A stretch of DNA of 64,000 bases from Sorghum bicolor. Lineage: Eukaryota > Streptophyta > Magnoliopsida > Poales > Poaceae. The DNA lies in NCBI RefSeq assembly GCF_000003195.3, contig NC_012878.2, positions 9,221,886 to 9,285,885 of the forward strand, given 5' to 3'. The translations under genes were made by a program, and so were the position numbers. This document shows positions 1 through 64,000 of the stretch, in pieces (positions within the stretch are counted from its first letter, which is position 1; each line of letters starts with the position of its first letter). The notes under the pieces were generated by a model. It ran no database searches. It saw only the letters and a list, made by a program, of their open reading frames with translations, and had not been told where the DNA came from.

Positions 1-798
1 TAGAGACCACAGGTGGAATGTGATGTAAACAAGACACTAGCAACATATCCTGGGGACGCGAGTGGTGAGAGGAGTAATTGGTGATTGAAAATAAATTAAT
101 TAAAGAAGGTCACGATAATTAAGAAAAGTTCATAGCACGGGACACGGGAGACGCGCAGCACGCAGCATGTAGACGGATCCCTCCGGATGGACGTCCGTCC
201 TACGGTAAGCATTAATCTTAAAAAAGATTATAATAAAGCATGCTCAATAGAAATTACTCTGTACTTCTATTTATTAAGTTTGGTTCACGCTTATTAAGAC
301 TAAGAAAAACGCTGAAGCCAAACAAGATAAATTAAGTTGGCATGCGTACTACCTCCATCCTATAAAGAATATAATTCAGATTTAGTCTAGTAAAACTATA
401 TTAAGTTTGTACTATTAACATGTATTCCATAATTAATCTAATGATACTTGTTTAGTTTTGCCAAATATATATATTTCAATATAAATTTTAATCAAACTTA
501 ACATATTGAATTAGAACAATGTAGATTTTTTTTTCTAGGACCAAGAGAGTAACACTGTTGTTTGTTTTTGGTCAAGATCCTGATCTGATGTGATGTGAAC
601 TTTACAACAAACAAAGTACAATCTGTTAAAACAACGGTGGAGACGTGCAAAATGATAGTGGACTGACAGACTACATAAAACGGCCCACAAGGGCGCTTCA
701 ATGTTCATGGCGTCTTCACCTAAAATGATGTACAATTCTAGGTTCTTCTGTCCAGCAAAAGGTACAGTCATCACGCTATAATACACTTTTTCCCTTTC
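1..798. other. AT-rich intergenic DNA, no gene seen
   Basis: No coding exon, RNA gene or complete repeat could be supported here. The sequence is AT-rich with short poly-T and poly-A runs and scattered stops in all frames. It lies downstream of the 3' end of the minus-strand thioredoxin-like gene. Open frames around 498-822 have no recognisable domain and no conserved-looking composition, so they are not called. Confidence 0.5.
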
Positions 799-800
799 GG

Positions 801-903
801 GCCTTGTTTGCTTGTTCCCCATTACAAGGGGGTAAAGGGGATTGGGAGGCTAGGGATTTAAATCCCCTCCACCCCCTGGGATTGATTTGCAACCAGACAA
901 GGC
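801..903. mobile_element. short palindromic MITE-like element
   Basis: A roughly 100-bp block begins GCCTTGTTTGC and ends with a near inverted copy (CCAGACAAGGC). The interior is a G-run/C-run inverted structure centred on the perfect palindrome GGGATTTAAATCCC at about 854-867. The terminal GCCTTGTTTG motif is shared with Tourist-like MITEs elsewhere in this window. A clear target-site duplication is not visible, so the family is uncertain. Confidence 0.5.
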
Positions 904-1051
904 TTCAAGAATGCTTTTACAATAATCCATGCATGTGATTCATGAATCGAGGGTACTTAGATTCTACTGAACTGATTACATTAAGATCTAGAGTGAAGAA
1001 AACAATGAGAAGGATGTAGAAGTGGATAGGGAGGAGCTCATTCTGATGAAT

Positions 1052-4000
1052 CTACCGTGGACTAGCTTCTGCAGGTTTCTCTTGAGGGCTCGTGCTATCC
1101 AGCAAGTCAACATCGCCAACTCCAACAGGTGGACCAATGCTGCAACGAGCAGTGTTGTGCATTGCAATGGCATCCTTCAGCTTTTGAAACTGTAAATGCA
1201 AAATGGCTTATTTAGGTACAAAACTGTGCAGAAGTAATACAATGAGAATGATTTACAGCTCAACCGTTGCAGCTTGTTCAGAAATATGAAATGGAAAAGT
1301 GCAGTTCATATTCTAGCACAATCAGAAATAGAAAACAGAGGGGAGAGATGGTATGAAAGAAAACTTAAACTAAAGCCAAAAGAAAAAAGAAGAAAAAAAA
1401 AGCTCACGATATTTCACAACAAAATGGGATTCACAAAAGGCATCAAATGTATAAAGGGATCACTTATCTCATTCAATATCATGCAGCAACAGGTGAGGCA
1501 CTCACACTCATACCTTAGCTAAGGAACAGGAGAAAGCCACCAGTAGCCCATCAGCTCCACGGTAAAAATGGAAGGAAGGAAGAACTTTGACATTCAGTCG
1601 TTTGCACATAGGTTTGTTTTCATCAAAATTCACTTTTAGAAACAATATATCAGGGTTCTCCAAAGCTGTCCGGCAGAGCTGGTATCATTGAAAGAGCATC
1701 AGATTTACAACAGATTTCAGGAACTATATAAACTATAAACGCTACTACAGGTCGATCAGATGGCAGTGTAAATAGATCTACAGTGTCAGAATAATGAGTA
1801 GGTAAAGGCAAACATTCAAGAGACTAAAACATCTCTATTATGGGTTTACTATGCATCTATACAAGCAACTAAAACATCTCCAATATGGATTTACTCAAAG
1901 TGCACAAATATTTAGCATGAGCGAACACTTTAAGTGGCTAACTGGTTATCCCTTAGTGTGTGCTCTTCGCTGAGGATGTGGTACTAGTTGGCAAAGTCAC
2001 ACAGGGTTAATAGGAATGGAGTTTCAATAGGAATGGAGTCATGGAAACAAGACTTTGGAAGCGAAGGGTCTAGTCTCAACCAGCGCAAGGGATCAATGTT
2101 ACAGAGTGATATCAAGGAAGATGTTAGTCATAGATTCAAAGCTGGGCGGATGAATTGCTCCAAGCTTCTGGCATCCTCTGAAGGTGCCATAACCCACAGA
2201 AGCTAAAGAGTAAGTTATTTCGGACAGCAATTGGTACCAGAGTGTTGGGCAGTGCAGAATGCTGGCCTACCAAAGAGTGGCATGTCTAGCTGATACATGT
2301 AGCAGAGATGCACATGTTGCAATAGATTTGTGGTCATTCTAGCTAGGAAGGGTCGACTTCAAAACAATAATACAAGTGATAAGGTAGGGGTGGCACTGAT
2401 TCATTGCATCTTATGTCACGCCAATAATGTAAAAAGAGGCTGAGGTAGGCCAAACTTAATGTGCGATGAGGAAGTAAAGAGGGCTTCAAGAAAATGGAAC
2501 GAAAGATCTATCTTTGGGTGGAGGCATGTCGTAATCAGCAATCCATATCCCCAAAGCAAGACCTAGGGTATAGTTCACCTTTTACAAGGTTTTTTTTTTG
2601 GAGTCACCTTTTATTACTGTTACTAGTTTACTACAGTTATTACTACTGCTACCTCTTCTTCTTCATGCGACCCCTGAGGTTTTTACTTTTTACTGGGTTT
2701 CATCTGTAGCCTACCCCCAACTTATTTAGGACAAAGGCTTTGTTGTTGTTTTAGTAAACCTTGTCAGTTGCTAGTAGTCGTCCAAACTCCAAAGGTATCT
2801 TGACCAATTCACAGTTATAGGTTATAACCATAAACTACTTAGTCCAGGCTGAAATAGAACTCTCAAGTGCAGAGTAGTTCAATGGTAACAAGTTGATAGC
2901 CAGAGCATAGATAACCAGTTGCAACTCAAATTCACAGTATACCTAAGTTAGATGACCAATGAAAATGTGATGCAAGTAGGATTGTAGCAAAGACAAAAGG
3001 TCTTAACTATCATTCAGTTGCACTGAATGTTTTCAGGAAGCTTGTCAGCTGTTATTCCCTGCCTGTTAACTGTTCAGTTTTGTCAAAATGTTAACAAACT
3101 TGAGTTTCACGTGACCTAAATGCAAATATCTATGCTCTTTCCACTCTAAAAAGGTTCCAATACCTCCATGCGACCAAACAAAGTTCTGAGCTCCCATTCT
3201 ACAAATTATGTACATGTATCCACCTCAATCCACATGTGTTGAAGTGGATTGGAGTGAAACTTAAACTAATTTCCACTTCAATCCACCTCAACACATGTGG
3301 ATTGATGTGGATACATGTGCATCCAAACAAGGCCTTATTGGAAACCAGTTCCACTACTCTACACTGTAGTCCAAAACATCCAGAAATAAGGATCGTATTA
3401 AGTAGTATTAGCCTAATGACAATCTTTAAAGTTGTTGCAATGGGAAATTCCAAGCACTTAACATTTCCCCAAGAAACTTGTTACAAATTACATTGTTGCA
3501 GCCTTGCAGGCATTTCTAGATTCCATAGTATTACTATCTAATCTGCATTTCGCATCTAGATTCCCTAATATCATGCACTTGGAGGACCCTCTCAAGTCAT
3601 GATACAACCCTGGCAATAACATTTGTGTTCATTTACTTTTTCCATTTAAATGAGGTGCTCATAGGGGTAGGGTGTGCGTGCGTGCGTTCATAGGGGGGGG
3701 TGTGTGTGTGCTCGTGTTTGTGAGCGTCTGCGTCTGTAACTGGGTCTCGCAAAAAAACGATAACACAGAGGAATGCATTGCTAAAGGGTGTATAATTTGA
3801 CAATACGACTTTCCTAATCTTAGGACACCAAAATTAATGCTTTGACATGCTTTTAAAGAGCTACAATGTTTCAAAAATAATATTCAATTTGTGCATCCTA
3901 AATGATATGTAGCAGGTAACAATGCAAAGGCATAATTAACACTAGGAGTACAGCAGGTAACCATTAGAAATATGACGTGCTTCAGACAGAACCAATCAAG

Positions 4001-5167
4001 CATCCAGTAGTTATATTCACGATTAATATCATTACCCTTGGAAAGAGAGCCCTGCATGAACCGCACCAGGTCCCGTAGAACTCAACAATAACAAGCCTGT
4101 CTCCAGCATCTCTAAGTGCATCCAAGAACTCCACCGTGGAGTGGATGTCAATCATGTTTGGTCCAGCATTTTTCTCCCACCATTTCGGTTGCTCACCACT
4201 CTTTGGCTCTGCTGCATAAGTCTGGAATAATCAACACGACAAAACCATAACAATCAAACACCCTGCAGTGTAAACTAAGTAGCATAGTCCCGCATGACTG
4301 AACACAGCACACAAGCCTTTCTTTAAAACATGCACAAGTTCAACCAAGCAAGAATCGCACAATTCAACTAAAATAAAGTGCAATTGAATATTCCACGTTA
4401 CCACACATCCTGGTGAACTACTTAGACACGGAGAGGGAAAAAGGTAGCACTCAACACACTGCTTAACACCAAAATGAAGTAATGAACCCAAATGAAACAA
4501 GCACCAATGCACTATGTAATTCGCATAGTACAGTGCTTACAGTAAGTCACTGGTATGCATTTTCTTTTCACATGGCAGAGCAATAGAAATAATAGTAGAT
4601 TCAGAACTAAACACCAGACACTCCCGAATCTATAACGAGGACACTGGAAACGAAGAGGTGTAATTCAACAAATTAGTCGACTTACCTTATGACCAACTGC
4701 TCAATGAGCAACAAAATATTGAAGGCACAGAAGAAACCACGAAATTCACCTACGATTTTACTCGCTCATAAATGGCGTGGAATTGCAAGGTCTCCTACGC
4801 GGTACAAAAACCGTATACCCTCTAATCTACAGTGGCAATACAGAGCACTGCAGCAACGCCACAAACCTCCCTCCTCCACATCGTTCACACCGGAAAGTCC
4901 CAACAACGCGGTAGAGCGGCACACCGCGGCGGCTGACAAACAACAAAGCCGGATGCAGATATTTCAGCCCAGGACGCGCACCTTGTATCGAGTGAGCCGG
5001 CGAGGCCGGGGTTGCGGGTGAGCGGCCGCCAGGCGCGCCCGCCGCGGGGAGCCGGGCGCCGACAGCACCCAACAGCACGGCGGGGACGAAGAGGCGGATG
5101 AAGAGACGCCGGATGCGGCTGGCGACGGCGCGAGGAAGCGGCGCGGAAGGAGGAGAGCGTCGGCCAT
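1052..5167 (-). CDS. thioredoxin-like 2, chloroplastic (four exons)
   Basis: This is a plastid thioredoxin-fold oxidoreductase of the atypical plant thioredoxin-like 2 (ACHT-related) group. It is expected to transfer disulfides between 2-Cys peroxiredoxins and stromal targets; that role is family knowledge. Exons read on the minus strand are 5167-4982, 4221-4036, 1678-1514 and 1189-1052. All introns are GT-AG, every junction is phase 0, and the product is 224 aa. Residues 1-62 look like a chloroplast transit peptide (Ala/Ser/Pro/Arg-rich, few acidic residues). Exon 2 holds the conserved lead-in [17 protein letters not shown] and the redox site WCGSC followed by RALFPR. Exon 3 holds the fold core ([20 protein letters not shown]) with a cis-Pro region ([10 protein letters not shown]). 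Exon 4 ends in an acidic, Pro-rich tail. An in-frame ATG at 5179 would add four residues (MNPP), but the ATG at 5167 fits better. No breaks are seen, so the gene appears intact. Intron 2 is 2.4 kb and holds a palindromic MITE. Confidence 0.93.
3205..3336. mobile_element. near-perfect palindromic MITE in intron 2 of the thioredoxin-like gene
   Basis: Two arms of about 50 bp (about 3211-3262 and 3272-3319) are inverted copies of each other. Each carries CATGTATCCAC, CAATCCACATGTGTTGA and GGATTG motifs. The loop is short (around CTTAAACTAA). Transcribed RNA would form a long hairpin in the intron. The right side continues into CCAAACAAGGCC, the terminal motif typical of grass MITEs. Confidence 0.7.
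3664..3740. repeat. GT-rich low-complexity tract in intron
   Basis: A G/T-rich stretch has interrupted (TG)n and (TGCG)n blocks and an eight-G run. It lies inside intron 2 of the thioredoxin-like gene and has no coding content. Confidence 0.75.
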
Positions 5168-5468
5168 CGGTGGGTTCACCGCTCCGGGCGCCCGCTAGAC
5201 GGCCGCCGCTCTAGGCGCCGGCGCAGGGGGCATCCGAGTGCGGGGAGGCGGCGCGCGCGAGCGCGGAGAAGCAATTGGTGAGGCGCCGACTTCGGGCGCC
5301 TCGCCGCTCCGCTGCTTCGTCGGGGACGGGGAGGGTGTGGTGGAGATGGGGCTGGCTGACGGATCGGTCGGGCGTCGCCGTGGATGGAGAGATTTGGGTA
5401 GCCGAAATGATGATACACGAGAAAGCCCTGGAGGAGGCTGTCACTGGTGAGTGGGCCAGAGGTTGAAC
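5168..5468 (-). promoter_or_regulatory. GC-rich 5' leader and proximal promoter of the thioredoxin-like gene
   Basis: This very GC-rich segment directly precedes the minus-strand start codon and ends at a MITE insertion at 5469. No clear TATA box is visible. Open frames on both strands here are a by-product of GC richness. The promoter assignment is from position only. Confidence 0.45.
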
Positions 5469-5471
5469 TTA

Positions 5472-5714
5472 GGTCTTGTTTAGTTCACTCTAAAAACTAA
5501 AAAAAAATTCAACATTTTCCCTCACATCGAATCTTTAAGCATATACATGGAACATTAAATATAGATAAAACAAAAACTAATTACACAATTTGTCTGTAAA
5601 TTACGAGACGAATTTTTTAAGCTTAGTTACTCTATTATTAGACAATATTTATCAAATAAAAACGAAAATGTTACAATATCAAAATCTAAATACTTTTTAG
5701 ATCTAAACAAGGCC
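5472..5714. mobile_element. Tourist-like MITE (PIF/Harbinger type)
   Basis: This 243-bp element has terminal inverted repeats GGTCTTGTTTAGTTC and, at the other end read in reverse complement, GGCCTTGTTTAGATC. It is flanked by a perfect 3-bp target duplication TTA (5469-5471 and 5715-5717). A 3-bp TWA duplication with GGCCTTGTTTAG ends is the signature of Tourist MITEs. Relatives of the same family occur at 46670-46900, 47167-47406 and 49011-49260. Confidence 0.85.
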
Positions 5715-5717
5715 TTA

Positions 5718-6284
5718 GTGGATTCGATGCTCCCGAATTTGCAGATTTTGAACTCCAAAAAGCAAGAACTACTGTTGTCTCCGACAAATTACCAAAAGGC
5801 TCCCCAATTGGTTGTAAAAAAAAGGCTCCCAATTAAAAATACTGCTATTTAGGAGATTTAAAGCTTTTTTTTGTCCCTTGCTAAACTTTAGTCACTGTAG
5901 TAACTAAAGTTTCAAACACACTGACTAAAAATGAATTAAAATAGTTTAATTCTACTAGTCATCTAAAAGTAGCTAAAATAATTTTAGTTGACTAAAATTT
6001 AGCAAGAGCCTTAAAGTGCTTTAATCCAACAGATTGCCTTTTGGACATGTCCAACAAATTGCTTATAACTTCAAATATCACCTGGACATGTCAGAGATGG
6101 TACTCTTGGCTAATTATTTTCTCTCTTTTGATCTAAATAAATGAAACACAAAGCCCTTCTCGAGTAGATAGTGTTCAGTAAAACATTCTCGATCTTGATT
6201 TATTGGCCGTAGATACTTTTTAAATCCTTTTCAAGCTCTTGTAGACACCCAAGAACACGTCCCCTCCGCGTTATGACATTAGGG
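5718..6284. other. intergenic spacer between MITEs
   Basis: Besides the small inverted-repeat element at about 5864-6010, this stretch shows no gene. It is AT-rich with stops in all frames. Confidence 0.5.
5864..6010. mobile_element. small inverted-repeat MITE
   Basis: The ends are near inverted copies: CCCTTGCTAAACTTTAGT on the left and, in reverse complement, GGCTCTTGCTAAATTTTAGT on the right. The interior is AT-rich with repeated CTAAA motifs. A possible 6-bp flanking repeat TTAAAG sits at 5858-5863 and 6011-6016. The family is not recognised with certainty. Confidence 0.6.
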
Positions 6285-7735
6285 TGGTTTAAAAGAAAAA
6301 GTCTACTTTTCGTCTCCTATTTTTTATGAAAATCTATTTTTCCTTCCTTAATTTCTAAATCAAACAAACAACCTCTCTCAAGTTTTCAAACCGTGTATTT
6401 TACCTCTCTGGGGCAGTTTCAAATACGGTTTTGCTACAATGAATAATAGTTTTGCTAAAGTAACGGTGTTTTATCTTTTTCTTTGTTTAATTATGTTTGT
6501 TGAGTCTTTAAAAAATCATATTAAATCATAGAAAAATCATAAAGTGAGAGATGCAATTTTGTTGGTCTCCACATGAGTAGATCTACACAGTGAACATATA
6601 ATATGACATGCTTTAGTACAAAGTTTTTGCTATGAAGGTTTTTGTGTTTTTTTCTATATTTCTTTATTTATTTATTTGGTTGAATCTTTGAAAATTTATA
6701 GTAAATCATAGAAAATTATAAAATAGAAAATCTAATTTTATAATTTTGTTGGACTTCATATAAATAGATATACACAGTAAACATACAATATGGTATGCTT
6801 TAGTCCAAAAAAGTAATTATAGAAGTTGCAACTATGAATTATTTTAATTAATTATACAAAAGTATAGATATAAAGTTACAATTAAAAAATTATATTAGGC
6901 CTTGTTTAGTTCCTCACCCAAAAAGTTTTCACCCATCCCATCAAAAGTTTAGACACATGCATGGAGTATTAAATATAGATAAAAAATAAACTAATTACAT
7001 AGTTTTGTTGAAAATCATGAGACGAATCTTTTAAGCCTAGATAGTCCATGATTAGCCTTAAGTGTTACAGTAACTTACATGTGCTAATGATAGATTAATA
7101 AGGCTTAATAAATTCGTCTCAAAGTTTCCAAGCGAGTTATATAATTAGTTTTTTATTAGTATCCGGACACCCCTTCCGACATCATACGAAACATCTGATG
7201 TGACACCCAAATTTTTTTCGCTTTCCAACTAAACAAGCCCTAAAGCATACTATATTATATGTTCACTGTACAGATATGCTCATGTCGAGTCTAACAAAAT
7301 CAGATTTCTAATTTTATAATTTTTCTATAATTTACTATGATGTTTCAAAGATTTAGCCAAAATAAAAAAAGAAAAAGATAAAACCTTCATAGCAAAAACT
7401 TTGTACTAAGTATACCATATTATATGTTCACTGTATAGAACTCACGTGGAGTCCAACAAAGTTGGATTTTTATTTTATGATTTTCTGTGATTTACTATGA
7501 TTTTTTAAAATTTAGCCGAAATAAATAAAAAAGAAAATACAAAACCACTGACACTGTAGGAAACTACTATTTGTTGTAGCAAAACCGCCTTCAAAAATTG
7601 TTGTAGGGAGGTAAAATGTACGGTTTGAAAAGTTGATAGAGGTGGTTTGTCCGGTTTTAAAGTTAAGGGACGAAAAGCAGACTATCATGAAAGTTAGGGG
7701 AGGAAAAGTAAACTTTTTTCTTGTTTAAAACCCAC
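6285..7735. mobile_element. foldback-type DNA element with long inverted arms
   Basis: The left arm (about 6288-6890) and right arm (about 7245-7733) are degenerate inverted copies over roughly 490-600 bp. The outermost ends pair as GGTTTAAAAGAAAAAGTCTACTT versus its counterpart near 7700-7730. Inner landmarks such as TAGCAAAACTATT, GAACATATAATATG and CTTCATAGCAAAAACTTTG appear once per arm in opposite orientation. No transposase is encoded. Long arms suggest a Mutator-like or foldback non-autonomous element; the superfamily is inference and no target duplication could be fixed. A Tourist-like MITE sits between the arms. Confidence 0.7.
6898..7240. mobile_element. Tourist-like MITE nested in the foldback element
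   Basis: This element of about 343 bp begins GGCCTTGTTTAGTTCC and ends GGAACTAAACAAGCCC-like in inverted orientation. It is flanked by TTA (6895-6897) on the left and TAA (7241-7243) on the right, so the 3-bp duplication is imperfect. It lies exactly between the two arms of the surrounding inverted-repeat element. Confidence 0.75.
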
Positions 7736-7797
7736 TCAACTCCACACGCACGAGAAAATTTGGAGCATTGGTGACTCCTTGGTGAGCAGACACCTGT

Positions 7798-8798
7798 TGT
7801 CGGCGTCTAGACTCGTGGTCTAGACACAAACAAGTATAAGAATGCGTGACTGTCTAAGCCCGGATGGTGATGCAAGTGGAACACAGAGAGTTTATACTGG
7901 TTCAGACCAAGGATGCCCTACGTCCAGGGAGATCGGAGGTCTGTATTGCCTTGCACCCAAAGGTGCTTGTAGTAGGGGCGTACAAACAGGTTGCGAGAGT
8001 GGGCTAAGTCCCAGGTCTCGGCTTGGTGTGGTGGACAGAGCGCTGATTGTCACTCTGTGTGTGTGGACTCACTTGGAGTGTGGTGATCGTGTGTTGTTTG
8101 TATGGGTGGACCTGTCTCGGTTGTGAGCCCTGGCTCCCCTTTTATAGCCTCAAGGGGAGGTAGGTATTTACATGAGTGATCGGAGATTTCCTCTATTGAG
8201 TAGTGAAACCACAGTCCCGACCCTGTAGAAGCTTGCCCATCCCGTCCTTGAGGCATGGCTGATAGCATGGTTGCTGTTGTGGAGGGTTACCGAGCCTTGT
8301 TGGCGTTGTGGGGGTCGGATCGGTGATACTGCTGCCTGTCCTGTTAACAGTGAGAGAAGACAGCAAATAGTGACGCTGATTAATCTCCCCCATTCCTCTT
8401 TTACTGTGAGGCAGTACACCACAGCAAAAGAGGTAAGGTTGCATAGTGAAAGAGGTAAGGCTGCAGTGACCGGGGTGGTTGGAATAGTCGCCACCATGCC
8501 CTGCTGCGACATGGGAGTTACTACGCCTGTCACGTCGTGGGTACGGGCGCCGTGCGTCGGAAGCCTTGCACAGTAATGGGGGATCGGGCGAAACGGCGCC
8601 GGCGCCCGAGCCCTAGAGGGGTCGGGCAAGGCGGAACTCGCGCCCGAGGCCAAAGGGGTCGGGTGAGCCGTGGTTTGGTCCCGAGCCCAAGGAGCCAGAC
8701 GAGACAGGGCCCGCGCCCTGGTGATTACGGGTGGTTTGTTTTGTCTTTTGTGATTTTTATTACTCTGATTTGGGTATCTCTTTTTATGGTACCCAACA
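7798..8798 (-). repeat. 3' LTR of the Tat-lineage Gypsy element
   Basis: The 1001-bp repeat starts TGTCGGCGTCTAGACTCG and ends GGTACCCAACA on the plus strand. It is about 96% identical to 38655-39660. On the element's own (minus) strand a TATA box TATAAAAG lies at about 8147-8140, marking the transcription promoter of this LTR family. Confidence 0.95.
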
Positions 8799-9985
8799 GT
8801 AGCCCCCGAGCCTTTGGAGGGGTGAATGCACCCTTTCAAAGGTTCTCTTTCGATAGACTGTTGGATTTAGAGCTTCTTTACTTTCTCCGGAGGGTGCGCG
8901 CGAGCACACCCGCCGGGTGTAGCCCCCGAGCCTTTTGGAGGAATGGTGTTATTCCTTCAAAGGCTTTTACCCCTGAGTGTTGTAGTCGGGAGTATTGAGG
9001 GGTAGGTTGCGTGTTCTTTACACGTAGTGCCTATCCCCATTGTGCGAGGAAGCCCCCGAGCCCTTTCCCCGCAAGGGTCGATCAGGTTCTTTCTCGTCTT
9101 TGTAATTACGTCCCTCATTCGTCCTTTCGCTCGGAGGAGGGGTGGGTTGCGCCGTACTACCCTCGATGGGCGAGTATCGACGTTCCTCGGGAGCTGCAAG
9201 CGGGTAAATCCAAGTGGATGTCCGAGTCCCATTCGCTAGGGGTCAGCTAGTGGCCTTATGGGCACATCTCAAAATACCCGAGGGCAGTCGCGGTGGATGT
9301 CGGAACCGTTCGCTAGGTTCTGAGGGCTCGGTGCCTCCCTCGATGGGATCCCACTCGCGCGACACCCGCATGGGTCTCGGATACGACTAGCAAAGACGCG
9401 CCGACCCCCTGTGGGGCTCGGACCTTGGCCTCTATTGTGCTCATCTTCAGTCATCCCTCGCTCAGTCATCCTGAGGCGACTGTTCGAACCTGTTTTGCAG
9501 GTCAGTCTTCGCAACCTCTGGAACGTAGGTGGCCATGGCCTGGGGGATTTTGCCTCGAAAGGTTTTCAGATTTGGTGTTAGGGTCGGGCGAGACGGAATC
9601 TGTGCCTGACGAAGACCACCTGGCAATTTTTTGCTCGGGGTCAGTAAGGGGTCGGGCAAGACGGAGTCTGCGCCCGACGGAGACCGCCTTGCGACTTTGG
9701 TCAACAGGGGGTCGAGCGCCGCTTGCCCTGGAAGGAACCGCCCTGACATATCTTTTCAGGGCGCTCCTTTTGAGGCGCCGCGCATGGGGAGTCGAAACGG
9801 CCGTGCCGTTGTGCCCTGACCGGACGAGATGTTTCACCTGCGAAATTAATGCGCGCATGCGGCGGGCGTGAGAATCGGAGGTAGTGGGCGCTTCAAATTT
9901 TCACCTGATGAGGGAGTGGGCGACGGTTGCTCTTTTTCCCCCCTTGGTCTTCTGCGCAGGCGGCGTGGCCGTGGTGCGCTCCTTC
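8799..9985. other. polypurine tract and spacer between the 3' LTR and the antisense gene
   Basis: Directly inside the LTR the plus strand reads GTAGCCCCCGAGCC, which on the element strand is GGCTCGGGGGCTAC, the expected polypurine tract. The same GCCCCCGAGCC core recurs at about 8922 and 9052. The rest is GC-rich with many CGGGCGAGACGGAGTCTGCGCC-like repeats around 9585-9720. No coding domain was recognised; it is probably untranslated and promoter sequence for the antisense gene. Confidence 0.6.
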
Positions 9986-9993
9986 TATAAAAG
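9986..9993 (+). promoter_or_regulatory. TATA box of the antisense gene in the Gypsy element
   Basis: TATAAAAG lies 122 bp upstream of the ATG at 10115, in the context CTTCTATAAAAGCAG. Transcription would be expected to start near 10016-10022 and to run opposite to gag-pol. The motif is seen directly; its use is inference. Confidence 0.6.
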
Positions 9994-11755
9994 CAGTCGT
10001 GGGGTGTTGGTTTCTTTCCTCCTGCTCTCGCGCAAAAAAGCCCTTGCCTCCTGCTCTCCCTTTTGCTGCCGTCTTCTCCACTCCGCCCCCAAAAGCCCCA
10101 CTGTTCTCACAGCCATGGCCGGCGATGATGTGTGGCCTCCCAGCAATGTGACCAGGTCCGCGCTAGACGCCCGCGTGAAGGCCGGGATCCTCCGTCCCCT
10201 CACGGATGTCGAGCTGCCGGAGTGGATCGTTCCCTCGGCGAACGACAGGGAGCCAAACCCGCCCCCGGGCTATGTGGTTTGCTTCTTGTCGTTCCTAGAC
10301 CGGGGGTTCGGGACTCCGGACGGTCGCCTGATCCGGGCGATTCTTCATTACTACGAGGTGGAGCTGCACAACCTCAACCCCAACTCAGTGATGCAGGCTG
10401 CCGTATTCGCGACGGTGTGCGAGGGGTTCCTGGGGGTTCCTCCCCATTGGAATATCTGGCTTCACCTTTTCAAGGCGGATATGGCTGCCCGCTACGAGGG
10501 GGGAGAAATTTCCCTTGCAGGTCGGTGGTTGCACGCTGCAGCTTCGCCAGCAGCGATCTTCCCAGTACATCTGGAGCGCGATGCCCTCGTCGAACCGAGG
10601 GTGGCAGAGTGGATGGTTCTACCTCCGGAATGACGGCGGGCTGCTCCCAGGGTACACCGGGAAGATGGTGACAGAGTGCCCCCAAAAGTGGGTGTGGGGC
10701 GCCCCTTCGGAGGAGCAGAAGAGGCTCGCCCCGCTTCTTGCGGGGCTCGAGAAGCTGCGCGACGCCAGAGTCACCGCGACCACGGTGGCGACAGCGTTCC
10801 ACAAGAGGAGCCTGCTCCCGCTTGCGCAGCGGCGGGCGTTCATGTTCGAGATGACCCGGGATGTCCCCTGGGTCGGGACAAGGATGCTGGCCGAACCAGT
10901 GTCGGCGTCCGACATAGCCGCCCGGGTCGCGAAGACCACACACCCGGATCTGAAGAACTCCTGGGTGGTGCCGATGCGCCCTGAAAAGGGTTATATTTCC
11001 CTGGTAAGTCGCTACTTTTTGTCTTGATTTCTTGCACTTGTTTCCTTTTTCTTTCTGCCTCAATCCCTTTTTCTACTTATCTTGCAGGGGATGGGGATCG
11101 TCAAGGATTCCCTGCCCCCTGTCCCTGAGGACAAGGCGACCCGGGCCAAGAATCGGGCCCGAAACGAGGAACAGAAGAATGCCAAGGAGGCACAGAAAGC
11201 GAAGGCTGCGAGGAAAGCGTAGCGTCATGAGATCTCCGCTAAGAACCACCGCGAGGCCGAGAAGGCGGGAGTCCCTCCGCCCAATTCTCCTGAGACCTCG
11301 ATCTCGGAGATAGAGGGTGGGGGAGACAACGTGCACTGGCTCGACGAGCTGGTGGCGGAGGAGGACGACGCGATCCCCCCTGTCGGCGGGGGGATCGAGA
11401 TCCCGGAGGGGTCAAGGGCCCGAGGGGGGTCGGAGGCCCCCGAGGGGTCCCAAGCACCGAGGGGCGTCCAGGCCGTCCCCCACATAATTGTGGAAGAGGA
11501 AGACGCCCTAGGAGATGGCTTTGTCCCTTAGGGTCCCCAGGAGGGGGAAAGGGCGTCAGGGGGCGGATCCGAGGTGCCCCCACAATCGGTAGTGCCGAAG
11601 GGCCCAACTGCGCCTCGTCCGTCGCCCGAAGCGGAGGCGGGCGGCTCGGTTGAGGCGCTGTGGGCCGAGACCACCGTCGAAATCCCTGCACCGACTGCTG
11701 GGGAGGCGGGGGTCCAACCAACGGCTCCTAGTGCTCCGGGAGGCCCCCAGGGAGC

Positions 11756-13478
11756 TGAAAGGTCCAAATGGCTAGAGGGGGGGTGAATAGCCTATTTAAA
11801 ATTTCTACAAACTTCAACTAGACAAGTTGGTTAGTAAAACAAAAGGCGAAGCTATTCTAGCACTAGCACAACTAAGCTATGCAAGCCACCTACATAAGTC
11901 TAGCAAGAAAGCTAAACACAAGTTACAACAAGAAAGCACAACTACAAACTTGCTACACTCCTAAACAAGAAGACTAAACTAAACAAGCTAAACAACTAGC
12001 AAGATAAACAAGTAAGTAAAGGAGTGGAGAGTGATTGTTATACCAACGTTGTAGAGTAGAGATATATCCAACCAATCACTCACAATCACAAGAGAGTCCT
12101 CGGCAAGAGATGACACAAGATTTTTACCGAGGTTCACTTGCTTCTCGACAAGCTAGTCCTCGTTGTGGCGATACACCCACTTGATGGATCACGAGCTAAT
12201 TGGCAATCCAAAGCCAAACCCTCAGCGGGTGCCGCACATCCACTCACAAGATGGGGATCCTCCAAGCCACGAGCAATCCACTAGAGTAGCCAATTGCAAT
12301 CTCCCGCGGGGAAGGCTCAAGAACCCCTCACAAATCACTTGGTGAGGCTCGAAACAATCTCCAATCACGAGCTCAACACCTCCCTTGCACCAAGCCGTCT
12401 AGGGTGTCGGGAAACACCCAAGAGTAACAAGAAATCCACACTTGCAATCACCACCTAGTGCCACAAGAATGAAATCACAAATGCACAACACTAGGGTTTC
12501 CCAAATCCTCTCACCAAAGAGCACCAAGCTATGGGGATGGAGAGGAGAGGGAAGAGATGCTCTTGAATCTCTCAGATCTATTACTAGAGCTCAATCTCTC
12601 ACTTGAATGGAGCACAAATCCTTGGGAGTGAGAGAGGAGGAGGGGAGAGCTTTTCTTTTCTTGGAGTTCTTCAAGAGAGCAAGAATGGGGAATGGAATGA
12701 GGAGGAAGAAAGGAAGGGGTGAGACCCGACCTTATCCTCTGCCAGCCACTCATCCGACCGTTGCAGCAGCCCAAACTCGCGAGAAATTCTAGTGCGGGTA
12801 GGAAATAATTCCAGACGCACACGCTTTTGACCGTTGGCGTTGGTGAACTAAAGTACCGGAAAATTTCCAGTGCGGGTAGGAAATAATTCCGATCGACCCC
12901 TCTCTGTTTCAAGCACAAATACTAGAATATCCAGGTAGGACAGTGAATAATTCCAATCGACCCCTTGCTGTTTGGGCAAGACTACTAGCTCGGTTTTCCA
13001 ACTCAAAATCCCTTTTCAAGGTGCTAACTTTCCCACAAAGTACCAAAAACAATTGAGCACTTAAGTTAGCATTTTCACAAATAATTTTTAGGGCTTTCTC
13101 AAGTATTCTCACCACGTCACTAAGCGCTAGTTATATGCAAATGAGACTCACACTTAGTGGCACTAGATAACCTTTGCAATTAAAGATTTCCCCTCTTTAT
13201 AGTACGGCTATCTATCCTAAATCCGGTCAATCACTTCTCTACTCATCTTAGACCGGCAAAAGCAAAATCCTATGTTTATACCTTTGCCTTGATCACTTTA
13301 CTCCTTGTCCATCGCCATGATCTCCACTTCATGCCTTCTCTCTTTATGACCATGTGTCCACCACTCATGTCACGTTGCTCCTTCTTCAAATGTGTTTCTA
13401 TGCCTAACTCAAATCACTTGAACACAAATCATTAGCAACTTGGTGTCATTAATTACCAAAACCAAACTTGGGCTTTCA
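11756..13478 (-). repeat. 3' LTR of the nested Copia element
   Basis: The 1723-bp repeat starts TGAAAGGTCCAAATGGC and ends TTGGGCTTTCA on the plus strand. It is nearly identical to 19833-21554. Confidence 0.96.
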
Positions 13479-13494
13479 ATCTCCCCCTTTTTGG
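13479..13494 (-). other. polypurine tract of the Copia element
   Basis: On the element strand the bases abutting the 3' LTR read AAAAAGGGGGAGAT, a purine tract expected to prime plus-strand DNA synthesis. The region from here to about 14550 is untranslated 3' sequence of the element. Confidence 0.8.
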
Positions 13495-14550
13495 TAATTG
13501 ATGACAACCATCACAAAGATATGAAATGAAATCGTAAAGAACTTGAATTGCTTGTCCAAAGCATTTTAATCATGAGACAAGGTTGGACAAACATTTCAAT
13601 TTTGATTTTGGTAGTACTAGCTCCCCCTACATATGTGCTTCCATGAGTTTGGTTCAAGTTTGCACATATGCATGGATTAGATTTTTGGGAGATTTACTAC
13701 TACCAAAATGATGCTAAGGTATATAGAACGGACCTTTGAAGCGTGATACCAATCGGAGTTTCCAATATACCATCCTTAGCACCAATGTAGCTAGGCATAC
13801 ATCAAAAACTCAAAATACCTCGTGAGATCACATTATATGTCTAGATACCACATGAAAATAAAAACTCTATACTATAATTCAAAGCATCATTCAAGTTTTA
13901 TTTCTAGCAATCATCAATCAAACAAGAGTAGTGAATTTAAACTTGTAATGCAACACCTCATTATGTTAGTGCACATACAAATGCAACAAATGGTTCATGA
14001 GCTTGCTCCCCCTATTTGTGTGCTCAAGTTTTAATTTATCCCTTTCTATTTTCAAAAGTTTTCTCTCACTTTTCTCCCTCTTTACGACTTATCTTTGTTT
14101 CTCTCCCCCTTTGTCATCAATGACCACAAAGGTTCAAATTGTTAATGAGAATTAAGTCAATCAATGTGAGGGTCAAATTATAGTTCAATCTAGATCACTT
14201 GCCTAGAACATGTAATTCGGTTTGATCCAAGGACAAGCTTTTTCACACCTCATGAAGTATAAGGGTTATCTTGACCATGTTGAATTACACATCATAAGCT
14301 CATATTCTAGATTCAACACTAGGCTTACAAGCTCACAAACATGTCATATGCTACCACTAGATCAATCAATCATAGAAACAATAGTGGTACCATACATACA
14401 TCAAATCCTTTTGATTTTCATGAATGAGCCTATTGTCATGCAAACATGTCTATATGTTCTAAACATGTCCTTAGCAAAGTATGAATGCTATGTCGACCAT
14501 CTTTACCTTGCTTTGTTGGAGGAGAGACATGTCATATAGAAATGTTGGGG
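13495..14550 (-). other. 3' untranslated region of the Copia element
   Basis: There is no coding frame over about 1 kb between the end of pol and the polypurine tract. SIRE-lineage elements can carry an envelope-like frame here, but none is recognisable in this copy. Confidence 0.5.
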
Positions 14551-14584
14551 TGTACTCATCTCAAGTTGGAGAAGTCAAGTATGT

Positions 14585-15910
14585 TCAATTCATTCCTTAA
14601 CTTACAAAATCTCTTCTCATCAAGTGGCTTTGTGAAGATGTTGTCTAGTTGATCTTCGGTGCCAATGCTTTCAATGCTAATATCACCCTTTTATTGATGA
14701 TCTCTTATGAAATGGTGCCTTATGTCAATGTGCTTGGTTCTTGAATGTTGAACCGGATTTTGTGTCATCTTGATTGCACTCTCATTGTCACAAAGCAAAG
14801 GCACATTCTTGAATTTGATTCCAAAGTCATTCAAGGTAGCTTTCATCCAAAGCAATTGTGCACAACAACTACCGACACTAATGTATTCGGCCTTGGCGGT
14901 TGATAGTGCAACACTATTTTGTTTCTTTGATGACCATGAAACTAAAGACCTTCCTAGCAATTGACAAGTTCCACTTGTGCTCATTCTATCAATCTTGCAT
15001 CCACCATAGTCGGAGTCCGAATAACCAATCAACTCAAAGTTAGACCCCTTAGGATACCATAATCCAACATCATGAGTGCCCTTAAGATACCTCAATATTC
15101 TTTTAGTTGCCTTCAAGTGACTTTCCCTAGGTGAAGCTTGGTATCTTGCACATTTCCACACACTAAACATCACATCTGGCCTTGATGCGGTGACATAGAG
15201 CAAACTTCCAATCATGGACCGATATAGCTTTTGGTCTACCATGTTGCCACTTGCATCACTTCCTAATTGATCATTTGTGCCAATAGGTGTGCTCATTGGT
15301 TTAGCTTCTTGCAACCCAAACTTCTTGATCATGTCCTTGATGTACTTTCCTTGACTCACAAAAGTGCCATCCTTCATTTGCTTGATTTGAAGTCCGAGGA
15401 AGTAACTAAGCTCTCCAATCATGGACATCTCAAACTCATTTGCCATCATTCTTCCAAATTCTTCACAAAAATCTTGATTGGTTGATCCAAAGATGATATC
15501 ATCAACATAGATTTGCAACACAAACAAGTCATTGCCTAGCTTCTTAGTGAAGAGGGTAGTGTCAACCTTTCCCATCTTGAACCCTTTAGAGAGAAGAAAA
15601 TCTCTCAACCTCTCATACCATGCTCTAGGTGCTTGCTTCAAACCATACAATGCCTTCTTGAGCTTGTAAACATGGTTGGGTTTCTTGTCATCTTCAAAAC
15701 CGGGAGGTTGTTCAACATAAACCAACTCATTTATATATCCATTGAGAAATGCACTCTTCACATCCATTTGATAGAGCTTGATGTTGTGGGCACAAGCATA
15801 GGCTAATAATATTCTAATTGCCTCCAATCTTGCAACTGGTGCATATGTTTCTCCAAAGTCAAGACCTTCAACTTGAGTGTAGCCTTGCGCTACTAATCTT
15901 GCTTTGTTTG
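14585..15910 (-). pseudogene. Copia reverse transcriptase and RNase H
   Basis: This is the C-terminal part of the Copia polyprotein. The main open frame is 15827-14691. It contains the RT core entry [11 protein letters not shown], the catalytic [11 protein letters not shown] and the downstream [19 protein letters not shown]. It continues into RNase H with [17 protein letters not shown] and [19 protein letters not shown] at 14691-14693 interrupts the frame before a short conserved tail (KGDISIESIGTEDQLDDIF), where glutamine is the likely ancestral residue. The N-terminal RT lead-in [20 protein letters not shown] is readable just upstream but is out of frame with integrase. A short stretch appears deleted near 15905-15915. 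Confidence 0.93.
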
Positions 15911-17395
15911 TTTGTTTCTAAAGACCCACTTGGTACCAATCACATTGTAGTTCTTTGGCCTCTCAACAAGCTCCCACACTTGATTTCTTGTGAAGTTGTT
16001 CAATTCTTCATGCATGGCATTTACCCAATCGGAATCCTTCAATGCATCTTCTATTCTCTTTGGTTCTTCAAATGAGACAAATGAATAGTGCTCACAAAAA
16101 GATGCTAGCTTTGATCTTGTTTGTACACCACTTTGAATACCACCAATGACTTGATCTAATGGATGATCCCTTGCTATGCTTGTAGGTTGGAGTATTGGGA
16201 GTTGATTGCTTCCACTTGCTTGATTTTGATTTTGATCATCATCATGAGAGCCACTAGTACTAGCTTGATTTGTATCAATCTGCACTTCTTGATTGATCAT
16301 GTGAGTGTCATTATCATCATCAACTTGCATTAGCCTTATGTCACCAACATCCATGTTCTTCATTGCATTTGCCAATTGATCTCCTCTCACATCATCAAGA
16401 TTTTGGGCTTCACTTTGAGATCCCTCGGTTTCATCAAACTCAACATCATAAACTTCTTCTAATGTGCCACTTGCCAAGTTCCAAACTCTATATGCCTTGC
16501 TTGTGGTGGAATAACCAAGTAAGAACCCTTCATCACATTTCTTCTCAAACTTGCTCAATCTTGTGCCTTTCTTGAGAATGTAGCATTTACAACCAAACAC
16601 TCTAAAGTATGCATTGTTGGGCTTTCTTCCATTCAATAGCTCATATGGTGTCTTCCCAAGCTTCCCATGGCAATAGAGACGGTTGCTACAATAGCAAGCC
16701 GTGTTGATAGCTTCACTCCAAAATGAATGACTAACATTGTATTCACTGAGCATTGATCTAGCCATATCAATCAAGGTTCTATTCTTTCTTTCAACTACAC
16801 CATTAGATTGAGGAGTGTATGTTGGAGAGAATTGATGTCCAATGCCAAGATCATCACACAATTCCTCAATTCTTGTGTTCTTGAATTCACTACCATTGTC
16901 ACTTCTAATCTTCTTGATAGTGGTTTCAAACTCATTTTGCACCCTCTTGACAAAAGACTTGAATAGATCACAAACATCACTCTTGTCATAGAGAAAGAAC
17001 ACCCAAGTGTATCTAGTGTAGTCATCAACTATCACAAAACCATACTTGTTGCCACCAATGCTAGTGTATGTTGTTGGCCCAAATAAATCCATGTGCAATA
17101 GCTCAAATGCCTTTGATGTGCTCATTTCACTTTTCTTAGGATGTGCATTTCCAACTTGCTTTCTGGCTTGACAAGCACTACATGGTTTATCTTTCTCAAA
17201 GGTGACATCCTTCAAGCCTCTAACTAAGTCATGCCTCAATAGTTTGTTCAATTGTTTCATTCCAACATGACCAAGCCTTCTATGCCACAACCAACCCAAA
17301 CTTGATTTGCTAATTAGGCAAGATGTCAATTGAGTGTCACTATCATTGAAATCAACCAAGTATAAGCTACCATGCCTAAATCCTTTGAATATCAA
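15893..17395 (-). pseudogene. Copia integrase (GAG-pre-integrase and catalytic core)
   Basis: The 500-codon frame begins in the GAG-pre-integrase zinc-binding region (LWHRRLGHVGMKQL ... CSACQARKQ, an HHCC arrangement). It continues through the integrase core with the acidic triad in MDLFGP, IRSDNGSEF and SNGVVERKNRTL. The C-terminal part has the GKTPYELLNGRKPNNAYFRV module, then a linker towards RT ending TKWVFRNKQ. The frame closes at 15893 because the sequence following FRNKQ is shortened and shifted. A TAA at 17399-17401 separates it from the protease part upstream. Confidence 0.93.
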
Positions 17396-17398
17396 GTT

Positions 17399-17720
17399 TT
17401 ATCCATCAACACTAACCACCTCAACATCATCACTACCAAAGATGCACTTGAAACCAAGGTCACAAAGTTGTGCAATTGACAAGAGGTTGAAATCAAGGCT
17501 CTCAACTAGCAACACATTAGATATGCTCATGTCATTTGAGATAGCAATTTTACCAAGCCCTTTGACCTTGCCTTTCTTGTTGTTGCCGAAAGTGATAGAA
17601 TCAAAGCCACCATTTTGACTAGTATCAATTGATTTGAACATACAAGACTCCCCGGTCATATGTTGAGTGCACCCACTATCAAGCACCCAATGCCTTCCTC
17701 CGGCTTTGTAATTGACCTAC
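17399..17720 (-). pseudogene. Copia protease
   Basis: The reading frame carries HWVLDSGCTQHMTGE, the Copia-type aspartic protease active site (D-S-G), followed by ITFGNNKKGKVKGLGKI and LLSIAQLCDLGFKC. It ends at a TAA at 17399-17401 directly before the integrase frame, where an intact polyprotein would read through. The gag frame ends in TGA at 17730 just upstream, in a different frame. Confidence 0.88.
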
Positions 17721-17729
17721 AATACAAGA

Positions 17730-19775
17730 TCAATTCTTTTTAGGTACCCAAACTTGATTGGGTCCTCCAAGGTTAGCAACTAAGCTCTTTGGTACCCAAA
17801 TGGCTTTCTTCTTTGAGCCCATCCATGGTGCACCAATGAACTTAGCATGAACACCTTTTGTATCCTTGGTAAGCACATAGAAGGAATTAAGCTTAATTGA
17901 GGATACATAAGCTTTGGGTTTCTTGTTCATGCATTGTTGCTCTAGGTGACCAACTTGCTTGCAAGCTTTGCAATACCGGCCATTGTTCTTCACAAAGCTG
18001 GTCTTGTGAGGAGCAAAGGCGGCCTTGCCTTTCTTGGGGTTATAGCCTAATCCCTCTTTGTAGAGAGAAGCCCTTTGGCTACCCAAGCACATAAGCAAGC
18101 GGTCCTCACCACCATAAGCCTTGGCTAAGGTGTGATTGAGCTCTTTCACCTCCTTCTTGAGAATTTCATTCTCAACTTTTAGTGTGGTGTCACAAGTGAA
18201 ACCATCACTACTAGATGAGGATGATGTAGATGTGCTACATGAAGGGTTAGTAGAAGCAATAACAATAGGCTTACTTAAGATATCACATGTTATGCCTATG
18301 TTGCAAGTTTGAGCTTTTTCAATTTTAGTTGGCTCATTTTCACATTTGTTAACTAGTGAGGAATGAGCTTCTTCAAGCTTAATGTGAGCCTTTTGAAGCT
18401 TCTTATGGTCTTCCTTTAGACTCTCATAAGATGCTCTAAGCTCATCAAGTTCTTGCTCAAGGGTTTTCTTATCCTTAAGCAAGGCCTTGCACTCCTTCCT
18501 AGTTTCTTTATAGTGATGAGTGCAATCTTCTAGCATAGTGATTAGTTCATCTTTAGTTGGTTCATCATCATCACTATCACTATCACTATCATGGTCACTC
18601 TCATCATCAGATGATACCTTAGTGGCCTTAGCCTTGAAGCATGATGGACTGTCGAAGATGGAGCTCTTTCCTTGAATTGCAATGCTAGCATGCGCCTTTT
18701 TCTTGGTGCTCTCATCATCACTTGAGGAGTCATCACTATCCCAAGTTGCAACATGGGCATCACCCTTCTTCTTGTTTGAGCCTTCCTTCTTTTCTTGCTT
18801 CTTCTTTTGCTTCTTTCTTTCCTTCTGGATAGCATCTTCATCATCACTATCATAAGGACACTTGGCGATGAGATGATCCTTGCTATGGCATCTAAAGCAC
18901 CTCATGGAATGGTCATTCTTCTTGGAGGAGCTCTTCTTCCTTCTTGCCCGATAGCCCTTCTTCTTCATAAACTTGCCAAATCTCTTGACAAGAAGAGCCA
19001 TCTCCTCATCTTCATCACTATCACAAGAGCTTGCTTCTTCTTCACTTGATGATTCTTGCTTGGCTTTGCCCTTGGATGTGGAGGACTTGAATGCCACACT
19101 CTTCTTATTCTCATCATCCTTCTTCTCACCATCCTTCTTCTTTTTCTTGATCAACTCATCCTTTTCATCATCCTCTCTATAAGCATCATCGGTCATCACT
19201 TCTTGGAACACTTGTTGGGGAGTTGATTCACTAAGTGTTGTCTTGACTAGCACGGTGATCAATGTGTCAAATCTCTTGGGCAAGCTTCTCAAGAACTTTA
19301 TAGAGAATTGACTATCTTTTACTTCTTCCCCAAGTGCCTTGAGTTCGTTCACAATGACTTGCAACCGGTGAAACATCTCCGGCACACTTTCATCTTCTTG
19401 CATCTTGAAGCTTGAGAACTTTTATTGGAGGATGTATGCCTTGGCGGTCTTGGTTCCCTTGGTGCCCTCAAATGTTTCTTCTAATTTTGCCCATGCATCA
19501 TGAGCAATCACAATGTTCTTGAATTGCTCAAAGGTCTTGTCATCAAGAGCTTCATGAAGAGCACTAATTGCAATGTCATTGCATTGAAGCTTCTTCTCTT
19601 CGACCGGTGTTGGTGCATTCTCATTTGCAACCTCAAACTTTGTTTCGGTCACCTTCCAAACTTCTCTATTGATTGACTTGAGATGGGCAGTCATCTTGAC
19701 CTTCCAATAAGCATAATTGGTGCCATCAAAGTAAGGTGCCTTCTTGGTGTTGTTGATATGCAAACTAAGAGCCAT
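17730..19775 (-). pseudogene. Copia gag
   Basis: Gag starts at 19775 (MALSLHINNTKKAPYFDGTN) and contains the Copia gag signature WKVKMTAHLKSI, the UBN2-type gag region and LRSLPKRFDTLITVL. It then has a Lys/Glu/Ser-rich part, a zinc knuckle CFRCHSKDHLIAKC at about 18895, an acidic Asp/Ser stretch and a predicted coiled coil (LEQELDELRASYESLKEDHK). A second knuckle, CKACKQVGHLEQQC, lies near 17950. A TAA at 19422-19424 splits the frame after AKAYILQ. The frame itself continues, so a single C-to-T change of a Gln codon would explain it. Confidence 0.92.
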
Positions 19776-19818
19776 TTCTTCACTGTAGGTTGTTAAGCCT
19801 CAAATAAACGGTGCCTCG

Positions 19819-19830
19819 GCTCTGATACCA
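19819..19830 (-). other. primer-binding site of the Copia element (initiator tRNA-Met)
   Basis: The element strand reads TGGTATCAGAGC two bases inside the 5' LTR. This is the standard complement to the 3' end of plant initiator tRNA-Met. It fixes the minus-strand orientation. Confidence 0.95.
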
Positions 19831-19832
19831 CT

Positions 19833-21554
19833 TGAAAGGTCCAAATGGCTAGAGGGGGGTGAATAGCCTATTTAAAATTTCTACAAACTTCAACTAGACA
19901 AGTTGGTTAGTAAAACAAAAGGCGAAGCTATTCTAGCACTAGCACAACTAAGCTATGCAAGCCACCTACACAAGTCTAGCAAGAAAGCTAAACACAAGTT
20001 ACAACAAGAAAGCACAACTACAAACTTGCTACACTCCTAAACAAGAAGACTAAACTAAACAAGCTAAACAACTAGCAAGATAAACAAGTAAGTAAAGGAG
20101 TGGAGAGTGATTGTTATACCAACGTTGTAGAGTAGAGATATATCCAACCAATCACTCACAATCACAAGAGAGTCCTCGGCAAGAGATGACACAAGATTTT
20201 TACCGAGGTTCACTTGCTTCTCGACAAGCTAGTCCTCGTTGTGGTGATACACCCACTTGATGGATCACGAGCTAATTGGCAATCCAAAGCCAAACCCTCA
20301 GCGGGTGCCGCACATCCACTCACAAGATGGGGATCCTCCAAGCCACGAGCAATCCACTAGAGTAGCCAATTGCAATCTCCCGCGGGGAAGGCTCAAGAAC
20401 CCCTCACAAATTACTTGGTGAGGCTCGAAACAATCTCCAATCACGAGCTCAACACCTCCCTTGCACCAAGCCGTCTAGGGTGTCGGAAAACACCCAAGAG
20501 TAACAAGAAATCCACACTTGCAATCACCACCTAGTGCCACAAGAATGAAATCACAAATGCACAACACTAGGGTTTCCCAAATCCTCTCACCAAAGAGCAC
20601 CAAGCTATGGGGATGGAGAGGAGAGGGAAGAGATGCTCTTGAAGCTCTCAGATCTATTACTAGAGCTCAATCTCTCACTTGAATGGAGCACAAATCCTTG
20701 GGAGTGAGAGAGGAGGAGGGGAGAGCTTTTCTTTTCTTGGAGTTCTTCAAGAGAGCAAGAATGGGGAATGGAATGAGGAGGAAGAAAGGAAGGGGTGAGA
20801 CCCGACCTTATCCTCTGCCAGCCACTCATCCGACCGTTGCAGCAGCCCAAACTCGCGAGAAATTCCAGTGCGGGTAGGAAATAATTCCAGACGCACACGC
20901 TTTTGACCGTTGGCGTGGGTGAACTAAAGTACCGGAAAATTTCCAGTGCGGGTAGGAAATAATTCTGATCGACCCCTCTCTGTTTCAAGCACAAATACTA
21001 AAATATCCAGGTAGGACAGTGAATAATTCCAATCGACCCCTTGCTGTTTGGGCAAGACTACTAGCTCGGTTTTCCAACTCAAAATCCCTTTTTAAGGTGC
21101 TAACTTTCCCACAAAGTACCAAAAACAATTGAGCACTTAAGTTAGCATTTTCACAAATAATTTTTAGGGCTTTCTCAAGTATTCTCACCACGTCACTAAG
21201 CGCTAGTTATATGCAAATGAGACTAACACTTAGGGGCACTAGATAACCTTTGCAATTAAAGATTTCCCCTCCTTATAGTACGGCTATCTATCCTAAATCC
21301 GGTCAATCACTTCTCTACTCATCTTAGACCGGCAAAAGCAAAATCCTATGTTTATACCTTTGCCTTGATCACTTTACTCCTTGTCCATCGCCATGATCTC
21401 CACTTCATGCCTTCTCTCTTTATGACCATGTGTCCACCACTCATGTCACGTTGCTCCTTCTTCAAATGTGTTTCTATGCCTAACTCAAATCACTTGAACA
21501 CAAATCATTAGCAACTTGGTGTCATTAATTACCAAAACCAAACTTGGGCTTTCA
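19833..21554 (-). repeat. 5' LTR of the nested Copia element
   Basis: This 1722-bp repeat has TG...CA ends. A TATA-like TATAAG on the element strand lies near 21279-21272. About 14 differences from the 3' LTR were counted by eye. Confidence 0.96.
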
Positions 21555-23249
21555 GGAGCGCCGAGCTCCCAAAAGAAGGCTGCCCCCCGGGCAAGGTATG
21601 TATAGGTTTTCCAATTTTCCTTCTTCTGATTTTTTGTTTTTCTCTTTCTTCTGACTAATGTTATCTTTTCAGCCGGAAGCACAAGGCGGCCCCAGTGGCG
21701 CTGGCTCCCCTCAAGGCCGTAAAGAGGGGGGCGCAGTCGACCCCTGGGTCGGCGAGGCCCAAGTCGCCGCCCCCCTGAGCCGCGAGGAGGGGGAGCTCCC
21801 CCACGATGAAGAGGGGCAGGAGACCGGGCGAAAGACGCCGGATCCCCCGAAGAAGGAGGTGGGGACGCCGAGGCCCCAGGAGACAGAGGGGACAGTCTTG
21901 GCCCTCGGGGCTATTCCCCCTATGGGGGTTGCTAGCCAAGGGGGTCAGGACCACCAGGTTGAGGGGGGTCGGGCCGAGGGGACACTTAGCATGGTGGCCC
22001 CTGCGAGGCCTCACGGGAAAGAACCGGCCCGACCCGAGGCTCCAGCTAGGGAGGGAGGAGGGAGGATGGTCTGGGGTCAAGACCCCGTGAATTGGCCCAA
22101 CCTTGATGACCCAGAGAGGAGGGCCAGGTTTGTGCTGGATGACCCGTCAGAGTCTTACCTCTGGCGGGGTCTTGAAGAATGCGGGCGCGCGAGCATCGAG
22201 GCACTCAACCGAGCGTCCGAGCTCGTGAGCCACGACATGTTTAAGTTCGCCCAAGTACGATCTCTATCCCTTTGTTTGTAGGGTGCTTGCATCCTTGGGC
22301 TAACCCTTTGGCTAATGCTTGAATTTGCAGGCGCTCCAAGCCGCTTCCCTGGAGAAGTCGACATTCCTCCGAGGGGAGCGGGACACTTGGGCGGCCTGTG
22401 ACGACGAAAAGGCTGCGCGAGAGGCGGCTGAGGGGGAGCTCACGAAGGAGTGCGAGTTCTCTGCTGAGCTTCGGCAAAAATGCGCGGCCCTCGCGACTGA
22501 GGCTCGGGAGGCCCGGGAAAAGGTCGCTCCTCTAGAAAAGAGGGTTAGCGACCTGACCCAGGAGTCCCAGGAGCAGAGGGCGGCGGCTGAGGGTTACAAG
22601 GGCGAGGTTGCTCGGCTTGAGGCTCTGCTCGCCGAAAAAGACCTTGCCCTGAACCAAACTCAGGCTGACCTTTCTGCTGCTCAGAGCGAGGTGGTCCGTT
22701 GGCACCGGAGCTCGGCGGAAAACGAGAAGCGAGCCGAGGGTAAGAGCTGCGTCTTTTACCTAGGCTCTTTTTTCTTTTTGGGTTGACTTTCCTGACCTTT
22801 CTGTTTTTTTGTTTTGCTTCTCAACAGAGTCGGAGAGGAAGATGGTTGAGGCGACTTCCGCTGCCGATGCCTTGCAGAGGTCCCTTGACGCCGAGGTCGT
22901 GGACCGTTCGGCTCTGGAAGCTGTGGTCACCTCGGCGTGCGAGGGGCTCGGGGTGTCGGCGGCCGAGGCGGGGTCGTCGCTGCAGAGTCGGATGGAAGCT
23001 CTCTACTCCCGGGCTGGGGAGAGGATGAGGGAGGCGCTCCACGCCGGGGTGAAGAAAGCCCTGGCGGTGGTGAGCTCTCACTACGTCGGCATTGATTTGC
23101 CGGCGGTCTGTGAGGGTTATGTCCTCCCTAATGATGAGGTGGAGGCCTAGGAGGAGTTGCCAAGGCTGGAAGATGCCGCGGTCGCCCCGGGAGATGCCCT
23201 GGCTGCCTTCTTTGACGCCGAGGTGGAGCTTCCCTCCCTCGGTGCGTAG

Positions 23250-23870
23250 GGGCCTGGGCAAGCAGGGTAATGAAGCCCTTAAGTTAGTTTTTTTCTCTTT
23301 TTGTAAACATCAAAGGCCAGTAGGCCTTGTATTGTGTATATACAAAACATGAATGTTTATATGATTGTTCTTCTTAAAATTTCCTTTATATTTCTTGTTG
23401 TCTGTTTTCCCCTAAGCCGACCCAACCTCGGCAGCGCGGGGTCGGGTGAGTTACTTGGGGTCTGCGCTAGTCAGAGTGCCCGAGCCTAAGTCCTTTTCCT
23501 TTTCCTTAGTAATTTTTAGAAGTCTGGATCCGCCCCCCGATCCTAGGGGGTGAGTAGAGGTCGTCCTTGCTCGTGGGCGCGGATCTTTCCTCGGGCTCAT
23601 GCCTTAAGGTTTAGGGGATGGATCTACGGTTTCTTAAATCCTTTTAGGAAACAGAAGAAAGACCCTGGGTCGGGATACTTTGACTTGTGCGAAAAAAAGG
23701 AAAAAAGATTCGGAGTTTGCCACAGGGGGTTCCCCCCGTGTAGCCCTCGAGGGAGGCTCGGACTCTGCAAGGCAGGTCCGAGGCTCACTCTCTAGAAAGA
23801 AACGACCATATAATTTAAACTTTCATTTATTCTTTCAAGATGATGAACAAATGGATATTTTTACAAAGTT
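23250..23870. other. convergent gap between antisense gene and pol
   Basis: The 3' ends of the plus-strand antisense gene and the minus-strand pol frame face each other here. It contains T-rich stretches and GGGTCGGG-type repeats but no coding domain. It presumably holds the polyadenylation signals of the antisense transcript (inference). Confidence 0.5.
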
Positions 23871-26664
23871 CTAAGGGTAGAAGCAACATAGCTGTTCTAT
23901 GTTCCACGCGTTCTTGAAGACCTCCCCTGCCTCGTTGGCGAGCTTGTAAGTGCCGGGTCGGAGGACTTCGGCAATGACGAAAGGTCCTTCCCAGGGGGGG
24001 CGTGAACTTGTGACGACCCTTGTTGCTTTGCCTGAGCCTCAGCACCAAGTCGCCGACTTGAAAGGCTCGGCCTCGGATTCGTCGTGCGTGGTATCGGCGG
24101 AGGGCCTGTTGGTACTTGGTAGAGTGTAGGAGGGCTACATCTCTGTCTTCATCCAGCTGGTCCAGCGCGTCTTCTTGGAATGTCTTGCAGCTATTTTCGT
24201 CGTAGGCTTGTACCCTTGGAGACCCGTACTCAAGATCCGTGGGGAGGACGGCTTCTGACCCATAGACCATGAAGAACGGGGTGAAGCCTGTGGCTTGGCT
24301 TCGAGAAGTCCTTAGACTCCAGACCACGGCCGGAAGCTCTTTGAGCCACCTTTTTCCGAACATGTCCAAACGGTTGAAGATCCTGGGTTTCAGACCCTGG
24401 AGGATCATGCCATTGGCACGTTCGACCTGACCATTGGTTTTTGGGTGAGCAACCGCTGCCCAGTCCACACGTATGTGGTGTCTGTCGCAGAACTCCAGGA
24501 ATTTCCGCCCGGTGAACTGTGCGCCGTTATCATTGATTATGGAGTTGGGCACTCCAAATCGGTGGATGATATCTGTGAAAAACAGCACCGCTTGTTCGGC
24601 CTTGATCCTAGTGATAGGTCGGACCTCAATCCACTTGGAGAACTTGTCAATTGCGACAAGCAAGTGGGTGAAGCCCCCGGGCACCTTTTGTAGAGGCCCG
24701 ACGAGGTCGAGGCCCCAGACAGCAAAGGGCCAGGTGATGGGTATCGTCTGCAGGGCCTGAGCGGGGAGATGAATCTGCCGAGCATAGAACTGGCATCCCT
24801 CACAGGTCCGCACGATCTCCGTGGCGTCAGCCACGGCGGTGGGCCAGTAGAAGCCTTGTCGGAAGGCATTTCCTACTAGCGTTCGAGGCGCGGCGTGGTG
24901 GCCACAAGCCCCCGAGTGTATGTCCTCCAGGAGCTTGATTCCCTCCTGATGTGGGATGCAGCGCATAAGGATGCCAGAGGGGCTACGCTTGTGCATTTCT
25001 CCACCGAGGAGGATGAAAGTCCTGGCGCGACGAGCCACACGCCTTGCCTCAGCCTGGTCCGAGGGCAAAGTGCCATCGACGAGGCGTTGCAGCAAGGGGT
25101 AGCGCCAGTCTGGTGAGTCGTCAGGCGCAGGGGGCTCGGACTCGATGTCCATGGCCTCGTGTTCCTGAGCGGTGGAGACCTTGGGGTCGGGGCCTAAGTC
25201 GCCTGGGGGTTGATCCGAGCCCCCGTCGTCTTTGTAGTCGACAGAAGGCTTGTATAGGTCGCTGACAAAAACATCCGGGGGGACGGTGGCCTGTTCGGAT
25301 GCCATTTTGCCGAGCGCATCAGCAGCCTCATTATATTTCCTTAACACGTGGTTAAATTCGAGGCCGTCGAACTTTTCCTCCAGGCGCCGGACTGCTTTGC
25401 AGTACGCATCCATCTTGGGGTCGTGGCAGCTGGACTCTTTCATGACTTGGTCGATGATGAGTCTGGAGTCGCCTCGGACATCAAGCCGCTTGATTCCAAG
25501 CTCGATCGCGATATGGAGACCGTTGACAAGGGCCTCATACTCCGCCGTGTTGTTTGAGGCGGGGAAGTGGAGTCGGATGGCGTATCGCATCCATACCCTG
25601 AGGCGTGAGATGAAGACGAGGCTAGCGCCGGCCCCGGTCTTCATCAAGGACCCGTCGAAGTACATGGTCCAGCACTCGTGCTGGATCTGAGGTGGAGGGA
25701 GCTGGGTCCCCGTCCACTCTGCTACAAAATCTGCTAGGACTTGGGATTTTATAGCTTTCCGAGGCTCATAGGTGATCTCGTCACCCATAAGTTCTATAGC
25801 CCACTTAGCAATTCTACCATTAGCTTCTCGGTTCTGGATCACTTCCCCCAGAGGGAAAGATGACACAACCGAGACCGGATGGGACTCAAAGTAATGGCGA
25901 AGTTTGCGTCGGGCCAAGACTACCGCGTAGAGTAGTTTTTGGATTTGGGGGTATCGGGTCTTTGTGTCGGATAGTACCTCACTGATGAAGTACACCGGTC
26001 TCTGGACCGGCAGGGCGTGCCCTTCTTCCTTCCTTTCGACCACGATAGCTGCGCTGGCCACCTGATCGGTGGCTGCGACATAGAGGAGCAATGGTTCCCC
26101 TTCGGCGGGGGGTACCAGAACGGGAGGGTTGGTGAGCAGGGCCTTGAGCTTGTCAAGGGCTTCCTGGGCCTCGGGGGTCCAGGAAAAGTGTTCGGATTTT
26201 CTAAGCAACCTATACAGAGGTAGTCCTTTCTCCCCGAGGCGAGAGATGAAGCGACTAAGGGAAGCTAGGCATCCCATGACTCTCTGTACTCTCTTTAGGT
26301 TACGAATTGGGCCCATGTTCGCGACGGCCGAGACCTTTTCAGGATTGGCCTCGATCCCTCGCTCAGACACAATGAACCCGAGGAGCATGCCTCGGGGGAC
26401 CCCAAAAACACATTTTTTGGGGTTGAGTTTGATCCCTTTTGCCCTGAAGCATCGGAATGTTTCTTCCAGGTCGGCCACCAGGCCACTTGCCTTCCTGGAT
26501 TTGACAACGATGTCGTCTACGTAAGCCTCTACCGTTTTGCCTATGAGGTCCCCAAAGACCTGGTATGTAGCCCCTGCGTTCTTAAGACCGAAAGGCATGG
26601 TTACATAGCAAAACATTCCAAAAGGGGTGATAAAAGAAGTCGCGAGCTGGTCGGACTCTTTCAT
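23871..26664 (-). pseudogene. Gypsy pol: RT (from palm), RNase H and integrase
   Basis: The frame enters RT at [26 protein letters not shown]. The active site [10 protein letters not shown] is near residue 48 (about 26523-26512). RT thumb and connection follow, then RNase H from about residue 330 ([13 protein letters not shown] ... [13 protein letters not shown]). The integrase zinc finger is GHHAAPRTL ... [10 protein letters not shown], and the catalytic core carries [18 protein letters not shown] and [11 protein letters not shown] Gypsy integrase C-terminal region follows. The last about 40 codons are shifted by one extra base in the C-run near 23993-23999 (seven G on the plus strand). The original frame would end at the TAG at 23871-23873. 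Confidence 0.95.
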
Positions 26665-26670
26665 CTTGAT

Positions 26671-27090
26671 TTAGTGGTAGCCGGAATAAGCATCAAGAAA
26701 AGATAAAATTTTGCACCCCGTAGTGGAGTCAACTATTTGATCGATACGAGGTAATGGAAAGGGATTCTTCGGACATGCTTTATTTAAACTAGTATAGTCT
26801 ACACACATCCTCCACTTTCCGTTTTTCTTTTTGACTAGTATAGGGTTAGCTAACCACTCGGGATGGAATACCTCCTTGATGAATCCGGCCGCCAGCAGCT
26901 TGTGGATCTCCTCCCCGATGGCCCGGCGCTTCTCCTCGTCGAATCGGCGCAGGCGCTGCTTCACGGGCTTGGAGCCGGCTCGGATGTCCAAGGAGTGCTC
27001 GGCGACTTCCCTCGGTATGCCAGGCATGTCCGAGGGACTCCACGCAAATATGTCAGCATTTGCGCGGAGAAAGTCGACGAGCACTGCTTC
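26671..27090 (-). pseudogene. Gypsy RT N-terminal part
   Basis: The frame contains FAWSPSDMPGIPREVAEHSL, VKQRLRRF, GFIKEVFHPEWLANPILVKK and DYTSLNKACPKNPFPLPRID, the standard entry into Gypsy RT. It ends at TAA 26671-26673 after DAYSGYH, where Gln is usual before IKM. It is separated from the protease frame by TAG at 27091-27093, in the same reading frame. Confidence 0.94.
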
Positions 27091-28465
27091 CTATTTGGGG
27101 TCAAGGCTCGAGCTGATCCTCAACGCCCTGCCCTCAGAGGTCCCGGGGTTGAGGAAGACGAGCTTGGTCTCCTCCGCCGGCTCGAAGCTCCCGGCGTGAT
27201 GCTTGGGGTCGGGGATGTCCTGGTGACCGTCGCCGAGGCTGGTGAGGATGGCCAGAGACTCAGCCAGAGCCTCGGCCTGCTCGATGCATTCGACGTCGCA
27301 CTGATAGGCGTGCTGGCTGGTCGTACTGACGGTGATGATGCCATTTGGCCCTGGCATCTTGAGCTTGAGGTAGGTGTAGTTGGGGACGACCATGAACTTG
27401 GCGTAGCATGGTCGCCCTAGGATCGCATGGTAGGTTCCTGGAAACCTGACAACGTCGAAAGTGAGAACCTCCCATCTGAAGTTGTCGGGGGTCCTAAAGC
27501 AGACAGGCAGATTGATTTGCCCGAGGGGGTGGGCGCGATGTCCCGGCACCACTCCGTGGAATGGTGATGTGTCATTCCTCAGCCGAGACTTGCTGATCCC
27601 CATGAGGGCCAAAGTCTCGGTGTAAAGAATGTTGAGGCCGCTGCCTCCGTCCATCAACACCTTGGTGAGACGAGTCTCGGTGATGATGGGATCAACGATC
27701 AAAGGATAGCTCCCAGGATTGGAGATCCGGTCTGGATGATCCTGTCGGTAGAACGTGATTGCGCTCTCAGACCACTTGAGGTACGAGGGCGTGGCTGTGC
27801 TGACTACGCAAACATCTCGGAGTTCGCGCTTCCTTTGACTCGCGGTGAGTCGAGCCACACGTCCCCCAAAGATCAAGAGGCAGTTCTTGTCCTTAGGGAA
27901 GCCTTCCCCCTGAGGGTCGTCGTCCTTGGGGGGTTCTTCTGCGCCCTCCTTGGTTATGATGTCGGTGTAGTACCGATGCAGGACAGTGCACTCCTCAAGG
28001 GTGTGCTTGGTTGGTCCCCTGTGATAGGGGCACGACTTCTTCAACATCTCGTCGAAGAGACCGGGGCCAGTAGGAGCCCGCTTGGGGTTCTTGCGATCTG
28101 CTGCGGTGACTAAGTTGTCGTCCGACTGACCCTGCTTCCCCTTGCGACCCTTCTTCTTCTTCTTAGGGTCGCATGAGCCCGAGGTTTCGGTGGCCTCGGC
28201 CTTTTGTTTCCCCTTGGCCGTGTCGTCAGAGAAAATGGCACCAACTGCCTCTTCGCCTGAGGCAAAGTTGGTGGCGATGTCGAGCAGCTGGCTGGTGCTC
28301 GTGGGGGTCTTGCGACCGAGCTCGTGTACCAGCTCCTTGCAGGTGGTACCGACGATGAAGGCTCCGATGACGTCGGAGTCGGTAATGTTGGGGAGCTCGG
28401 TGCATTGCTTGAAGAATCGCCTGATGAAGTCTCGGAGGGACTCATCAGGCTTCTGCCGGCAGCTC
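27091..28465 (-). pseudogene. Gypsy gag C-terminus and protease
   Basis: The frame runs from the gag matrix/capsid tail (ESLRDFIRRFFKQCTELPN, about 28440) through a basic KKKKKGRKGK stretch. A knuckle-like CPYHRGPTKHTLEEC follows at about 28030. Then comes the aspartic protease with VLMDGGSGLNILY in place of the usual D-T/S-G, and AILGRPCYAKF as the flap-side ILGR motif. It ends at TAG 27091-27093. A frame disruption near 28465-28490 separates it from upstream gag. Confidence 0.88.
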
Positions 28466-30064
28466 CTGAGCCCAGGAGTTCCCAGGGCACACGTATGTGC
28501 CCTGGAAGTTCTTGACGAAGATCCTGACCAGGTCAGCCCAGTTGTGGATCATGCGCTCAGGGAGGTGTTCAAGCCACGCTCTGGCCGTATCGGCCAGGTG
28601 GCGTGGCAGGTTGCGGATGATGAGCAAGTCATCTTCCGCCCCTCCCAGCTGACATGCCAGGCGGTAGTCCGCTAGCCAGAGCTCAGGGTTGGTCTCCCCC
28701 GAGTACTTGGTGAGGTTAGCGGGTTGTTGGAATCGTGCCGAGAACTTGGCCCAGCGAATGGCCTCGCTAAAGACGCGGGGGCCCGGAGGCTCTGGCGACG
28801 TGCTGCGGTCGTGGTCGGGGTCGTACCTCCCGCCTCGACGCGGTCCATAGCGTCGAGACTCGGCCTCGTCCCTGTCACACCGTCTGGCCTCGAGGGTGGC
28901 CCAGACGTCCGCGTCGGCCCCAACGCGTTCGTGGACAGATGGGACCTTGTTACCCCCTTGCGGGTTAGGGGGCGGCGGACCCTGCACCGTTGGTGCCTTG
29001 TTAGGAGGGGGTCGTTCCCCTTGGCGTCTCGTGCCGTGGGACTGCGATGCAGAACTCTCTGCGTTCTGCACCACAGCTTGCTCCAGGAGGCCACGTAGCC
29101 CCTGGCGCACCCTTCTCCCCTTAGGAGTCGACGGCTCGGGCATCGCTCTGAGGAGGAGCGCGGCAGCCATCACGTTCTGGCTGACCGTGCTGAAGACTGG
29201 GGGGTTGTCACCCCCTTCGTCCTCGATGATGCGGCGGTTGACGTTCCGGGCGCGGCGTCTTGCCTTGCCCCTGTCCCCGCGGCCGGACTGGTCTGGGCTA
29301 GGGTCTCGCGGAGTTGGCGGAGGCGTATGCGCTCTTCTTCGAGCCTGGCCTCCAGCTCATTGAGCTGCTCAAGGTCAGGGCGCTGTCCTCCTGCGGGGGC
29401 TGATGCTGCTCCGCGGGCTCCAGGATGGGCCCCGGGAGTTGTGTTGGGAGGCGGAGTGGCGTTCCCCTGTCTAGAGGGTCCTGCACCCCCTTGAGCGTTG
29501 GGAGTCGCTCCTCCGACCTCGAGGTTGAAACACTCATGTGACGGGTCGTACCCGCCGTCGTCGGAGTCGGAGTAGCCGAGGCAGTAGTTGCTGGCCTCCA
29601 GAAAACGCATGAAAGTTTTCGGGTCGCCACACCCGGAAAAGTCAGCACCAGCCCACTCGTCATCGCCTGAGGTAGGATCCTCAGGGTATGACGAAACGGG
29701 TGGTGACGCGATAAGGTCCAGGGTAGACCTCAGGTGGTGTCCTGGAAGATTCGCGTAGGCACTTAACGAAGTGCTCACGAAAGAGGCGTACGTGGCGGCT
29801 GTGCTCTTGAGTCCCAGAGGGAGCTCGGGAGGTGCCGCTGCCTTTCCACCATCCATGGATGGAGGGCGACGAGAAGTCGAGGCCCCCTGGTCCCTCTCTT
29901 GAGGAGGGGGCGGGAGCCGCGCTTTGCCCTTCGATCGGGGCGGAACAGGAGGTCGTGATGATCCCCTGTTGGTCCGTGGAGCGGAGCTTGGTGCTCCGCA
30001 GGCCCTTCCTCTAGCGCTTGTTGGGCCAGAGGAATGGGCGATCTGGTGAGGAATATGCGGGGGG
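28466..30064 (-). pseudogene. Gypsy gag, central part
   Basis: Two overlapping frames cover this region. The upstream one (29856-29170 and in-frame sequence back to 30064) is Pro/Ser/Gly-rich with a predicted helix (LNELEARLEEERIRLRQL). The downstream one (29173-28445) carries the retrotransposon gag core: ANLTKYSGETNPELWLADYR, LPRHLADTARAWLEHLP and NWADLVRIFVKNFQGTY. A frameshift near 29290-29310 joins them. Gag continues after the Athila-like insertion at 38336-38589. Confidence 0.85.
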
Positions 30065-30069
30065 AGGGC

Positions 30070-31349
30070 TGTTGACGGTCCTTAATGCTCATATTTAACC
30101 ATCAACTAATCATGGAAAAGGATCTAAATGGAACCAACACCTAGACTTAGGGTTTTACCTGACAGAATTCCACGAGTTTTGGTGTTTGTCTATTTCTGCA
30201 GGGGGTTATCAGGAAATATAAAAGAAAGGCCCACACGTCGGGTTTACATAGACATATTAACGTGCCGCGCAATTTTCTATCATCTAGAAGACTCCAGAAG
30301 CCACGGGATCGAAGCGGAGGCCGAGAGGACATAGGGACAGGGCGCCCGCCCTCCTTTCCTGGGCGCCCGCCCTCAGCCAGAGTCCAATCAGGACTCTGTT
30401 TCGGGATAATGCTCCACCGACCTAATACTTCAAGGAAAACCACACGATCAATGTCGGTTTGATCCGACGGCCCAGATTCATCTGAAAAGACTATATAAGC
30501 AAGGCCTCCTGGCCCCTGGAGATCATACCTCTTCTACAGAATCAAAGCTAGGGTTTCAATTCTTCATCCAAGTAGAGAGGATCCCTCTAGTTCTTCTAGT
30601 TCTACCTCTAGTTCATCTAGATCTAGTTCTAGTTCATCTAGTTCTAGTTCTAGTTCCTCTAGTTCTAGTTCTAGTTAGTTCTAGTTGTAATCTAGAAAAT
30701 AGGGAGAGAGAAGAGGAGAGCGGAGGAGGAGCCGGATCTGTCGGATCTTCCTCAACATTGTACTTTTGCAGCAACCGGTTCGTTCTTCATCGTTCTCCAG
30801 GTTCTTCAATTCATAACTCCTGAGTTCTCTAATTACTTTTAATTACATTCAAGTTATTTATTGGATTCCCGCTTGCATCAAGTGCTCTAGTCTTTATAAC
30901 GCTAGAGTAGTAATTAATAGATTAGACGTGGTGTTTAGTCTTGCGATTACCTGGAATTGCACCCAATCCTGCGGATTGTTGTGGTAGCCTTAGGGTAGTG
31001 ACAGCCCTAACGGTCGACGTATTCCACCACGTTTGGATCGGTTTTTGTAGGACCGTAGTCGGAGCTTCCTAGCCCCCTTCTCATCTCTTTCTGTGGTTAG
31101 TGTTCTGATGTCCCGAAATAGATAATCTTGAAGTAATTCTTGATTCTTAGATCAACTAGAGAACTCTCAGGAAACTTCCTCTCTTCCCACCAAAAATACT
31201 TATATAATTATCCTTGGGCGATCTTGATTCTTAATTAGTACACTCACGTTCCCTGTGGAAAATCGATACTCTGGAATACTCCCGGGTGAAGGCTACATCG
31301 GTATCCGTGCGCTTGCGGATTTTTCTGTTTGCGTTTAAAATACCCAACA
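30070..31349 (+). repeat. 5' LTR of the Athila-like element
   Basis: This 1280-bp repeat has a TATA box TATATAAG at about 30493-30499 and a TCTAGT microsatellite downstream of it at 30584-30687. It is about 98.8% identical to 37056-38335. Confidence 0.95.
30584..30687 (+). repeat. (TCTAGT)n microsatellite in LTR leader
   Basis: An imperfect array of TCTAGT hexamers with occasional TCATCTAG and CTTCTAG variants lies about 90 bp downstream of the LTR TATA box, so within the predicted transcript leader. The same array occurs in the other LTR at about 37571-37674. Confidence 0.85.
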
Positions 31350-31356
31350 AGCTTTC

Positions 31357-31374
31357 TGGCACCGTTGCCGGGGA
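31357..31374 (+). other. primer-binding site of the Athila-like element (tRNA-Asp type)
   Basis: TGGCACCGTTGCCGGGGA lies seven bases inside the 5' LTR. It differs by one base from the TGGCGCC... form commonly assigned to tRNA-Asp. It fixes the plus-strand orientation. Confidence 0.85.
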
Positions 31375-33730
31375 ACGGTAGCTGTGCTAGTTTCGAACCA
31401 AGTCGTCCGTGTAACCTTTTTCTTTTCCCTTTTTTACCACACTCACCTTACCATTTTCACTGCACCACATGGATTTCACTCTAAGCATTAATGAGCATGG
31501 AATTTATTTTATAGCCACTCCATTTACTCCATGCTCATATGCAACATCTTCCCAATCCATTGGTTTTTCCAACATCACCACATTCGAGATCTCCAACCCC
31601 CTCATCCTTTCTATTTATAAAAACTTTAAAAGGGCAGTTGTCGATGCATATGTCTATAAGAAATATTGCAGATCTCGTTGAGTTGATCTTGATATAGGTC
31701 AGCGTTGGAGGGGAAACCACTTCGCCGACATAAATTGATGGTTTCCCAAGGACAAGCTTAGTGTTCTAAAATAAGCACTGATCAGATCGTAACATGAGCT
31801 TTTAATTATTTGCAACAATACCTTGTGTGTTGAGCATATAAGTATAATTGTAAAAAATTCCTTCGGGTATTCTTGTCACTAACCTTTCCAGGATTGGAGC
31901 AAGAAGATCGGATGAATGACAAGCACAAGGTATGTACAACCAATCATCATCAGTGTTCGCCTAAACGGCCTAAACGGCCGATTAAACGGTCATTAAACGG
32001 TAAACGGTGGCAAACTGTTTTGTTTAGGGGTAAACAGGAAATTAAACGGTTGACCGTTTAAACGGTCAAAAAACGGGAAAAAACGGTCTAAACGGCCTAA
32101 ACGGAACGGTTTTAAAAGGTATTAAACGTGATAAACGGCTGTTTAAACGTCCGTTTAGGCAAACACCACATGAATCTAGTTGAACTTTATATCAACAATT
32201 TGTATACTTAAATTGATTATATTTATAAATATGTAAAATTGATTTATTACATGCATAAATATGTATATTTGATTCTTATAACATGCATAAATATATATAC
32301 ATAATAAAATAAATGGTTTTTTAGTTGCATAAATATGTATAAATGATAGAATCATTGATTTTACATTAAAAATATGTATATTTTTGTAATATTGTGTGAA
32401 ACCATTTAGACCGTTTTAATCCGTTTAAACACCGTCTAAACAGTCTAAACGCTAAACGAAGCGTGACCGACTGTTTACCGTTTTACGTTTAGGATAACAA
32501 TGATCATCATACAACATTGAATTAAATTCATCCAAACTTGAATTTTGCAAAATTCAAGCTTGGGGGAGTACTTTACATAAAAACATCCTTTGCCATGTTG
32601 CTATGTTGGTTGTCCCTACCTTTGACACATGCTCAATTTGTTAAATACTAATCACACTACTTCATCTCCACTTGAGTAGATCTCTATAAATGCTCTCACA
32701 CTACCTTTATTTGCTTTAGTATATGTCTAGGCTTGGAGTAGTTTCATTTATCTCTTAATTAAGCATGGTGCTTAGTTTAGGGCTGATGATCTTATTTCCA
32801 AGGGATTTTAAATTAAGCATAGTGCTTAGGTTAAAATGCCCTCCTATATCAAATTAGACATGGTGCCTAGGTTGATCTTTGAGCCGATAGTACGCTATAG
32901 TAGATATTGGATATTTTGTTGGACTAACCCCTGCAGGAAAACTTTCAATATCAACCTGGGAGGTCCTGAGATAAACTCACATTGGAGACAAAGTGAGAGG
33001 CACATAAAGTTTAACAATTTACATGAGGAAGACATAGCTCACAAGAGATGATCCATGGAGGGTGCCACAAACACGATGCATAACCGCTAAGAAAGAAAAG
33101 CTTCCACAAGGTGATACTATACCATCACTCTTCAAGTAAGGTAACATCTTAAGGTACTTAACTATCACTTTTATAAGCTTCTCCTTGGTTCTGGCGTTCA
33201 CATGAATAAAAGAGACAAACATGTATGATATACAACTCTAGATTAACCAACCCAATCGATTCAACATGTTTAGTCCTTCCACCTTTGTGATCCCACACTC
33301 CTAATCTTATGAGCTAAAATGTTGCACACTCAATCTTTGGAGGATATATTTTATAAAAAAACAACATAAATATAGACAGATTATCTTTCCATTAGGTTGA
33401 GCGATCTGATCTGACAAATGTTTTAAATGCTACACTCATGATCTTATTATCTATCAACTTTGTCTTGCTCACTATGCTTAAGGATAGAGAAGAGCAAATA
33501 CACTTTTAGTTCTGTTGGTGTTTTCCACCAACAGGGCCCATGCACTTGATCTCTGCCTTGTCTCTATGAGCAGGTACACTTCGAGCAAAATATGAAGGAC
33601 TTTTATAACTCCCAGACTCCACCAAGTGAAGTATCTAGATCTACGAGCACAAACACACTGGAGATACTAGACACTCAGGCAATCACTGCCCTGAGATGCT
33701 TGAGGACATAACTACTGGAGTAATCCTATT
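31375..33730 (+). other. interior of the Athila-like element without recognisable gag
   Basis: AT-rich sequence lies here where gag should be. Short open frames show no gag domain. Between 31951 and 32502 a hAT-type element is inserted. Nothing else can be supported. Confidence 0.6.
31951..32502. mobile_element. hAT-type non-autonomous element with AAACGG subterminal repeats
   Basis: A 552-bp element is flanked by a perfect 8-bp duplication ATCATCAT (31943-31950 and 32503-32510), the size typical of hAT transposons. The ends are inverted: CAGTGTTCGCCTAAACGG on the left versus CATTGTTATCCTAAACGT at the right end in reverse complement (15 of 18 match). Both ends are packed with AAACGG/CCGTTT words, as expected for transposase subterminal sites. 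The centre is AT-rich and non-coding. Confidence 0.88.
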
Positions 33731-34186
33731 GTGGAAGTAATTACTGACCTTCTGTCGGTCAAGAGAGACAATCCAGGACGCCCCGTCATCCCGATCTCTA
33801 TCGGCATGGTGGACTTCCTAGAAGCATTCTGCGACTTTGGCTCCAGCGTCAACATTATGCTCAGGGTACTCCATGAAAAATTCTTTACACATCTTTTACT
33901 AGAAACAACCATGTGTTTGCAGCTTGCAGATCAGACACTAAGTTTCCCAAAGGGGATATTGAAGAACTTCTGCGTCCGAGTTGGTACCTTGTACGTCCCA
34001 GCAGACTTCGTAGTGATAGAGACTGGTACTGATGAGAGGGCACCCATCATCCTAGGGAGGCCATTCCTAAACACCTCAGGAGCTGTCATCTACGCTAGTG
34101 CTGCCATCATCAGTTTCTACATCAAGGGGAGGAAGGAGATGTTTTCCTTCAAGAACAAAACTACACAAATCTTAGAGCAATCCTGA
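33731..34186 (+). pseudogene. retropepsin-like protease domain 1 of the Athila-like element
   Basis: The 151-codon frame carries FCDFGSSVNIMLRVL, an aspartic protease active-site region where the usual D-T/S-G is D-F-G-S. LQLADQTLSFPKGI and PADFVVIETG follow, then the ILGRPFLNTSGAVI strand. This layout matches the Athila-type retropepsin. Whether it is translated alone or as part of a polyprotein is not clear. It stops at 34184-34186, directly before the second protease-like segment. Confidence 0.8.
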
Positions 34187-34309
34187 CGTGAACCAAGGAA
34201 GGACCAACAGGAGGAACAGGAACAAGCAAATGTGGACCAAGTCAGCTAAGATGGTCACTGCAGTTCAAGGAGGTCAAGATCGTCAACTCAAGTCACCTTT
34301 CTTAATCAA

Positions 34310-34743
34310 GAAGGACGACCCTGGTGTTCCAAGCATCGAGTGCACAATCAACGGATATTCTTTTCAGAAGACACTCTACGACACCGGATCTAACGTCAAC
34401 ATAATGGCCGCAGTCACTTATCAGCTCCTGCATGGAACCATGTCCCTACAACCAACATACATTCAGCTCCAGATGATTTTAAGGTTATTGACATAGGAGA
34501 AGACGAGTACAATCCACCCATCATCCTTGGAAGACCGTTCCTCAGCTCCGTTAAAGCAATCATCTACATTGGAACCGGAGAAGTCCACAAGCACTTCCTC
34601 TCTGAAAAGGTACGCCGCTATTTTACTGACCTTAACTATATAGTTGAAGACTTTAAGCAGGTCGGACAAGAAGAAGACGACGCAACCGCAACCAGAGGAA
34701 GCAAATCATCAAGGATGGATGGGCAGACTACGAAGGAGAAGTA
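34310..34743 (+). pseudogene. retropepsin-like protease domain 2 of the Athila-like element (broken)
   Basis: A second protease-like segment reads SIECTINGYSFQKTLYDTGSNVNIM with the canonical D-T-G. It then has LQPTYIQLQM and, in another frame from about 34467, DFKVIDIGEDEYNPPIILGRPFL. The central strands between these parts are missing and the frame shifts, so the domain is non-functional here. An acidic linker follows and the frame ends near 34743. It is a diverged tandem partner of the domain ending at 34186. Confidence 0.75.
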
Positions 34744-37040
34744 GTAATGTCTGAAGACATACAACTTGAACAGAACTGTCCTGAGGAGACCGCAGCACCG
34801 AGTCAGGTGTGTAGAGAGAAGATAGTTATACATGAAGACCAGGCGCTGCCGGAACCACCGACTACGCCATCCAGCGAATCCCAGAATGACTGAGAAAACG
34901 GAGAGTCCCGTTCGGAGGACTTAAAAACACCGAACGCCTTGCCAAGAGGTAAACTTGGTAGTTATCTTTTTCCTTTCAATTATTTAATAGTTTGCTTAGT
35001 TAATCAGGTTCATATCATCTTAAAAAAATATTAAAAATAGTAAGCCCCATGTGAGTATGCTCATGGCATAAAACCCATAAGTACATTCACTGTGGTGGCG
35101 TGAAAATAAAATAAATATATTCCTGTCCTATAAAAATAAAATTATAAAAATAAATTTATGATCCTACTAAAGAGAGTAACATTTATTGAGGAGGCTCAAC
35201 ATGATAAAGGCTAGGTATTTATGCTAACACTTAACCAGTTCCACAAAGCTTTGTTGTCTATTTGAGCTCTATAGAATTCAAGGATCAAAGAAGACAAGCA
35301 GATGGAGGACATCCTAATCACTGTCAGGGTGCTGCTGACATTCAAATACACCTCCGCCACCTGCTAGCTACATCAGAAGAAACTTCGTCAAAATCCAGCT
35401 TGGGGGAGAGCACCCCCATTTATCCAGCTAAGTGTTTCTACTCACGTTTATACTTTACTCAAATAATAAAAAGATGCATAATCATAAAAACCCAAATAAA
35501 AATTTTGTGCTTATATATATCTTTGCTTAGTTTGCTAAATAAATAAAGTGTCTTGGTCAAACTGAACTTCAATGATGAACTCTTACATGGATATGATAAA
35601 TAGTTGCTCTGCCATGACTAGTTCTTAAAATTGAAATCTCTCTCAAGTTTAGCCATGACTGTTATTAATTATGATTTGCTCTAAACCTGAACTTGTGGGA
35701 AGAGTACTTGATCTGAAGTCTAAGTTGTTAACGGATATGATATGGGAAGGTTGAGCTGCTGTTTATCTGTTCCTAGAGATGCTAGAATTCTGGAGAATTT
35801 TATCTTTGAAAATCTTTAAAATGTTGCATGATGAGTTCCTGTATGATGAGAGTTTAAATTCCTACCACAACCATATATACATGCTTGCTAGACTTTGAGC
35901 CACACATTTACTTTACTACTTATGAGCATTGAGTGTGGTCAAGCTGTGTAGACCCTTAGGAGCTTGTCATGTGGTTAAATCAAGATTCACTTGCACGTTC
36001 ACTCACACATGCTACTTCTACTCCAGAAGTACCATCCATATATATCCATTTCCATCTCCAGAACCACCCAAAAATATTCTACTCCTAATCCGGGAGAGAA
36101 TAGCCAAAAACATTTCTGTTTTTCCCTGTGAAATAAATGCTCAAGTTATCTTGTTACTACCACTTGCTATATTATATCATGAGATGAGTGCTCTAAAAAA
36201 AGAAGAAAAAAAAGTATACGAGGAAATAAAAAGGGGCAAGTGCCCGGAACCTCGAAAGAAAAGAAAAAAAAAGTGAGACGAGAGGTAAAAATGGACAAGT
36301 GTCCGACAGTAGAATTAGGGGTACAAGATACCCACCTGAGAGGAAAGAAAAATAAAATATAGAGCATCTCATTCTCCTCAAAAAGTTTCAAAAGAGCAAG
36401 AAAGGTATGTATCCCCTCAAAAGAGCACAAATAGAATTAGACTTTCACCATTGTTATCACCATCATTACCATGCACCATTCATTCGCCACACATGCACAT
36501 CTTGATTTGACTTATTGACTTGTTTCTTTGGATCCATGGTTTGACTATGCAATAAATATCTTGTAAGTATGTATTAGCTGTCTCCCACCTATGAGCTCCA
36601 GATATCAAAACTTTGTTAGAGTAGGGTGAGAGAGAAGACAATGTCACTATGCCTCATACCAAAAATACCACATACTTTGAGAGAAGGCATATACCATTAC
36701 TACCTTGGTAAGGATCTAGAAATACCACAAAAGAGAGACTAGAGAGAGTCATACAAGGAATCTCTGAGTTTTATTTGAAAATCTGCAAAAACTCCAGAGC
36801 TATAGTTAATCGAAGAACAAGAGACATGGTGCTTGACTAGACTGTTCTATCTTTTAACTACTCAAGACAGAAGTGAAGGTTACAAGTCCCATGGTGAAAG
36901 GTAAAATGAGTAAGTTTTAAATCTTAACAGTTTACTCTAACCTAGAGATGAGATCTTGTTTGAATGCATGTGTATCTTTAAGGCATGAAACCACTGCAGA
37001 AACTCTTGAGTTCATCTTTGCTCAGGGACGAGCAAAGGTT
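34744..37040 (+). other. non-coding 3' interior of the Athila-like element
   Basis: More than 2 kb lies here where RT, RNase H and integrase would be expected. No motif of those domains is present in any frame. There are A-rich tracts near 36190-36290 and the usual purine-rich end at 37041-37055. Confidence 0.7.
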
Positions 37041-37055
37041 AAGCTTGGGGGAGCT
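37041..37055 (+). other. polypurine tract of the Athila-like element
   Basis: AAGCTTGGGGGAGCT abuts the 3' LTR on the plus strand, consistent with plus-strand orientation. Confidence 0.8.
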
Positions 37056-38335
37056 TGTTGACGGTCCTTAATGCTGATATTTAACCATCAACTAATCATG
37101 GAAAAGGATCTAAATGGAACCAACACCTAGACTTAGGGTTTTATCTGACAGAATTCCACGAGTTTTGGTGTTTGTCTATTTCTGCAGGGGGTTATCAGGA
37201 AATATAAAAGAAAGGCCCACACGTCGGGTTTACATAGAGATATTAACGTGTCGCGCAATTTTCTATCATCTAGAAGACTCCAGAAGCCACGGGACCGAAG
37301 CGGAGGCCGAGAGGACACAGGGACAGGGTGCCCGCCCTCCTTTCCTGGGCGCCCGCCCTCAGCCAGAGTCCAATCAGGACTCTCTTTCGGGATAATGCTC
37401 CACCGACCTAATACTTTAAGGAAAACCACACGATCAATGTCGGTTTGATCCGACGGCCCAGATTCATCTGAAAAGACTATATAAGCAAGGCCCCCTGGCC
37501 CTTGGAGATCATACCTCTTCTACAGAATCAAAGCTAGGGTTTCAATTCTTCATCCAAGTAGAGAGGATCCCTCTAGTTCTTCTAGTTCTACCTCTAGTTC
37601 ATCTAGATCTAGTTCTAGTTCATCTAGTTCTAGTTCTAGTTCCTCTAGTTCTAGTTCTAGTTAGTTCTAGTTGTAATCTAGAAAATAGGGAGAGAGAAGA
37701 GGAGAGCGGAGGAGGAGCCGGATCTGTCGGATCTTCCTCAACATTGTACTTTTGCAGCAACCGGTTCGTTCTTCATCGTTCTCCAGGTTCTTCAATTCAT
37801 AACTCCTGAGTTCTCTAATTACTTTTAATTACATTCAAGTTATTTATTGGATTCCCGCTTGCATCAAGTGCTCTAGTCTTTATAACGCTAGAGTAGTAAT
37901 TAATAGATTAGACGTGGTGTTTAGTCTTGCGATTACCTGGAATTGCACCCAATCCTGCGGATTGTTATGGTAGCCTTAGGGTAGTGACAGCCCTAACGGT
38001 CGACGTATTCCACCACGTTCGGATCGGTTTTTGTAGGACCGTAGTCGGAGCTTCCTAGCCCCCTTCTCATCTCTTTCTGTGGTTAGTGTTCTGATGTCCC
38101 GAAATAGATAATCTTGAAGTAATTCTTGATTCTTAGATCAACTAGAGAACTCTCAGGAAACTTTCTCTCTTCCCACCAAAAATACTTATATAATTATCCT
38201 TGGGCGATCTTGATTCTTAATTAGTACACTCACGTTCCCTGTGGAAAATCGATACTCTGGAATACTCCCGGGTGAAGGCTACATCGGTATCCGTGCGCTT
38301 GTGGATTTTTCTATTTGCGTTTAAAATACCCAACA
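37056..38335 (+). repeat. 3' LTR of the Athila-like element
   Basis: This 1280-bp repeat starts TGTTGACGG and ends ACCCAACA, with the same TATA box and TCTAGT array as the 5' LTR. Confidence 0.95.
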
Positions 38336-38589
38336 AGGGCCGGACGGACCCTCGCCTCGGTGGTAGGGTCAGAGATCCTAGACCTCTGACGCCCCCGTCG
38401 GGCACCCCCCGCATGGTGCCCCGAGCGCCTCCCACGCACTGACTGCGGTGGGGTTGGCTCGGGGCGAGGCTCGGCGTCACCTCGTGGTGGGAGGAGGACC
38501 ATGTCATAGCCGGAGCCAAGCGACATGAACTCCAAACTCCCAAACACAATGATGGTGCCGAGGCTGAGCGGATGGAATCCGTCTGCCAT
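38336..38589 (-). pseudogene. N-terminus of the Tat Gypsy gag
   Basis: The gag start lies at 38589 (MADGFHPLSLGTIIVFGSLE). It runs about 80 codons to the insertion point of the Athila-like element and resumes at 30064. It is 66 bp from the 5' LTR, past the primer-binding region, which supports this ATG. The sequence is Arg/Pro-rich. Confidence 0.75.
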
Positions 38590-38633
38590 CCTGGCTTTCC
38601 CCTCTGTAGGGAGAGATGAATGTCACGCAAAAG

Positions 38634-38654
38634 GCCCCTACCTGGCGCGCCAAC
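38634..38654 (-). other. probable primer-binding region of the Tat Gypsy element
   Basis: Directly inside the 5' LTR the element strand reads TTGGCGCGCCAGGTAGGGG. The position and TGG start fit a tRNA primer site, but the tRNA was not identified with certainty. Confidence 0.65.
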
Positions 38655-39660
38655 TGTCGGCGTCTAGACTCGTGGTCTAGACACAAACAAGTATAAGTAT
38701 GTGTGACTCTCTAAGCCCGGATGGTGATGCAAGTGGAACACAGAGAGTTTATACTGGTTCGGGCCAAGGATGCCCTACGTCTAGTGAGATCGGGGGTCTG
38801 TATTGCCTTGCACCCAAAGGTGCTTGTAGTAGGGGTGTACAAGCAGGTTACGAGAGTGGGCTAAGTCCCAGGTCTCAGCTTGGTGTGGTGGACAGAGCGC
38901 TGATTGCCACTCTGTGTGTGTGTGTGTGGACTCACTTGGAGTGTGGTGATCGTGTGTTGTTTGTATGGGTGGACCTGTCTCGGTTGTGAGCCCTGGCTCC
39001 CCTTTTATAGCCTCAAGGGGAGGCAGGTATTTACATGAGTGATCGGAGATTTCCTCTATTGAGTAGTGAAACCACAGTCCTGACCCTGTAGAAGCTTACC
39101 CATCCTGTCCTTGAGGCATGGCTGATAGCATGGCTGCTCCTGTGGAGGGTTACCGAGCCCTGTTGGTGTCATGGGGGTCGGATCGGTGATACTGCTGCCT
39201 GTCCTGTTAACAGTGGGAGAAGGCAGCAAATAGTGACACTGATTAATCTCCCCTATTCCTCTTTTACTGTGAGGCAGTACACCACAGCAAAAGAGGTAAG
39301 GTTGCATAGTGAAAGACGTAAGGCTGCAGTGACCGGGGTGGTTGGAATAGTCGCCACCATGCCCTGCTGCGACATGGGAGTTACTGCGCCTGTCACGTCG
39401 TGGGTACGGGCGCCGTACGTCCAAAGCCTTGCACCGTAATGGGGGATCAGGCGAAACGGCGCCGGCGCCCGAGCCCTAGAGGGGTCGGGCGAGGCAGAAC
39501 TCGCGCCCGAGGCCAAAGGGGTCGGGTGAGCCGTGGTTTGGTCCCGAGCCCAAGGAGCCAGACGAGACGGGGCCCGCGCCCTGGTGATTACGGGTGGTTT
39601 GTTTTGTCTTTTGTGATTTTTATTACTTTGATTTGGGTATCCTTTTTATGGTACCCAACA
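38655..39660 (-). repeat. 5' LTR of the Tat Gypsy element
   Basis: This 1006-bp repeat has a TATA box on the element strand at about 39009-39002. It carries a longer (GT)n run than its partner. About 40 differences from 7798-8798 were counted by eye. Confidence 0.95.
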
Positions 39661-41835
39661 CCCGTCTTCGTATCTTTTGCAAAATGACTCTCTATCTTTC
39701 TAGGGACTAAAAAGCCATGGCTGAAAATATTGTTCTCTGATTTATCGTGAGAGAAAAACACTATTGGCTGGCAGAAAAAGTACGGCTGATAAGACAAGCG
39801 AACGGGCTCAACTCACAGTCCAATTTGTCCACCAAGAACAGTAAACATGTTTAAAGATTCTATGTATGAAATCCTATGTGTAGAATCAGGTCAGTGTTTC
39901 AAAAAAAATCTTGTAGTTTTTCAAAAATCCCTCTCACCTCTTAGCTCTCGGCCCCTTGCACAACCACATAATTCCTCTCCTCTTCTCTCCTTCCTGCTCA
40001 GCCTCCACACTGCCATCGCTCAAGAATGGAAGCTGCGAGACCTTTGTGGTAGGGGGAGGAGTGCGTGGAGCACCATCGCAGTTCTTCGCGTCATGCGAGA
40101 TCTCATGGTCCTGTGGAGACTTTTGAGGAGAATCGCTTCATCCTCCTTTAGATCTAGCCAACACCTCCTTTGGATCTAGCATGATGGGGATGACGATTGC
40201 TCGCGCAAAGAGGTTTCCCGATTCAAGTGTCGTGGATGTGCGTGGAGTTCAACGGACGTTGTTCATCTCTAATGGTAGCGTCCAGGATAAGGACGATAAG
40301 CTGGATCTCGGCCTTTGCTAGGCGATGCAAGTTCTTTGCACAGGTCATTTCTTATGTATTTCTAATTTCTCTCATCCATTTTTTAGATTCAATTGCTTTA
40401 GTTCCGGTTCTGCCTCTATCACCGCATCCATGACTTGAACTACGTCAAGGTTAGTGTAGTGCATGATAATGGTTAGCATGTTCATAATTTATTTAGTGTC
40501 ATAATGTGTTGCTTCCTTTTAGAGAGGTAAATATTTGTATAGCCATAGTTGCATTTTGTTGTATTCCGTTCATAACAGTACCTAATTACATGCTTTGCAC
40601 ATTCAGAAGAGACACGTGTTGGCCTTCTCGACAAAGCAAAAGTGTCTCTGTTGTTTCTGTAGGGCTTAATTTAGCATTCACATTGAAGCCACAACAACCA
40701 TTTGTAGTAGGAGCTTAATTCAGCATTCACACTGAAGTCTAGGTTTTCATTTGTTCTAATAGTTGTTTTCCATATTTCAGATCTTAGACTTCTTGACTTA
40801 GCTAGCAATGAATTTTCATGGTGGCAAGTAACAGAATGTGTTAGCCTGCCCTAATCCTCTAGTGGATTTGCATGATGGATGTGAATTCTAAGGAATTGGA
40901 TTTTTTGCTAGTAATTTTGGGGATAAATTGGGAGAACTATATAGTGTGCTTTTAGCTAATGAGGAAAAAGGTGATCCCACAAGTATCTGCTTGGTCAACT
41001 ATTAGTTTGCAGCTCTCTGCCATTAAGTTAGATTATGTATATGTGCTAATCAAAATTGTTACTTGTATGTCGTGCCATAAAGCCTTAAGTGAGTATAATC
41101 TATTCTACAGAAAAAATATGAACAATTTCATGTTATATTAATATTAGAGATCAATATTTACATATTAGTATTCCTCTTCCTTCTAAAGAGGTGCTTGATA
41201 TGAACAAATTCAAAGAGAAAAATATGAACAAATTCATGTATATGTTGTAATTCTCAGACCATTCACTATCTAGTTGTTTTTCTTTCATTTTTTCTCTATG
41301 ACTTGTAATCTTGGTTATATAGGTATAATTTGTGTGCTGGGTGCTAGGCCAATGGCTTATTTCCTAAAATTTAGCATCCTACCAATCAGTCTCATGCTAT
41401 CTAGGTTTCTAAACTAGATTATCTGAATTATGGAACTATGTAATTAGGCAATCAACAGACACGCACATGATTAGTAAACTAGATATGTGACAAATAAATT
41501 CTCATTGTGCAATGGTAAAGATTGAAGGTCTTGATCACCTCCATAAGAGGGGCCAAGTCTTCTGATATTGGTTCGAATCCTATTGGGTTGGTTATGATGT
41601 AGGAAAGGTTTTCTCATGTAGATAATGGCTTTTGCGTAGCCCATAAAATAATTGGGACCTGGTTTTAGCAAATGTGACTTATCAGATTAATGTGCACTTT
41701 AAAATGCTTGAAAATTGCAGTAAAAATCATTTCAGTTATATTTCACTATGTTACCTCGAGATGTTAGAAGCTACATATTCTATATGTTTTCTTTAAATTT
41801 TGATTTGCCCCAAACACGTTTGCCCTAGTACTTGT
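39661..41835. other. intergenic spacer with repeat fragments
   Basis: Around 39700-39813 lies a fragment ending GACAAGCGAACGGGCT, like the terminus of a common grass MITE. The part at about 39840-40440 has gene-like base composition and an open frame (39847-40179, plus) but no recognisable domain. A SINE-like segment lies near 41500-41660. Otherwise it is AT-rich with nothing to support. Confidence 0.45.
41500..41660 (+). mobile_element. candidate tRNA-derived SINE
   Basis: A perfect pol III B box GGTTCGAATCC lies at 41570-41580. An A-box-like TGTGCAATGG lies about 60 bp upstream at 41506-41515, the spacing found in tRNA-derived SINEs. No tRNA cloverleaf is intact. A poly-A tail and target duplication were not identified, so the ends are approximate. 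Confidence 0.35.
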
Positions 41836-43762
41836 TGAAAGCCCAAGTTTAGTTTTGGATAATTGATAAAATCCAAGTAATCTTCATGCTAAGTGTGTGA
41901 ATTAGATAAGGTTGGTACATGCTAAGTAATGGAGCAAGAGATGACTATGGTGATGATGGTGATGACCACAAGATGGTCAAGTGCTCAACTTGGATAAGAA
42001 GAAAGAGAAAAACAAAACCCTATAAATATCAAGGCAAAGGTATTGCTTAGGGTTTTAGTTTTGGTGATCAAGACACCATAGATGGTGTGATCACATTTAG
42101 GATAGATAGCCATACTATAAAGAGAAGAATTCTTTAGCTAAGCGGTTATCGAGTGCCACTAGGTGACATTGTTCATGTGCATGCATTTAGAATCTAGTGA
42201 GCTAACTTAACCCTTGAAAATATTTGTGAAAATATGCTAACACGCGTGCACAAGGTGAAACACTTGGTGGTTAGCACTTTTGAGAAAGGGTTGAAGAGGT
42301 GGAGAGGAGTTGGGTCTCTCTCTCCCTCCCGCCGAGCTTGCGAGACGGAATTCAGCGCTTTTGAAAAAATAAAATGCATATTTTCTATTATACCTGTGAA
42401 AAGTTTGGAGATGTCACATCAGATGCTGGCAACAAAGGCATCAGACGTTGGTGCAGCGTCCGGTGTGTTGTGACTTAGTGTTACTCTTTTGAGCGAAGCG
42501 TCGGAGCATCCGACGGGTTCGCGTCGGACGCCAGCCAGACACTGTTTCAGCATCTGATGCTTTGTGACATCAGCAGGGTTGCGAGTGAGGTTTCAGACTG
42601 TGTGCATTGGATGCTGAGGTGCATCCGATGTTGCACCATCGGACGCGTCGAGTAGTTTTTGAACTCTGTGAGTAGCATCTGGTGTGAGGGTCGTGTGTCC
42701 GGTGCGTAGCATCTGACGCGTTCGACACTCACTAATTGTGAACTTCAATGTTTAAGTGACCGCTAGAACTGAGGACATGTGGCAGCAATCCAGCGGTGCT
42801 ATCAAGGGACCGTCGGACGTTAGAGCTGCGTCCGACGCCTAGCGTCGGCGCATTCGACGCCCCAAACAGGAGGCGGTTCTAGAAGGTAACGACTCTATTT
42901 GTTGGGGACTTCTATAAATACTTGTTGGCTAGCTCAAGGACATCTCTCTTGGCATTTTGACATATTTGACATCCTTGTGAGTCTAAGCAAACACCTCTCA
43001 CTTATCTCTATCATTGTTTTATCATCGTAGTGAGATTGGGAGTGATTTCAAGTGCATTTGCGTGAGTGATTACATCTAGTGGCACTTGGGGATTATTTGA
43101 GCTATGGATTTCTTGTTACTCTTGGTGGTTGTCGCCACCTAGATGGTTTGGAGCAGCAGAAAAGCATTGGTATGAGTTGGTAATTGTTTATGGCCATCTC
43201 CTAGTCATTGTGAGGGGTCTTGTACCTTGCCTGGTGGAGAGCTGAAAGGTAACTCTAGTAAATTACTCATATCATTGATTTACCTCACTTGTGGGTAGGT
43301 TCCTACGGTGTCCTAGTGAGGACAAGGTTCGTGTTACACCTCTTAGCCGTCGAATCACCAAGTGTTGGTTGACATAATAGAGACTAACATGCGGGCAAGC
43401 ACGTGAACCTTGGGAGAAAAATCGATGTCTCAATATGATTGATTGGCATTCTTCTGGTGATTGATTATTCATATCGGTGGTTGGTTCATCACCTACACGG
43501 TGGTATAAAGATCTCATCCTCTCCATTTACTTACTGCAAAGTACTGTAATTAGTTTTAGTTGCTAGTCTTGCCTTGTGTAGCTTAGTTCACTAGTGTAGC
43601 TTATAGTGACCTAGCTTTTGTGTGCCTAGTGATCTTAGTAACTAGAATTGTTGGATAGGTGGCTTGCAACCCTTGTAGAGCTAGAGCAAAATTGTATTAC
43701 GCCTTTTGTTGTACTAATCTTTCGCTCTAGTGATCCGCCTCTAGCCATATTAGAACCTTTCA
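41836..43762 (+). mobile_element. solo LTR of a Copia element (SIRE-like)
   Basis: This 1927-bp unit begins TGAAAGCCCAAGTTTAG and ends TTAGAACCTTTCA. A perfect 5-bp duplication CTTGT lies at 41831-41835 and 43763-43767. There is no internal region or second LTR, so it is a solo LTR formed by recombination. Its ends match those of the nested Copia LTRs in reverse complement (TGAAAGCCCAAGTTTGG... and ...CTAGCCATTTGGACCTTTCA), but the interior differs, so it is a related family. A TATA-like ACTATAAAG lies near 42113. The middle has many GCGTCGGACG-like repeats. Confidence 0.9.
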
Positions 43763-46660
43763 CTTGTAACACTCCTAGTGTTAAGCATGCATTAGGGCTT
43801 CATTAACTTGACCTAAACATCTTAGCATGAGCATCAAGCATCGTTCTTGTATAGCATTTCAAATAACTTGAATGTTATTTTGTGTGTTGCTTAGAATTAA
43901 ATTAAATTGCTAGATTAATTATGTTGTGCCCTAAAATTGGTTGTAGTGCTTGCTTATGATTGTTTAGAGTTTAAAATAGTTTAGAAACTTTCAAGTGTCA
44001 TTTCAGAGCAAGTTGTTTTGAAAAAGGACTCAAAATACAAATTTAAATAAAAAGGTTTAATCAAACCTAGAACTGAGTTTTAAGTTATAATTCAAAATAT
44101 TTTTCGAGTTTTGAGTTGCACATTAAAGCAAAGTTGTAGATAAAATTATTTGGAACAACTTCTGTTTTTGGCCCAAACTCTGAAAATGTTTTTATCTTGC
44201 TCAAATTTGCATTTGAAATCAATTTAAAAAAGAAATTAAAAAAACAGAAAAAGGGAAGACCTTTCTCTTGGGCTGACATCCTCCTTTTTGGCCCAACTCA
44301 CGCATGTGGCCCGCCTCCCTCTCCCCTTCCTGTGTGGCAACGGTGCCTGCCTCACCTCAACCCGTGCACGCCGCATGGCGGCCGACCACCGGTTTCTTTG
44401 TACGCAGCCAAATACATAACTTATGGAATTCCTATGCTTTCGGTTCCTTAGTTTTGCACACACATTCCAATATATTCCTATGTTTTTTCTATATCTATAT
44501 TTTCTCCTATGTTCCAAGGTGGTGGGCCTTAGTTTTACTCTAATGTATTCCTACAAACCAATGGCTGCTATAAAAGGAACTAAATCCTTACAATTAGAAT
44601 CATATATTTTTTCATGTGTTTCTCCTCCATTCTAGGGGAGGTATTTTGTTTTAATTTGGCTGTGAGGCAGGGATAAAGGTGGAATATCACATTCAATTCC
44701 CACCTCATCCTGGTGTTCGGTTTAGAGACATCTAGGACAAAGTCATCCTTTAGAGCAAAAATACTTCCTCAGATTTGGTGACAGATCCGTCCCTAAAAAT
44801 TAAAGGGACACACTCGTGCCTCGCTCACACCGTCCATTATCCCTATTGTGCTAGTGCTATGCCGACATGGACAGCCATGGCACAACAGTAGGGCGAGCAT
44901 GATGACTGGGCCGAGGAAGGTGGCTACTCTAAGCGGGTGTGCGGTAGCTTGATGCTTTTGTGTCGTGGGATAGTATGAAGGAAAAGGTAGATAGGCTGAC
45001 ATGCTGGCCACACACTAATGGCTGGTAATCGAAAACAAACAACCATCCATATTCTCCCTCATTTCATCCCTCCTACTGAACATAAGACATGGACGACTCT
45101 ATCTCCCCTATTAAACAACAATTTGGGACCATCCCATCCTAGAAAATGAGAATGGATACATCTTATCGCATCTAGTCACCAAACCAACCTTCGAAGTTGC
45201 TTGGTGCATTGAATCCCATCATTGTTGTCCTCAAAGCCTGCTCAAGCCGTAGCAAATAGGAGTGTAATCAGACCAAATATGGATGAATATTGCCCAATCC
45301 ATATTTGTTTTAATATTTTCCTTTGGAGTTAGAGTCAGACATGGATAATGTTGGATACAACTACAAATACGGATTTGTCTCGATTCCGAATGCAAACAAC
45401 GTCTATGCAAATCTTTGAACATTTAACAAAAGAAACAACCATATGTATCACATATTTAAATTGTTCAAGAAACTTTAGTTAAATGCCTAACTTTGTAGAT
45501 TCTCTTATGCCGGTAACTTGTGTTTAAAGTTTAGTTTAATGCCACAAAATTGCACACAAATTTAAAACTTTAGCAATAGAAATTTACGTTAACTGACAAA
45601 TTATATTTTCTCAATTTATTTTTAGTTTCTTTGAGTATTTACCTGAAGGTAGAATTTGAACTTAGTTTATTTATAACTAAAACTTTTAAGTACTTTAGAA
45701 AAAAACTACTCTAACTCATCTTTTTATAGGTTGAAATTCATTTTGGCCTTTAGCAAAAACTGAACTTGGTAGCCCACATCTAATAGGTATCCGGATCCAA
45801 TATCTAACCTTATTCAGATTATATCTGATATCCATAAAAAATATTCAAATTTGTGGATTTGAATAACCTTATTCAGATTATATCTGATATCCATACACTA
45901 CACAGCTGTGCTTAGCTCTGACAAAATGTTGGATTTTCACTGAGGACGAAATTGGAGAAGTGCTTTTGACTCTTTGCGACCAATACTTATTCTAAATAAT
46001 CTTGAAAGAATTTCATTGGAACAAACCAATTTACCTGTTGTTCAGATCATTAGTGGACCACAAAATCCTTCGTGGCCTCAGTCTGGGCAGCAGACTGAAA
46101 CTAGCAACAGATGTCACCACCACCGAAGATCGCTTAAGCTTATCTGCCGAATCTATCTTATATTGTTTTTCTCTCATAAAAAATCAGCGAACAGTACTTT
46201 TGTACTTTTAGCTATAACTTTTTAGCCAAGAGAACATGAACAGTTGCAGGCGCACCAAGCACAGCACACACAAATTTCTGATAATCACCTTGGATAATCA
46301 CTTGTCACATCCATGTATGGCCAGCAACGGAGATCAAATGACTGACATGAGTAGAAACAAATGAATATAGAGGAACTGAGATGCCAGGAGGAGCGCTAGC
46401 TCCTTCCTCGTTTTTGAATAAAGTTTTGTTTGATGCTCTCTCCTCTCTGCATGATTCCTTTTATAACTCCTCTTTCCCAAAGGCTGGTCCCACATGCCAG
46501 TCTAATCCCAAAGAAGTTGGCCCACATGGTTTTCTGATCCCAGGGCAATGGTATATGACATCACTGCTATGGAAAATGGCACTAACCAAGTGAGATAGTC
46601 TCACAAAAAAAGAAAGAGAAAAAAAACCAAGTGAGCTAGTTGGATATCAAAATAATGTAA
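43763..46660. other. AT-rich intergenic DNA
   Basis: No supported gene. It contains degenerate repeat-like tracts, a short direct duplication at about 45804-45896 and, near 46150-46240, a fragment resembling the MITE end seen at 39700-39813. Small open frames have no recognisable domain. Confidence 0.45.
45804..45896. repeat. direct repeat of about 33 bp, two copies
   Basis: The unit TAACC-TTATTCAG-ATTATATCTG-ATATCCATA occurs at about 45805-45836 and again at about 45864-45895. It is separated by an AT-rich spacer with TATCC motifs, probably inside an older repeat. Confidence 0.75.
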
Positions 46661-46669
46661 GCTACGATT

Positions 46670-46900
46670 CTACGAATTTTAGTTGCAAAAAATTTCAAAT
46701 TCCTCGTCACATCAAATCTTACGGTACATGTATAAAACATTAAATATAGATAAAAATAATAACTAATTACACAGTTTGCCTGTAATTTGCGAGATAAATC
46801 TTTTAAGCCTAATTAGTTTATAATTAAATAATATTTATCAAATACAAACGAAATTGCTACAATATCAATTTTGCAAAAAAAATTAGAACTAAACAAGGCT
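46670..46900. mobile_element. degenerate Tourist-like MITE
   Basis: The interior (TTAAATATAGATAAAAA ... TTTTAAGCCTAATTAG ... ATATTTATCAAATA) matches the family at 5472-5714 and 47167-47406. The right end is GAACTAAACAAGGCT; the left end is eroded and the duplication is not clear. Confidence 0.7.
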
Positions 46901-47166
46901 GAATCTTCAATACCGTATTCAACAGACAGGGCACAACCAGAGGGCTACAGTTTGATACTTATCCTATACAGTATGAATGAACTATATAAAAATCACATAA
47001 GGATATACCTACAAAATTCCATTAGGATACGTGACACCATTCTCTCGCCAACAGCTGCCCCCTGTGCCTGCCCCTTCAATTATTGCGTCGTCGCAAAAAG
47101 AAACTATACAACTGCCAGCAAATTTCCCACAAATCGTGTTTAGGAAGAATCGATGTGATAGCTTAA

Positions 47167-47406
47167 GGCCTTGTTAACAAGTTCAAAACCAAAAACTTTT
47201 TTAAGATTCCTCGTCATATCGAATCTTGCGGTAAATACATAGGCATTAAATATAGACAAAAATAAAAACTAATTGTACAATTTATCTATAAATTACGAAA
47301 TGAATCTTTTAAACATAGTTACTCTATAATTGGACAATGTTTATCAAATAAAAACGAAAGTGCTACAGTCCCGAAAACCAAAAAGATTTCGGAACTACAC
47401 AAGGCC
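47167..47406. mobile_element. Tourist-like MITE
   Basis: This 240-bp element starts GGCCTTGTTAACAAG and ends CACAAGGCC. A perfect TAA duplication lies at 47164-47166 and 47407-47409. It has the same interior as the 5472-5714 element. Confidence 0.85.
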
Positions 47407-47409
47407 TAA

Positions 47410-48154
47410 ATAAACTACCTAACCTGTTTTGCTTACTGGATACGAAGATGTGATATGATACATAGATAGAAATAAAACTGTACTGCAACGCCGATAACAT
47501 ATACTAATCTTGTTTCCAAATTTGAAAATGGATAAAAGTGAGATAACAATTAACAATTTGTCTAGATTGTTCGAGTTCATGGGTTGCTATCAAGCAGCTC
47601 AAACTACGGATAAGCATAAGTGTCCTGTTACTGGTCAGAAACTATTAACAAAGTGGCCGGTTTTGCTTGTGGCTCATATGCTCACACGATGTTGTTTCTC
47701 TCCGTACGTCTCAGTCTCACATGGGAACACCCGTTTTCTTAGGCCCGTGAATCACAAGGCAAATCATTGACATCCGTTTTTTTTTTTTGAACAAAATTGA
47801 CATCCGTTTTGACCATGCAATCCCTTCTTCAGGAAGGGTTCTGAAGAACCATCGTACAAGCGCCACATAACATAACCGAGCACCAACTGATTTCAGATTT
47901 TCATTTGGTGTGAGAACAAATTGACTTGAGATTTGATCGCTCCAAAAGCATAATTTCAGTAACAAAATCTTCCGAGAGAGAATAATTGTTTGCATACAAT
48001 GAATTATAGGCATTCAAATGAACAAAGAACACAAATTTAACCACATTTTATCTTATTTATCTATGGACAAGGAACGGATCAAGAACTGAAGAACATCGAT
48101 CTGCAATCCAGTAACCAAAGAAGCAAGAGGAGGAGGAGCTCACACTGACACTAG
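47410..48154. other. spacer downstream of the PRA1 gene
   Basis: AT-rich with no gene recognised. The part nearest 48154 is the likely 3' UTR of the minus-strand PRA1 gene; the plus-strand TTTATCTTATTTAT at about 48046-48060 (AATAA-like on the gene strand) could serve polyadenylation. Confidence 0.45.
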
Positions 48155-48745
48155 CTAGTAGCTGGACGGCGGCACTGGCGTGTACCATCTCCCGGCCTCG
48201 TCGTCGATGCTGTCGGCGGGGCGGTGCAGCAGAGCGTGGAGCAGGACGAGCAGGAGGCCGACGAGCAGCGAGGTGAGGATGAAGCCCGTGGCGCCCGTGA
48301 GCAGGAGCAGGACAAGCGTGACCGCGGAGAGGACCGCGATGACGACGCCGTCCCCGACGCCGCGCCCGCAGACCACGAGCGCCCCGTCCGCGTCGCGGTC
48401 GCGGAGGAAGTAGAGGACGAGCCAGGCGGCGAAGCAGGCGAGGAAGACGAGCATGGAGACCGGCCGCCAGAGGAGGGAGACGAAGACGACGAGCAGGACG
48501 ACGAGCGCGTAGTTGGCGGCGAAGTGCGCGAGGTTGGCGCGCGCGCGGCGGTACGCGGCCGAGAACCCGCGCGGGACGGAGAGCGCGCGCGGGTCCGCGA
48601 GCTCCCGCCAGGGGCGGCGCGTGGCCAGCGCGGACGCGCCGCGGGCCTTGGCGCGGGAGATGAAGTCGAGCGGGGAGGAGGAGGAGGAGGAGGCCCCCGG
48701 TGGCGGAGTGGAGGAGGTGGTCGGGATGGTTCCGTACTTGGACAT
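48155..48745 (-). CDS. PRA1 family protein (prenylated Rab acceptor)
   Basis: This is a small membrane protein of the PRA1/YIP3 family, which interacts with prenylated Rab GTPases and acts at the ER, Golgi or endosomes (family knowledge). The chosen start at 48745 gives 196 aa beginning MSKYGTIPTTSS, matching the usual plant PRA1.F-type N-terminus. The conserved pre-membrane region RRPWRELADPRALSVPRGF and SAAYRRARANLAHFAANY follows. Two hydrophobic hairpins come next: ALVVLLVVFVSLLWRPVSML plus VFLACFAAWLVLYFL, then VIAVLSAVTLVLLLLTGATG plus FILTSLLVGLLLVLLHALL. The polar tail ends WYTPVPPSSY. There is no intron, as is common in plant PRA1 genes. An in-frame ATG at 48868 would add 41 Ser/Thr/Pro-rich residues unlike the family; it is probably 5' UTR but cannot be excluded. 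The gene is GC-rich and looks intact. Confidence 0.93.
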   Translation of the reverse strand: MSKYGTIPTTSSTPPPGASSSSSSPLDFISRAKARGASALATRRPWRELADPRALSVPRGFSAAYRRARANLAHFAANYALVVLLVVFVSLLWRPVSMLVFLACFAAWLVLYFLRDRDADGALVVCGRGVGDGVVIAVLSAVTLVLLLLTGATGFILTSLLVGLLLVLLHALLHRPADSIDDEAGRWYTPVPPSSY

Positions 48746-49010
48746 GGCTGGCTGGGGACGGTCGTGGACGGTGGTCGGCGCCGGCGAAGTCGCGGAAGTG
48801 GTCGGGATGCTAGCTATGCGATGTGACGAAGTGGGGTGGGGTGAGGTTGACGTGGAGTAGCTGGACAAGGGAAGGTATCAAGCGTGTCGGCATAATTTGT
48901 GTGGATTTTGTTCTGAGCTACGCGGGCCGGCCCAAATTATGCCGTCTCTCACCTTGGCAACTCCAAAAAAAAAAAAGAAACAATCTTTGGCTGAGTCCAC
49001 TGAAACGCTC
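48746..49010 (-). promoter_or_regulatory. 5' leader and proximal promoter of the PRA1 gene
   Basis: The segment upstream of the chosen start ends at a MITE at 49011. No clear TATA box was found. The assignment is positional. Confidence 0.4.
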
Positions 49011-49260
49011 GGGCGTTGTTTAGTTTCTGGGTCAAAAGTTGTTTATTGGGTACGGTAGCAGTTTGTTTATATTTGATAATTATTATTCAATTATGAACTC
49101 ACTAGACTTAAAAGATTTATTTTATAAATTACATATAAACTATATAATTAATTATTATTATATATATATTTTTAATGCTCCATGTATATATCGCAAGATT
49201 TTATGTGACGAGGAATCTTGAATTTTTTTTTTTGGATTTTGAATATAACTAATCAAGGCC
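49011..49260. mobile_element. degenerate Tourist-like MITE upstream of PRA1
   Basis: The element starts GGGCGTTGTTTAGTTTC and ends CAAGGCC, with an interior in the reverse orientation of the 5472-5714 family (GATAATTATTATTCAATTAT, AATGCTCCATGTATAT). The target duplication is eroded. Confidence 0.65.
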
Positions 49261-49559
49261 TCAGTTGGGCCGGTCAATCTGCAACTCCAAAACTTCCATC
49301 GACGGACAGCCATGTCAGTTATAGGGGGAAAAGAAAAACAGCCATGTCGGCTACTAAAATAAATAAAAAAAGATAGCCATGTCTCGCCTTGACTAAAGCT
49401 GCAATTCTAACCTGCAACAGACCGCTTCTAACATTTCCATGGGCCTTTGATGCAAGAGCTAATGGTTAGCCAGCTACTTCCTTATTTGGATCAATTTAAA
49501 GGCTACTGACAAAGAACAGTCTCTCCAATTATAATCATAATAATTTAACTAATATATTA
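49261..49559. other. intergenic spacer
   Basis: About 300 bp with no supported feature between a MITE and the Gypsy element. It has a short repeated CAGCCATGTC phrase. Confidence 0.4.
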
Positions 49560-49564
49560 TCCGT

Positions 49565-50267
49565 TGTTGACACCGTTTTTGGGCACGTATCCAGGACGGC
49601 AGGATAAGATGGCAGTGTTTTGATTACAGGATGAGTTGCCGATGAGGATGGTTGCCGATAGGGGAGAAATTGAACGTGACTAAGTCTACAGGCGGTGATG
49701 TGTTTGTGCCGATGGCTATGATGAGGAAATCTGCCGATGACTATGGCAAGGGAGTCTGCCGATAATACGAAGGGAGAGTCCGGAAGCTGCCGATCGGTTT
49801 GTGGAGGAGTTTCAGTTTGTCACGGGGGATAGTTTTGTTATTTCCTTAATTATTTACATCGTTTTGTATACGGATTCCGTGTAATTTGGAATTCGAATTC
49901 TAATCGTGTCTGGTTGTAGCTCTTTGAGCAGGGTATAAATATAGACCCTAGGACCTTGTAATGATCTATCTATCAATCAATCAAACACACGTTTTTATTC
50001 ATATTCCAGCATCTACTTTTTCGACGACTTCGTCATACTTTTTCCCTTTTATTACGAGTTCTTAGGAATTCGTCGACTTAAGCTCGGCGTGTTCTCGAGT
50101 TCCGCGTGAGTACCTCTTAGCCGTGACATCCGGGCGCATCGCTGTTGTCAGGACTAAAGTGTTCGAGTTATCACCTTTGCCGATAGTAAGGTCAAATCGG
50201 CTGGCACGCCTTAACGTTTGAATCGGGTATTAGCCCTTTGTGTTTGCAGATCAGTTTTGCATCAACA
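49565..50267 (+). repeat. 5' LTR of the PMD-carrying Gypsy element
   Basis: This 703-bp repeat has a TATA box TATAAATA at 49934-49941 in a GGGTATAAATATAG context. GCCGAT or ATCGGC occurs eight times within it. Confidence 0.95.
49934..49941 (+). promoter_or_regulatory. TATA box in the 5' LTR
   Basis: TATAAATA lies 334 bp before the LTR end, as expected for the U3/R boundary. The same box is at 58797-58804 in the 3' LTR. Confidence 0.75.
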
Positions 50268-50274
50268 CATCTTT

Positions 50275-50292
50275 TGGCACGCCCAGTGGGAC
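50275..50292 (+). other. primer-binding region of the PMD-carrying Gypsy element
   Basis: TGGCACGCCCAGTGGGAC begins eight bases inside the LTR. The TGG start and position fit a tRNA primer site, but the tRNA was not identified. Confidence 0.65.
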
Positions 50293-50313
50293 AGATCCAA
50301 GATCAAGATCAAC

Positions 50314-53300
50314 ATGTCGACTTCTGAGTTTGATCAAGAGAACGTCATCCCCGTGACGGAAGCCAATCTCAAGGATGAGCAGAAGCAAGCTATTGCTAAA
50401 GCCATGGAGGATTACAAGCAGCAATGCCTGAGGTCCTTCAGCATGAACAGGAGCGGTGAGGTGATTCAGAAGGATGCACTGCCGGCCCCTCGGCAAGTTA
50501 CTTTTGAGTCCAATCCTGGCAAACTTCAAGAGATGGTTGACAGCGCTATCAACCGTGCTTTGATCAACTAAGCTGGTGTACTGTCTAATACGGTTTTCAA
50601 TGCCGTGGCAAGAACTTTCAAGGAGGGACAATTGCCACCGGATTATGTGGGCCCCACTTATCACCAGCCAAAGTCACCAGTGGTCACAGCTCCATCGGCT
50701 GCTACGGCCGCTGCGGGTATGGAGATTCCTGTTCCACCAAGTACGTTGGGAGTCACCAATGGACAATCTATGCCGATGACAACTAATCCACAGACTTCAG
50801 ATGGGCAGATTAAACTTGCCACAGATCTGTTAGCATCGGCAATGACAGGGTTAACTCCTCCTCCCAACTGGTGGGGTTATGGCATGCCTCCAGAGTTAAC
50901 ACCGGGTACATCGCAGACGACTGACATGAGAGGCAAGACCCCTATGGCATCGGCACCTCCCAATATGCCGATGAACCAGAGTCCCCAGTATACTACTACA
51001 ACTACTACTGCAAGACCTTACACTGGGAATTCTCAAGCTCCAACGTTCCAGATGCCTAACGCATCGGCAGACTCGATGCTGATGCAACAGAGGTCTATGG
51101 CTCAATCAGGGTATGTCAATTCAACGATGATGCCCAATTACCAGTCATCGGCAGGGCCTATGCCGATGAACGCTAATAATGGATGGCTTGGGCAGCAAGC
51201 CTTTCTGCAAACGCCCCAACAGAGTCACCAGGCTACAGGGTTCCAGCAAGGACAGGTCTATCCCGGGTTCCAGAATCAGGGGATCTCTAACCAGCCAATG
51301 AATTTCGGCCAACAGGTCGGCAGACAGCAGATTGGCGGGCAACAGCTTGGTGGCCCACAGGTGGGAGGCCAGATAATCAACCCAATGTTCCGTGCAGATC
51401 GTGTACCGAACAGACACGTGGAGGCTTACCAGCAGGTGCCGGATCCACAACCACCCCATCGGCAAGATGCCGATGCGTACTGGGCCGATAAGATCGCTGA
51501 AGTAATGAGGGATCAATTTGGGATAAAACCCAAAGTCAACACTTACTCTTATCGGACACCGTATCCTCCCGCATATGATTTGATCCCGCTTCCGCATCGG
51601 TACAAGGTGCCAGATTTTACTAAGTTTTCTGGGCAAGACGACACGTCAACCATGGAGCATGTCAACAGGTTCATCATTCAATGCGGAGAAGCTGGTAACA
51701 GGGATGAATTGAGGGTTCGTCTATTTTCATCATCGTAGTCTGGATCGGCCTTTACCTGGTTCATATCATTACCTCCTAACTCAGTGATTACTTGGGCCGA
51801 TCTGGAGAAACAATTCCACAAATACTTCTTTTCCGGGGTTCACGAGAAGAAGATCACCGATCTAGTCAAATTGAGACAACGCAATGATGAATCGGTTGAA
51901 GGTTTTGTGCAGAGGATACGGGAAGTCAAAAATAAATGTTATAGCCTGGTTTTAGATGATCGGCAGCTAGCCGATTTGGCTTTCCAGGGTTTATTGCCAC
52001 ACATCAGGGACAAGTATGCTTCTCAGGAATTTGAAAGCTTAAGTCATTTGGTGCAGAGGATTTCTGATCAAGACATCAAGCCCTTCGAGCCCAAAAGAGC
52101 ATGGAACAAGAAGGTATCATTTGTTGATGAAGCAACAAGCTCAGATTCTGATGAGGAGCCAGTCATCGGCTTGGCAGAGTGGGTAAAGAACAAGAAGCCG
52201 ATGTCTTGTCCTTTTGGACAGAAGGAACCAGAAAAATTTACTTTTGACACTGCTAAGGCCGATAGGATATTTGATTTTCTACTTCAGGAAGGACAGATCA
52301 AACTGTCTCCTAATCACGTGATCCCATCGGCTGAAGAATTGAAGAGGATGAAATATTGCAAGTGGCATAATGCAACTTCTCATGACACCAATGAGTGCAA
52401 AGTTTTCAGACAGCAGCTGCAATCGGCCATAGAGTCTGGGAGAATCAAGTTTGACAGTTCCAAGATCCAGAAGCCGATGAAGATAGACCAACATCCTTTC
52501 CCGACAAACATGTTGGATGCAAAGGGGAAGGCCAAGGTCTTAACATCGGAAGCAGCTGAGAAAACTGCATCGGTAGATCCTCAGCATCAGATTACTACTG
52601 CCGATGCAAAAGGTAAAGGCTTGGTCCAGGAAGGAACCAATTCAGGTAGGCCTCCTCGGTCTGGCATCGTTATAACTCATAGAAGGCCTCGAGAGAACTG
52701 GCAGCAACGGGAAGATCGGTATCGGCGCCAGCAAGAAGATTATCGTCGGGAGGAAGAGAGGTGCCGGCAGGAGTGGAATCGGCATAGAGATCATTGGAAC
52801 TATCCGTTTTTCATCCATTGTTGGGAGGAGAATATTAAGCTTCCCACTATCAGAGACTGCCCCGAGTGCAATGGTTATGATCGGTACGACAGGACTGATC
52901 GGCGTTATCATGATGACAATCAGCGATTTAATGGGCGGATCAGAGGAAGAGCATCAGTTCATGATTGGCTGGGGGGCAGGCTCAGCGTGCACGATAGGCT
53001 TGGTGATCGTGTCCAATATTTTCCCAGAAACCAGGAAGAGCTCGAGGAGATGGCTAATGCACGAGTTCCCGATGAGTTCATATTTTGCAGGGATGCTAAC
53101 ACGCATCGGATGGAGTCAAGGGAGAACCGACGCCCAGCAGCAAGGCAGAAGCCACTCCCTCCGTGGTGTCCTGAAGGGTTAACCAAGACACAGAAAAGGA
53201 GATTGCAACGCGAAAGGCAGGAGGAGCTAAGCAAGGGCGAGAACGCTGGTCAGTCTGGAGGTCAGCAGCAATCAGATCTTAAGAGGGAAGGTCCATCGGC

Positions 53301-53973
53301 AGGAGTTAACATGGTCTTTATGTTGCCGATGGAGTTTCTTGCACCATCCAGTGATGATGAATTGGAATTTTCCGATCAGATAGCTCAGCTGGCTCTGGAT
53401 CCGATGACAGCTATCTTTGAGAAACCTGCCGATGACGAAAGGCAGCATCTCAAGGCTCTGTTCGTCAAAGGAAGGGTTGATGGGCAGCCGATGACCAAGA
53501 TCTTAGTTGATGGTGGGGCTGCTATCAATATTATGCCATATGCAGTATATCGGAAGCTTGGGAAAGGGGATCAGGACTTGACCAAGACCGATATGATGCT
53601 TAAAGACTTTGAAGGGAACGTGTCTCCAGTCAAGGGGGCAATATGTGTAGAGTTGACCATCGGCAGCAAAACCTTGCCGACAACTTTATTCGTGATCAGT
53701 GGAAAGGGTGCTTACAACTTATTGTTGGGAAGAGATTGGATTCATGCCAATTGTTGCATCCCATCTACAATGCACCAATGCTTGGTTCAGTGGGTAGGTG
53801 ACAAAATTGAGATTGTCTCGGGAGATTCTTCTTATGTCATTGCAGCGGCAGAGGCGGATACCTATGAGAGGACCAGGTGCATTTCAGGAGAAGTTTGGGA
53901 GAAAGATTTTCTCAAAGTTGCCGATTACGAGATTCCACCGATCCAAGCAGTCGGTTCTGACGAAGGTTTTTAA
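50314..53973 (+). pseudogene. gag-protease polyprotein of the PMD-carrying Gypsy element
   Basis: One frame of 1220 codons is interrupted by TAA at 50569-50571 and TAG at 51736-51738. It starts MSTSEFDQENVIPVTEAN. A Met/Gln/Pro-rich linker follows, then the retrotransposon gag core (VPDFTKFSGQDDTSTMEHV, AFTWFISLPPNSVITWADLE, KITDLVKLRQRNDESVEGFV). A degenerate zinc knuckle CKWHNATSHDTNEC lies near 52360, followed by an Arg/Glu/Gln-rich region. The aspartic protease has KILVDGGAAINIMPY and LLLGRDWIHANC. The active site is D-G-G rather than D-T/S-G, as in the other Gypsy element here. The frame ends at 53971-53973, just before the pol remnant. Confidence 0.9.
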
Positions 53974-54353
53974 TGGATAGGTTCGCCGATGATGGAAAGT
54001 TAGGCCAGGGATTCACATCGACCGATGAGTTAGATGATTTAGCAGGACATCGGTTAAAGGCTTTGATGAGTATAGAAGAAAATAAGAAGAGAGTTGCTAG
54101 ATGGTATGACAAGAAAGTAAAGGCTAAGGAGTTTGCCGATGGGGACTTGGTATGGAAATTAATTTTACCAATCGGGACTAAAAGTTCGAAGTTTGGAAAG
54201 TGGTCTTCTAATTGGGAAGGTCCTTATCGGATAAGTCGATCGGCTCCTGGAAATGCCTATATTCTAGAAACTCTCGAAGGAGTTGAATTTCCCAGAGCAT
54301 TAAACGGCAAATATTTAAAAAAGTACTACCCTAGCATATGGGTCGATGCATAG
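53973..54353 (+). pseudogene. deletion-joined pol remnant: integrase C-terminal domain
   Basis: The 126-codon frame joins a short RT-linker start (MDRFADDGKLGQGFTSTDE) directly to the integrase tail. The tail has LKALMSIEENKKRVARWYDKKV, KEFADGDLVWKLILPIG, SSNWEGPYRI and NAYILETLEG, the Gypsy integrase C-terminal SH3-like region. RT, RNase H and the integrase zinc finger and core are missing. The junction at about 54025-54035 is seamless and in frame. Confidence 0.85.
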
Positions 54354-54363
54354 AAGTTTAGGT

Positions 54364-54448
54364 GCCGATAACACTCCTATCGGCTGGATTCAAATGTTTG
54401 GGGGCAGGACTTAATGTTTCAAAAGATGCCGATAACAGTCCTATCGGC
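54364..54448. terminator. twin GCCGATA...TATCGGC hairpins between convergent genes
   Basis: Two 21-bp inverted repeats, 54364-54384 and 54428-54448, each consist of GCCGATA, a seven-base loop and TATCGGC. They lie exactly in the gap between the plus-strand pol remnant and the minus-strand PMD gene. A role in transcript ending or RNA structure is inference. Confidence 0.4.
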
Positions 54449-54502
54449 TAGACTAAAAACTAAAAAAAGCAGGAAGACACAGATATGTGGCCGATGAAAA
54501 CT

Positions 54503-57500
54503 TTATGTGTTAAGCAGCGCCTGGATCGCCGATATGGCGCGCAGCCGGATTTGGTTGGCTCCTTCTATCTCCTTAATATCATCATCGGCAGAGCCTTCTA
54601 TCGGCTTCAGCTTCTTCTTCAATTGAAGTGTCTTGCGACTGTGGACGTTTCGCTCGTGCTCAAGGAGCTTGATGGTCTCTGGCAGTTGGCTTTCTTCCTG
54701 TTGGGCTTGGGATAAGGCGTCCTCCACTTCCTTGAGTTCTGCCAACAGGGATTCCCTTCTTGCCGATAGATCGGATATTTTCTGCTTCAGCGCATCTCCT
54801 GAAGATCTCAAGATGCCGATGTTCTTGTGCTTCTCATCGGTCAGGAGCTTCTCCTTCCTCATTTCTTCAGAGAGCTGAGTCTGAGCAGCTCTATCGGCAA
54901 GACGCCGAGAATCCCTTTGGTACTGCAGCTGACGACTTTCCAAATGTGCGGCTTGGAAGAGGATTTCTTCGACATCGGCTGAGATTTGGCCTCTGAGAGT
55001 TCTGAATAGAATTTTGGCTGGGTCGGAGTCATCGATCAATTGCGCCGTGTCCTGGTGGAGGAGGGCTGACAATTCTTCCAGCCTGGCCCTGACCTCTGCC
55101 GATGTAATGCCAACTGTCTGAGAGGAGCTTGCTTCTTCACCTTCTTCTTCAGAGAGATCGATGGCGAAGGAGAACAGGCTGTTGGGAGAATCTTGTTCCT
55201 GGGAGGGAGAGTAAAGTCAGTTCATACTCGGGGAATCGGCAAGTAATGTTGATAAAGATTGGGTGACTTACTTGTTTTAAGGCTATTTCCTGTCTTTGTC
55301 TGGAAGATGCTGATGGAGCCGTAGGTTGATCAGCCGGAGTTGCCGATGGAACGACATCGACTGAAAGAAGACAGGAAGAGTTATGAGGCTGAATGAGAAT
55401 AAGTTCATCGGCGGTGGTATTATTAAAATATGTTACCCGGGGGAGGAACGATGATTGTTTGAGTCGGGGGAACTGCCGATGATGTAATTGGACCCGCCGG
55501 GCCAGTTGTTTGTCCACCCACGTCAGCTGATGTACCTTCTGCTTGGGGTTCTTCCTGCTAGGGTTCGTCTGCTTCTAGTGCTTCCTGCGGATGAAGGGGA
55601 GATGGTGCTTGCTGGATCTCCACATCTGGAGGGGAGGGAGAAGATTCCACCGGAATAGGAGATGCCGGAGGAGGAGGAGGAGTTGCCACTTTCTGGCGCT
55701 TTGTTCCAGCCCTGGTACTCTTGGCGCCCTTCCTCTTTGGCTGGCTGGACTGGGGGGCATCGGCACCTTGGCGTATGGCTTTTGCCGATGCGCTGGTTTG
55801 CTGCAGTAACAAGAAAAAGTTTATGAGTATAAATGTAGCCGACATAAAGGTAATTGGTATAAATGAAAAAGGGTTGACAAATTGCCTTGAAAGCTTGTGC
55901 CAGAGTGGAAGCGGCTACCGTTGATGATGTTTGAGTTCTCTTAGTGGTGACTTTCTTAAGGCGCACACCCCGGTGCACGATGGTAGCCAGAGTGGGAGCA
56001 TTGTGGCCGATTGAGGAAATTGGGCCTGCTGGAAACAGGTCAATCGGCTTACCACTTCTGCTAACCGATGGAGGGATGTTGTCAACCTGCAAAAGGGATA
56101 CAAAGGTGAGTTACCGATGGAAATAGAATTAAAAAAAAGAGATTGAAACATCGGTTTGAAATACTTACAGCGTCGTCGGGGACTTTGTACTCGGGATCAA
56201 TCATGCCGCGATATGAAAGGGCTGATTTGCAGAATAGATGCTCCTTCCATTCTGCCCACCATAGTTTGTATGCCTGAGTAATGAAGGCGGCTGGAACCCA
56301 CTCTGACAAATCTGCATCTGTATCGGCATTTGGTGGTAGTTGGGCTACTCGGATCCACTCCAGAAAGTTGGTGATGGGCTCCCTGGGTTTTATCACATCG
56401 GCATAACAGAGTGCAATCGGCAACTGGCCGAAAGCCAATTGGCGAGCTAATGCCGATGGATTGTAAAATTCATAAGTTTGGGGAGAGGTTTTTGTGCTAC
56501 CAAAGAAATTCACTGGTATGGATCTAGGAGTCACAATTGCCATCATCACCTCATTATCCCTGTCAAGAGCTTCATCAAATGGATTGAAAACCAAGGGGAG
56601 AATACTGTCTGGATCGTCATAGGCCAACTGTGGTCGTTCATCTCTGGCCAAGCCCTCATACAGAGTCTGGAAGAATCGGCCGATCTGATCTGGATTACCC
56701 CCTGAACCAGGCAAGACTATGACGGCTTCGCCGAAGTTTAGAGGAGCGCGTGTTGCCGATTCTTCCTCACCCAGCACATGATTTTCAGTTATATCTCTTG
56801 GGAAACACTGTGTGAATAAGTTAAAGTTGAGGCGCTTGTGCAGATGCAGATTGAGCCACATGTTGATAAACTACCAGGGGCCGCCTAAATTGCCAGTAGA
56901 CTGGCCGAGCAGGAGTTTCTTGGCCACCTGATGGAGAAGGTGGTAAGCAGCGCCAAGCAAGTATCGGCCAAGAGGGAATCGGCCACCGTTAGCTAGTCTC
57001 TCTGCTGCCGATAGATAGACGGAAGTCGGTCCTGCCGACCGACCACAGAACACAAACTTGTCCAGCCACATGTTCAGAAAGGTAGTTTGTTCTTTTATGC
57101 TGACAGGCCCCGTCCCACGATACTTCTGAATGTACCCTGACCAGCCGCCGATAGCGCGAGTCTCCACTTTGGCACTAGGAGCGGTATTAAAAAAGTGGGT
57201 GCTATCGGCAGAAGATACATCTAGACCGGTGAGCATGGCTACATCGGCAAGAGTAGGAGAAGCAGGGCCATGGCCAAAGACAAAAGCATTGAGGGTGTCT
57301 GACCAAAAGTAAGATGCAGCTATCAACAGTGACTCATTCCTGTGCATATCGGCAGTGGACAACCTAATGCATTGATCTAGCTTTCTCTCACCCCACTGGA
57401 CTTCATTGGAGTTGCTGACTCTCAAGAACCAGTCTTTCCACCCTACAGTAGGGCTGGGCCAAGAGCGGAAGGTGTCTTTCCATAGATCTAAAGAAAAATT

Positions 57501-57774
57501 TTCGGCTCTGAAAGGGATCCTATTGGTTTCTGCGTTAATAAGATCGGTTGGATCTAGATCCCCTAGAGGGCCGAGGCATTGGAGGTGTGGTTGATCGGTG
57601 GGGATGACGATTTTGTTAGACAATTCCTGGTGGTTTTTGAAATAAAGAAAAAGAACACGAAGAAAAGAAAAGAAAATGTTCAGTAAAATGGATTGCGGAT
57701 GAACAGGGATGCGAGGAAAAGTACAGGGGATGGAATGAAGAACTGACCTCAGGGACGATGAAGCTAATAGCCAT
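54503..57774 (-). pseudogene. antisense plant mobile domain (PMD) gene with coiled-coil C-terminus
   Basis: A six-exon gene lies on the strand opposite gag-pol. Exons are 57774-57748, 57626-56169, 56086-55886, 55800-55437, 55360-55272 and 55198-54503, about 940 codons. All phases agree. Introns are GT-AG except intron 3, whose donor reads AAG/GC (GC-AG). Exon 1 codes only MAISFIVPE. Exon 2 carries the plant mobile domain (aminotransferase-like, as in MAIN/MAIL1; family knowledge), with ASYFWSDTLNAFVFGHGPAS, TLADVAMLTGLDV and KLWWAEWKEHLFCKSALSY. Exons 3-5 are Ser/Pro/Lys-rich and look disordered. Exon 6 is a long Leu/Glu/Lys/Arg/Gln coiled coil (ISDLSARRESLLAELKEVED) ending at 54503. Two in-frame TAG stops break this copy, at 56871-56873 (after LGGPW) and 55558-55560 (after EADEP). 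Function in the element is unknown; a role in chromatin or silencing is speculation. Confidence 0.88.
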
Positions 57775-58402
57775 CTTGCAACGAGGAGGATGCCTGAGGG
57801 CTTCGGGGTTGATGAGGAAGAGTCTTTGTCGGAGGTCTTGGAGATATTGAATGGCGCCGCCGCTGGAAAAGTAAAGTTGGGATGGTGGAATGATGTGATG
57901 GGGAAGGAGTACCCGAGAAGGAACTATTTTTAGGATAAAACGGGCAAGGGCAAATCTGACTTATCTCTTTGCCGCATCCGAGAAATCCGAGGGTGCTCAG
58001 GTAGATATGGTAACTGTTCGCACGGTAATCAAGGGATTGTGCAGGTGATTTGACGGGAAGCGGTCATTATCTGGAGATATTTTACTGTGCGAGATCTCCT
58101 GGTCGGTCCATCGGCAGCGTTCTGTAACGGTCATATTGCCGATGGGCGAATAAAGTGAAGGTAGCCGTTTGTACGAACGTCCTGATCAGTACATCGGCAG
58201 ATCTTCGTAACGGTAATATTGCCGATGTACGGTTGAGAAAGAAATGCCTGTTTAGGAAGTTGAGGATTTCGAGGAATCCGCAGAAGAATAGGATCAGAGT
58301 TGTTCAGATTGAGGCTGTCGGTTACCAGATTGGGAGCATTAATTGCGGGAAAAGGCATCATTACTGCAGAGAATTTCGGAGCATTAATGATTTCATACTC
58401 CG
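57775..58402 (-). promoter_or_regulatory. upstream region of the PMD gene
   Basis: This 5' leader and promoter region lies between the PMD start codon and the 3' LTR purine tract. A TATA-like CTAAAAATAG on the minus strand lies near 57935-57925, about 150 bp before the ATG. Two related 36-bp hairpins (58109-58144 and 58192-58227) lie further upstream. Promoter use is inference. Confidence 0.45.
58109..58227. repeat. two 36-bp CATCGGCA...TGCCGATG hairpins
   Basis: Both 58109-58144 and 58192-58227 begin CATCGGCA and end TGCCGATG with a 20-base interior. Both interiors contain GTAACGGT followed by ATAT. The copies are 83 bp apart. Confidence 0.75.
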
Positions 58403-58417
58403 AAATTGGGGGGCATG
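58403..58417 (+). other. polypurine tract of the PMD-carrying Gypsy element
   Basis: AAATTGGGGGGCATG abuts the 3' LTR on the plus strand. Confidence 0.8.
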
Positions 58418-59119
58418 TGTTGACACCGTTTTTGGGCACGTATCCAGGACGGCAGGATAAGATGACAGTGTTTTGATTACAGGATGAGTTGCCGATGAGG
58501 ATGGTTGCCGATAGGGGAGAAATTGTACGTGACTAAGTCTACAGGCGGTGATGTGTTTGTGCCGATGGCTATGATGAGGAAATCTGCCGATGACTATGGC
58601 AAGGGAGTCTGCCGATAATACGAAGGGAGAGTCCGGAAGCTGCCGATCGGTTTGTGGAGGAGTTTCAGTTTGTCACGGGGGATAGTTTTGTTATTTCCTT
58701 AATTATTTACATCGTTTTGTATACGGATTCCGTGTAATTTGGAATTCGAATTCTAATCGTGTCTGGTTGTAGCTCTTTGAGCAGGGTATAAATATAGACC
58801 CTAGGACCTTGTAATGATCTATCTATCAATCAATCAAACACACGTTTTTATTCATATTCCAGCATCTACTTTTTCGACGACTTCATCATACTTTTTCTCT
58901 TTTATTACGAGTTCTTAGGAATTCGTCGACTTAAGCTCGGCGTGTTCTCGAGTTCCGCGTGAGTACCTCTTAGCCGTGACATCCGGGCGCATCGCTGTTG
59001 TCAGGACTAAAGTGTTCGAGTTATCACCTTTGCCGATAGTAAGGTCAAATCGGCTGGCACGCCTTAACGTTTAAATCGGGTATTAGCCCTTGTGTTTGCA
59101 GATCAGTTTTGCATCAACA
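58418..59119 (+). repeat. 3' LTR of the PMD-carrying Gypsy element
   Basis: This 702-bp copy differs from 49565-50267 at six sites by eye, one of them a one-base deletion in a T-run near the end. Confidence 0.95.
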
Positions 59120-59124
59120 TCCGT

Positions 59125-59480
59125 ACTAACACTACAATAACATCTAGAAAAAATAAATGATAAAACTAAATTCACTGTCTCGTAGATATTAGTCATCTCA
59201 CTCATGAAAAAAAAATAAACAAGCCCACACAGCCATACTAAGAAGGATCTTTCATTTCACAATCACCATATCCATTAATTCTCTCAAAATTGACTAAATT
59301 AATAATGGCCGCCCTTATTATCTCAATATCACTAGGTAAATTTTGACAACTCTGTTTTGTGACAAAAGAAAGGCTAAGTAGAATTTCTCATAAAGCTTAT
59401 AGTTAGAGCACTATCTAGACTGCAGAAATGAAAGAAGCCCCCCCCCCCCAGTTTTAGATGAGCATGGAGTCACCATCTTA
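59125..59480. other. intergenic spacer
   Basis: AT-rich sequence with a ten-C run at about 59440-59450. No feature supported. Confidence 0.4.
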
Positions 59481-59481
59481 A

Positions 59482-60110
59482 GATGGCAACGGGTACCCGA
59501 AACCCAAGTACCCGGCGGGTTTTACCGATACAGAGGCGGATATGGAATGAATTTTCTACCCGTGGGTATGTTATTGGGCAAAATCCTATACCCATCGGGT
59601 ATGACGGGTACGGGTGTGGGTGTTTACTACCTATACCCGCCTACCCACGGGTAAAAAATACCCGTCAAAATAACTAGCCACCCTTGTCATTTTAGCCTAT
59701 ATAGCACATGAATTTGGTCTAAATCCAACTAAACTCTCATAATCTATATGTATATGAACTTGATGTTATCATATGAATATTAGTTTGTAACTTGTTGTGG
59801 GCTCTCGCCCTTTTCTCTCTTCTTAATATAATGAAACGCAGCTCTCCTGCGTTTTCGAGAAAAAAAAAGTTTGTAACTTGTTGGAGGCTTAGTATGATTT
59901 TTTTTGTAAATGTATAATATTTATATGTAATTCTCAAGTATACTAGCGGGTGTTGGTTACTGTCAGGTAGAAATTACCCGCGGGTGCGGGTATGGAATCA
60001 TTTTCCTACCTATATGCGGGTACGGGTAACTCGACGGGTAAGGATAAAATTTAGACTTCGTAGATGCGGGTACGGGTGGCTACTGCTGTCGGGTAAGTAC
60101 TGGTTGCCAT
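59482..60110. mobile_element. DNA element with ACCCG/CGGGT-rich ends
   Basis: The outer ends are inverted: GATGGCAACGGGTAC on the left and, in reverse complement, GATGGCAACCAGTAC on the right. Both ends (59490-59670 and 59945-60100) are dense in ACCCG/CGGGT words, as in hAT-type non-autonomous elements. The middle is AT-rich and contains a small LINE insertion. No target duplication could be fixed, so the superfamily is tentative. Confidence 0.6.
59798..59867 (+). mobile_element. 70-bp 5'-truncated LINE insertion
   Basis: The insert ends in a poly-A run and carries the L1-type plant LINE 3' end, with AATATAATGAAACG and the hairpin ACGCAGCTCTCCTGCGT followed by TTTTCGAG. A perfect 16-bp duplication AGTTTGTAACTTGTTG flanks it (59782-59797 and 59868-59883), typical of target-primed reverse transcription. 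Confidence 0.85.
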
Positions 60111-61720
60111 CGACGCCATCAATAGAGAGAAGTGCTTGCCGATAAATTCAGATAGCTGATAGCCCCTGCAGCATCGTGGGCAAAAAGGATTCTGCTTGTA
60201 GGATGGCCACCTCAGTATACAGGTTAAGCTGCATCCTTGATAGATTTAAAATTTAATAGAAACATGCCAACCAGCACCTATGTTCCAAGTCTTCCCAGTC
60301 AAGGAATTAGATCACTGGAGCAGGACAAAAAAAAAGGAATCACAATTCCACTATGGAAGCGCAAGCACAAGAAAAACATCCACCCATCAGCTAATGCTTT
60401 ACGAATTTCAGTTTAGAGAGATTCTATTCCAATGCATATACCTGATTAACAAGTGCCTTACGGTTCCAACATACAACATCTCACGCATCTATCTGCTCCA
60501 CTGCATATTTTGAAACCAAAACAACTATTACGAATAAGCAGATCAATTTCACTTTAAAATGAAGAAAGATATAAGAAATGTCAACCGAGTCGCTGATGCG
60601 CAATCCTTTGAGCCTATAATCCAACAACCCATCACATACCAAATCCAATTTCTCCTTGTTAATCCAACAACTCTCGTTGCTATTTCTTTGCTGATCATTT
60701 CTAATACATTATTTTGCAAGTTATTGTTATTGTGTCAGAAGTCAAAACATGTTTGTTGTTCCTCATTTTAGAATGAATTGAGATGAAACCATGTAACTAC
60801 TTATACCTTAATATTGATGGAGGGAAGTCTGAACTTGCAAACACTTCTCATGCAGTTTTTCTCAGTCATTACCACCATATTGTTGCCCCTACCGATTTAA
60901 AATCAAAATATTTTGATCATACAAAAATCACTGCTTAGTCCACATTTCTACAATCATCTCATACAATTGACAGAGTCCTAAACTATCCCATCCATCATAC
61001 CTATTGAAAAGCAGTTCATAGAAGACAGAACGAATCCCTCAAACGACCTCATACTCGCAAATCACCCGATAATGGCCACCAATTCGAAACTTGTGCTCCC
61101 TTTTTAATCCCGACATAGGCATCCCAGTATCCCACAGAGCAGTACGGTTTGCTTTCTCCAAACCCCCCTGATCCTTCGAATGAGATGGAGATGCAATCAA
61201 GGAAAGAGCATGTAAGGCCTGTACTCATAGTTATGCATGGATGAACAATTGGTGCTTGATGTCCATGAAGACGATGATGTAGACGAAGGTGCACCCTTGC
61301 GGGTTTGCCATCACGCGGTCATGGTATCCAGTTGCCGGTGGGGAACGAGCGCAAGAGGGCTAGCGTGCAGTGTGCCTAGGTCTCCTCGCCATCGAGGCTG
61401 GCACAAGAGGACGATGAGCGTTCCTCGATGGTGGCTGGGCGGCCGACGTGCTCTTCATCTTCCTAGACTCGCACAGCCGTGGCGTTGCCTCACCCATAAG
61501 CACAGGCCCTTCTATCCTCGCGTTGTCCCCTTCCCTTGTCCGTCGTGGAGCTATCAAACTAGATCTTTGGCCTTGCGGCGCCGATGAGCGGTGGATCTCT
61601 GACTAGGGATGCAGTGGCCAGCACGGCTAGGGCCATGGTGGGCATCCATACTTGTGACCACAAGGGGTGGTGGCGGGGCTTGGGCGCACTTCGCTTGAGG
61701 AAAGAAGAAACAAAAAAAAA
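60111..61720. other. intergenic DNA with an unclassified GC-richer segment
   Basis: 60111-61040 is AT-rich and shows nothing. 61049-61700 is more GC-rich, with open frames on both strands (for example minus 61294-61049). None has a recognisable domain. It could be a decayed gene fragment. No RNA gene seen. Confidence 0.4.
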
Positions 61721-61721
61721 G

Positions 61722-63948
61722 AGTAAAGTCCATCACCAGTCTCTAGAATTGTTCAAGTGTGTTATTTTGGTCCCTAAACTCGCAAAATGACCGTTTAGGT
61801 ATATAAACTTGTTCGGTTGTGTCATCCTAGTCCCTAAACTTGGAAATCTCCCATATAGATCCTCTTTCTTATTCAGTTGTGTCATCCCACTCCCTAAATG
61901 TTGACACCAGAAGTGGCAAATGGTTATACCGCAAACGTACGGTAGTCAATGTTGCCTTCACCGGGAGTATTTCAGGTATCGTATTTTCCACGGGGAACAT
62001 GAAGTGAACTAACTAGGTTTAAGATCGCTAGGATATGATCAAAGGGTAAAAGTTGGGTATAGGGAGATCTGACTAGCACTAATATCTGGTCGTGATACTC
62101 TATGTAAAGTGAGGTTTATCACCTCCTCCCTTACTGGGGGTAGTGTCCAAAATGGTAGATCAAGTTAAAGAGGTTTTCCACCTCCTTCCCTACCGAGGCG
62201 GCCACCCTACTCACCCTATCTTTCACCATAGTTAACTTGCCTAACACACTAACAAGGAACTTTCCGCCTTGATAGGACTGTCACTCTCTCTCTAGGTGTC
62301 TTGCAGTGCGACAAGCAGCCCACACTGATAAGATGTAGTCTAGACACCATGTCTACACTAATCTGATTACTCTAAGCATTGCAAATGCTTCGAGTAATTT
62401 ACCAAAGTAAAACAGTGCTCACAATAAGAAGATCTATATGCAGAGAATTAGACCAGAATATTAAATACTATAAAAGACTCGAATGTAAGACTTACATGAA
62501 GACTAGCATCCGCTCAGGCACACCTTAGAGAAGACTCCTGCCAGGCCGGAACTCCTCGAAATTCCTCGCTCTCTTCCCTCTATTCTCATGCTAAGGCTAG
62601 AAGTGTAGTCTTTCTTCCTATGATGCACACTTCTAGAGTGAAGGCATATGGGGGTATTTATAGGGGGAAGGTGGAGTAGGGGCTACTCCACAGCCATGTC
62701 ATCGATCCACGCGATGATGGATGAGAGCCCTTGGATTGTAACTTCCTTTAGATCAACGGTGGAGAAGAATTCAGCATGTGCTTCTTTAATTCAGCATGTG
62801 CTTCTTTGCATGGAGGCATGCAAATGGTGGTGGGAGGGGGAGGACACCCCTAGGCCACATTAGAGGGATCGGCCGACCCCTTTGGCATGTGGGGCCTCCC
62901 TCCTTCTTCTAGAAGCATGGCCCACCTATCATAGAGTGTGGTGGAGCTTGGTTTGGCCTTAGGTTGGTTGATTTGCTTCCTTTGTGGGCCCACAGATCCA
63001 TATGAGCTGAATATGAGTTGTTGAGAGAAAACACACACTTCATCGAAGGGTCAAGAATGACTCTGGAGTTTTTCCCATAGATCATGGCCAGTTTGGGAGG
63101 CTGGTGAGCCCCATAGGGGGTCAGGCAAGCCCACTAGGTGGGTCCCACTGACCCATTTGTCCCCATTTCCTATATGTCTACATCAAATACTTCATGGATG
63201 TGTAAAACTTGTTATGGATAAAATATATTTATTATATGTCTATGTTCTTTCCAAACCTAGGCTGTTGACGGTGTTTCGAAGGTGTAAATTTGTGTCATAT
63301 CTACCGTCAACACTAAACTTGTTTATAAGTCTCATTTGGGTCAAAATAGACGAATCTAAAAACTTTATATTGAAAAATAACTCATTATTTTTTCATGTGA
63401 ACTCAAATGAAGATAAACTTTATATCAAAATTGTGCCAGCAACGTGATCTACAACTTTGTAGTTGAAAAGTTTTTAAATTAAAATCATTGAGGGTCCTAA
63501 TTTTTTTTTGTAAGTTTATAGATTTTAAAATTTAAAATTTGAAATTAAATTTTATAACACTAAATGACTTTAAATAAAAAATTATTCAACTGCAAAGTTG
63601 GAGATCACATTGAGGGCTATAACTTTGATATAAAGTTTGTCTTCATTCGAGTTCATATGAAAAAGTTATGAATTATTTTTTGATATAGAGATTTTAGATC
63701 GCTTTGTTTTGACCCAGATGAGACTCAAAACCAAGTTTAAGGACCGGAATAACACAAATGAACAAATTTGAGGACCTAAATGGGTGATTTCTATGTTTAG
63801 GGTTTGGGATGACAGAACTGAACAAGTTTAGGGACTGAAATGACATAGACAAACAAGTTCGAGAATCTAAATGGTCGGTTTACGAGTTTAGAGATTGGGA
63901 TGACACGCCAATACAAGTTTATCGACCGCGGTGGACTTTGGGTCGAAC
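61722..63948. mobile_element. foldback-type element with long inverted arms, split by a solo LTR
   Basis: The left arm (61722-61898, continuing at 63313-63480) and the right arm (about 63565-63948) are inverted copies over about 340-380 bp. Shared landmarks are AAAGTCCA at the tips, CCCTAAACTTG phrases, GAGTCTCAT.TGGGTCAAAA and AAACTTTATATCAAA. No coding capacity. The target duplication is not identified. Without the solo LTR the element is about 0.8 kb. Confidence 0.75.
61899..63312. mobile_element. solo LTR in the foldback element
   Basis: This 1414-bp unit has TGTTGAC...GTCAACA ends and a perfect 5-bp duplication CTAAA (61894-61898 and 63313-63317). The arm sequence is continuous once it is removed. 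No second LTR or internal region is present. A TATA-like TATTTATAG lies near 62655 (plus), and an 19-bp direct repeat AATTCAGCATGTGCTTCTT occurs at 62768-62806. Its source family is not identified; the ends resemble Gypsy LTRs. Confidence 0.85.
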
Positions 63949-64000
63949 CCTGGCCGCGGGCTGTGTTCGTGGGGTCTGAGCGTGGGCGCGAGAGAGGTGG
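63949..64000. other. GC-rich end of the window
   Basis: The last 50 bases are CpG-rich, unlike the preceding AT-rich arm, and may be the edge of a gene or promoter beyond the window. Nothing can be called. Confidence 0.3.

Follow-up and report, generated by a model that had tools for sequence, protein, structure and literature searches.

Work by Steinbauerova in 2011 is reportedly the source for the extra open reading frames and plant mobile domain (PMD) genes of Ogre and other Gypsy elements. PMD-A1 and PMD-A2 are described as exclusively Gypsy-encoded (Ikeda 2017, PMC5418596), a PMD is given for 57% of Ogre elements (Neumann 2019, PMC6317226), and the domain is the most frequent atypical one in a survey of plant LTR elements that also places DUF1409 in Oryza Gypsy consensuses (PMC9289625). 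Its function is stated to be unknown in a review that proposes a counter-silencing role for PMD proteins encoded by transposable elements (TEs) (PMC8616336), and an anti-silencing idea for MULE-captured PMD proteins is likewise in print (PMC5418596). In Arabidopsis, the DNA transposon VANDAL carries dense short motifs bound by the element-encoded protein VANC, which causes the whole element to lose methylation (Hosaka 2017, PMC5735166; Sasaki 2023, PMC10398659); as reported, these motifs are mainly noncoding, form tandem arrays in one orientation, and diversify between families. Retand elements, finally, have antisense Transposase_28 genes suspected to encode a DNA-binding regulator (Vicient 2025, PMC11963269).

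We analyzed a stretch of 64,000 nucleotides from Sorghum bicolor (the window), which holds at 49565-59119 a grass LTR retrotransposon of the Gypsy type, young but already decayed, ~9.6 kb long and recognized by its pair of direct LTRs and by a target-site duplication. The two LTRs are identical at 697 of 703 aligned positions, with five substitutions and one gap, and at the grass substitution rate of 1.3e-8 per site and year this gives an age of about 0.3 million years. The assignment to the Gypsy type, with Tat as the candidate lineage, was made with the reverse transcriptase (RT) deleted, the relatives of the gag-protease (gag-pr) product including rice and sorghum proteins with RT domains. 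The features are as follows:

49560-49564: target-site duplication TCCGT, left copy
49565-50267, plus strand: 5' LTR, with 8 GCCGAT/ATCGGC sites, 7 of them in plus orientation
50314-53973, plus strand: gag and aspartic protease frame, with 31 GCCGAT/ATCGGC sites
53974-54353, plus strand: pol remnant
54503-55198, minus strand: PMD exon 6, C-terminal region, 67% identical to Miscanthus P0001 and 18% to rice P0003
55272-55360, minus strand: PMD exon 5
55437-55800, minus strand: PMD exon 4, low-complexity linker with basic stretch, in-frame stop at 55558-55560
55886-56086, minus strand: PMD exon 3, junction less certain, GC donor
56169-57626, minus strand: PMD exon 2, holding the PF10536 match, in-frame stop at 56871-56873
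57748-57774, minus strand: PMD exon 1, start codon
57775-58417, minus strand: upstream region of the antisense PMD gene, putative promoter
58418-59119, plus strand: 3' LTR
59120-59124: target-site duplication TCCGT, right copy

A preliminary description of the window had reported a six-exon PMD gene antisense to gag-pol, and both its structure and its identity hold. The six exons run in consistent phase on the minus strand from 57774 down to 54503, between the pol remnant and the 3' LTR, and the Pfam scan of the product of the joined exons (944 residues including two stops, which were read as X) places PF10536 at residues 94-273 with 57.5 bits against a cut-off of 34.9 (E 1.7e-15). Two in-frame stops had been overlooked. 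A TAG codon in each of exons 2 and 4 interrupts the frame, so that a full-length PMD protein cannot be made by this copy. Intron 3 has the donor GC instead of GT, which makes the exon 3 junction less certain. The proposed succession of PMD, disordered region, and coiled coil stands as to its order and a low-complexity linker, whose basic stretch, shared by exon 4 and Miscanthus P0001, resembles a nuclear localization signal by eye; a low-confidence model of a rice relative shows the C-terminal tail as helical, and the AlphaFold2 models of six grass PMD proteins have a mean pLDDT of 32.6. No solved structure matched by sequence at E up to 0.1, and NCBIfam gave no match for the three proteins examined.

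The closest relative of the product, Miscanthus floridulus P0001, is 57% identical over 91%, so the six-exon gene is not a chance reading. The relatives comprise two Miscanthus proteins (P0001 and P0002) and three Oryza proteins and one further (P0003-P0006). Identity to P0001 is 66% in the PMD part, 49% in exon 3, 33% in the linker of exons 4-5, and 67% in the exon 6 tail; the corresponding values for Oryza P0003 are 42%, 21%, 23%, and 18%. Oryza P0003 and P0006 have the N-terminal PMD in common with the window's protein and carry DUF1409 in their C-terminus. For exon 6 of the window, DUF1409 (PF07197) was not listed at E up to 10, in a search whose HMMER filters drop most weak matches, and the match in P0001, 67% identical there, is below the cut-off (E 0.014).

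We compared the stops with a neutral drift simulation (substitutions only, 60 runs, stops counted in one copy of descendant pairs). At a protein identity of 66% the mean number was 8.6 and the minimum 2, and at 46% they were 15.2 and 6; the 2 stops observed thus fall within the simulated range at the higher identity. These counts suggest, modestly and indirectly, purifying selection on the wider PMD gene lineage.

We place the gene provisionally among the Gypsy PMDs (PMD-A clade) by its location in a Gypsy-type element alone. It resembles the described cases as an extra PMD-coding gene in a plant Gypsy element and differs from them in that this copy is broken, has lost RT, without which its lineage is not placeable, and carries a GCCGAT code. 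As Gypsy-encoded PMDs and the counter-silencing idea have both been published, the antisense PMD gene itself is not new and represents a further, broken instance. The suggestion in the preliminary description that it encodes an anti-silencing factor is reasonable and had, as the available text of two papers shows, already been proposed in print (PMC8616336, PMC5418596).

The sense genes of the element are decayed as well. Gag (PF03732, E 1.6e-11) and protease (PF13975, E 5.4e-7) are recognizable by Pfam on the plus strand, and their frame is interrupted by two stops inside it, which end at 50571 and 51738; a third stop, at 53973, lies near the end point of relatives such as P0009 and P0016. 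The loss of RT and the integrase core noted earlier is confirmed, as the scanned plus-strand frames of the PMD-bearing element gave no Pfam match to RT, RNase H, or the integrase core. A C-terminal integrase piece persists in the pol remnant, fused near 54020 to a piece that by eye resembles the start of the RT frame of sorghum P0045; the junction of these two pieces lies within 54000-54060.

From the retention of the PMD gene despite the loss of pol functions, the preliminary description had concluded that the gene matters for the element's success. We looked for the same deletion among the 120 matches listed of 1437 relatives of the pol remnant (integrase), the candidates in this comparison being about 71-225 residues. 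Nine listed relatives cover >85% of the remnant, and in all nine the fetched sequences have the integrase core upstream of the junction; the remaining 111 end at about the junction. None of the 120 listed therefore shares the deletion, and we rejected the idea that the pol-less copy is one of an amplified PMD-keeping family. With the PMD frame itself broken and the deletion unseen in these relatives, the retention argument carries little weight. A stronger reason to suspect sequence recognition of the element is a short motif that extends over its full length on both strands, TGCCGATR with the core GCCGAT.

GCCGAT or its reverse complement ATCGGC occurs 89 times in 49565-59119, 49 times on the plus and 40 times on the minus strand, against 12 occurrences in the remaining 54445 bp of the window. 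It ranks first among the hexamers of the element, ahead of shifted forms of itself, and 300 dinucleotide-preserving shuffles of the element gave a mean of 4.1 sites and a maximum of 10. The commonest 8-mer around the core, TGCCGATG, accounts for 32 of the 81 sites that remain when the 3' LTR is set aside. With the 3' LTR left out of the noncoding figure, density is nearly the same in coding (9.0/kb; 62 in 6875 bp) and noncoding sequence (9.6/kb; 19 in 1978 bp), and three of the five PMD introns and the leader (46-121 bp) have no site. The sites fit the reading frames in several phases and on both strands. When synonymous codons were shuffled in 1000 rounds with protein and codon usage preserved, gag-pr retained on average 5.3 sites (maximum 12; observed 31) and the PMD exons 5.5 (maximum 13; observed 28), so that coding content does not explain the excess.

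The similarity of the 12 + 12 bases flanking the sites, 0.266, is close to the 0.249 at random places, which shows that the sites do not derive from a longer repeat; a single tandem repeat of 1.9 copies was found. Words expected from CpG decay are not enriched (GCTGAT 6 vs. 6.6 expected; GCCAAT 7 vs. 6.3), and the other one-mismatch words are mostly near expectation except ACCGAT (18 vs. 3.7 expected). Each site is thus a single word, and the words are distributed element-wide over both strands, largely independent of the encoded content. The even coverage, the use of both strands, and the indifference to coding suggest that some factor binds the element's double-stranded DNA over its length; the strand balance in particular (49/40 in total, 35/38 outside the LTRs, with the LTR uneven at 7 to 1) fits recognition of double-stranded DNA and not of RNA.

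Some local arrangements were also seen. Ten gaps between sites measure 15-19 bp (uncorrected p 0.001), and the short-range order leans to ATCGGC...GCCGAT (12 of the 26 gaps of at most 40 bp). Two diverged copies of an inverted pair (ATCGGC, 22 bases, GCCGAT) lie 83 bp apart at 58110-58226, upstream of the PMD start codon, with ATCGGC at 58110 and 58193 and GCCGAT at 58138 and 58221; this could be a candidate autoregulatory site.

Like VANC and VANDAL, the element combines an element-encoded protein with a dense, short, element-specific motif, and the high enrichment of a short motif within the element is thus a shared trait. The second VANC-type trait, motifs mainly in noncoding tandem arrays of one orientation, is absent in the PMD-bearing element, where GCCGAT is dispersed, lies on both strands and in coding sequence too, and is apparently the same word in rice. 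VANDAL is furthermore a DNA transposon and the present element an LTR retrotransposon. Given these differences, VANC/VANDAL is at most a working analogy. A GCCGAT code in LTR retrotransposons was unreported in the titles and abstracts listed by the searches, which leave subscription journals mostly outside, so that an earlier report is possible; two papers that treat VANC (PMC12844716, PMC12859917) have no such motif in LTR elements in their available parts.

The comparison with Retand concerns the arrangement of the gene. In both cases an antisense gene lies between pol and the 3' LTR, and a Transposase_28 ORF is also found in this window; the domain is another one than the PMD, and the region of the window's Transposase_28 element has no GCCGAT excess. 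That antisense ORF (9875-10630, plus strand; PF04195, E 1.4e-19) belongs with a second Gypsy-type element on the minus strand, in which RT, RNase H, and integrase were found at 23827-29356. The plus-strand segment 21655-22783 is grouped with the Transposase_28 element and holds, at 22316-22783, a possible coiled-coil-like continuation of the ORF. The two parts are apparently separated by an inserted Copia-type element (14691-19421, minus strand), whose frame at 15896-17398 matches gag-pre-integrase, integrase, and part of RVT_2. In 4-kb bins, the 12 occurrences of GTTCTAGT in the window fall six each into 28001-32000 and 36001-40000, and TAAACG peaks at 32001-36000 (15 of 26). Beside the insertion of the PMD-bearing element, a minus-strand open frame of 240 codons (48155-48877) resembles a PRA1-family host gene by eye.

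Evidence on the motif from relatives comes from proteins, the element itself being the only copy seen as DNA. Viral contigs contained no DNA of relatives for the Miscanthus PMD, gag-pr, one LTR 18-mer, or one leader 18-mer, and genome contigs none of gag-pr relatives; nine matches of one LTR 18-mer to bacterial records of the genome contigs were taken as chance. We asked how the residue pairs coded by the motif fare in these proteins. Of such pairs in the PMD gene, 18 of 24 are identical in Miscanthus P0001, compared with 2 of 13 where the same dipeptides are encoded without the motif (Fisher p 0.0013) and 307 of 730 for all pairs. For P0002 the fractions are 14/18, 3/12, and 263/631, and for P0004 5/11, 1/3, and 85/313; Oryza P0003 shows no excess (3/11, 1/4, and 83/329). 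Among 12 gag relatives chosen from 65, motif-coded pairs are better conserved in ten, the exceptions being P0011 (8/12 vs. 9/11) and P0032 (4/15 vs. 4/13).

A broader test took 2080 hexamers, derived the residue patterns that each would force in any frame and on either strand, and compared their occurrence with that expected from composition. GCCGAT ranked first for the window's PMD protein, third for its gag-pr, and second for Miscanthus P0001; for P0003-P0006 together it ranked first with z 8.8, the next hexamer reaching 6.4. As controls, seven other proteins encoded in the window ranked it 410-1889, and its rank was 547 in a Rhododendron gag relative. When only places differing from the window were considered, GCCGAT ranked first for P0003, for P0003 and P0006 together, and for five hand-chosen gag relatives together (P0020, P0024, P0032, P0012, and P0027; z 6.5). 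Single gag relatives gave rank 2 (P0032), 4 (P0027), and 12 (P0024), and P0007 alone gave 29; no clear excess was seen at such places in P0006 (83), P0020 (295), P0012 (396), P0017 (781), and P0001 (1139), each taken alone. Over the 71 relatives from the PMD and gag searches, GCCGAT took the first rank in 16 proteins, one of the first 20 ranks in 45, and a rank within the top 5% in 58; these counts are not independent, as the proteins are related. The 13 outside the top 5% include three from dicots (ranks 105, 547, and 697) and the rice gag proteins P0031 (262) and P0064 (309). This fair, indirect evidence suggests that in grasses, including rice, many elements of this group have the same word built into them.

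We give a probability of roughly 0.4 to the reading that GCCGAT is a recognition code and the PMD protein the first candidate for its reader, countering silencing or setting expression. The protein is a natural candidate because it is element-encoded, has a conserved PMD and a potentially oligomerizing tail, and is kin to host silencing proteins. As a dispersed code, GCCGAT would let a sequence-specific DNA-binding factor coat the chromatin of the element. In intact copies, the antisense gene would give rise to a nuclear PMD protein that oligomerizes through its helical tail and binds GCCGAT at many places in every copy of its family; once bound, it would counter silencing or set expression, much like VANC does for VANDAL elements. 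The present, broken copy could still be a target in trans without making the protein. More tentative is the extension of this scheme, by which PMD-bearing grass Gypsy elements would share an old, element-wide TGCCGATR self-recognition code that is bound by their own PMD and keeps their chromatin accessible.

The reader could equally be a host factor or another protein of the element. Possible, if rather doubtful, is accordingly a reading in which a host transcription or chromatin factor, or the integrase complex or Gag, recognizes the motif as DNA and the PMD protein has an unrelated job. Six of the eight LTR sites lie upstream of the TATA-like sequence TATAAATA at 49934, as transcription-factor sites would, and the imprint is present in gag relatives that may or may not come with a PMD gene. 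Promoter sites, on the other hand, are not spread as evenly as the motif is over gag and the PMD gene, and the use of both strands argues against an RNA packaging signal.

The PMD protein might also work against silencing as a competitor of the host's MAIN/MAIL1-PP7L complex, in which case no DNA motif would be required. TE silencing involves PMD proteins of the host, of which MAIN and MAIL1 are reported to bind PP7L, and counter-silencing by TE-encoded PMDs has been proposed in the literature cited above; the element-wide motif would be left unexplained, and we regard this reading as improbable. Still less can be said for a role of the antisense unit as a transcript, in which convergent transcription would yield double-stranded RNA for tuning the element and the protein would be of secondary importance. 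Such a role has been proposed for antisense ORFs in LTR elements of plants (PMC7264820), and the PMD protein of this copy is broken. The protein is, however, conserved to rice and its stops are below the drift mean; we consider the transcript role very unlikely. The least probable explanation is that the motif has no reader and was spread within the family by a mutational or gene-conversion process, since, even if short words can be amplified by neutral processes and a single copy was seen as DNA, the flanks are unrelated, the sites stand in several phases and on both strands, and the one-mismatch words other than ACCGAT are mostly near expectation.

Whatever its reader, the motif is worth explaining because it has apparently shaped the encoded proteins of grass elements. 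A dense, element-specific word beside a PMD gene makes the function of the PMD testable by one binding assay, a question that covers transposons as well as the host silencing proteins MAIN and MAIL1. If the PMD protein is the reader, a gene family that is known but lacks an explanation would turn out to encode sequence-specific chromatin factors, and LTR retrotransposons would gain a VANDAL-like self-recognition system, a retrotransposon counterpart of VANC/VANDAL that would have arisen independently. It would also mean a DNA-recognition role for the PMD, that of the host MAIN/MAIL proteins included.
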